Origin: a virus
Length of the DNA: 24,000 nucleotides
Direction: 5' to 3' (one strand)
IMG/VR virus record: IMGVR_UViG_3300032288_003984
Span: 1 to 24,000 of that record
Shown here: positions 1 to 24,000 of the stretch, in pieces
Layout of the letters: every line of letters begins with the position of its first letter
Numbering within the stretch: position 1 is the first letter of the stretch
Made by a program: the position numbers and the translations under genes
The notes under the pieces: model-generated
What the model saw: the letters and a program-made list of their open reading frames with translations, nothing else
Told to the model about the DNA's origin: nothing
Databases searched by the model: none

Positions 1-1
1 A

Positions 2-157
2 CTATCTGCACAGACTTATATAGATGAGATAGCACGATACTCAACTATTACTGACGGCACAGAAGAACAACTATTGCGTTTGTCAGAGCATTGTACTAAG
101 ATGAGTAAAACAATAAATGTAATACTAAAATACGAAAAGGAGAAAGCAAGTGTATAA
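2..157 (+). CDS. Unknown small protein, 5' end cut by window edge
   Basis: An open frame runs from the window edge to a TAA at 155-157, giving 51 residues of the C-terminus of a protein whose start lies outside. It is acidic then basic, and its middle part (LLRLSEHCTKMSK) looks helical. I recognise no family. It overlaps the next gene's GTG start by 8 bases, the same coupling used throughout the rightward genes here, which supports it as real coding sequence. Confidence 0.6.
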   Translation, partial: LSAQTYIDEIARYSTITDGTEEQLLRLSEHCTKMSKTINVILKYEKEKASV

Positions 158-314
158 CGGAGACCCAAGATTTTTAATGGCAGAAACTTATACAATACTA
201 AAAGGTGATTTAGGATTGTTAGCAGAATTTGACAAAGCAATAAATAAAGTTAATTCACCAGATGAAGCAATTGAATTGTGTTTAGAATATCAGAAAATGG
301 TAACTAATGTCTAA
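150..314 (+). CDS. Small unknown protein (54 aa, GTG start)
   Basis: A GTG at 150 is preceded by a strong AAAGGAG ribosome site at 137-143, and the frame stays open to a TAA at 312-314. The protein is 54 residues, mostly helical in character (KGDLGLLAEFDKAINKV), with no membrane segment and no recognised family. It overlaps the upstream gene by 8 bases and the downstream ATG at 307 by 8, so all three are probably translationally coupled. A later in-frame ATG at 177 has no better ribosome site. Function unknown. Confidence 0.65.
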   Translation: MYNGDPRFLMAETYTILKGDLGLLAEFDKAINKVNSPDEAIELCLEYQKMVTNV

Positions 315-570
315 GCCAATTCATAAAATGGTTGATGAAGTATTTGATAAAGAATTAAACAATGATTTAATAGATGAGATTGTTGAGGAAAGAAACTTTA
401 TTGTCAATACCCTCAAAACTTGGATTGAAACAAATGAAATCTGGGAGCAAATGGTAGATGACAAAGAACAAAGAAAAATGTTCTTAATGCAAATGCAAAT
501 GTTATTCTTAACAGAATTAGAGAATAGCACTTTAATTGAATTAGCAACTACTAAACACGGAGAAGAGTAA
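307..570 (+). CDS. Small acidic helical protein, unknown function
   Basis: This 87-residue acidic protein is rich in Glu, Asp, Met and Asn and is predicted by eye to be largely alpha-helical, including a Met/Gln-rich stretch (FLMQMQMLFLTELEN) near residues 60-75. I see no catalytic motif, metal ligands or signal peptide. The ATG lies inside the end of the preceding gene (8-base overlap), and the stop is immediately followed by the ATG of the next tiny gene at 571. Early phage genes of this kind often target host proteins, but nothing in the sequence shows a function. Confidence 0.7.
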   Translation: MSKPIHKMVDEVFDKELNNDLIDEIVEERNFIVNTLKTWIETNEIWEQMVDDKEQRKMFLMQMQMLFLTELENSTLIELATTKHGEE

Positions 571-648
571 ATGGATCCTATAATCATTATTGGTTTTATC
601 TTTCTTGGAGTTGTTTGGTATTTAATTTATAAAGAAAAATTGCTGTAA
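571..648 (+). CDS. Tiny single-span membrane peptide (25 aa)
   Basis: The ATG at 571 directly follows the previous stop codon and has a GGAGAAG ribosome site at 559-565. The 25-residue product begins MDP, has a hydrophobic stretch of about 17 residues (IIIIGFIFLGVVWYLIY), and ends in KEKLL, as expected for a one-pass peptide with a cytosolic basic tail. It is the last gene of the first small unit and ends at the A-tract palindrome at 647. Its shortness is the main doubt. Confidence 0.6.
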   Translation: MDPIIIIGFIFLGVVWYLIYKEKLL

Positions 649-658
649 AAAAATATTT
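647..658. repeat. A-tract/T-tract boundary repeat, copy 1
   Basis: AAAAAAATATTT lies directly after the first gene unit and 51 bases before the next -35 box. It is one of six such palindromic tracts placed at gene-unit boundaries in the first 7.5 kb. It is followed by CCGATTTGT at 663-671, which is also found after copy 3. Confidence 0.55.
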
Positions 659-682
659 CTGCCCGATTTGTTCCATTTGTCG

Positions 683-698
683 TGTGACCAACATCACA
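683..698. promoter_or_regulatory. Perfect Crp/GlxR-type operator palindrome
   Basis: The sequence shows TGTGA, six bases (CCAACA), then TCACA, an exact match to the binding-site consensus of Crp-family regulators, including actinobacterial Crp/GlxR. Its centre is about 20 bases upstream of the -35 box at 710, i.e. near -55. A nearly identical element lies at 3552-3567, also upstream of a promoter. Binding by a host regulator is inferred. Confidence 0.6.
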
Positions 699-709
699 TG
701 CTTACGAGG

Positions 710-738
710 TTGCAAATGTCAGGGGGATATGGTAAGTT
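710..738 (+). promoter_or_regulatory. Sigma70-like promoter with extended -10
   Basis: TTGCAA at 710-715 is followed after 17 bases by TAAGTT at 733-738, with TG one base before the -10 box (TGG). Predicted transcription start is near 745, leaving a leader of about 24 bases with an AGAAAGGAAG ribosome site before the GTG at 769. The same architecture recurs at 1279, 2417 and 3580. Confidence 0.6.
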
Positions 739-768
739 ATTATTAACTACAACAGAAAGGAAGCGATT

Positions 769-918
769 GTGCCAACACTAGAAATAGGACAATCATTAAC
801 AACTAAAAAGAGCAAAGTAACAGGCATTGTTCAAGAAGTTGTTAAAAATGCAAATGGCTCTTTGCGTGTTAGACTTGACTTGCCAAATGGCAAGACACGC
901 TGGACAACAGTTAAGTAA
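769..918 (+). CDS. Small basic unknown protein (49 aa, GTG start)
   Basis: A GTG at 769 has the ribosome site AGAAAGGAAG at 754-763, and the frame ends at TAA 916-918. The 49-residue product is basic, with alternating hydrophobic and polar residues (VTGIVQEVVKN, SLRVRLDLPNGKTRW) that read as a small beta-sheet domain. That would suit nucleic-acid or protein binding, but I cannot assign a family. It sits alone between a Crp-like operator/promoter and the next promoter at 927, so it is probably its own transcription unit. Confidence 0.65.
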   Translation: MPTLEIGQSLTTKKSKVTGIVQEVVKNANGSLRVRLDLPNGKTRWTTVK

Positions 919-926
919 TTAGTTAC

Positions 927-954
927 TTGACAACTGCTGGGCTATCAGTATAAA
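927..954 (+). promoter_or_regulatory. Sigma70-like promoter
   Basis: TTGACA at 927-932 and TATAAA at 949-954 are separated by 16 bases, with predicted start near 961. It lies 8 bases after the preceding stop codon and drives the gene at 987. Confidence 0.6.
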
Positions 955-965
955 CTAGCCCAACG

Positions 966-989
966 CCCTACTAACAAAGGAAAAAAATG
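966..989 (+). repeat. Start-associated repeat, copy 1
   Basis: CCCTACTAAC followed by AAAGGA and an A-rich spacer ends exactly at the ATG of the gene at 987. Near-identical leaders occur at 3623-3647 and 4181-4205. It includes the ribosome site. Confidence 0.6.
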
Positions 990-1184
990 GCAAAAGCAGA
1001 TAGAGTAATTAGTGACTTACAATCTAAGTTGATGACCTCTGGTTATTTTAATTCAGAACAAGCACTAATTGAAGTTGCAAAACAAGCACTAGCAAAACTT
1101 TCACCAAACAAGGTGCAAGAATTGTTTAATGTTGATGTTCCATACGAAATTGCAATTCGTGATTTTGTAACTGCAACTAACTAA
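987..1184 (+). CDS. Small helical unknown protein (65 aa)
   Basis: A 65-residue protein starting MAKADRVISDLQ, preceded by an AAAGG ribosome site inside the start-associated repeat. It appears mostly helical, with a pattern of helix, short loop, helix (EQALIEVAKQALAKLSP, then VQELFNV), which would fit a small regulatory or protein-interaction module. I recognise no family and no helix-turn-helix I would defend. It has its own promoter at 927 and a clear intrinsic terminator at 1188-1239, so it is a monocistronic unit. Confidence 0.7.
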   Translation: MAKADRVISDLQSKLMTSGYFNSEQALIEVAKQALAKLSPNKVQELFNVDVPYEIAIRDFVTATN

Positions 1185-1187
1185 AAA

Positions 1188-1239
1188 CTCCCCTCACTAA
1201 GGTTTAATTCATTTTCCCTTAGTGGGGGCTTTTTATTTT
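1188..1239 (+). terminator. Rho-independent terminator
   Basis: A strong stem is formed by CCCCTCACTAAGG at 1190-1202 and CCTTAGTGGGGG at 1217-1228, followed by a T-rich tract from 1230. It ends the unit of the gene at 987. Confidence 0.85.
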
Positions 1240-1246
1240 GCGATCG

Positions 1247-1261
1247 AAAAAAATATTTTTT
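1247..1261. repeat. A-tract/T-tract boundary repeat, copy 2
   Basis: AAAAAAATATTTTTT sits between the terminator at 1188-1239 and the promoter at 1279. It is preceded by CGATCG, and copies 3 to 5 also have a GATC within a few bases upstream. Confidence 0.55.
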
Positions 1262-1278
1262 CCCCAGGTTATCAACAA

Positions 1279-1307
1279 TTGATTTTGTCAGTCATTTATG
1301 ATAAGGT
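1279..1307 (+). promoter_or_regulatory. Extended -10 promoter, probable leaderless start
   Basis: TTGATT at 1279-1284, 17 bases, then TAAGGT at 1302-1307 with TG at -15/-14 (TGA before the box). The ATG at 1314 begins six bases after the -10 box, where transcription should start, so the mRNA is probably leaderless. The AAGGTG that looks like a ribosome site would then be part of the promoter. Confidence 0.6.
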
Positions 1308-1313
1308 GTTTTT

Positions 1314-1469
1314 ATGAGTGGCACATGGAAAGATAAAAAAGTATCACACGTTCAAGGTTTAAGGCGTAGTGGTGCGTCTGGCCTGCACAAAAATAAAGTT
1401 AAGGATAGACAGCGTAGACTATCGCATGATAGGATATGGAAAGAATACATAAAGGATGAAAATGAATAA
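1314..1469 (+). CDS. Small very basic unknown protein (51 aa)
   Basis: The 51-residue product is strongly basic (K, R and H throughout, for example GLRRSGASGLHKNKVKDRQR), suggesting nucleic-acid binding, but no fold is recognisable. Its ATG lies six bases from a -10 box, so it is probably translated from a leaderless transcript. If instead transcription starts further upstream, AAGGTG at 1303-1308 would serve as the ribosome site. It overlaps the next gene by 8 bases, so the two are likely coupled. Confidence 0.6.
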   Translation: MSGTWKDKKVSHVQGLRRSGASGLHKNKVKDRQRRLSHDRIWKEYIKDENE

Positions 1470-2184
1470 GTTAAAACGCTCACACGATAGAAAAGTTACT
1501 AACCTAGTTAATAATGCAGGCAATGGTAGTTTAATTCAAAACACATTCGGACTACCTGCAGGAAAAAATTACTCATGCCCTGGTGCTACATCCGTATGCG
1601 AGAAAGTATGCTATGCAGGAAAACTAGAAAAACTATACAAGGCTGTCAAGGCTAATCTATTGCATAATTGGGATTTATTAAAAGATAATAATTACACTGG
1701 AATGTATCTATTATTAGATGATATGATAAAAGATTTTATTAAAGATTGTGATAAAAGAAACGCTGAAAAATTATTCCGTATTCACTGGGACGGAGATTTC
1801 TTTAATGATGAATACACTAAGGCCTGGTATTCTGTCATCCAAGATAATCCTGGTGTAAAATTTTGGGTATACACAAGAGTTATGTCTGCTGCTCTTATTC
1901 TTAAAGACTTACCTAATCTATCCTTATACTATTCTACAGACAGTGATAATACAGACAATGCTAAAGTGTTATCTGTTGACCATGGAATAAAGTTAGCATA
2001 TCTTGCAGATACATTCGCAATGGGTAAGGAACAATTATTATCTCTAGTTAATGCCAAGGGTGTTCCATGTCCTGAAAATAATAAGAAAATTCCTCTTATT
2101 GACAAGGGTGGCTCTGCATGTGTAAAATGTAGTCAATGTGTGGTTGGTCGTAATAACATTCTATTTAGTGCTACTAAGAAATGA
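1462..2184 (+). CDS. Gp88-like phage protein
   Basis: This 240-residue protein resembles the Gp88 family found in mycobacteriophages and other phages, whose function is unknown. Visible hallmarks are an N-terminal Cys cluster (C39, C46, C50 within CPGATSVCEKVCYAG), a central HWDGDFFNDEY motif, and a C-terminal cluster with GVPCP and CVKCSQC. The grouped cysteines suggest a bound metal or iron-sulfur centre; this is inference. I chose the ATG at 1462 because AAAGG at 1451-1455 is correctly spaced for it but abuts the in-frame ATG at 1456. It overlaps the small basic gene upstream by 8 bases and shares its promoter at 1279. Confidence 0.8.
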   Translation: MNKLKRSHDRKVTNLVNNAGNGSLIQNTFGLPAGKNYSCPGATSVCEKVCYAGKLEKLYKAVKANLLHNWDLLKDNNYTGMYLLLDDMIKDFIKDCDKRNAEKLFRIHWDGDFFNDEYTKAWYSVIQDNPGVKFWVYTRVMSAALILKDLPNLSLYYSTDSDNTDNAKVLSVDHGIKLAYLADTFAMGKEQLLSLVNAKGVPCPENNKKIPLIDKGGSACVKCSQCVVGRNNILFSATKK

Positions 2185-2190
2185 GATAAA

Positions 2191-2334
2191 TTGGCTATCA
2201 CTAGTCTTATCTTAATTCTTTTATTCTTATCTATTCCAATAATTGGATTTATTGTTGGTATTTTAGAAGGATTGTCTTTCAAGAATGATTGGCAAGATGA
2301 ACATTCTGATGCTTCAATAATAAATAGACATTAG
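2191..2334 (+). CDS. Small single-span membrane protein (47 aa, TTG start)
   Basis: Six bases after the Gp88-like stop codon, a TTG at 2191 opens a 47-residue frame. The N-terminus is an almost uninterrupted hydrophobic span (LILILLLFLSIPIIGFIVGI) followed by an acidic, polar tail (NDWQDEHSDASIINRH). It would be a single-pass inner-membrane protein. The ribosome site is weak (AAGAAATGAG), so it probably relies on translational coupling to the upstream gene. No family recognised; the hydrophobic pattern, rather than the start, is the main support. Confidence 0.55.
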   Translation: MAITSLILILLFLSIPIIGFIVGILEGLSFKNDWQDEHSDASIINRH

Positions 2335-2355
2335 ATACCCCGCCGTCCTGGATCT

Positions 2356-2366
2356 AAAAAATATTT
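2356..2366. repeat. A-tract/T-tract boundary repeat, copy 3
   Basis: AAAAAATATTT follows CCTGGATC and precedes CCGATTTGT at 2373-2381, the same trailing word as copy 1. Within this trailing part TCCGA and TCGGA flank TTTG, giving a small hairpin at 2372-2385. Confidence 0.5.
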
Positions 2367-2416
2367 CCGATGTCCGATTTGTCGGATTAACTCTTGACAA
2401 AGTTTAAGAACGACTC

Positions 2417-2445
2417 TTGCTTTTACCAGTAATTTACGATAAGAT
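2417..2445 (+). promoter_or_regulatory. Sigma70-like promoter of the DUF932 gene
   Basis: TTGCTT at 2417-2422, 17 bases, then TAAGAT at 2440-2445. It aligns over nearly its whole length with the promoter at 1279, including CAGT in the spacer; TG at -15/-14 is replaced by CG. Predicted start is near 2452, followed by an ACGAAAGGA ribosome site before the ATG at 2478. Confidence 0.55.
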
Positions 2446-2477
2446 AAAAAGACATCTACAACGAAAGGAAATAATCT

Positions 2478-3476
2478 ATGGTACACGCCTTAGAAACAAA
2501 AGACAATGAAGTAGCATTTGCACTTAGAGGTGCACCTGCTTGGCATGGTCTTGCAAATGTGTTATTCGATAAAGACGAACACATTAACACTCAAACAATG
2601 TTAGATAGTGCAAAATTATCTAATTGGAATATTGAGTTAGAAGAAATACAAATGCCATATCGTAGTCATAAATCAAACTACTATGTGACACGAACAAACC
2701 CATTTGATAATGAGAAAGACATCTTAGGTGTTGTTGGTCAAAGATACAAAGTTGTGCAAAACGAACAACTTTTTGAATTTGGCGATAATTTACTTGACGG
2801 TGGTGCTAGTTGGGAAAGTGCTGGTTCAATTAAAAATGGAACAGTTGTTTTTGGTTCACTTACAATTCCAAAAGAATTTATCCTAGACCCTAACGGTGCT
2901 AACGATAAAACTGTTACATACTTAGTTGTTCATACATCACATGACGGCTCAGTTTCAGTTCAGGCTGGAATTACACCTGTTAGAGTTGTGTGTCAAAATA
3001 CACTTAACTTGGCGTTGCGTAGTTCAAAGCAAAGTTTCAAATTGCGTCACACTCAAAGCATAGACGGCAGAATTGCCCTTGCTCGTGAAGCACTTGGACT
3101 TACTTTCAAATACATGGACGACTTCGAAGCAGAAGCCAAAGCATTATTTGAAACAAAATTGAACGATAAACAATTTAACGATTTACTAGTTACTGTTTAT
3201 CCTAAGCCAGATAAAGACTCAAAGGGTTCAATTAAAAAATGGGAAAGCAAAATAGACCTAGTAAATGACCTCTATTTCAAATCTCCTACTAACGAAAACA
3301 TCAAAGGTAGTGCATGGGGTGCATTTAATGCATTTACAGAACGCCTAGATTATTTCAAACAAGAACGCAAGAACGGTTCAGAAAATCGTTTAGCGTCTGC
3401 TTCTGGTTTTGACGCTATGTCAAACGCAGAAAAAAACAGATTGTTTAGAGTCGTTAAAGAATTTGCTAACGCTTAA
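2478..3476 (+). CDS. DUF932 phage/plasmid-like protein
   Basis: The 332-residue protein matches the DUF932 family (phage/plasmid-like protein TIGR03299) in length and motifs: an N-terminal GAPAWHGL at 18-25, GQRYKVVQNEQLF at 87-99, GGASWESAG at 108-116, and the signature RVVCQNTL at 169-176. The biochemical role of the family is not established; members are common on phages and conjugative plasmids and are often assumed to act in DNA metabolism or host takeover. No signal peptide or membrane segment. It has its own promoter (2417), a good AAAGGA ribosome site, and a hairpin after the stop, so it is a monocistronic, probably well-expressed unit. Confidence 0.9.
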   Translation: MVHALETKDNEVAFALRGAPAWHGLANVLFDKDEHINTQTMLDSAKLSNWNIELEEIQMPYRSHKSNYYVTRTNPFDNEKDILGVVGQRYKVVQNEQLFEFGDNLLDGGASWESAGSIKNGTVVFGSLTIPKEFILDPNGANDKTVTYLVVHTSHDGSVSVQAGITPVRVVCQNTLNLALRSSKQSFKLRHTQSIDGRIALAREALGLTFKYMDDFEAEAKALFETKLNDKQFNDLLVTVYPKPDKDSKGSIKKWESKIDLVNDLYFKSPTNENIKGSAWGAFNAFTERLDYFKQERKNGSENRLASASGFDAMSNAEKNRLFRVVKEFANA

Positions 3477-3490
3477 ATAATCAATTTAAT

Positions 3491-3516
3491 TTGCCCCTGC
3501 TTAATTGTGGGGGCAA
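3491..3516 (+). terminator. Probable terminator after the DUF932 gene
   Basis: TTGCCCC (3491-3497) pairs with GGGGCAA (3510-3516), with further A/T pairing on both flanks. The downstream tract is only moderately T-rich (TTAAAATT), so termination may depend on the palindromic A/T tract that follows. Confidence 0.6.
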
Positions 3517-3535
3517 TTAAAATTCCAGGATCGCT

Positions 3536-3552
3536 AAAAAAATATATTTTTT
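3536..3552. repeat. A-tract/T-tract boundary repeat, copy 4
   Basis: AAAAAAATATATTTTTT follows CCAGGATCGCT and abuts the Crp-like operator at 3552. It lies between the DUF932 terminator and the next promoter. Confidence 0.55.
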
Positions 3553-3567
3553 GTGACCAATATCACA
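3552..3567. promoter_or_regulatory. Perfect Crp/GlxR-type operator palindrome
   Basis: TGTGA, six bases (CCAATA), then TCACA. It is nearly identical to the site at 683-698, differing only in the spacer, and its centre is again about 20 bases upstream of the -35 box. The conserved promoter-relative position argues for function rather than chance. Confidence 0.6.
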
Positions 3568-3579
3568 TGGCAGAAATGC

Positions 3580-3608
3580 TTGATTATGTCACCTCATTAT
3601 GCTAGTGT
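3580..3608 (+). promoter_or_regulatory. Extended -10 promoter
   Basis: TTGATT at 3580-3585, 17 bases, then TAGTGT at 3603-3608 with TGC directly before it. The weak -10 combined with an upstream Crp-like palindrome would suit an activator-dependent promoter. It drives the gene at 3645. Confidence 0.5.
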
Positions 3609-3622
3609 TATTAAGTAATAAA

Positions 3623-3647
3623 CCCTACTAACTAAGGAAATAAAATG
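3623..3647 (+). repeat. Start-associated repeat, copy 2
   Basis: CCCTACTAAC, then TAAGGA and an A-rich spacer ending on the ATG at 3645. The first 10 bases are identical to copy 1. Confidence 0.6.
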
Positions 3648-4100
3648 GCAAAAGCAATAAACATCAAGATAGCAAGAACTAAGGTTATCAAGGCATTAGA
3701 AGTAAAGTTAGAAGAAATGTCTAATCAAAAGATGAACTATGAGTTACTACAAAGCAAGTATGAAACAGACCACAAAGAGTGGAAAGATAAAGTTGTCCAA
3801 ATTGCTTATGCTAATTTTGACATAACAAGTGCTAACAAAAAATCTGTATCTGTTAGAAATGCTTGGGCTAATGACGACAATATCAGAGTTGATATTGAAG
3901 TAGAGGTTGCAAAAGATAAACTACCAGAAGAACCAACATCACCAAAAGACCCTTTCTCATCACAAGGTTATGGTAGAACTTACATTGGTGGCTATGAAGA
4001 TAGAGTTGCAGAAATACAAAATGCAATTCGTATGCTAAGTATGTCAGATGAGGAAGTAGTTTCAACCTCTACATACCAATCTGTAAGTCGCTACTTATAG
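3645..4100 (+). CDS. Unknown protein with N-terminal coiled coil
   Basis: A 151-residue protein. The first 55 residues are highly charged and helical (KVIKALEVKLEEM, then YELLQSKYETDHKEWKDKV), consistent with a coiled coil. The middle contains beta-like DDNIRVDIEVEVAKD, and the rest is a Pro/Ser/Gly-rich linker and a short helical tail. I recognise no family. It has its own Crp-like operator, promoter and start-associated repeat, the same regulatory dress as the genes at 769 and 987, so it is probably co-regulated with them. Confidence 0.75.
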   Translation: MAKAINIKIARTKVIKALEVKLEEMSNQKMNYELLQSKYETDHKEWKDKVVQIAYANFDITSANKKSVSVRNAWANDDNIRVDIEVEVAKDKLPEEPTSPKDPFSSQGYGRTYIGGYEDRVAEIQNAIRMLSMSDEEVVSTSTYQSVSRYL

Positions 4101-4106
4101 AGTTAG

Positions 4107-4142
4107 AGTGTGACCTCTGCGAAATGAGTAGCATGTCACACT
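4107..4142. promoter_or_regulatory. Inverted repeat AGTGTGAC / GTCACACT before a promoter
   Basis: AGTGTGAC at 4107-4114 and GTCACACT at 4135-4142 are perfect inverted copies separated by 20 bases. The right arm runs into the -35 box at 4142. It may be the terminator stem of the gene at 3645 (though no T-run follows) or an operator; the TGTGA/TCACA words match Crp half-sites but at wrong spacing for one dimer. Confidence 0.45.
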
Positions 4143-4171
4143 TGACAACACCTGAGCATGTGTTCTAAACT
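4142..4171 (+). promoter_or_regulatory. Sigma70-like promoter
   Basis: TTGACA at 4142-4147 and TAAACT at 4166-4171, spaced 18 bases. Predicted start is near 4178, just ahead of the start-associated repeat at 4181. Confidence 0.55.
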
Positions 4172-4180
4172 GCTCACACA

Positions 4181-4205
4181 CCCTACTAGAAAAGGAAAAT
4201 AAATG
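4181..4205 (+). repeat. Start-associated repeat, copy 3
   Basis: CCCTACTA, then GAAAAGGA and an A-rich spacer ending on the ATG at 4203. It diverges from copies 1 and 2 only in the two or three bases before the ribosome site. Confidence 0.6.
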
Positions 4206-4640
4206 GGATTAGATATGTATCTATATGCAAGACAATTTGCTTTCAATGGTTTTAAAAATCAAGACCTTTATAATAAATTAGTTCAAGAGGCACCGTTTGC
4301 TCTTGATACTGCAACGCTGCAAGTACAGGTAGCCTACTGGAGAAAAGCAAATCAGATTCATAAATGGTTTGTTGACCACGTACAGGACGGTAACGATAAC
4401 TGCGAAGAGTATCGTGTAACACGAGACCAACTACAATTATTATTAGATAACTGTAAACTAGTTTTAATTAATAAAGAAGAGGCACCTAACTTATTACCAC
4501 CTCAAGAGGGATTCTTCTTTGGTTCATATGAGTATGATGAATTCTATTGGCAAGATATTCAAGATACTATAGAACAAATAGAAAAGATTCTAAATGAATA
4601 CCCCGAAGAATGGGATTTTCAATATCAGTCTAGTTGGTAG
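4203..4640 (+). CDS. Conserved phage protein of the MGLDMYL type
   Basis: A 145-residue protein whose N-terminus MGLDMYLYARQ, followed by a region with YWRKANQIHKWF near 46-57 and an acidic, aromatic C-terminal part (GSYEYDEFYWQDIQDTIEQIEKIL), is characteristic of a family found in many phage and prophage genomes. No activity has been established for it as far as I know. It contains no obvious catalytic motif. It has its own promoter (4142) and ends before a strong terminator (4679-4727), so it is a single-gene unit. Confidence 0.8.
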   Translation: MGLDMYLYARQFAFNGFKNQDLYNKLVQEAPFALDTATLQVQVAYWRKANQIHKWFVDHVQDGNDNCEEYRVTRDQLQLLLDNCKLVLINKEEAPNLLPPQEGFFFGSYEYDEFYWQDIQDTIEQIEKILNEYPEEWDFQYQSSW

Positions 4641-4678
4641 GGGATGAACGCTGTAGGCCGCAATGCCTGCAGCGGGAT

Positions 4679-4727
4679 CCTGGCCCGCATTCGTAGGGTT
4701 TGCGGGATCCAGGAAAATATTTTTTTT
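4679..4727 (+). terminator. Terminator with trailing boundary repeat
   Basis: CCTGG plus CCCGC (4679-4688) pair with GCGGG and CCAGG (4702-4713), with a small AT bulge, followed by AAAATATTTTTTTT. A second local pairing, GCGGG with CCCGC at 4672-4688, could compete. It ends the unit of the gene at 4203. Confidence 0.7.
4714..4727. repeat. A-tract/T-tract boundary repeat, copy 5
   Basis: AAAATATTTTTTTT directly follows the terminator stem, so here it plainly serves as the T-run. This suggests that the other copies may be terminator tails too. Confidence 0.5.
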
Positions 4728-4760
4728 GTTTCTTTACATAATAAAATATCGAATTTTATC

Positions 4761-4786
4761 TATTACGATGACTTGACAGCGTGCCC
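4761..4786 (+). repeat. Bipartite element TATTACGA...TGCCCA, copy 1
   Basis: TATTACGA at 4761-4768 and TGCCCA at 4782-4787, with TTGACA (the -35 box at 4773) between them. The same two words at the same spacing recur five times between 7501 and 8392. Placement across a -35 box suggests an operator. Confidence 0.45.
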
Positions 4787-4801
4787 AGTGTTTAGTATAT
4801 T
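4773..4801 (+). promoter_or_regulatory. Strong sigma70 promoter of the small-gene run
   Basis: TTGACA at 4773-4778, exactly 17 bases, then TATATT at 4796-4801: a near-consensus promoter. Predicted start is near 4808. It is the only strong promoter seen before 7569, so it probably transcribes the whole run 4832-7353 and tRNA-Asp. Confidence 0.75.
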
Positions 4802-4831
4802 GGTTTACGATGGAACTATTAAGGGTGGTAT

Positions 4832-5089
4832 ATGAAAGATTATAGAAAAATTTATGAAAAAAATGGATTAGAAGTTTTTGTTAATCCAGATGATTACTGG
4901 GCTGATTACAAAGTTAGATTAAATAATCATCATGCTAAGACATTTTATGGTGAAACTGCTTGGATGGATGTAACTAGATTTGTACATGACCAAGCCATGG
5001 AATTCTGGGATTTTAACACAGATGGTATTCATAGACAATGGCAACAAGACATTATGTCAGAACTAGAAAGTAGGTTTGCTAATGACTGA
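4832..5089 (+). CDS. Unknown small aromatic-rich protein (85 aa)
   Basis: First gene of the long small-gene operon, with an AAGGGTGG ribosome site. The 85-residue protein is rich in Trp, Tyr, Phe and His (DDYWADYKVRLNNHH, AWMDVTRFVHDQAMEFWDF) and contains no recognisable motif; it looks like a compact alpha/beta fold. It overlaps the following Cys-rich gene by 8 bases. Function unknown. Confidence 0.7.
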   Translation: MKDYRKIYEKNGLEVFVNPDDYWADYKVRLNNHHAKTFYGETAWMDVTRFVHDQAMEFWDFNTDGIHRQWQQDIMSELESRFAND

Positions 5090-5246
5090 TCTTTGTTGGT
5101 ATGATACAAAACAAGGTGATAATTGTCAATGGGAATGTTCAGATATTCCAGGACAGTTCTATTGTAAAAATTGTGATGGATTAAGAATCTGGAATAGATT
5201 TGCTCAGGCTTATTCATTTTATGTTAGAGAGGGACATTATGCTTGA
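5082..5246 (+). CDS. Small Cys-rich (zinc-ribbon-like) protein, 54 aa
   Basis: The ATG at 5082 lies inside the end of the previous gene. The 54-residue product has cysteines at C5, C15, C19, C28 and C31; C15-x3-C19 and C28-x2-C31 (FYCKNCDG) form a plausible four-cysteine zinc knuckle. Five of the small genes in this window's rightward run are Cys-rich, as are several on the other strand. Zinc binding is inferred from spacing; no family recognised. It overlaps the next gene by 8 bases. Confidence 0.65.
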   Translation: MTDLCWYDTKQGDNCQWECSDIPGQFYCKNCDGLRIWNRFAQAYSFYVREGHYA

Positions 5247-5382
5247 TTTTGATCTTGAAGTACCCTTGGAAAAAATCCTTACGAAAATGCTTGACAATGT
5301 CGAAGGTCATGTGATTAACTGTAAGTGTGTTGATTGTAATAGTCTAGAAGTACTAGCCTATATGATTAAGGTGGAGGAATAA
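5239..5382 (+). CDS. Small unknown protein with CKCVDC motif (47 aa)
   Basis: I chose the ATG at 5239 because GAGAGGGA (5226-5233) is well placed for it; an upstream in-frame start at 5200 would overlap the preceding gene deeply. The 47-residue product begins with an acidic amphipathic part (MLDFDLEVPLEKIL) and has C29-K-C31-V-D-C34 in NCKCVDCN, a possible metal site. It ends overlapping the next ATG by one base (TAATG). Function unknown. Confidence 0.65.
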   Translation: MLDFDLEVPLEKILTKMLDNVEGHVINCKCVDCNSLEVLAYMIKVEE

Positions 5383-5468
5383 TGTCAGACAAATGTAATT
5401 GTCATCATTGGGTATGTGGTTGCAACTTTACTGTTGGTCATAACTCAGAATGTAAGGCAGGTTACTAA
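5382..5468 (+). CDS. Tiny Cys/His-rich peptide (28 aa)
   Basis: This 28-residue peptide starts at an ATG coupled to the previous stop, with GGTGGAGGA as ribosome site. It contains five cysteines and three histidines in CNCHHWVCGCN and HNSECK, enough to coordinate a metal ion. Its stop codon overlaps the next start (TAATG). The very short length would normally be a reason for doubt, but the unbroken one-base couplings on both sides and the strong ribosome site support translation. Confidence 0.55.
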   Translation: MSDKCNCHHWVCGCNFTVGHNSECKAGY

Positions 5469-5665
5469 TGCCTAAGTTTAATGTACTATCTGGTACTTGG
5501 TATCACATAGAAGCACCAGATGAAGAAACAGCCTATAAAGCCTATGATGCATACTTTGGTAGCGAACCTATGCCAGAGGGTTGCAAAGTTGTTGAAGGTG
5601 AAGTAGACTCTCAATGGGAAGAAGCCGTACCACCCCCACCATTTGGATTGGAGCCAGCATGGTAG
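5468..5665 (+). CDS. Small acidic unknown protein (65 aa)
   Basis: A 65-residue acidic protein beginning MPKFNVLSGTWYHIEAPDEETAY. The beta-strand, then helix with EETAYKAYDAYFG resembles the small phage and plasmid proteins that carry a beta-alpha fold with a conserved aromatic helix, but I cannot name a family. It ends with a proline run (VPPPPFGLEPAW). It is coupled to both neighbours and overlaps the next gene by 7 bases. Confidence 0.7.
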   Translation: MPKFNVLSGTWYHIEAPDEETAYKAYDAYFGSEPMPEGCKVVEGEVDSQWEEAVPPPPFGLEPAW

Positions 5666-5925
5666 AAGAAACACAAGATAAAGAAATATCGCAGTTAGAA
5701 ACATTCTTTAAATACAACATACCTGTTGATGAAATTTTATCAGGTAGATTAAAAATTCTTATGGCCGATCTATCATGGCAAATGGATTTGCCTACATGGA
5801 CAAAAGAAGAGTTGGATGTTATGTGTGCAAGAATGGACGCACTTGTAGAAGTATCCAACTTGTTGTACGATATCCAATGGCACAAACAAAACTGGGAAAG
5901 GAAAACTAGTGGCAAAAGTAATTAG
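5659..5925 (+). CDS. Small helical unknown protein (88 aa)
   Basis: The ATG at 5659 is preferred over the in-frame ATG at 5614 because it gives the usual short overlap with the previous gene and is preceded by TTGGAGCC. The 88-residue protein is acidic and helical throughout (SQLETFFKYNIPVDEIL; EELDVMCARMDALVEVSNLLYDI), suggestive of a helical bundle or coiled-coil partner protein. No motif recognised. It overlaps the following GTG-initiated gene by 17 bases. Confidence 0.65.
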   Translation: MVEETQDKEISQLETFFKYNIPVDEILSGRLKILMADLSWQMDLPTWTKEELDVMCARMDALVEVSNLLYDIQWHKQNWERKTSGKSN

Positions 5926-6157
5926 TGAAGTAGAACTAAATCTTCAGATGTGGTCAACTGTGGTTTTATCTGCTGAAGAAATTCAGGATATCTATCCAGA
6001 GTTTGCAGATATGGTTGACTTTGAAGATACTGATGAATTGGAGCAGGCACTTCAAGACCATATGGATATGAATTACATAGACCATATTCAATATGCAGAC
6101 GGTGCTTTAGACGACTGTACAGTTCACTTTGTTTATGAGGATGATGGCAGTGAGTGA
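5909..6157 (+). CDS. Very acidic small protein (82 aa, GTG start)
   Basis: A GTG at 5909 follows GGGAAAGGAAAA, an excellent ribosome site. The 82-residue product is strikingly acidic, with many Asp and Glu (FADMVDFEDTDELEQALQDHMD) and a C-terminus DDCTVHFVYEDDGSE. Such DNA-mimic-like composition is seen in phage anti-restriction and anti-CRISPR proteins, but also in many ordinary phage proteins, so composition alone does not assign a role. Confidence 0.65.
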   Translation: MAKVISEVELNLQMWSTVVLSAEEIQDIYPEFADMVDFEDTDELEQALQDHMDMNYIDHIQYADGALDDCTVHFVYEDDGSE

Positions 6158-6533
6158 AGACACATGCTGTGAATTCTGTGGCAACGAACTGTGTAGTTGC
6201 TTGGACCCAAACATGAATCCAGACTCACCTTACTATAAGAAGGTTTTGTTGACGATGGAGGAATGGGAACATCACTTCAGGCCTATTAATAATACTATAG
6301 ATAAGAATGCATCACTTGGTGGTGCAATGTTTGAGACCTATGGTGAAGAGTATGACTACGTGGCTGCTATTGGTCACAGAGAACCAAACCGTATATGGAC
6401 GTATATGGACGATGATAACGGAGATACCGTAATCATTAATGCTTGGTCCTTTGTCAATAGAATCGGGTATTTAATAACAGAAAAACCATATGATGATTCT
6501 ATAGATATAGAAGTACAACTAGATAAAGAATAG
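6150..6533 (+). CDS. Unknown protein with N-terminal Cys cluster (127 aa)
   Basis: I chose the GTG at 6150 because GAGG at 6137-6140 is spaced nine bases from it; the ATGs at 6135, 6141 and 6144 lie too close to or within that site. The N-terminus SEDTCCEFCGNELCSC holds five cysteines in a short span, a probable zinc knuckle. The rest is an acidic alpha/beta domain with a beta-rich middle (GDTVIINAWSFVNRIGYLI). No family recognised. It overlaps the previous gene by 8 bases. Confidence 0.65.
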   Translation: MSEDTCCEFCGNELCSCLDPNMNPDSPYYKKVLLTMEEWEHHFRPINNTIDKNASLGGAMFETYGEEYDYVAAIGHREPNRIWTYMDDDNGDTVIINAWSFVNRIGYLITEKPYDDSIDIEVQLDKE

Positions 6534-6541
6534 GAGATACA

Positions 6542-6775
6542 ATGTTAACTATGGATGAGTATAAAATTATAGATAAGATTTTACCTAATTACCTCGAAGT
6601 TGGAGATCTAATTAAAGTAAAAGACGAAGTCTTTGAAGTTATAAATACAAGGACTACGGATACTGGTTGGGATCTGGTTGTAGTAGATAACTACCAAGAG
6701 ACTAAGGTAATATCGGTGCCAGATAACAAATTGGTAAACTTGGTCATGGAAGAGTCTTTTGACTTTCCACAATAA
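6542..6775 (+). CDS. Small beta-rich unknown protein (77 aa)
   Basis: A 77-residue protein with TAGGAGATACA before its ATG. After a helical start (MDEYKIIDKILPNYL) it is beta-rich: VGDLIKVKDEVFEVINT and WDLVVVDNYQETKVISV alternate like an SH3-like or small barrel domain, as in many phage proteins that bind RNA or protein. Assignment to a family is not possible by eye. It lies 8 bases after the preceding stop. Confidence 0.7.
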   Translation: MLTMDEYKIIDKILPNYLEVGDLIKVKDEVFEVINTRTTDTGWDLVVVDNYQETKVISVPDNKLVNLVMEESFDFPQ

Positions 6776-6808
6776 TCATGATAAACTAAAAGTTTCAGAA
6801 AGGCAATA

Positions 6809-7072
6809 ATGTTCATATCATCAAATAAAGTAGCAAGTAAGATTATTGACCTGTTTTCCAATAATCAAATAAGCCAGAACCAATGGAAGTTTGACATACC
6901 AGATGACATTACAGATGAACACTTGGCTATTGTCGCAACTGCCAAGAACTTTGCAGACGGCATACAATACTCGTTGGATAGAAAGGGTATTGACATACCA
7001 GAGGAAATTGTAGTATCATCAAGAGAGTATAAACAATACATCAACAGCGAGGGTGGAATAACAAAATGCTAG
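6809..7072 (+). CDS. Unknown small protein (87 aa)
   Basis: An 87-residue alpha/beta protein beginning MFISSNKVASKIIDLF with an AGAAAGG ribosome site. Residues 29-60 (DIPDDITDEHLAIVATAKNFADG) are acidic. No catalytic or binding motif is visible. The stop overlaps the next start by 7 bases, so it is coupled to the gene at 7066. Confidence 0.65.
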   Translation: MFISSNKVASKIIDLFSNNQISQNQWKFDIPDDITDEHLAIVATAKNFADGIQYSLDRKGIDIPEEIVVSSREYKQYINSEGGITKC

Positions 7073-7353
7073 ACAAGCCAAACAACGAACTCAAAGCAGA
7101 ACTTATCATAAAGTTTTGGAACAAGTATCATAAAGACCCATTGTTTCAATCTTTCTTTGAATACAATAACTTAGGTGTTCCACTCGCACAATTATCCTAT
7201 GACAGCATTGTTGACATCACTAACGACCATGCTCAACGCATACTTGACGACACCTACTATGAGTTGTGTCAAGTGTACCTATGCAATCCTAATAAGGTCT
7301 ATCTTAGCCTTGAGGAAATGGCTCATGTTGAAATACCAGATGACGAAGAATAG
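7066..7353 (+). CDS. Unknown acidic protein before tRNA-Asp (95 aa)
   Basis: A 95-residue, mostly helical protein (ELKAELIIKFWNKYHKDPLFQSFF) with an acidic C-terminus (EEMAHVEIPDDEE). It closes the small-gene run; its stop is only 6 bases before the first base of tRNA-Asp, so the tRNA is very likely processed out of the same transcript. No family recognised. Confidence 0.7.
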   Translation: MLDKPNNELKAELIIKFWNKYHKDPLFQSFFEYNNLGVPLAQLSYDSIVDITNDHAQRILDDTYYELCQVYLCNPNKVYLSLEEMAHVEIPDDEE

Positions 7354-7359
7354 TAGCCT

Positions 7360-7436
7360 GGTCCTGTAGTTCAGTTGGTTAGAACGCCACCCTGTCACGG
7401 TGGAGGTCGCCAGTTCAAGTCTGGTCAGGATCGCCA
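7360..7436 (+). tRNA. tRNA-Asp (GTC anticodon), CCA encoded
   Basis: A complete cloverleaf: acceptor GGTCCTG pairs with CAGGATC, D-stem GTTC/GAAC, anticodon stem CCACC/GGTGG with loop CTGTCAC giving anticodon GTC, and T-arm with GTTCAAG. The CCA is encoded at 7434-7436. It lies 6 bases after an upstream gene in the same direction. Phage tRNAs usually offset codon-usage differences from the host or replace tRNAs cut by host defence. Confidence 0.95.
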
Positions 7437-7446
7437 CCTGGGGTAG

Positions 7447-7463
7447 AAAAATATATTTTTTTT
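7447..7463. repeat. A-tract/T-tract boundary repeat, copy 6
   Basis: AAAAATATATTTTTTTT lies 10 bases after tRNA-Asp and could terminate the long transcript. It is followed by two ATCCCTTTT words (7469-7485) and a TATATATATA stretch, an unusually easily melted tract. Confidence 0.5.
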
Positions 7464-7500
7464 CCATATCCCTTTTATCCCTTTTATATATATATTCTCA

Positions 7501-7574
7501 TATTACGAAGGACTATTATGTTTGCCTGTATTTTTGATATTACGAAGATCTTGTATATTTGCCCATGATTGACA
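7501..7574 (+). repeat. Tandem pair of the bipartite element (copies 2 and 3)
   Basis: Two adjacent 37-base units, each beginning TATTACGAAG (7501 and 7538) with TTTGCC starting at offset 21. The second unit ends in the TTGACA that is the -35 box of the hydrolase promoter. Between these fixed words the units differ, which suggests a protein-binding site rather than a recent duplication. Confidence 0.55.
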
Positions 7575-7598
7575 ACTTCGTTGTATATGGGCTATAAT
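7569..7598 (+). promoter_or_regulatory. Consensus sigma70 promoter of the hydrolase gene
   Basis: TTGACA at 7569-7574 and TATAAT at 7593-7598 match both consensus hexamers exactly, spaced 18 bases. Predicted start is near 7605, leaving AGGTGGAT (7611-7618) as ribosome site for the ATG at 7628. The two bipartite elements immediately upstream may regulate it. Confidence 0.8.
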
Positions 7599-7627
7599 AG
7601 ATATCCAGATAGGTGGATATTTATATT

Positions 7628-8176
7628 ATGACTTGTATAGTAGGAATAGTAGATTCTTTGAATACCCCCCGCCGTGTGTTTATGGCGGCTGATAGCGGGG
7701 CATCTGATGAAAGTATTATGACCCCAATAATGGATCCAAAGATACAAAGAAATGGAAAGTATTTAATTGGATATGCAGGAGAAACAGGATTAGGACAATT
7801 ATTGCACTCTATTGATCTTCCAGATCCAAATGTGCAAAATAAAGATTTATTACGATTTATGAGAACTAAATTTGCATTATGTTTTAAGAATGCTATAAAT
7901 TTATATTCTCCTTCAACTTCCCCCGCCGATGATAAAGATGGCGGGCTAACGGCACTCATTGCTGTAAAGGGAAGACTCTTTGAGTTTAACTCTGAGGACT
8001 TCCAGTTCAATGAGTACTTGGAAGGTGCTATAGGGAGCGGCTCCCACCTAGCCTTCGGCTCCCTATACACAACTCGGGGGTATAAAGATATAAATAAAAG
8101 ACTCAGAATAGCAGTTAATGCAGCAATAGAATATAGTCCAAGTTGTTCTGGTCCAATAGTTTTTGACCATATTTAA
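7628..8176 (+). CDS. HslV/proteasome-like N-terminal-threonine hydrolase
   Basis: This 182-residue protein has the layout of the proteasome beta/HslV (Ntn-hydrolase) family. The start MTCIVGIVD would expose Thr2 as nucleophile after Met removal. Asp22 (in AADSG) and Lys38 (in MDPKIQRNGKYLIGYAG) correspond to the catalytic Asp17 and Lys33 of proteasomes, and GSGS at 136-139 with the following AFG matches the conserved C-terminal motif. Length fits HslV (about 175). The ATG at 7628 is chosen over an in-frame GTG at 7613, which would bury Thr2 and overlap the ribosome site AGGTGGAT. No HslU-like ATPase is visible here. Whether it cleaves protein or another amide is unknown. It is a single-gene unit behind a consensus promoter. 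Confidence 0.75.
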   Translation: MTCIVGIVDSLNTPRRVFMAADSGASDESIMTPIMDPKIQRNGKYLIGYAGETGLGQLLHSIDLPDPNVQNKDLLRFMRTKFALCFKNAINLYSPSTSPADDKDGGLTALIAVKGRLFEFNSEDFQFNEYLEGAIGSGSHLAFGSLYTTRGYKDINKRLRIAVNAAIEYSPSCSGPIVFDHI

Positions 8177-8233
8177 TTATCTATAAAAATCTATATACTA
8201 TTGGGCAAAATCTAATTATTATCATTTAAAAAG

Positions 8234-8392
8234 TATTACGAATATGCAAGAATATGCCCATAATTTGTCATAATAATATGCCCATATTTATAGAAAAGTA
8301 TTATGAACATATTGACAAAATGCCGATATTATGATAGGAAAATATGGGGCAATATTATAAAATGTATTACGAGATAAGAATTGATATGCCCA
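8234..8392 (+). repeat. Three further bipartite elements (copies 4 to 6)
   Basis: TATTACGA at 8234, TATTATGA at 8299 and TATTACGA at 8365 are each followed by TGCC at 8255, 8321 and 8387, the same 21-22 base offset as copies 1 to 3 and all in the same orientation. In copy 5, TTGACA lies between the two words, as in copy 1 at 4761. Confidence 0.55.
8265..8294 (+). promoter_or_regulatory. Possible promoter downstream of the hydrolase gene
   Basis: TTGTCA at 8265-8270 and TATAGA at 8289-8294 are spaced 18 bases. A second candidate overlaps downstream: TTGACA 8312-8317, 17 bases, TAGGAA 8335-8340 with a TGA extension. Either could serve the small frame at 8344. Confidence 0.35.
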
Positions 8393-8493
8393 ATCACCCA
8401 TTTATCTCCATTTTATTCCACATGACATTATTATTCTTATTTCTTATAACATGTTTAGTACAATATTGTTCTATTGTTGGGGGTATAAATTAA
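8344..8493 (+). CDS. Possible small membrane protein (49 aa)
   Basis: An ATG with AGGAAAAT just upstream opens a 49-residue frame. After a polar N-terminus (MGQYYKMYYEIRIDMPNHP) there is a hydrophobic span of about 20 residues around HMTLLFLFLITCLV, ending QYCSIVGGIN. The membrane-like pattern and the upstream promoter candidates favour it; the extreme AT content of the region and the overlap with a bipartite repeat argue that it could be accidental. Confidence 0.4.
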   Translation: MGQYYKMYYEIRIDMPNHPFISILFHMTLLFLFLITCLVQYCSIVGGIN

Positions 8494-8516
8494 AGTTTTT
8501 TATGTCTTTGGACATA

Positions 8517-8696
8517 TCATTCATTAGTTATTTTTATCCAGGATTTTTCATTTGGATCAATACTTCCTATGTATTGTTCTCCTGTTTCCATGTCTAATAA
8601 TATGTATTTATGAGGTACTTTAGTGTATATAGATAGGGTAATAGGGGAAGGGAGTTCTTTTATCTCTACCCCCGATTTTAGGGTTCTATTAGGCAT
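8517..8696 (-). CDS. Small unknown protein (59 aa)
   Basis: A leftward 59-residue frame with ATG at 8696 preceded by GAGGTAGGCG. The sequence is beta-rich (LSIYTKVPHKYILLDMETGEQYIGSID) and ends WIKITNE. No family recognised. It overlaps the upstream 34-residue gene by 8 bases and is the last gene of the leftward array, ending 1 base from the hairpin at 8501-8516. Confidence 0.6.
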   Translation of the reverse strand: MPNRTLKSGVEIKELPSPITLSIYTKVPHKYILLDMETGEQYIGSIDPNEKSWIKITNE

Positions 8697-8793
8697 TCTC
8701 GCCTACCTCAGCATAGAAGACATCAGGATCCATAGGCTCATATAGCCCTTCCCATTTATAGTATTCTTTTTCAAATTCAGTTAATTGATTCAT
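8689..8793 (-). CDS. Tiny acidic peptide (34 aa)
   Basis: A 34-residue frame beginning MNQLTEFEKEYYKWEGLYEP and ending GENA. It is acidic and aromatic, with no motif. Its ATG overlaps the stop of the membrane peptide upstream (4 bases, ATGA) and its stop overlaps the next gene by 8 bases; this tight coupling is the main evidence. Confidence 0.5.
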   Translation of the reverse strand: MNQLTEFEKEYYKWEGLYEPMDPDVFYAEVGENA

Positions 8794-8885
8794 TTAAATA
8801 GATTCTTTATTATGATGCCATATATGCCAATAATCATACATGTTGATATAACCATTAATCCTATATAAGGAATGATAGTGTCCAT
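8790..8885 (-). CDS. Tiny single-span membrane peptide (31 aa)
   Basis: A 31-residue frame, MDTIIPYIGLMVIST..., almost entirely hydrophobic up to a basic end IIIKNLFK, as in small phage membrane peptides. The stop overlaps the next ATG (ATGA). The ribosome site is poor, so translation may depend on coupling. Confidence 0.5.
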   Translation of the reverse strand: MDTIIPYIGLMVISTCMIIGIYGIIIKNLFK

Positions 8886-8897
8886 ATTTGAATACCC

Positions 8898-9056
8898 CTA
8901 TTTTTTCTTGGTATTTCTCAATTGGGACTTATTGTGGTATTTACCACTTATGTCCTTGTCATTAAAGAACATCGGAGATGGCATATGATTATTACGACTT
9001 CTATCTAACTTTGCTATTTCAAGAAGAAATTTCTTTAATAATTTTAACTTGGCCAT
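8898..9056 (-). CDS. Small basic unknown protein (52 aa)
   Basis: A 52-residue, strongly basic frame (MAKLKLLKKFLLEIAKLDRSRNN at the start, RNTKKK at the end). The N-terminal part would form an amphipathic basic helix. It lies 15 bases after the glycosyltransferase-like gene at 9072. The ribosome site is weak. No family recognised; it resembles short basic proteins often left unannotated in phages. Confidence 0.5.
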   Translation of the reverse strand: MAKLKLLKKFLLEIAKLDRSRNNHMPSPMFFNDKDISGKYHNKSQLRNTKKK

Positions 9057-9071
9057 ATATCTATTATACAT

Positions 9072-9920
9072 CTAGTTCCAATCTGGATCTGGGTTATTTG
9101 GCCATATAATTACTGGAGTAGTATAGGCCTTATAGGCCTTATCTAGATCTTGATTATAGTCTTCTGGTCTTGGAATATCTAATGACTTAAATAGGAATGA
9201 TTTATGCATATCATAGATAGAGTATTTATCTCCTAGACTCTCTACCACCGATTTCATTCCCTTGGTCCAGACTTCTGCAGCAAGTCTATTGTCTGCATAG
9301 ATTAGGTATGGGTCTGTAGTTGTTTCTACCCTTTCTGGATATCCAAGTGCTTTAATGTATTTAAGATGGGTCCACCAAAAGTTACTACTAAAGTGACCCC
9401 TTTCTTCCATGACTTCTAAATCTAAAAATCTAGAGTATTTGATATCCTCATCTTTTCTAAGCCTATATTCTTTAGCAGTATGCTTAGGAGTTAAGTAATA
9501 AGTTCCAACCATTGAATGATCTTTTAGTTTTCTAATGGCTTTTCTCCAGTTGCCAACTAAAACTGAGTATAGTTCCTTACGCCAAGAATGCTCAAAATCT
9601 ACATCATTAAAGGATGCTTTTGCGTGATTATAAAATACATATCCATCATGATCTTGAGCAAATTCAACCATCTTGTCTTGTGTAACCTGCTCAAACCCAG
9701 AGTCAGCCTCAACACAAATTTCATACTTTAAACCAGCATTTAGCCTTAGATATTCTTTAGCAGAAATTCTATTAGCAGGAGATCCAACCAATCCAACATA
9801 AACCTTTTCAATATTTCCATATAACAAAGAATCTTCTAGATATGCAATATGATCATTTAAAGGTGTTTTCCAATTTCCATCTACCCATAGGTGATAGAAG
9901 TTGTATATCTTAGGAGTCAT
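9072..9920 (-). CDS. Glycosyltransferase-like protein
   Basis: A 282-residue protein. Two motifs recall a group of glycosyltransferase-like proteins in phages and large viruses: YVFYNHAKAS at 94-103, like the YLHTKG motif, followed by HSWRKELY, and HFSSNFWWTHLKYIKAL at 176-192, like the HFSGNFWW motif. I see no clear DxD for sugar-nucleotide binding, so the activity is inferred from motif resemblance only. It overlaps the stop/start of the oxygenase gene upstream by one base, so the two are co-transcribed. It could modify glycans on virion or host surface, in line with the larger cassette at 14.7-21.5 kb. Confidence 0.5.
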   Translation of the reverse strand: MTPKIYNFYHLWVDGNWKTPLNDHIAYLEDSLLYGNIEKVYVGLVGSPANRISAKEYLRLNAGLKYEICVEADSGFEQVTQDKMVEFAQDHDGYVFYNHAKASFNDVDFEHSWRKELYSVLVGNWRKAIRKLKDHSMVGTYYLTPKHTAKEYRLRKDEDIKYSRFLDLEVMEERGHFSSNFWWTHLKYIKALGYPERVETTTDPYLIYADNRLAAEVWTKGMKSVVESLGDKYSIYDMHKSFLFKSLDIPRPEDYNQDLDKAYKAYTTPVIIWPNNPDPDWN

Positions 9921-10480
9921 TATTTCTTTCTCCTATAAAATGATGCAATATTCTTTCTGTTACCCTCGAGTATTTCAGTTACTTCATGAGGCATATCTTT
10001 GTTGCCATTAAAAAAGATTAAAGTGCCAGGCTCAGGTGACTCTTTAAAGTCTTGCTTTGGAAAGTGTATGTGTCCACCTTCATAGTCATCATTTAGGTAT
10101 AGTAAGGCTGCAAACTCAAATTCACTAGCATATAGGGTATCGTTATCGTCTAATGGGTCATTAGAGGCTTCCATATCCACATGCATACCCAAAGAAGATC
10201 CCTTAGTCATATTTACATAATTAGATGATTTTATTTCTAAATCAAGGTTATATGTATTTGACACTTCATCCCTTATTCTGTTTAATAGATTATGAATATC
10301 TACAGAAGAGATGGGAAATTCACTGTCATGTTTCATATCGAACAACACTGTTTCATTCGCCAAAGATACAAATTTTACTAGAGGATCTGGTCCAGGGAAT
10401 GACACCTTATCAAAGTACGAAACTAGTTTTCGACATTCCTCCGCCGAAATAAAATTCTTAAAAATGTGTATTTTATTCAT
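9920..10480 (-). CDS. 2-oxoglutarate/Fe(II)-dependent oxygenase
   Basis: The 186-residue protein shows the prolyl-4-hydroxylase-type jelly-roll motifs: HxD at H100-V-D102 (GMHVDME), the distal His165 (MPHEV), and Arg175 (EGNRKNIASF) to bind 2-oxoglutarate, with GGHIHFP and PGTLIFFNG in the expected strands. Such enzymes hydroxylate protein, nucleic acid or small-molecule substrates; the substrate here is unknown. I chose the ATG at 10480, preceded by AGAAGGAT, over an ATG at 10516 that would overlap the upstream gene more deeply. It overlaps that gene's stop by 8 bases. Similar oxygenases are frequent in marine and freshwater phages. Confidence 0.85.
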   Translation of the reverse strand: MNKIHIFKNFISAEECRKLVSYFDKVSFPGPDPLVKFVSLANETVLFDMKHDSEFPISSVDIHNLLNRIRDEVSNTYNLDLEIKSSNYVNMTKGSSLGMHVDMEASNDPLDDNDTLYASEFEFAALLYLNDDYEGGHIHFPKQDFKESPEPGTLIFFNGNKDMPHEVTEILEGNRKNIASFYRRKK

Positions 10481-11201
10481 ATATCCTTCTATGCCATTCT
10501 GTGTTTTTATATACACCTTGCTCGAGCGGAGTTCTGTATCTCAAACTGATGTCGTGATTCTTTGTACCCAGTATAGCACTGTCCTCTTTTATGTATTCAG
10601 CCCTCCAGTCTTCTCTCTTAAATGGAAAGATTTGAATGTATGGGGTTCCTGCAGGAATTGTACCTGTCCAGCCTTTAATTAGAAAGAATGGGATGTTGCC
10701 AGATAAATGTGTTGTATCGCTATCTATAATTCCACTAGTATTTAAAAATGGTAGGTCAAACCTATTTACTGGTGTCAAAAATAAAGAACTGTAACCTTTG
10801 GGTAGAACTATTCCCCAGTCTATAAACCATCCAAAATGCTCTTCGTGATAGCCTATAGGTGTGTGAAACTGATCCATAGGTTTTTTTTCAGTACAAAAAT
10901 TCTTGTACTTTTCATCATCTATTTTGCATGAAATTTTATTTTCATCATTTATATAAAAATGTATGTCACAAGGTGTTTTAAGAACGTATCCACTTATCAT
11001 GCTATCCATAAAAGGATGGCAGGCTTTAAAAGTGGGATATTTGTACCCTTCTGGATCTATATAACTTATACCTTTATCATCATTCATAAATCTATCCGCT
11101 TTTGAATACCATTTAGGTATTTCCCTACTAGCAGCATTAGGTTTATTGTCAGAATCCTCAGTCAGCCAAAATCTATTTGTTATAAACTTTATAATGTTCA
11201 T
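10473..11201 (-). CDS. Conserved phage protein of unknown function (242 aa)
   Basis: A 242-residue protein with features of a family I have seen in phages, possibly DUF6065: CHPFMDSMISGYVLKTP near 61-77, then WFIDWGIVLPKGYSSLFLTPVNR near 129-151, and GTPYIQIFPFKREDW near 186-200. Its beta-rich, Pro/Gly-rich character suggests a jelly-roll fold. No function is established. It lies between a small gene and the 2-oxoglutarate oxygenase, overlapping both, so it may work with that oxygenase, for example as a partner or a second enzyme on the same substrate; this is inference only. Confidence 0.6.
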   Translation of the reverse strand: MNIIKFITNRFWLTEDSDNKPNAASREIPKWYSKADRFMNDDKGISYIDPEGYKYPTFKACHPFMDSMISGYVLKTPCDIHFYINDENKISCKIDDEKYKNFCTEKKPMDQFHTPIGYHEEHFGWFIDWGIVLPKGYSSLFLTPVNRFDLPFLNTSGIIDSDTTHLSGNIPFFLIKGWTGTIPAGTPYIQIFPFKREDWRAEYIKEDSAILGTKNHDISLRYRTPLEQGVYKNTEWHRRIYE

Positions 11202-11497
11202 GCTGTTAAATTTCCAAAACCCTTATTTGATTCATCTTCGCCAATTCTTTTTTTGCATTCAGAGCAAGTATTTTTATTTATAAATCCTAAATACATTCTA
11301 TAGATTATTTGAGAATCAAGTTTAAGTAATAATCCTTTATTAATTAAATACTCTAAATTATTATCTTTTAATGCTTTGAGGTCTTCGCTATCAAAGTTTG
11401 TGGTATTAAAAAAATACATATCATCTTTATCTAAAGACATAATAGTACTACGAGTCTTATCTACAATGAATACTTCATAAGTATTGTCTTTTTTCAT
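11198..11497 (-). CDS. Unknown protein with C-terminal CxxC (99 aa)
   Basis: This 99-residue protein has an excellent ribosome site (AAGGAGGG). The N-terminal part is beta-like (YEVFIVDKTRSTIMSLD) and the middle helical (EDLKALKDNNLEYLINKG). A single CSECKKR motif near residue 80 could contribute to metal binding but lacks a second pair. It lies 16 bases after tRNA-Asn and overlaps the next gene by 4 bases (ATGA). Confidence 0.65.
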   Translation of the reverse strand: MKKDNTYEVFIVDKTRSTIMSLDKDDMYFFNTTNFDSEDLKALKDNNLEYLINKGLLLKLDSQIIYRMYLGFINKNTCSECKKRIGEDESNKGFGNLTA

Positions 11498-11513
11498 ATA
11501 CCCTCCTTATTTG

Positions 11514-11585
11514 CACCCACACCTGGATTCGAACCAGGAACCTACCGATTAACAGTCGGGCGTTCTGCCGTTGAACTATGCGGGA
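11514..11585 (-). tRNA. tRNA-Asn (GTT anticodon)
   Basis: Read on the minus strand the cloverleaf has D-stem GTTC/GAAC, anticodon loop CTGTTAA with anticodon GTT, and T-arm CCTGG-TTCGAAT-CCAGG. The acceptor TCCCGCA/TGTGGGT has a T-T mismatch at the first pair and a G-T pair, and the anticodon stem has a C-T mismatch at its top. No CCA is encoded. These imperfections are typical of phage tRNAs but could mean reduced function. Its 5' end overlaps the last codons of the nuclease gene upstream. Confidence 0.85.
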
Positions 11586-11977
11586 AAGTCCTGATCCTCT
11601 AAATATACTACCTTATCTATGATATGTTTGTCAATGGCTAAATCTAACATCTCTCTAGAATAACTCTTTATCTTTGGTCTTGCTGAAAAATATGAAACAT
11701 AATACGTATCTGGATATAGTGCTTTTATTAATGCTGCATTTGCTATAGATTTCTTTACATTATCTGTTCTTTTAGCACCAGGTCTTTTTTTATACCCAGC
11801 CTTGCCGCCCTTGGCTTCTACGTGCCATACCAAGTCTTCGTTTTTAGCCACAAAATCAACTTCGCAGCCTGTACCTTTCATGTGGATATTACGAACAATA
11901 AATTGAAATCCACGAGTTTCTAAATCTTTTAAAACTAACATCTCAAACTCATCACCTATTTTTTTAGAGTTATTCAT
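11576..11977 (-). CDS. PD-(D/E)XK nuclease-like protein
   Basis: A 133-residue protein with a restriction-like/Holliday-resolvase-type core: an N-terminal helix with GDEFE, then GCEVDFVA with Asp41, then VWHVEAKGG with Glu54-x-Lys56, the catalytic D...ExK arrangement. Small UPF0102/RecB-like and phage resolvase-like nucleases share this layout and length. Substrate (branched DNA, nicks or host DNA) cannot be told from sequence. Unusually, its last four codons (TTT CCC GCA TAG) are also the first bases of tRNA-Asn. Its start overlaps the 51-residue gene upstream by 8 bases. Confidence 0.7.
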   Translation of the reverse strand: MNNSKKIGDEFEMLVLKDLETRGFQFIVRNIHMKGTGCEVDFVAKNEDLVWHVEAKGGKAGYKKRPGAKRTDNVKKSIANAALIKALYPDTYYVSYFSARPKIKSYSREMLDLAIDKHIIDKVVYLEDQDFPA

Positions 11978-12125
11978 CTAATAATAAATAATCTATGTAG
12001 GCTTGCATTTCAAGCATAATAGCATCAACTGCCTCTGCATAATCCCTAACATCTTTATCTATATGTATTTTCATTTTTTTTTCTAATGTTTTAATAGTTA
12101 TTAAAGTATTATAAAATTCTGACAT
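11970..12125 (-). CDS. Small helical protein (51 aa)
   Basis: A 51-residue frame starting MSEFYNTLITIKTLEKKM with a good GGAGAATA ribosome site. It is nearly all helical (DVRDYAEAVDAIMLEMQAYIDYLL), probably a coiled coil. Coupled to neighbours on both sides: TAATG with the gene upstream and an 8-base overlap with the nuclease gene. Function unknown. Confidence 0.6.
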   Translation of the reverse strand: MSEFYNTLITIKTLEKKMKIHIDKDVRDYAEAVDAIMLEMQAYIDYLLLDE

Positions 12126-12337
12126 TATTTATATTCTCCGCAAATAGTACACATGTGATATGGTGAAAATTTATGTCCAGCAGGGGTGCACCCATTTGGT
12201 AAAATATTATTTTCAGACTTTAAATATTCTATAAATTTATCTAATGGGGTAATAAAAAATAACATTAATGCACAAAGATAACAAGAAAGACATTTTTTAA
12301 ACCAACATGGTTTAATTGATAAAAAATTTTTAATCAT
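12125..12337 (-). CDS. Small protein with hydrophobic span and C-terminal zinc motif
   Basis: A 70-residue protein with a Cys-containing hydrophobic region (CLSCYLCALMLFFITPL) near 18-32 and a C-terminal GCTPAGHKFSPYHMCTICGEYK. The C-terminal pattern C-x4-H...C-x2-C-G-E also occurs in the 26-residue peptide at 12668-12748, suggesting both carry the same tiny metal-binding unit, possibly a duplicated module. Membrane association is uncertain. It overlaps the upstream gene by 8 bases. Confidence 0.55.
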   Translation of the reverse strand: MIKNFLSIKPCWFKKCLSCYLCALMLFFITPLDKFIEYLKSENNILPNGCTPAGHKFSPYHMCTICGEYK

Positions 12338-12674
12338 TGTCTTTTTCTTTTAACCAATATGGTATACCGTCTTCATCATAATCAGATCCAAGTGCTTCTA
12401 ACACTTCTCTTAAAGTACTTTCGGACCCATCTATTGAACTTACAAAGACATCATCCATTGCATCTTTAATAGCCTTTATAGTTTCTTCATTTGGTTCACA
12501 TTGAAAGTGATCATGATCAAAATATTCATTTAATATTCTTTCATTATCTTTACTTACATAGTTTATATAGTCGCCATAGTCATTAAATGTAGTATTATCA
12601 TTCTTATCTCTACCCGCTTTAATTATCTTTTGAATATCATCTGGGGTTAAGCCTTCATTGTGCCACTCTACCAT
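12330..12674 (-). CDS. Acidic unknown protein (114 aa)
   Basis: A 114-residue acidic protein. I chose the ATG at 12674 because GGAGAGGA sits six bases before it. The sequence is helical and acidic (DDIQKIIKAGRDKND; EETIKAIKDAMDDVF; SDYDEDGIPYWLKEKDND), with no motif. It overlaps the Cys-rich peptide gene upstream by 7 bases. Function unknown. Confidence 0.6.
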   Translation of the reverse strand: MVEWHNEGLTPDDIQKIIKAGRDKNDNTTFNDYGDYINYVSKDNERILNEYFDHDHFQCEPNEETIKAIKDAMDDVFVSSIDGSESTLREVLEALGSDYDEDGIPYWLKEKDND

Positions 12675-12748
12675 GGCATGTCCTCTCCACAATAAATGCA
12701 TTCATATCTTGAATTATAATTATGTCCAATAGGATATACGCAATTCAT
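12668..12748 (-). CDS. Tiny zinc-binding-like peptide (26 aa)
   Basis: A 26-residue frame, MNCVYPIGHNYNSRYECIYC followed by GEDMPW. C3, H9, C17 and C20 form a plausible single zinc site. It matches the C-terminus of the 70-residue protein at 12125-12337 in its order C, GH, Y, CxxCGE. Start overlaps the upstream stop by one base (TGATG type), stop overlaps the next gene by 7 bases. Very short, but the motif match argues it is real. Confidence 0.5.
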   Translation of the reverse strand: MNCVYPIGHNYNSRYECIYCGEDMPW

Positions 12749-12888
12749 CAATATACCCAAGGTTTCTTATTAAGATCTTTTCCTGGCTTGTCTGCTTTCC
12801 AACCAAAATCTTTAGGTCTTGAATAATACATATGAATATACCATCTCCATTTAATACCTATAAATGTATTTTTTAACCAATTAATCAT
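12748..12888 (-). CDS. Small basic aromatic protein (46 aa)
   Basis: A 46-residue frame, MINWLKNTFIGIKWRWYIHMYY at the start and KPWVY at the end, rich in Trp, Tyr and Lys. It might be membrane-associated through its aromatic N-terminal helix. No family recognised. It overlaps the upstream gene by 8 bases. Confidence 0.5.
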   Translation of the reverse strand: MINWLKNTFIGIKWRWYIHMYYSRPKDFGWKADKPGKDLNKKPWVY

Positions 12889-13018
12889 TATCCACTTCTT
12901 TCTGACAATATTCACATGGTTCTATGCCAGCAAGGCAGAGTGTATTTTCATCTATAATTTTTTGAGCCATCATAATTTCTCTACGATGAGTCATATCTTT
13001 GTCGTAAGCATCAAACAT
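12881..13018 (-). CDS. Small protein with CEYC motif (45 aa)
   Basis: A 45-residue frame with a helical, charged N-terminus (MFDAYDKDMTHRREIMMAQK) and C28 plus C35-E-Y-C38, a possible three-ligand metal site. It lies 3 bases from the upstream membrane-protein gene and overlaps the downstream one by 8. Function unknown. Confidence 0.5.
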   Translation of the reverse strand: MFDAYDKDMTHRREIMMAQKIIDENTLCLAGIEPCEYCQKEVDND

Positions 13019-13021
13019 TTT

Positions 13022-13174
13022 CTACCACCCTTTCTTATTAATATGTTTTCCCTTATTTGTATAGTCCATTATAGTGACTACTACAGCAAAAGTACACAAA
13101 AATAAAGCAATTATGGTCAAAACTTTATTGATATTGTCTAACAACATAAATGAATCATATACATATTTAATCAT
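13022..13174 (-). CDS. Small single-span membrane protein (50 aa)
   Basis: A 50-residue frame with a clear transmembrane segment (VLTIIALFLCTFAVVVTIM, about residues 18-36) and a basic tail (NKGKHINKKGW). Its ATG overlaps the thioredoxin stop by 4 bases (ATGA). No family recognised. Confidence 0.6.
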   Translation of the reverse strand: MIKYVYDSFMLLDNINKVLTIIALFLCTFAVVVTIMDYTNKGKHINKKGW

Positions 13175-13443
13175 ATGTTATCTAATCCTAATTCTTTTAT
13201 AAATTTATATTTAGGCATTGCACCTGTAGCAAAAGATAAAATTTCTCCATTATCTTTTTCTAATACATATGTTGGAATACTGGATACGTTGTATTTTTGA
13301 ACCATTGCTATATCTTCATCTGCATTAACTCTAATAACTTTTAGATCTGGATATTCTTTTTCTATTTCATCAATGATTGGTGTCATAAGTTTACATGGTC
13401 TACACCATTCGGCCCAAAAATCTATTAAGATCAAATCTTTCAT
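13171..13443 (-). CDS. Thioredoxin-like protein
   Basis: A 90-residue thioredoxin-fold protein with the active site W13-C14-R15-P16-C17 in DFWAEWCRPCK and the cis-Pro motif S-I-P57-T. It is shorter than the usual 105-110 residues because the N-terminal beta1-alpha1 is missing, as in other phage thioredoxins. WCRPC differs from the common WCGPC; the Arg should raise or change the redox potential or partner choice. It is expected to reduce protein disulfides in the cytosol, perhaps serving a ribonucleotide reductase or DNA polymerase encoded elsewhere. It overlaps both neighbours by 4 bases in the SpeD-headed operon. Confidence 0.9.
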   Translation of the reverse strand: MKDLILIDFWAEWCRPCKLMTPIIDEIEKEYPDLKVIRVNADEDIAMVQKYNVSSIPTYVLEKDNGEILSFATGAMPKYKFIKELGLDNI

Positions 13444-13718
13444 AATTGATCCCCAAATAAGGAATCTTGGCCTTTTGGTAATTCAATATTGTCTTCCCAG
13501 ATTCTAAATACCATCATGCATGGATCACTTCCATTTTCCCATTCTTTCTCTTCTTCGTCTGTCATATAACCAGTATCATGTGTATCACAGAATGGTTCTG
13601 ATATCCATTTATTAGCGAGACCTAAATCACGCCATTCAAAAAAATCCATACGTTGTTTATACTCTGCCTCTATTACTAGTTTTTGAGAATCCCAATTAGA
13701 CCAGTCTGGCATTGTCAT
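13440..13718 (-). CDS. Unknown acidic, Trp-rich protein (92 aa)
   Basis: A 92-residue protein between the SpeD homologue and thioredoxin. The ATG at 13718 overlaps the SpeD stop by 4 bases (ATGA); an ATG six bases further on is an alternative. It is rich in Trp, Asp and Glu (MTMPDWSNWDSQKL; CDTHDTGYMTDEEEKEWENG) with two scattered Cys. No family recognised. The overlap with both neighbours implies co-translation. Confidence 0.6.
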   Translation of the reverse strand: MTMPDWSNWDSQKLVIEAEYKQRMDFFEWRDLGLANKWISEPFCDTHDTGYMTDEEEKEWENGSDPCMMVFRIWEDNIELPKGQDSLFGDQL

Positions 13719-14107
13719 CCAACATCGCCCCATCTATTTTCTGGAACAATTTTAAATCCTTCACTTCTTTCAAGAACTAAAGTATTCATTGCAAACATTC
13801 CCATTTCATCTTCTAACTTTTTTAAAACTTTATTAACAGGAAGTGTTGAGCAAGTATATAAATCAAATTGAACAAATGCTGGATCTTTTTCATCCCATAC
13901 GTGCATTGCAATATGTGATGTTTCAATCATAACAACTGCAGTTAGTCCTCTATTGCCTTCTTTAGTTACATACGAAGCATAGGGTCCCTGAATTGTTTTC
14001 ATTCCTATTTCATCAACTAATCCTTGCATCCAAGAAATAGTTTTATTTTCATCAGTTGGTGGTAATAATGTATATCCGTTTACTAACAGGTGATTGTGCA
14101 GTGCCAT
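13715..14107 (-). CDS. speD: S-adenosylmethionine decarboxylase (SpeD) homologue
   Basis: A 130-residue protein of the prokaryotic AdoMetDC family, which self-cleaves at a serine to make a pyruvoyl cofactor and decarboxylates S-adenosylmethionine for spermidine synthesis. Visible are Ser64-His65 and His69 in IETSHIAMHVW, and Cys86 in FDLYTCS, aligning with the pyruvoyl Ser, catalytic His and Cys of the family. The usual Glu just before the cleaved Ser (ESH) is Thr here. Some SpeD homologues have become arginine or ornithine decarboxylases, so substrate is open. No spermidine synthase is seen in the window. It has a good TAGGAG ribosome site and heads an operon with its own promoter at 14133. 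Confidence 0.8.
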   Translation of the reverse strand: MALHNHLLVNGYTLLPPTDENKTISWMQGLVDEIGMKTIQGPYASYVTKEGNRGLTAVVMIETSHIAMHVWDEKDPAFVQFDLYTCSTLPVNKVLKKLEDEMGMFAMNTLVLERSEGFKIVPENRWGDVG

Positions 14108-14132
14108 TATGGCTCCTATCTTTTAGGTATCA

Positions 14133-14161
14133 ATAATATCAAAAAGCGGGGCTGTTGTCAA
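14133..14161 (-). promoter_or_regulatory. Promoter of the SpeD operon, inside a terminator
   Basis: On the minus strand TTGACA (14156-14161), 17 bases, then TATTAT (14133-14138). Predicted start is near 14126, giving a short leader with TAGGAG before the ATG at 14107. The -35 box lies in the loop side of the terminator hairpin of the upstream hsp20 gene. Confidence 0.7.
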
Positions 14162-14167
14162 CCCCGC
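14141..14167 (-). terminator. Terminator of the hsp20 gene
   Basis: On the minus strand GCGGGGTTG pairs with CAGCCCCGC (one G-T pair) around loop ACAA, followed by TTTTTGATATT. A strong intrinsic terminator for leftward transcription, sharing bases with the promoter at 14133. Confidence 0.85.
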
Positions 14168-14204
14168 CTCTTGTCTTTTCCCTACTAAAGGAAAGTTTAT
14201 ACTA

Positions 14205-14636
14205 CTATTTTACTATAATTTCTTTAGGTTGTAAATGCTTTGGTACATATTTTTTTACTCTAATTTTGAGTAATCCATTATCTACCTCGGCTTCTTCAAC
14301 TTCAACATGTTCACCTAGAGCAAATGTTGATGTGAATGAGCGTGTAGCAATACCTTTATGTAGATATTCTTGACCCTCTGATTCACCGTCAGACATTGTT
14401 CCAGAAATGTTAAGTTTGCCATTGTTTACAGTTACCTTAATATCTTTTTTATTAAAACCAGCGATAGCAAATTCTAATTCGAATTCGCCTTCTTCTAATT
14501 TTTTAATATTGTAAGGTGGGTAACTAGAGATGTGCTTGTTGAGATCATTTCTCAATCCAAGCAACTTGTTGAACGAGTCATCGAATCCCAAGAAAAAGGG
14601 TTCGAGTTGCATTGTTCGTAGCAATGAGCCTACCAT
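14205..14636 (-). CDS. Small heat-shock protein (Hsp20 / alpha-crystallin)
   Basis: A 143-residue Hsp20. The N-terminus EPFFLGFDDSFNKL resembles that of T4-like and cyanophage Hsp20 proteins. The alpha-crystallin domain spans about 40-130, with FELEFAIAGFNKKDIKV, YLHKGIATRSFTSTFAL and the signature A116-x3-N120-G121-L122-L123. The C-terminal I140-I-V142 is an IxI-like motif for oligomer assembly. It would act as an ATP-independent holdase for virion or stress-labile proteins. Ribosome site AAGGAGGAAAT is near-perfect; it has its own strong promoter (14694) and terminator, so expression is probably high and independent of the flanking genes. Confidence 0.95.
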   Translation of the reverse strand: MVGSLLRTMQLEPFFLGFDDSFNKLLGLRNDLNKHISSYPPYNIKKLEEGEFELEFAIAGFNKKDIKVTVNNGKLNISGTMSDGESEGQEYLHKGIATRSFTSTFALGEHVEVEEAEVDNGLLKIRVKKYVPKHLQPKEIIVK

Positions 14637-14693
14637 ATTTCCTCCTTAATAGCGAGTTATTCATTACCCCCCATTCGGCAGGGTAACTATAGT

Positions 14694-14722
14694 ATTATAG
14701 CATCCTATCTGGAATTTGTCTA
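14694..14722 (-). promoter_or_regulatory. Strong extended -10 promoter of hsp20
   Basis: On the minus strand TAGACA (14717-14722), 17 bases, then TATAAT (14694-14699) preceded by TGC. The -10 box contains the stop codon of the upstream glycosyltransferase gene. Predicted start is near 14687. Confidence 0.75.
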
Positions 14723-15441
14723 TTTTCTACTGGAATAAGTCTTCCTTTATGCTGCACAATAATGTCTTTTCTAACCACTATTGGTCCTATCAATTTATTT
14801 ATAATATCTTGCATTGAGAAATCATCATTAATTTTCATAAAGGAATTGTGATGAAATGGAACTGTAAAGTATGAGGGTGCATTAAATAGCATTGCTGCTA
14901 TGGTGGCTCCTCCATATTGTAATTTTGGTTGACTATCTATATCTTTACCTAATAAGTTATATCCTGGAACGGTTGCACCAACAACCTGACTATCTACTTC
15001 TAATAGTCCTTCCAAAGCCTCTAGGGTTAGATCCATATCGCTATCAATAAATAAAATAGAATCATACGTTACCTTTGGAACCATGTCATGCTTAGTATCT
15101 TCTTCACTCCAAGTTTCTCTTTGAGCGTATTCTCTAATTAAGTTTCTTCCTGTTTCTATTCTTATCCATCTATTTTGAGAACCTACCTTAGTTTGATGAT
15201 CATTTATATAGTATGTCCAATATTTTCCATTTACCTCTCCTAGTGCTCTTAAAACATCTAAAAATGGATTTAAACCGTCTTTATCAACTTCTATTGAAAC
15301 AAAAAATTCACAATTTGGAAATGATTCTTTAATCTTAATTCTATTTTTAAGCCAATCTAAATGTTCATTACTTTCACACTTCCATCTAACCATAGTTGTT
15401 GCAATAAGAATCTTAGAATTATAATTTATTTGCTTAAACAT
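14695..15441 (-). CDS. Glycosyltransferase-like protein, paralogue A
   Basis: A 248-residue GT-A-like protein. It shares a series of motifs with the protein at 20051-20761: an N-terminal ILIATTM strand, EVDKDGLNPF (51-60), GKYWTYYIND with a following NRWIRIETGRNLI, and an acidic ILFIDSDMD (D133-S-D135), then VGATVPGYNLLG. The DxD-like site suggests sugar-nucleotide binding. The ATG at 15441 is preferred because a -10 box (TATCAT) ends seven bases before it, giving a leaderless start; an in-frame ATG further upstream would lie in the divergent gene. It is the left end of the glycan cassette; its target is unknown. Confidence 0.65.
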   Translation of the reverse strand: MFKQINYNSKILIATTMVRWKCESNEHLDWLKNRIKIKESFPNCEFFVSIEVDKDGLNPFLDVLRALGEVNGKYWTYYINDHQTKVGSQNRWIRIETGRNLIREYAQRETWSEEDTKHDMVPKVTYDSILFIDSDMDLTLEALEGLLEVDSQVVGATVPGYNLLGKDIDSQPKLQYGGATIAAMLFNAPSYFTVPFHHNSFMKINDDFSMQDIINKLIGPIVVRKDIIVQHKGRLIPVENRQIPDRML

Positions 15442-15458
15442 AAGAACTATGATACCAT
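15430..15458 (+). promoter_or_regulatory. Rightward leaderless promoter of a divergent pair
   Basis: TTGCTT at 15430-15435, 17 bases, then TACCAT at 15453-15458 preceded by TGA. The ATG at 15467 lies where transcription is expected to begin. Its -10 overlaps that of the leftward promoter at 15449-15477. Confidence 0.55.
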
Positions 15459-15477
15459 GGATACCTATGAAAAACAA
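15449..15477 (-). promoter_or_regulatory. Leftward leaderless promoter of a divergent pair
   Basis: On the minus strand TTGTTT (15472-15477), 17 bases, then TATCAT (15449-15454) preceded by TGG. Seven bases separate the box from the ATG at 15441. Both promoters cannot be occupied at once, so the two genes are probably expressed alternately. Confidence 0.55.
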
Positions 15478-16255
15478 GAGATTCATCATACAGGCTGGCA
15501 GTAGAAGTAACGATGATATAGATAATTATTTAAAGTTTTATAATGAAAAAGATTATGACTGTGGAGATAGGTGGAATAACTTTTTAGGGGTTAAAAAACA
15601 TATGATACCAATTAAAGGTGAGCCCTTAATTCATAGAACTCAAAGATTGTTATTAGAAAATGGTGCAACCGATGTTATTGTAAAATGTAATAAAGAAGAT
15701 ATAGAAAAATATACTATTATTGGTTGTAATGGTATTGAAAACCCAACTACCAATCTAAATAAATCTTATCCAGATCATGAGTTTTTTAATTGTCAACCAT
15801 TACTTAATAAAGAAGGTGTTACGGTTTTATTATTTGGAGATATATACTATAGCGAAAATTTAATTAAGCATTTAATAGAAAATGATTCAGAAGATTGGCA
15901 CTATTATTCTAGATGGAGAAACTCAGATATAACTGGAAAGATTTATGGAGAAATGTTTGCTTGGTTTTTTAATAATAATCATTTTAATAAAATGTTTTCT
16001 GCTGCTGAATTATCAATATCTACTGTAAAAAATTTAATTTCATTAAAAGATAGTAATCATCCAGTTGCTAATCTTGGATGGAAAATGGAAGATACATCAA
16101 GGATGACCTATAGAATTCTTGCTGGATTAGATCCAGAAGATCCTCATTTAATAGAAGGACATCATTGGATTGAGTGGAATGACGAATCGGAAGATTTTGA
16201 TTATCCACAAGACTGGATTAACTGGTCTTCAAGACTTCCTCATCTAGCGTATTAA
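15467..16255 (+). CDS. Nucleotidyltransferase-fold (GT-A-like) protein
   Basis: A 262-residue protein with features of sugar-phosphate nucleotidyltransferases: an N-terminal strand, PIKGEPLIHRTQRLLLENGATDVIV (48-72, the subunit and product-binding pattern seen in RmlA/GlmU/MobA-like enzymes), and VLLFGDIYYSE (120-130) with the metal-binding acidic residue. The usual N-terminal GxGxR-PK loop is replaced by QAGSRSNDD, so catalytic ability is doubtful. I chose ATG 15467 by the leaderless promoter. It is one of only two rightward genes in the cassette; its 3' end overlaps the convergent LicC-like gene by 38 bases. Confidence 0.55.
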   Translation: MKNKRFIIQAGSRSNDDIDNYLKFYNEKDYDCGDRWNNFLGVKKHMIPIKGEPLIHRTQRLLLENGATDVIVKCNKEDIEKYTIIGCNGIENPTTNLNKSYPDHEFFNCQPLLNKEGVTVLLFGDIYYSENLIKHLIENDSEDWHYYSRWRNSDITGKIYGEMFAWFFNNNHFNKMFSAAELSISTVKNLISLKDSNHPVANLGWKMEDTSRMTYRILAGLDPEDPHLIEGHHWIEWNDESEDFDYPQDWINWSSRLPHLAY

Positions 16256-16952
16256 TTAAACTTTCAACATTGTCATAGTCTTCTTTAACATTTAAATCCC
16301 AATATCTAAGACCTGGTATATATAGCATTGAAAGTGGAATACTTTCTTTTGATACCGCCAGTGCCACCGCTTCCTCATATAACAAAGTATAGTTATTAAA
16401 TTGATTATAATATCTCATAGATCCTAGCATTTCTTTTGTAAAGTGAGATGGACCAGTAAAATTAGGTGGCTGCTGTAGCCCATTTCGATACTCCATACCT
16501 CTATTAAAGTTAACTAATCTACCATTTTCAAACTGTGGAACAGAAACACTATGTGTATTTTTATATCCAGAGTGAACCATTGTATTACCTGATGATTTAA
16601 GTAATTCTTTTAATGCCCTCTCTTCAAATACAAGGTCTCCCTCTGTTTGAATAAAGCAGTCTGATATAAATGGATACGCTAAACTCATTGATTGTGTTGT
16701 TTGATATTTATCGTACTCTGAATTATTAATTAATATTACATTTTCATATTTTTTAAGATGATCTTCTAACATTTCAAACTTATATCCACCTATTACAATT
16801 ATCTCTTTTACCCCATTTTTTATCATTATGTCTATATTTCTTTCAAGCAATGTTCTACCATTAAATGAATATAGACACTTAGGCTTATCAGACTCAAGCC
16901 TTTTACCCATGCCAGCAGCAAGAATTACTGCTTGACTACATATGTGTACCAT
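16218..16952 (-). CDS. LicC-like nucleotidyltransferase
   Basis: A 244-residue nucleotidyltransferase. The N-terminal loop LAAGMGKRL (11-19) with KPK (23-25) is the NTP-binding signature; GVKEIIVIGGYKFEML (47-62) and NNSEYDKYQTTQSMSLA (76-92) followed by IQTEGDLVFE (101-110) follow the order seen in LicC-type CTP:phosphocholine cytidylyltransferases and related enzymes. The metal site would be Asp106. Adjacent to a choline-kinase-like gene, so a CDP-choline (or CDP-ethanolamine) pathway is the leading hypothesis, but another sugar or alcohol phosphate is possible. The start is predicted to be leaderless (TATAAT ends six bases before the ATG). Confidence 0.7.
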   Translation of the reverse strand: MVHICSQAVILAAGMGKRLESDKPKCLYSFNGRTLLERNIDIMIKNGVKEIIVIGGYKFEMLEDHLKKYENVILINNSEYDKYQTTQSMSLAYPFISDCFIQTEGDLVFEERALKELLKSSGNTMVHSGYKNTHSVSVPQFENGRLVNFNRGMEYRNGLQQPPNFTGPSHFTKEMLGSMRYYNQFNNYTLLYEEAVALAVSKESIPLSMLYIPGLRYWDLNVKEDYDNVESLINTLDEEVLKTS

Positions 16953-16960
16953 GCTATAAT
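16932..16960 (+). promoter_or_regulatory. Strong rightward promoter of the kinase gene
   Basis: TTGACT at 16932-16937, 17 bases, then TATAAT at 16955-16960 preceded by TGC. It lies within the start of the LicC-like gene; predicted start is near 16967, before the GTG at 16996. Confidence 0.7.
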
Positions 16961-16987
16961 TATAGCCTACAGGGCTATTAAAGTAAA
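16959..16987 (-). promoter_or_regulatory. Leftward leaderless promoter of the LicC-like gene
   Basis: On the minus strand TTTACT (16982-16987), 17 bases, then TATAAT (16959-16964); six bases later comes the ATG at 16952. Both -10 boxes lie in the perfect palindrome GCTATAATTATAGC at 16953-16966. Confidence 0.65.
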
Positions 16988-16995
16988 GAGGAAAA

Positions 16996-17952
16996 GTGTT
17001 AGAAGAACTATACAGTAGAAAAAGTATACCTCCATTCGGAGAGCCTTACCTAGGACATAAAAATTTATTTAGAAATAATTTAGATAGAACTCCTGCCCTA
17101 AAAAAATGGAAAAAATATGAACCACTAGTTAATGGAACGACAAACAAAGTTTACAAAATTACTCTTGAAAATGAATCTTTTAGAGTATTAAGAATTTGGA
17201 ATAAAGATTCTAATAAAATAGGAATACTTAGAGATTGTGAAATTTTTAATTCAACAATTGCACATAGAATTGGTATTGCACCAGAGGTTTTATATTCTAG
17301 TATAGATAAAAATCTAATGGTTAGCGAATTTTTAGATGGAGATGTTTTAGAAAATAATGATTTTTTAAATTTATCCATACTTTCTGATACTATAAAAGCA
17401 ATTAAAAAATTGCATAGTGGACCTAGATTTGTAAACGAATTTGATATATTCAACCTAATGGATAAATTTTTACAAATTTGTAAAGAAAATAATTATAAGT
17501 TGCCTGAAGGATTTTTAGAACATAAGAAAAATATGTTTTATATAAATAAAATTAGAAAAGTATTGAAGCAACAAAAAGGTCCTACTGTTGCATGTCATAA
17601 TGATCTTATGGCAAACAATATTATTGTCACTGATAAAGGAACTAAATTTATAGATTTTGAATATTCTGGAAATAATGATCCTTGTTATGAATTAGGACAC
17701 ATGTGGGTAGAAGCAGATTTAGATTTATCTAAACTAAACTACATCATTATGGAATATTTTGGGTATTGGGATCAAAAGAATGTTAATAAGGCTATACTTT
17801 ATAGCATAATTTCTAGTTATACTTGGTATCTTTGGGGAGTAATTCAATCCAACATATCTACAAATAACTATAATTATACAAAAGATTATGAAAATAGATA
17901 TAAAAAAGCAAATTTAAAACTTAACGGTAAAGAATTAAATAACTTCTTTTAA
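16996..17952 (+). CDS. Choline/ethanolamine-kinase-like (LicA-like) protein
   Basis: A 318-residue protein of the choline kinase / aminoglycoside phosphotransferase superfamily. LVNGTTNKVYKI (44-55) forms the P-loop-like segment; the catalytic H201-N-D203-L-M-A-N-N208 and the metal-binding IDFEYSG with D220 and E222 are typical of choline and ethanolamine kinases (IDFEY). Expected reaction: ATP-dependent phosphorylation of choline or a related amino alcohol, the first step of LicA-type pathways. The start is GTG at 16996 with AGAGGA close by. It is divergent from the LicC-like gene from overlapping promoters, and overlaps the convergent epimerase gene by 18 bases. Confidence 0.75.
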   Translation: MLEELYSRKSIPPFGEPYLGHKNLFRNNLDRTPALKKWKKYEPLVNGTTNKVYKITLENESFRVLRIWNKDSNKIGILRDCEIFNSTIAHRIGIAPEVLYSSIDKNLMVSEFLDGDVLENNDFLNLSILSDTIKAIKKLHSGPRFVNEFDIFNLMDKFLQICKENNYKLPEGFLEHKKNMFYINKIRKVLKQQKGPTVACHNDLMANNIIVTDKGTKFIDFEYSGNNDPCYELGHMWVEADLDLSKLNYIIMEYFGYWDQKNVNKAILYSIISSYTWYLWGVIQSNISTNNYNYTKDYENRYKKANLKLNGKELNNFF

Positions 17953-18801
17953 TGCCATTCTTACGCCTTCTTCAAGGCTAATTTCTGGTGTATAAAATGA
18001 AAGCATTTTAGTTGGATCGCATACTCTGTAATAAACTCCAGTAGGTTGTGCTGTTAAATGTTCTATATCTGGGTTGTATTTATTAAATTTAGTAACCATA
18101 GATGCTAGTTCGTTAAAACTTGTTGGTCTACCCCAACCTAAATTAACTGGTCCCTCAATGTCTTGATTGATTGCTTCATCAACTGCATTAACAACATCTC
18201 TCATGTGAATAAAATCTCTTACCTGTTCACCATCTCCCCAAATTTGAAAAGGATCTAGTTTTCTTTTAGATCTATCTATAAATGATGGAAAGGGGTAAGA
18301 AAGATCTTGATCTGTTCCATATCCTGAAAATGGTCTAAAAATATTCACTTTAATGCCAGCAGTCTGTGCAAATTGTGCAAGATATTCCCCTGTTAACTTT
18401 GACCATCCATATGTTAAGTCTGGGTTACGAACATCATCAAGATTTATGTCAGATTCTTTTAATTTATAGCCAGAGTCTCTATATTGTTTTTCAATTGGAT
18501 ATGCTGCAGAAGATGAGAAATAAACTATTCTACCTGGCTTAGTTCTAAGTGCCCATCCAAATAATTCTGAGTCAATTGATAGGTCTACTGCTACAGAAAG
18601 TGGTGAGCCTTCAATTGTTGCACGACCACCAACAACTGCTGCAAGATGAATTACTAAATCATAATACTCTTGATTAACTTTAAAAAAATCTCTAGCATCA
18701 TTTCCTTCTACAATATCAATACCAGTTATATCGTGATCTTTATATTTTTCACAAAAATACTTTCCAACAAATCCTCTATGTCCAGTAATTAAAATTTTCA
18801 T
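17935..18801 (-). CDS. NAD(P)-dependent sugar epimerase/dehydratase (SDR)
   Basis: A 288-residue extended SDR. The Rossmann motif T6-G7-H-R-G10-F-V-G13, DLVIHLAAVVGG (48-59), a Ser in FSSSAAYP (95-102) and the catalytic pair Tyr131-x3-Lys135 (YGWSK) are all in place, followed by RPFSGYG and VRDFIHMRDVV. This fits enzymes acting on nucleotide sugars, such as UDP-glucose 4-epimerase or GDP-fucose synthase; GGRATIEGSP resembles the latter group. It acts in the cytosol upstream of glycosyltransferases. The following gene in the operon starts one base before its end, consistent with one leftward operon from 21545 down. Confidence 0.85.
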   Translation of the reverse strand: MKILITGHRGFVGKYFCEKYKDHDITGIDIVEGNDARDFFKVNQEYYDLVIHLAAVVGGRATIEGSPLSVAVDLSIDSELFGWALRTKPGRIVYFSSSAAYPIEKQYRDSGYKLKESDINLDDVRNPDLTYGWSKLTGEYLAQFAQTAGIKVNIFRPFSGYGTDQDLSYPFPSFIDRSKRKLDPFQIWGDGEQVRDFIHMRDVVNAVDEAINQDIEGPVNLGWGRPTSFNELASMVTKFNKYNPDIEHLTAQPTGVYYRVCDPTKMLSFYTPEISLEEGVRMALKEVI

Positions 18802-19382
18802 TATAAACCTTTCTTTCTTTTATATGTTATATGATCCTGCTCTATTAATCTTTGAAACTCTTCATTGATAGCCACATGCCCATTAGGTTCAAAGTGAATA
18901 AAGTCTGTATTAAAAATCCTACCCGCTTTTTTATTAGCATCTGCTTGTTCATATAAAAAAGTATCTCCATAGTACCATCTAAAGTCTTCATCTAATCTTA
19001 ATCCAGAATCTAGCCTTAGCATCCACGATGATCCACCACCATTGCCTGTATTTTCCGTGTCCAATACATCTAGGTCTCTATCTATCATTTCTTTATACAT
19101 TTTTTCTACAAAATCGTCTGGAAAATCTACATCATCGTTAACAATATAGACATACTTAGCACCATTTTCTTCGGCATATTTAATACCATTATTCCACCAT
19201 CTATTGATATTTATACCTGCAAAATCTTCTATATGATTGACATTATCAAACTTTGTGTACCCTGGTTTATTATTTACAATTACAATTCTTTTATGATATT
19301 TATGTAACTTATTAATTACATTTGGAAGATATTGCTCTCTTGTTCCAATTGGTATAACTACCCATACATCATCTAATGACAT
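18801..19382 (-). CDS. Glycosyltransferase-like protein (GT2-type)
   Basis: A 193-residue protein with a single GT-A domain: WVVIPIGTRE at the N-terminus (strand plus loop), IVIVNNKPG, then YVYIVNDDVDFPDD with N82-D83-D84 as the DxD-type metal site, and YYGDTFLYEQADANKKAGR (138-155), which is the acceptor-side WxGDxD...R pattern of GT2-like rhamnosyl and related transferases. It is short but complete. No membrane segment, so it works in the cytosol. Start and stop overlap neighbours by one base. Confidence 0.75.
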   Translation of the reverse strand: MSLDDVWVVIPIGTREQYLPNVINKLHKYHKRIVIVNNKPGYTKFDNVNHIEDFAGININRWWNNGIKYAEENGAKYVYIVNDDVDFPDDFVEKMYKEMIDRDLDVLDTENTGNGGGSSWMLRLDSGLRLDEDFRWYYGDTFLYEQADANKKAGRIFNTDFIHFEPNGHVAINEEFQRLIEQDHITYKRKKGL

Positions 19383-20050
19383 TATAGTTCCAATCTATTC
19401 AGTAAATTTCTATACCCAGCCAAAGTTCCTACATCAAAGTATCTTCCATCAACTTCAAATGCAAAATGTTTCTTAAAATTATCTACTACTAAGTATTCAA
19501 GATCTAATCCTGGATGAGCCTTGAATCTATCTAATTGCATAATGATTTCATGATTTAGTGCCAAAGCACCCCACATATGTGGATAATCACAATCTGATAC
19601 CTTATCTTTCATATCTGTAATAGAATTTTTTACTAATTCAACTTGTCCACCCCTGCCTTTTAATTCATCATCTATTGGCCAGCACGCTAATGAAATTAAA
19701 TTATCTTTTATAGATTCAGATAATTTTATATATGGATTTTCTCCTTCAAAATATGTATCTGCCATACCTACTAAATAATTATCTGACTCATATACATTAG
19801 CCATTTTTATTACTGCATCATTCATTGTAGATGGTTCAATAATAACTACTTCAGTTTTAGGTAAATTAAATGATTTTACCAACTCATACCAAACACTGGT
19901 TGTACTTACAACAACTTTATCAACATAAAAACTCATTTGTTTAACTTGTCTTGTCAGTAGTGGAGTGTTATCTTTATCACACGGTAATGCAAACTTAGGT
20001 AGTCCACCCATTCTACTTGCTTTGCCAGATGCTGGTATTAATCCTATCAT
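19382..20050 (-). CDS. Sugar-phosphate nucleotidyltransferase
   Basis: A 222-residue enzyme with the NTP-binding loop PASGKASRMGGLPKF (6-20, including R13 and PK at 18-19) and a YFDVGTLAGY motif near the C-terminus, both typical of RmlA/GlmU/GalU-type enzymes that join a sugar-1-phosphate to NTP. Between them LVGMADTYFEG (about 93-103) carries the metal-binding Asp. The product would be an activated sugar for the transferases next door; which sugar cannot be told. It starts one base after the end of the paralogue-B gene and overlaps the GT2-type gene by one base. Confidence 0.8.
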   Translation of the reverse strand: MIGLIPASGKASRMGGLPKFALPCDKDNTPLLTRQVKQMSFYVDKVVVSTTSVWYELVKSFNLPKTEVVIIEPSTMNDAVIKMANVYESDNYLVGMADTYFEGENPYIKLSESIKDNLISLACWPIDDELKGRGGQVELVKNSITDMKDKVSDCDYPHMWGALALNHEIIMQLDRFKAHPGLDLEYLVVDNFKKHFAFEVDGRYFDVGTLAGYRNLLNRLEL

Positions 20051-20761
20051 TTATCTATGAACCGTCATATCATGACCTCGTGTTTCTATAGCACCAATTG
20101 ATTCAGGAAAATGTTTTGCAATTGAATCCATTCTTACATGTGTTGGTATTCCTAAATATTTTAATGCATCATGATGATATGCTGGATCATCAGATAGATT
20201 CATATCTAAGTCCCAACGCCATCTAATTTTTGTAAATACATGTCTTGAAATAAATATCGCTGCAGCAGAAGCCATTGTATTTTCTACAGGATATGGATAC
20301 TCTGGAATTCTTGGACCCCTTAAATTATATGTTGGAATAAATGGTGCACATAATGGATAGTTCATTTCAAGCATCTTTGGAATAACATCATCTGGTGCCA
20401 TACAATCTGCTGCCATAAATAATAAGTGTGTAACTGCTGGATTAGCCTGAGCATAATCTACAACGAGATTTTGTCCAAATGTAATATGTCTTAATCTATT
20501 TAATGTTGTAACACTTGTTCTACCATCATCCAATGAATATGTAAAATATTCACCACCTATTGCTTCAAGTCTTTCTATGAATGGTTTAAATGGCTCTATA
20601 CCTCTTGCATCTACTTCTAATGCTGCAAAGTATTTTACATCAGAATAATTTGCAAATCTTTGATAGTGTTCTTTTATTGCTTCTGCATTTTTCATCCAAG
20701 ATCCCCAAGTATCTGGATTGTCCATTGAGAATGCTGCTGTGGTTGTTCCAATTACTATCAT
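20051..20761 (-). CDS. Glycosyltransferase-like protein, paralogue B
   Basis: A 236-residue homologue of the protein at 14695-15441. Shared motifs are an N-terminal VIGTTTAAF strand, ALEVDARGIEPFKPF (48-62), GGEYFTYSLDDGRTSVTTLNR (69-89), FGQNLVVDYA and LLFMAADCM (113-121), then APFIPTYNLRGP. Here the acidic motif is AAD rather than DSD. The ribosome site AAGGATAAT precedes its ATG. A pair of paralogous transferases at the two ends of one cassette suggests that they add successive or alternative residues. Confidence 0.65.
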   Translation of the reverse strand: MIVIGTTTAAFSMDNPDTWGSWMKNAEAIKEHYQRFANYSDVKYFAALEVDARGIEPFKPFIERLEAIGGEYFTYSLDDGRTSVTTLNRLRHITFGQNLVVDYAQANPAVTHLLFMAADCMAPDDVIPKMLEMNYPLCAPFIPTYNLRGPRIPEYPYPVENTMASAAAIFISRHVFTKIRWRWDLDMNLSDDPAYHHDALKYLGIPTHVRMDSIAKHFPESIGAIETRGHDMTVHR

Positions 20762-20762
20762 A

Positions 20763-21545
20763 TTATCCTTCCCATAATGTTAGGTTTTGTACTTCACTAT
20801 TATACAGCAACCATTGGCTATGCCATTGATTAGTTTTATGTAAATGTGAATCTGGCTTTACAGGGCCACCAAAATGAATAATACAAGCATGATTTAATGT
20901 CTGTATAGTTTGTGCGTGCTCTGCAAATCTATTATCAACATTATATTTAAGTGGCAATAATGTTTTATTATCTTTAAATATTTCATTAATTATGTCTTGA
21001 TCAATATACTGATAATTATTACCTATTAAAGAATCAAACTTTTCTTGTATATTATTCTCTCTCCAATATTTAAGTGATGTTTTATATACTGCAGAACTTA
21101 TATAAGCATAATCTGTATCTAAATCATAGTAAACATCAAGAACTCCAGCAATTGGCATAGGGTATTTTGCCTTTAAGTAGTCATCTATATTTTTTATAAT
21201 TAATGTGTCACAATCTATGTAGTTTATCCAATCGATATCTTCTGGAACAGCATCTACTATGCATGATTTTAAAAATATAGTTTCATCGTACCAATGACTT
21301 TTATATAGCATATCTTGTTTTTTCCATTGGTAATACTTTTTACTATTAATAAAGGTTATATTAATACCGTTTCTAATTTGCGTAAAATAATTTTTTATCT
21401 TATCTTTTTCTATATTATTAAATTCATCATCTTTTGTTAGAATATAAATATTTATATCTACTGTTGAATTTTTAATTAAAGAATAACAAGAAGTTTTAAA
21501 TAAATTGAAATATCTTTTGTCTACAACATAGACAACATTTGACAC
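20763..21545 (-). CDS. GT8-family-like glycosyltransferase
   Basis: A 260-residue protein with the GT8 pattern: an N-terminal VVYVVDKRYFNLFKTSC, a DxD in INYIDCDTLI (D111, D113), IDQDIINEIF (181-190) and a C-terminal IIHFGGPVKPD (222-232), matching the HxGxxKPW motif that closes the active site in GT8 enzymes such as LgtC. It would transfer galactose or glucose from UDP-sugar. The start is a GTG, seven bases after the nuclease gene; the ribosome site is weak. First gene of the leftward cassette operon; no strong promoter is seen before it. Confidence 0.8.
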   Translation of the reverse strand: MSNVVYVVDKRYFNLFKTSCYSLIKNSTVDINIYILTKDDEFNNIEKDKIKNYFTQIRNGINITFINSKKYYQWKKQDMLYKSHWYDETIFLKSCIVDAVPEDIDWINYIDCDTLIIKNIDDYLKAKYPMPIAGVLDVYYDLDTDYAYISSAVYKTSLKYWRENNIQEKFDSLIGNNYQYIDQDIINEIFKDNKTLLPLKYNVDNRFAEHAQTIQTLNHACIIHFGGPVKPDSHLHKTNQWHSQWLLYNSEVQNLTLWEG

Positions 21546-21552
21546 AGTTTAC

Positions 21553-21948
21553 TTACTTTCTTTTTGCTAATAGTGCTGGAAAATCTTTAACTTTGGTATC
21601 TCCCATGTAACCCCACGCATATCCTTCATCAATCATCATTTGATTTAGGGACTTATCAAAACCTTTAATATGTAGATCTCCGAGTATACGACCATATTTT
21701 TCTGAAGAGTCTGGTTTTTGTGTTTTAATTACAATATCTTCAGCACCTTCAAGTTTTTTCTTTAACCATTCTTTTGATTGTAGGCCTAATTCTTTTTCGT
21801 ATGAGTCCGTTGTACGAGATTCTGGTGTGTCGATGCCTGCAAGACGGACACGTTGGAAGTAAGAAACATTAAAGCCCAAGTCAATGTCAACATCGATTGT
21901 ATCTCCATCTACTACCTTATAAACTTTTTTTACACGATATTCATACAT
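21553..21948 (-). CDS. Staphylococcal-type nuclease (thermonuclease)
   Basis: A 131-residue SNase-family protein. VDGDTID (13-19), R35-L-A-G-I-D40-T-P-E43 and Y-G-R87-I-L carry the metal-binding Asp and catalytic Arg, Glu and Arg of the family; they fall on the same residue numbers as in the mature staphylococcal enzyme. It lacks a signal peptide, unlike secreted SNases, so it acts inside the cell, presumably on DNA or RNA with calcium. A TATAAT ends six bases before its ATG, so it may be leaderless, although no good -35 is visible. Confidence 0.9.
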   Translation of the reverse strand: MYEYRVKKVYKVVDGDTIDVDIDLGFNVSYFQRVRLAGIDTPESRTTDSYEKELGLQSKEWLKKKLEGAEDIVIKTQKPDSSEKYGRILGDLHIKGFDKSLNQMMIDEGYAWGYMGDTKVKDFPALLAKRK

Positions 21949-21955
21949 AGTATTA

Positions 21956-22165
21956 TTATACCTTATCCTTTGATTGAAATTTATAATCAGACTTTATATG
22001 ATCTTGTATTTTTCTGGCATATTCTTTACCCCGCAAATTATCCATAAAAATAACTATTTGCTCTGCTAGTTCAAATGGTCTTATGTTATATTTAGAATCT
22101 TGTAAATTTTCTATAAGATCCGCAAGTTCGTTAACACGATAATCTTTATGTTTACGAATCTGCAT
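21956..22165 (-). CDS. Small helical protein (69 aa)
   Basis: A 69-residue protein, basic and helical (YRVNELADLIENLQDSKYNI; LAEQIVIFMDNLRGKEYARK). It overlaps the basic-protein gene upstream by 14 bases and lies 7 bases before the nuclease start. No family recognised. The gene's stop codon forms part of the putative -10 box of the nuclease gene. Confidence 0.65.
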   Translation of the reverse strand: MQIRKHKDYRVNELADLIENLQDSKYNIRPFELAEQIVIFMDNLRGKEYARKIQDHIKSDYKFQSKDKV

Positions 22166-22430
22166 TTGCTGTGGACTTCTTTAATTGACCTGTTCTAATA
22201 CCATGCTTGTATGCAAGACCTGCTGCTTTTCTACGAGCCTTTCTTGCAGCACGTTTTTTAATTGGATCCCACGCTGCAGCCTTTGCTGCTTTTTTAATAA
22301 GATTATATCCACCACGACTTTTTCCAGTAGAACCTATATTAGGCTCTTGAGGATTTTTCTTTGAGGCTTTTCCATTGTTTCTATTAGGGTTGCGAGTTCC
22401 GCCACCTTTTCCGCCTTTACCTTTAGCCAT
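22152..22430 (-). CDS. Highly basic, probable nucleic-acid-binding protein
   Basis: A 92-residue protein with very high Lys, Arg and Gly content. It starts with a GK-rich tail (MAKGKGGKGGGTRNPNR) and a disordered middle, then a basic helical part (IKKAAKAAAWDPIKKRAARKARRKAAG, residues about 45-71). It looks like a histone-like or DNA/RNA-packaging-type polypeptide, but I recognise no family. The composition suggests electrostatic nucleic-acid binding. Ribosome site AAGGAGAATA is strong. It overlaps the upstream gene by 8 bases. Confidence 0.65.
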   Translation of the reverse strand: MAKGKGGKGGGTRNPNRNNGKASKKNPQEPNIGSTGKSRGGYNLIKKAAKAAAWDPIKKRAARKARRKAAGLAYKHGIRTGQLKKSTANADS

Positions 22431-22902
22431 TATTCTCCTTGTCTAAAATATGAGTATACCACCAATATTTACACTTTTCTGGGCAACATACATAATCCAT
22501 ATATTCTTTTGTTTCATCTTCAAATTTTATATAATGCAAAGGATCTTTTAAATATAAATTTGCTCTATGAGTTATGGTTAGTGCTGGATTATTAATCCAA
22601 TCAGGCGTTTTAATAGATGGTTTAATTTTATGTTTTGTTATTAATTCTTTAGATGATTCTAAGACTGTGTCTTTATACCCTCGCCTTGACCACTCTGTAC
22701 AAATTGCCGTTTGATATACATATAGTTGAAACTCATATCCTTCCCACATACGAGTTGCTGGATGATTTCGCCATCCTTTAGTTTCACCAAGGAGTGCTTT
22801 GAGTATTTGGTATGTCTCTACTCTTTGCTTTCCTAATCTTTTTACATCTAAACATTTAGCAGTTTTATCATACTGAGATCCATAAGGCATAAATGTTTGC
22901 AT
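22423..22902 (-). CDS. MSMEG_6728/pyrimidine-dimer-glycosylase-like protein
   Basis: The ATG at 22902 begins MQTFMPYG, the usual N-terminus of this family; an upstream in-frame start would add 19 unrelated residues. The 159-residue protein has DVKRLGKQRVE (19-29) and GWRNHPATRMWEGYE (43-57), hallmarks of the MSMEG_6728/Pyr_excise group related to T4 endonuclease V, which removes UV-induced pyrimidine dimers. Activity of the MSMEG_6728 branch is not proven as far as I know. Its start overlaps the stop of the Cys-rich gene upstream (TAATG). Confidence 0.85.
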   Translation of the reverse strand: MQTFMPYGSQYDKTAKCLDVKRLGKQRVETYQILKALLGETKGWRNHPATRMWEGYEFQLYVYQTAICTEWSRRGYKDTVLESSKELITKHKIKPSIKTPDWINNPALTITHRANLYLKDPLHYIKFEDETKEYMDYVCCPEKCKYWWYTHILDKENNG

Positions 22903-23081
22903 TAAACGTCCAGATCTAATGGAGTTGGGGCGGTAACAAAAGCACCGCATTCTGCACATTCTGCATCTAATAAATATTGCTCAATATCATAATTCTCATC
23001 AAATGTAACTAAAATTTTAAAAATGTTTGTGCCGCATTCTGGACAAGAACTTGTTGGGATACCTCTAGCGTTGATTGGCAT
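22902..23081 (-). CDS. Zinc-ribbon-like small protein (59 aa)
   Basis: A 59-residue frame with C13-P-E-C16 and C42-A-E-C45, two CxxC pairs about 26 residues apart: a classic small zinc ribbon. The middle is beta-like (NIFKILVTFDENYDI). No further family assignment. It overlaps the gene upstream by 17 bases and couples to the glycosylase-like gene by one base. Confidence 0.65.
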   Translation of the reverse strand: MPINARGIPTSSCPECGTNIFKILVTFDENYDIEQYLLDAECAECGAFVTAPTPLDLDV

Positions 23082-23247
23082 TATATCTATCTAATCTATT
23101 TTGTAACACTTGTCTATCGTATTCGTCAGAGAAGTGTAAAAAGAAATTAACTACTTCTTCTGTATTAAGATAATCTATATCTATTCTTTGTCCAAATTTT
23201 TTAATAAAGGCTTGATGTATGCTTTTTGCTTTTGGATCTTCTAACAT
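23065..23247 (-). CDS. Small charged helical protein (60 aa)
   Basis: A 60-residue helical protein (AKSIHQAFIKKFGQ; VVNFFLHFSDEYDRQVLQNRLDRY). No family recognised. Its N-terminus overlaps the end of the 46-residue membrane-protein gene by 47 bases in another frame, an unusually long overlap; the promoter at 23295 could express it independently. Confidence 0.6.
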   Translation of the reverse strand: MLEDPKAKSIHQAFIKKFGQRIDIDYLNTEEVVNFFLHFSDEYDRQVLQNRLDRYNANQR

Positions 23248-23341
23248 ACTTCTTCTTTCTTAGATACTCGTATATTGCTGGTTCTATAAATACCATAATA
23301 CCTGAAAAAAGACCAATTGTCAATAAAAAATCCCAAGTCAA
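23201..23341 (-). CDS. Small membrane protein (46 aa, TTG start)
   Basis: A TTG at 23341 overlaps the stop of the upstream gene (TTGA) and is preceded by AAAAGGCTC. The 46-residue frame has one hydrophobic span (FLLTIGLFSGIMVFI) then a basic tail (YLRKKKYVRRSKSKK), a common small phage membrane protein layout. It overlaps the next gene by 47 bases, which weakens the call, but the coupling and topology support it. Confidence 0.45.
   Translation of the reverse strand: MTWDFLLTIGLFSGIMVFIEPAIYEYLRKKKYVRRSKSKKHTSSLY
23295..23323 (-). promoter_or_regulatory. Near-consensus promoter inside a gene
   Basis: On the minus strand TTGACA (23318-23323), 17 bases, then TATTAT (23295-23300). Predicted start is near 23288, before the 60-residue gene at 23247. 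It lies in the middle of the TTG-start membrane-protein gene. Confidence 0.5.
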
Positions 23342-23475
23342 GAGCCTTTTCTAGTATCTGACCAAGTAGCCCAGTTAACCGAGGTCGTCTTAATCTTTTC
23401 TGCAAAGGTCATGCCGCATGTGCAAGCAATATCTTTTAATCTTTTACAATCTTTACAGTAATTTGATTCAGACAT
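23338..23475 (-). CDS. Small Cys-rich protein (45 aa), leaderless
   Basis: A 45-residue frame with C7-x2-C10 and C18-x-C20 in NYCKDCKR and ACTCGM, a possible zinc site. TATAAT ends seven bases before its ATG with TTGCCT 17 bases further upstream, so the mRNA is probably leaderless; the AAGGAG seen upstream would be in the promoter spacer and not transcribed. No family recognised. Confidence 0.6.
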   Translation of the reverse strand: MSESNYCKDCKRLKDIACTCGMTFAEKIKTTSVNWATWSDTRKGS

Positions 23476-23482
23476 GGATACT

Positions 23483-23511
23483 ATTATACTCCTTATAAGT
23501 GTTTTAGGCAA
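23483..23511 (-). promoter_or_regulatory. Leaderless promoter of the 45-residue gene
   Basis: On the minus strand TTGCCT (23506-23511), 17 bases, then TATAAT (23483-23488). Seven bases separate the -10 box from the ATG at 23475. The -35 overlaps an inverted repeat (23501-23527). Confidence 0.65.
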
Positions 23512-23527
23512 CCCTCCAACCTAAAAC
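23501..23527. terminator. Inverted repeat: terminator stem or operator
   Basis: GTTTTAGG (23501-23508) and CCTAAAAC (23520-23527) are perfect inverted copies around an 11-base loop. It lies downstream of the holin-like gene, so it could terminate that transcript, although no T-run follows. It also covers the -35 box of the promoter at 23483 and might be an operator. Confidence 0.45.
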
Positions 23528-23566
23528 GTGCAGGCCCTGTAACTTGATCCGCACTTCCCATAACTG

Positions 23567-23851
23567 CTAATTTGCTTTCTTATCTACTGAGTTAAATGCG
23601 TTATTGATTTCATCAATGCTAAGTCTTCCATCATCAATGAATCCTCGTGCTAATTTTTCTACTACTGTAGCAACACCTAGAGTTCCTGCAAGAATTATTG
23701 CACTCATAGTGTCGATACCAATGATTGCACCAGCACCAATAACTCCAAGCCCATTGGCTGCAAATACAGCGATTATTCTAAGAAGAATATTCTTAATACC
23801 ACTGACTGCTCCCATTGCTTTTTCGTCATCTAATTTTGTTTCCTTTGCCAT
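23567..23851 (-). CDS. Holin-like membrane protein (94 aa)
   Basis: The ATG at 23851 follows AAGGAGACGAATA; a longer in-frame start would overlap the upstream gene. The 94-residue protein has two hydrophobic segments: IKNILLRIIAVFAANGLGVIGAGAII (about 17-43) and MSAIILAGTLGVATVVEKLA (about 47-67), then an acidic tail IDDGRLSIDEINNAF. This GLGVIGAG...VVEKLAR...DDG-LS-EI pattern is common in actinophage proteins annotated as holins. Holins make holes in the cytoplasmic membrane to time lysis. No endolysin is seen in the window. Confidence 0.75.
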   Translation of the reverse strand: MAKETKLDDEKAMGAVSGIKNILLRIIAVFAANGLGVIGAGAIIGIDTMSAIILAGTLGVATVVEKLARGFIDDGRLSIDEINNAFNSVDKKAN

Positions 23852-24000
23852 TATTCGTCTCCTTCCCTTATTCGTATAGTTACTAGCCATACGATAAGAA
23901 CTAATATAATTGCATACCCTACGATAGTCTTTGCACTACCTTCGAGAACTAGCCATGCTGCGAACATACCTAGTAATGTCCACAATTGGTTTAATGTTTC
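23851..24000 (-). CDS. Membrane protein, possible second holin, 5' end outside window
   Basis: A leftward frame enters at the right edge and stops at TAA 23851-23853, giving the last 49 residues. They hold two hydrophobic spans (LWTLLGMFAAWLVLEG and IVGYAIILVLIVWLV) and a charged tail IRIREGDE. Its stop overlaps the holin-like start by one base (TAATG). Two adjacent small two-span membrane proteins are usual for holin/antiholin pairs in actinophages. The N-terminus is missing, so length is unknown. Confidence 0.65.
   Translation of the reverse strand, partial: ETLNQLWTLLGMFAAWLVLEGSAKTIVGYAIILVLIVWLVTIRIREGDE

Follow-up and report, generated by a model that had tools for sequence, protein, structure and literature searches.

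What does a short two-word DNA element do that recurs, always facing the same way, around a hydrolase gene and at the promoter of another gene in a metagenomic phage? We followed up this element in the window, the 24,000-nt stretch of an IMG/VR virus record that was analysed. By its predicted proteins, the window is a fragment of an actinophage related to the Streptomyces phages of the Stanwilliamsviridae: its DUF932 protein (2478-3476) has 50% identity to a protein of phages Yaboi and Karimac, and the protein at 1456-2184 gives a 48% match to Karimac gp8, both of which point to a large actinophage. DNA megablast of the window against phage records gave no matches, and the hydrolase is present in 25 IMG/VR contigs (77-90% identity). 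The literature that we searched describes no regulatory or end-forming signals for the Stanwilliamsviridae and their metagenomic relatives, which are large actinophages of lytic type. A conserved, oriented two-word site, present in metagenomic phages and in dozens of cultured Streptomyces phages, would be a testable handle on early regulation, on the formation of 11-13 kb terminal repeats, or on both.

A two-word element around a hydrolase gene

The window contains six exact copies of TATTAYGA-N13/14-TGCC, starting at 4761, 7501, 7538, 8234, 8299 and 8365, all on the plus strand (6/6) and all intergenic (6/6). The sequence-only reading had listed these six starts in a single orientation and had noted that the two words are not inverted copies of each other. 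Both points hold, as the site is asymmetric and two-part, 22-27 bp long, with a constant spacing of two helical turns. Its pairing of the words also stands, with the interval corrected to 13-14 bases between them. That copies avoid genes is true of the pair, although the single word TATTAYGA does occur in some genes. By itself this word is present 13 times on the plus and three times on the minus strand, partly within genes, so that only the pair at the 13-14 base gap is special. An extra TGCCCAT at 8279 has no TATTAYGA of its own.

Sequence of the same composition does not produce this count, since 100 dinucleotide shuffles gave a mean of 0.06 matches and a maximum of 1 against the 6 observed. 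A search of the whole record returned six forward and no reverse matches, and a reversed control pattern returned none. Five of the six copies are packed into 890 bp (binomial p ~4e-7), with irregular spacings of 37, 65 and 66 bp plus larger gaps; copy 1 stands apart, 2.7 kb away from the others, at the promoter of another gene. The features are:

2478-3476, plus: DUF932 gene, a synteny anchor; homolog of Karimac gp003, which lies in the terminal repeat (50% identity)
4761-4785, plus: copy 1, TATTACGATGACTTGACAGCGTGCC, enclosing the -35 box of the gene 4832-5089 promoter; relatives have TTAMGA words there, some the same composite
4773-4801, plus: promoter TTGACA-N17-TATATT, overlapped by copy 1
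7501-7526, plus: copy 2, upstream of the hydrolase promoter; equivalents in relatives ~60-150 bases before the hydrolase start
7538-7563, plus: copy 3, ending 5 bases before the hydrolase -35 box
7569-7598, plus: sigma70-type hydrolase promoter TTGACA-N18-TATAAT (12/12)
7628-8176, plus: HslV/proteasome-type Ntn-hydrolase gene between the array halves (PHROG 1040, E 3.6e-19; 25 IMG/VR relatives)
8234-8258, plus: copy 4; equivalents in relatives ~605-620 bases after the hydrolase start
8299-8324, plus: copy 5, enclosing TTGACA; the corresponding part of the array in several relatives contains TTAMGA-N4/6-TTGACA-N2/4-TGCC
8365-8390, plus: copy 6, the last of the array
8391-8420, plus: pyrimidine-rich block CAATCACCCATTTATCTCCATTTTATTCCA, adjoining copy 6; kept in 23 aligned sequences
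8443-8474, no strand assigned: conserved block CTTATAACATGTTTAGTACAATATTGTTCTAT with near-palindrome TAGTACAATATTGTTCTA; conservation stops beyond it
8517-8696, minus: first short gene of the opposing minus-strand block, read from the sequence, which makes the junction convergent
13171-13443, minus: thioredoxin-like gene, the second synteny anchor; homolog of Karimac gp70, on the unique side

As had been noticed, TTGACA lies inside copies 1 and 5; copy 3 was thought to end in a -35 box, but its TGCC ends 5 bases before TTGACA. The hydrolase promoter is flanked by TGCCCAT (7560) and by an inverted partner, ATGGGC. Since promoter-like sites are no commoner in this AT-rich stretch than in shuffled sequence, the association of the element with weak boxes proves little. 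A composite, TTAMGA-N-TTGAC-N-GCC, is found both in the array and at the gene 4832 promoter, on the plus strand only, and is expected 0.01 times per 24 kb.

Relatives and the chromosome end

The array is kept around the same hydrolase gene in ~20 metagenomic relatives, on the same strand and at similar distances, so that the copies are present at the same positions in related phages. In most of the 25 contigs, elements lie ~60-150 bases before the hydrolase start and ~605, 670 and 712 bases after it; exact matches are missing from a few contigs, in which TTAAGA replaces TTACGA or the second word has drifted. An alignment of 23 sequences contains conserved islands (AAAAAGTATTAMGAAT..., AAAACATTACGAA...ATATGCCCA, and CTATTGACA-N12-TATGATAGG), with the pyrimidine-rich block next to the last element and then CTTATAACAT...ACAATATTGTTCTAT, after which conservation ceases. 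Across the 61.5 kb of the longest relative, bipartite matches are confined to the neighbourhood of the array except for one, 2.4 kb away, which recurs in several contigs and looks like coding sequence. A pattern scan of IMG/VR gave, among the matches listed, mostly contigs with a single match.

More distant contigs bridge the forms of the element: around a hydrolase of 41% identity, L193 carries ATTACGAAGAGCTTGTAAAATCGCCAGG together with two similar copies, L205 has TTACGATCCTTATCAAAAAAATCGCTG, and L204 has two copies. We also compared the promoters of those gene 4832 homologs that have their own upstream region (L011, L012, L015, L016, L017, L019, L023, L028 and L202). These have a TTGAC box with TTAMGA words above the -35 box, in the spacer, or both, and within the window's group the element straddles the -35 box of repeat-region promoters.

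Where in the genome does the array lie? For this phage group, read pile-ups and a doubling of coverage were used to locate the genome ends (PMC5764925); for Coruscant, PhageTerm was used (PMC7650747). In Karimac, the first 12,590 bases are repeated exactly at the right end, and the repeat starts in a convergent gap between a thioredoxin side and a DUF932 side. Since the order thioredoxin, array, DUF932 is the same in the window and in its longer relatives, as far as the contigs extend, the convergent gap at 8176-8517 appears to correspond to the Karimac repeat start, and the junction would be the counterpart of the genome end in cultured relatives. The letters of the window alone could not have revealed this.

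Fifteen cultured Boydwoodruffvirinae have, at the syntenic convergent junction, an element of the same kind, TTTACGA-N~8-AAAATTNCCGG, whose copies extend to YTTTACGAATG-N-AAAATTNCCGGG in the window's orientation. Over the first 890 nt of the terminal repeat, these 15 phages together have 71 TCGTAA and a single TTACGA. The second word is enriched (0/2000 random positions in the same non-coding DNA, the consensus coming from the same sequences), and four of the five bipartite matches in Karimac fall in its first 905 bases (p ~2e-8 over the non-redundant genome, with a pattern derived from these phages). Terminal-region matches occur in 83 records. Spacing within these arrays is ~35-240 bp, and the arrays adjoin the physical genome end, not the promoters of coding genes. 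The last TTACGA starts 26-27 nt from the physical end in Karimac, StarPlatinum, LukeCage, MulchMansion, Mildred21, IchabodCrane and MindFlayer, and the satellite MulchRoom also has an end copy, with TTACGA starting 26-27 nt from the end. A conserved three-way-junction RNA is encoded beside the array in cultured relatives.

Just outside the repeat, at a nearly fixed distance, six of seven cultured relatives have a pair of exact or near-exact DnaA boxes, at positions -93/-94 and -69/-71 relative to the repeat start. MulchMansion has four exact boxes, and Coruscant has no DnaA box at its repeat start.

In Comrade, from a sister subfamily, the thioredoxin-DUF932 neighbourhood is internal, and the terminal repeat is 734 bp. 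Some ten plus-strand copies, mostly bipartite, stand there in the short intergenic gaps of a co-directional gene block at 98.5-106.5 kb, and there are none at the genome ends. The element thus tracks the gene neighbourhood and not the physical end. Each array keeps to one strand, but the sense relative to transcription is opposite in the window's repeat-region promoters and in the Comrade gaps. The satellites MulchRoom and MiniFlayer lack the array, MulchRoom retaining only its end copy. A shared terminase behind the shared end was considered and rejected, as the satellites' large terminases have no detectable similarity to that of Karimac.

A putative regulator and its rivals

Taken together, the element belongs to a predicted two-part, oriented binding site that is common to a large family of actinobacterial viruses. 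If it is a binding site, what would it do? We tentatively favor the possibility, at somewhat less than even probability, that the copies are asymmetric operator/stoperator-like sites of a putative phage DNA-binding regulator, with their highest density at the convergent junction, which in cultured relatives is the genome end. A single sequence-specific DNA-binding protein of the phage, or a pair of partners, would read two words spaced by two helical turns: TTAMGA and WATGCCC in the window, TTTACGA and AAAATTNCCGG in cultured relatives. The sites are asymmetric and face one way, and transcription is the process that the protein would most likely affect. On or beside the -35 region of the hydrolase and gene 4832 promoters, it may control initiation; in the array at the convergent junction, it may mark or halt transcription at the meeting point of the two gene blocks, much as at operators and stoperators.

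A regulator site was one of two functions proposed from the sequence. It draws support from the asymmetric two-part form, the two-turn spacing, the position and orientation kept in ~20 relatives, the overlap with -35 boxes and the copies in Comrade gaps. The TTAMGA words at gene 4832 promoters, and the composite shared by array and promoter, are marks of operators. What is observed is the sequence, conservation, orientation and promoter overlap of the copies, and the syntenic position that they share with the junction at the terminal repeat in cultured phages; from this we infer protein binding, the phage origin of the protein and the direction of its effect. None of the proteins scanned came up as a repressor.

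By anatomy, the closest known design is that of the L5-type operators and stoperators, 13-mers distributed over the genomes of temperate cluster A mycobacteriophages (PMC9283540). These sites are asymmetric, lie in promoters and short intergenic gaps with an orientation that correlates with transcription, and are read by a monomeric repressor whose two DNA-binding domains contact successive major grooves (PMC9283540). As in L5, an asymmetric site is repeated here in promoters and short intergenic gaps. However, it is 22-27 bp long with two separated words, and it is clustered at one junction of lytic-type phages without a known repressor instead of being spread over a temperate genome. We therefore describe a resemblance and do not claim membership of the L5 type, given the differences in site length and consensus and the lack of a known repressor.

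Control of transcription would not explain why the array lies at the genome end in cultured Boydwoodruffvirinae, or the exact end copy in seven phages and one satellite. It is conceivable, though unlikely, that the array is a pac- or cosB-like site through which terminase or a partner finds where the long terminal repeat begins and thereby defines the end of the genome; the terminal copy would then be copy 6, with the end near 8390-8480. Sites of the cosB and pac type, such as the R sites of lambda, bind terminase, and in cultured relatives several sites of one type likewise stand on one side of a mapped end. The shared synteny with the Karimac repeat start, the 71:1 strand bias and the fixed distance of the last copy all speak for such a role. 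Three long contigs, L015, L016 and L023, end 346-494 bp past the hydrolase (P ~0.01), a hint of a repeat end in the window's group. However, the element is spread over 0.7 kb and stands also at promoters, copies that end recognition leaves unexplained; it is dispersed in Comrade, where it follows the neighbourhood and, in contrast to the 15 cultured Boydwoodruffvirinae, is not adjacent to a mapped end. Moreover, MulchRoom shares the terminal element with Karimac although their large terminases are dissimilar. Likeness between the outer junctions of cultured phages and the window's group looked good by eye but was dropped when a scan found it not significant. No small terminase was assignable beside the large terminase of Karimac.

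It is slightly less probable that the array is a replication origin, with iteron-like direct repeats bound by a phage initiator and adjoined by DnaA boxes and AT-rich DNA. In iteron plasmids, of which P1 and F are examples, same-orientation repeats occur with DnaA boxes and with half-repeats at promoters; here too there are same-orientation repeats of about two turns and partial copies at promoters, with DnaA boxes adjacent in relatives. An iteron-type signal, the other function proposed from the sequence, fits the DnaA pairs that adjoin the equivalent array in six of the seven cultured relatives examined and a run of DnaA-like sequences to the right of the array in L205. It fits poorly with the spacing, which is irregular (~35-240 bp) whereas plasmid iterons are regular and have a Rep protein, not found here, and with the window array, which has no DnaA box at 0-1 mismatch. 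Coruscant lacks a box at its start, Comrade copies are dispersed, and exact boxes occur at several places in the repeat regions of G004 and L201, so that they are not origin-specific. The satellites, which have no replication genes (PMC10690885), also have no array.

These readings, including the regulator that we favor, are not fully exclusive, and one protein could serve two of the roles. We consider it doubtful, more so than either role just discussed, that array, terminal copy and three-way-junction RNA together form the recognition system by which the ends of the 11-13 kb terminal repeats are set, a signal that would be read at promoters as well and so link early transcription with the processing of genome ends.

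Very unlikely is a class of promoters read by a phage-encoded or alternative sigma factor, with the words as -35 and -10 boxes. In its favor, the gap of 13-14 bases varies by one, and in several relatives the second word of the last array site is TATGCT, with TTGACA 17 bases above, or TATAAT. However, sigma factors usually need a longer gap, the overlap of sigma70 boxes with copies 1, 3 and 5 is in differing registers, and transcripts from the array would enter no gene of their own in cultured or window-type phages. That the six copies are a chance or low-complexity product of an AT-rich region is practically ruled out by the shuffles, by the bias to one strand and by the conservation of the element, both in ~20 relatives and in 15 cultured phages. 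An element acting as RNA was also rejected: folding of the downstream array is ordinary, not better than chance (z -0.55), which favors a site read in DNA.

A conserved RNA near the genome end

A conserved RNA of ~85–100 nt was found in Karimac (L147:774-862, minus strand) and in 11 further cultured Boydwoodruffvirinae, and is also present in Comrade (L157:13597-13680), which belongs to the sister subfamily; a more distant contig gave a weak match (L204:12973-13068). The RNA is predicted to fold as a three-way junction (-36 kcal/mol), with double-sided changes at 8 of the 23 predicted pairs. Most copies are preceded by a TTGACA-N17-TANNNT promoter that points toward the genome end. The RNA has no match in Rfam, and a search of the window did not find it.

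Terminal-repeat start and satellite ends

In Karimac, Yaboi, IchabodCrane, Squillium, Larnav and MulchMansion, DnaA boxes lie just outside the start of the terminal repeat, at nearly fixed distances from the physical end (-93/-94 and -69/-71); MulchMansion has four exact boxes there. The satellite MulchRoom (L163) and MulchMansion, its helper, have end sequences in common: NTGGGGTAT...TTCGTAAG at the left and CATGTAT at the right. When the large terminase of MulchRoom was compared with the one encoded by Karimac, which is related to the helper, no similarity was detected.

Window genes and recurring words

The array is interrupted by the hydrolase gene, with one half on each side. A tblastn search turned up no cultured actinophage that carries the hydrolase; its only matches were remote relatives from phages that infect other hosts.

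Genes in the window
7628-8176: HslV/proteasome-like hydrolase
within 14205-22959, minus: Hsp20
within 14205-22959, minus: nucleotidyltransferases
within 14205-22959, minus: epimerase
within 14205-22959, minus: glycosyltransferases
within 14205-22959, minus: pyrimidine dimer glycosylase
within 14205-22959, plus: choline-kinase-like gene

Promoters of the repeat region, at window 2380-2475 and its equivalents in three compared sequences (G009, G007 and G011), have in common the word TGTCCGATTTGT, which sits a few bases upstream of TTTAAGAA/TTGAC boxes. Within the repeat region of the G004 contig (L172, L215) and of L201, exact TTATCCACA boxes recur on one strand, several of them 20–70 bases upstream of TTTACGA-type words.

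Follow-up and report, generated by a model that had tools for sequence, protein, structure and literature searches.

The LicA-LicC-LicD system of Streptococcus and Haemophilus follows a two-step logic, in which a kinase is succeeded by a cytidylyltransferase. A kinase of the APH fold also stands beside a nucleotidyltransferase (NTase) in the AmgK-MurU route of cell-wall sugar salvage. The best solved relative of the NTase considered here is PntC of Treponema denticola (6pd1/6pd2), which carries an aminotransferase fusion. PntC, LicC, and inositol-phosphate cytidylyltransferase act on phospho- or phosphono-alcohols rather than on the sugar-1-phosphates usual in glycan synthesis. In the open literature that we searched, we found no earlier description of phage phosphocholine or of a choline kinase paired with a cytidylyltransferase in a phage.

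The phage gene pair described below shares with the Lic system its two-step logic and the choline-contact residues of its kinase. It differs from that system in being phage-borne and divergently transcribed, in the absence of LicD from the four fragmentary records that carry it, and in the placement of both proteins: the kinase falls outside the LicA clade, while the NTase has substrate residues of the PntC type and falls outside the LicC clade.

A conserved gene pair and its bidirectional promoter

The source is a 24-kb virus record, possibly a fragment; the whole stretch that was analyzed is called the window. The pair and its surroundings comprise the following features.

14695-15489, minus strand: conserved neighbor without a Pfam match, paralog-like to the 20051-20761 protein; candidate transferase
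15467-16255, plus strand: third gene of the conserved triplet (phrog_33187), degenerate NTase-like; convergent with the NTase gene, with a 38-bp overlap of the ends
16218-16952, minus strand: NTase (244 aa), cytidylyltransferase-like, NTP_transf_3 of the PntC/LicC type; GxGxR 14-18, K25, E104-G-D106, R151, Y192-E193, D219-L-N221
16932-16960, plus strand: predicted kinase promoter, TTGACT, 17 nt, TG-extended TATAAT (11/12); conserved in all four phage contigs
16959-16987, minus strand: predicted NTase promoter, TTTACT, 17 nt, TATAAT (10/12); palindrome in common with the plus-strand promoter
16985-16992, plus strand: AAAGAGGA, resembling a ribosome-binding site, upstream of the kinase GTG; kept in all but one of the four contigs
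16996-17952, plus strand: kinase (318 aa, GTG start) of the choline/ethanolamine kinase family; T49, CHND 200-203, N208, D220, E222, Y223, E239, W277, W280
17935-18801, minus strand: NAD-dependent epimerase/dehydratase (phrog_540), 93 to 96% conserved in relatives; 18-bp overlap with the kinase end
18801-21545, minus strand: remaining glycan cassette, with GT2-like, NTP_transf_3, unassigned 236-aa, and GT8 proteins

Pfam matches around the pair (epimerase, GT2-like, a second NTP_transf_3, and GT8) agree with the phage glycan cassette that had been proposed from the letters of this DNA. The GC content is 28.8% across the triplet (window positions 15001 to 18000) and 32 to 36% elsewhere in the window. 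The host is probably an actinobacterium, since two window proteins are ~49% identical to proteins of Streptomyces phages. Relatives of the third triplet gene occur in Streptomyces phages as well, Yara and Dryad included (L129:4965-5624); some are annotated as nucleotidyl transferases, and the one in Yara adjoins a glycosyltransferase and a methyltransferase. In the window protein, the usual GxGxR loop is replaced, and its profile matched none of the solved structures. Elsewhere in the window (9920-10516), Pfam detects a 2OG-Fe(II) oxygenase, of which L001:3208-4529 has two adjacent copies, 56 to 60% identical to it.

The kinase and NTase genes form a conserved, linked unit in phages. Four viral contigs (the window, L001, L002, and L132) have one triplet order, with a phrog_33187-type gene on the plus strand, the NTase gene on the minus strand, and the kinase gene on the plus strand; this count comes from degenerate-pattern scans, not a census, and the kinase pattern did not pick up L132. 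Compared with the window, L001 and L002 encode kinases that are 68 to 69% identical and NTases that are 62 to 90% identical. In L132, identity falls to 38% for the kinase and 46% for the NTase, while the adjoining genes are 55 to 94% identical; the pair in this contig therefore appears either to have changed faster than its surroundings or to have been exchanged as a block, with the arrangement nonetheless kept. The viral DNA pattern for the kinase matched only two relatives and one further viral contig, L013. There (L013:4039-6226), a LicA-like kinase without an NTase lies beside a transporter that resembles EutH by eye, with an integrase-like gene near; this locus probably represents bacterial sequence next to an integrated element.

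The two divergent promoters have a palindromic -10 element, TATAATTATA, at 16955-16964 in common. This palindrome and the plus-strand TTGA are invariant in all four contigs; some promoter bases also code for the NTase N terminus, and conservation there is not purely regulatory. When the 24-kb window was shuffled 100 times, a divergent promoter pair of this strength appeared three times; the conservation strengthens the case beyond that figure. The minus-strand spacing would put the predicted transcription start near the ATG at 16952, and the NTase message is possibly leaderless.

The kinase and its relatives

The motifs named in the original prediction, HNDLxxxN at residues 201 to 208 and IDFEY at 219 to 223, are present exactly there, and the DNA pattern combining them has a single match in the window; 100 shuffles gave no match. 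Assignment to the choline/ethanolamine kinase family was likewise upheld: the protein matches Choline_kinase (PF01633) with 90 bits (cut-off, 29) versus 61 bits for APH, so that the best match is not an unrelated kinase. The Brenner motif CHNDhX3N is present (C200 to N208), and the other positions typical of the family are kept except for T in place of ILV at 216 and E232 in place of D, the latter variant being shared by 80 of 81 bacterial kin. Among solved structures, 3dxq ranks first and LicA second, and eukaryotic choline kinases come after them. A GntI annotation (NF041256) was rejected, as the match reaches 142 bits against an equivalog cut-off of 357 and other family members score 112 to 198; it is a family-level match only.

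In LicA, choline is contacted by T29, D176, Y197, E213, W251, and W254 (PMC4364537). The phage kinase is 22% identical to LicA; these positions align to T49, D203, Y223, E239, W277, and W280, and the fourth aromatic residue of the amine pocket (LicA Y268) is present as either Y294 or Y298, the register being uncertain. The kept pocket supports an amine-bearing alcohol as the probable substrate, without telling choline from ethanolamine. The L132 kinase has an altered pocket (T49M, Y223F, and E239D), and for this reason the substrate may vary between phages.

These features bear on a scheme that we regard as decidedly improbable, in which the kinase would phosphorylate an amino sugar or the anomeric position of a sugar and the NTase would make an NDP-sugar for the cassette, on the plan of AmgK-MurU. 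An APH-fold kinase adjoining an NTase within a glycan cassette is consistent with that plan. However, the sequence families differ from those of AmgK-MurU, Choline_kinase stands 30 bits above APH, there is no sugar kinase among the PDB matches, and the paired Trp amine pocket is retained.

A genome scan returned 80 bacterial relatives at 30 to 35% identity, mostly from Actinomycetota. Within the fetched 6-kb flanks, an FAD-dependent oxidase resembling dimethylglycine dehydrogenase lies near 75 of the 80 and an amino-acid-type permease near 32, while a relative of the phage NTase lies near none. In the kinase tree, the phage proteins nest with the Actinomycetota kinases (99/95) and are split from LicA and 3dxq (100/99); here, as in the other alignments and trees, the PDB rows (LicA, LicC, PntC, and others) were copied from alignments as printed, and some cover less than the whole protein. 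Given this nesting near oxidase-linked proteins and apart from LicA, the kinase was probably taken from a catabolic-looking lineage of the host phylum, and it is not a LicA. These nearest cellular kin (L015-L094) resemble the phage kinase in their pocket residues and in E232; they differ from it in their catabolic-looking context and in lacking both a partner NTase and the phage-type N-terminal extension. The oxidase-associated group includes Chloroflexota as well as actinobacterial members, and CNND replaces CHND in 68 of 81 sequences. The only phage-record match for the kinase, MT839297 (MT839297.1, L005), was set aside: labeled Bacteriophage sp., it resembles a fragment of a high-GC bacterial chromosome, with permease, kinase, and FAD oxidase genes adjacent as in actinobacterial genomes.

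It is conceivable that the phage kinase still acts on whatever its bacterial relatives phosphorylate, which might be an N-methylated compound, and that the NTase serves a separate glycan step. The tree placement and the genomic company of those relatives, oxidases near nearly all and an NTase relative near none, are in line with such a division. We nevertheless give this idea little credence: the triplet and its bidirectional promoter are conserved in four phages, and no dimethylglycine-dehydrogenase-like oxidase was noticed in the phage records.

The nucleotidyltransferase

The divergent neighbor was correctly recognized as an NTase. It matches NTP_transf_3 with 47 bits and has the nucleotidyltransferase loop GxGxR...PK (G14-R18, P24-K25) together with the GT-A metal aspartate, D106. 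With a six-sequence profile, the PDB matches are led by PntC (122 bits), LicC (99 bits), and inositol-phosphate cytidylyltransferase (75 bits), all ahead of sugar NTases; the profile took in PntC-operon sequences and hence leans toward PntC, and a single-sequence search returned the same order. Among PDB matches, then, a sugar-specific NTase is not the best, which speaks further against synthesis of an NDP-sugar. The NCBIfam matches, all far under their cut-offs, are on the contrary led by sugar-NTase models (Arch_glmU, GlmU, and MurU), and the Asp-Asn metal pair of the phage NTase is reminiscent of GlmU; both points lend that scheme some support. The AlphaFold models are poor (pLDDT of 53 for the NTase and 44 for the third triplet protein).

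In PntC, Glu104 and Glu196 are reported to lie near the amine, their counterparts in LicC being Asp105 and Asp192; selectivity has been ascribed to pocket size (PMC6697681). The phage NTase has E104 and Y192-E193, corresponding to E104 and Y-E196 of PntC and not to D105 and W-D192 of LicC, and these residues are kept in L132. R15, K25, K153, E104, and E196 of T. denticola PntC correspond to R18, K25, R151 (a conservative change), E104, and E193. The phage NTase differs from PntC in lacking the aminotransferase fusion and in its metal site. As its partner is a kinase, its substrate should be a phosphate ester. No PEP mutase, the enzyme that would supply a phosphonate to a PntC, was noticed in the window. 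In the NTase tree, the phage proteins join T. denticola PntC (82/82, on long branches), and the LicC group (96/98) forms without them. The earlier label of LicC-like thus stands insofar as LicC is the second solved relative after PntC, and gives way where the PntC-type residues and the position outside the LicC clade are concerned.

These observations also weigh on the literal Lic pathway, that is, a choline kinase and a CTP:phosphocholine cytidylyltransferase forming CDP-choline for phosphocholine decoration, which we consider unlikely. Retention of the LicA choline contacts in the kinase and the rank of LicC among the NTase relatives agree with it, whereas the separation of the kinase from LicA, the absence of the phage NTases from the LicC group, the exchange of LicC-type residues for ones tied to the smaller PntC pocket, and the lack of LicD in the window and the three related records do not. 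The LicA-plus-LicC pair of the original prediction is accordingly not what we find. Of its proposed product, CDP-choline, the part that survives is the retention of the choline contacts; choline becomes one candidate only, and the NTase fits a smaller amino alcohol better.

In all four phages, D219-L-N221 replaces the usual E-x-D at the second metal site of the NTase, a departure from every relative compared. This substitution could mean that the protein is degenerate or regulatory and performs no nucleotidyl transfer. Such a loss of function seems barely plausible, since GxGxR, K25, D106, and R151 are retained down to 46% identity.

Related NTases occur in other contexts. In a sample of 397 genomes belonging to the phylum of a Mycobacterium genome (L105), the NTase has its best match in the company of genes for a CDP-alcohol phosphatidyltransferase and a 2-aminoethylphosphonate-transaminase-like protein. 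In viral contigs L136-L139 (around 5990-7810 in each), which have phage surface-type cassettes, a related NTase is part of an ~600-aa protein. The rest of this protein is an aminotransferase-family PLP domain in L136, L137, and L138; by best NCBIfam match, below the cut-off, the domain in L136 and L138 is CobD-like (threonine-phosphate decarboxylase). LicD is over the cut-off in L136 (L136:9664-10353) and at the cut-off in L138 (L138:7764-8564). The fusions look like another route to make and use an activated amino alcohol, with the amino-alcohol phosphate presumably formed by decarboxylation and not, as in the phage pair, by a kinase. Cobetia phage Carin-5 has an NTase annotated as a CTP:phosphoglutamine cytidylyltransferase (L006:5992-6714), near genes that are polysaccharide-deacetylase-like or annotated as glycosyltransferase and glycerophosphodiesterase.

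A predicted route to an activated amino alcohol

The comparisons show the families to which both proteins belong, intact catalytic and amine-pocket residues in the kinase, linkage of the genes in four phages, and a bidirectional promoter common to them. From these we infer what the pair does, with which substrate and nucleotide, what acceptor is modified, and to what end. With ATP as phosphate donor, the kinase would phosphorylate a small amino alcohol at its hydroxyl; the NTase would join the resulting amino-alcohol phosphate to a nucleotide, probably CTP, to give a CDP-amino-alcohol. A transferase, whose gene would lie in the cassette, in another part of the phage, or in the host, would then pass the phospho-amino-alcohol to a glycan, a virion protein, or the host surface. 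Candidates for the transferase are the third triplet gene product, the 14695-15489 or the 20051-20761 protein, or a host enzyme. The pocket residues of the NTase favor a primary amine, such as ethanolamine, and the substrate of the pair is thus more likely ethanolamine-like than choline. We consider it probable, if far from certain, that the pair is a phage-encoded module that activates an amino alcohol, with ethanolamine favored over choline, for attachment to one of these acceptors.

Several points count against this activation module. In the four records, no final transferase was recognized: LicD (PF04991), CDP-OH_P_transf, and Glyphos_transf were found neither in the window, as the original prediction had said of LicD, nor in the three related records to which the search was extended, all of them possibly fragments (the L136 record, by comparison, is LicD positive). 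The D-x-N metal motif, the sugar-led NCBIfam matches under cut-off, and the long branches joining the NTase to PntC also detract from it, as do the pocket changes in L132 and the location of the bacterial kinase kin near oxidases and not near cytidylyltransferases. A fuller proposal is correspondingly more tentative, possible rather than probable: under one bidirectional promoter, a kinase of an actinobacterial lineage with no known role in surface precursors and a PntC-like NTase would form a two-enzyme phage pathway to a CDP-primary-amino-alcohol of the ethanolamine type, the substrate would have diversified among related phages, and the product would serve to modify virion or host glycans.

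If this proposal is correct, such phages provide for themselves an activated head group, zwitterionic or cationic. They would have a testable way to alter their own coat or the host surface, for example, to block other phages. For the widespread actinobacterial kinases found near dimethylglycine-dehydrogenase-like oxidases, the pair would also give biochemistry its first access to the substrate.
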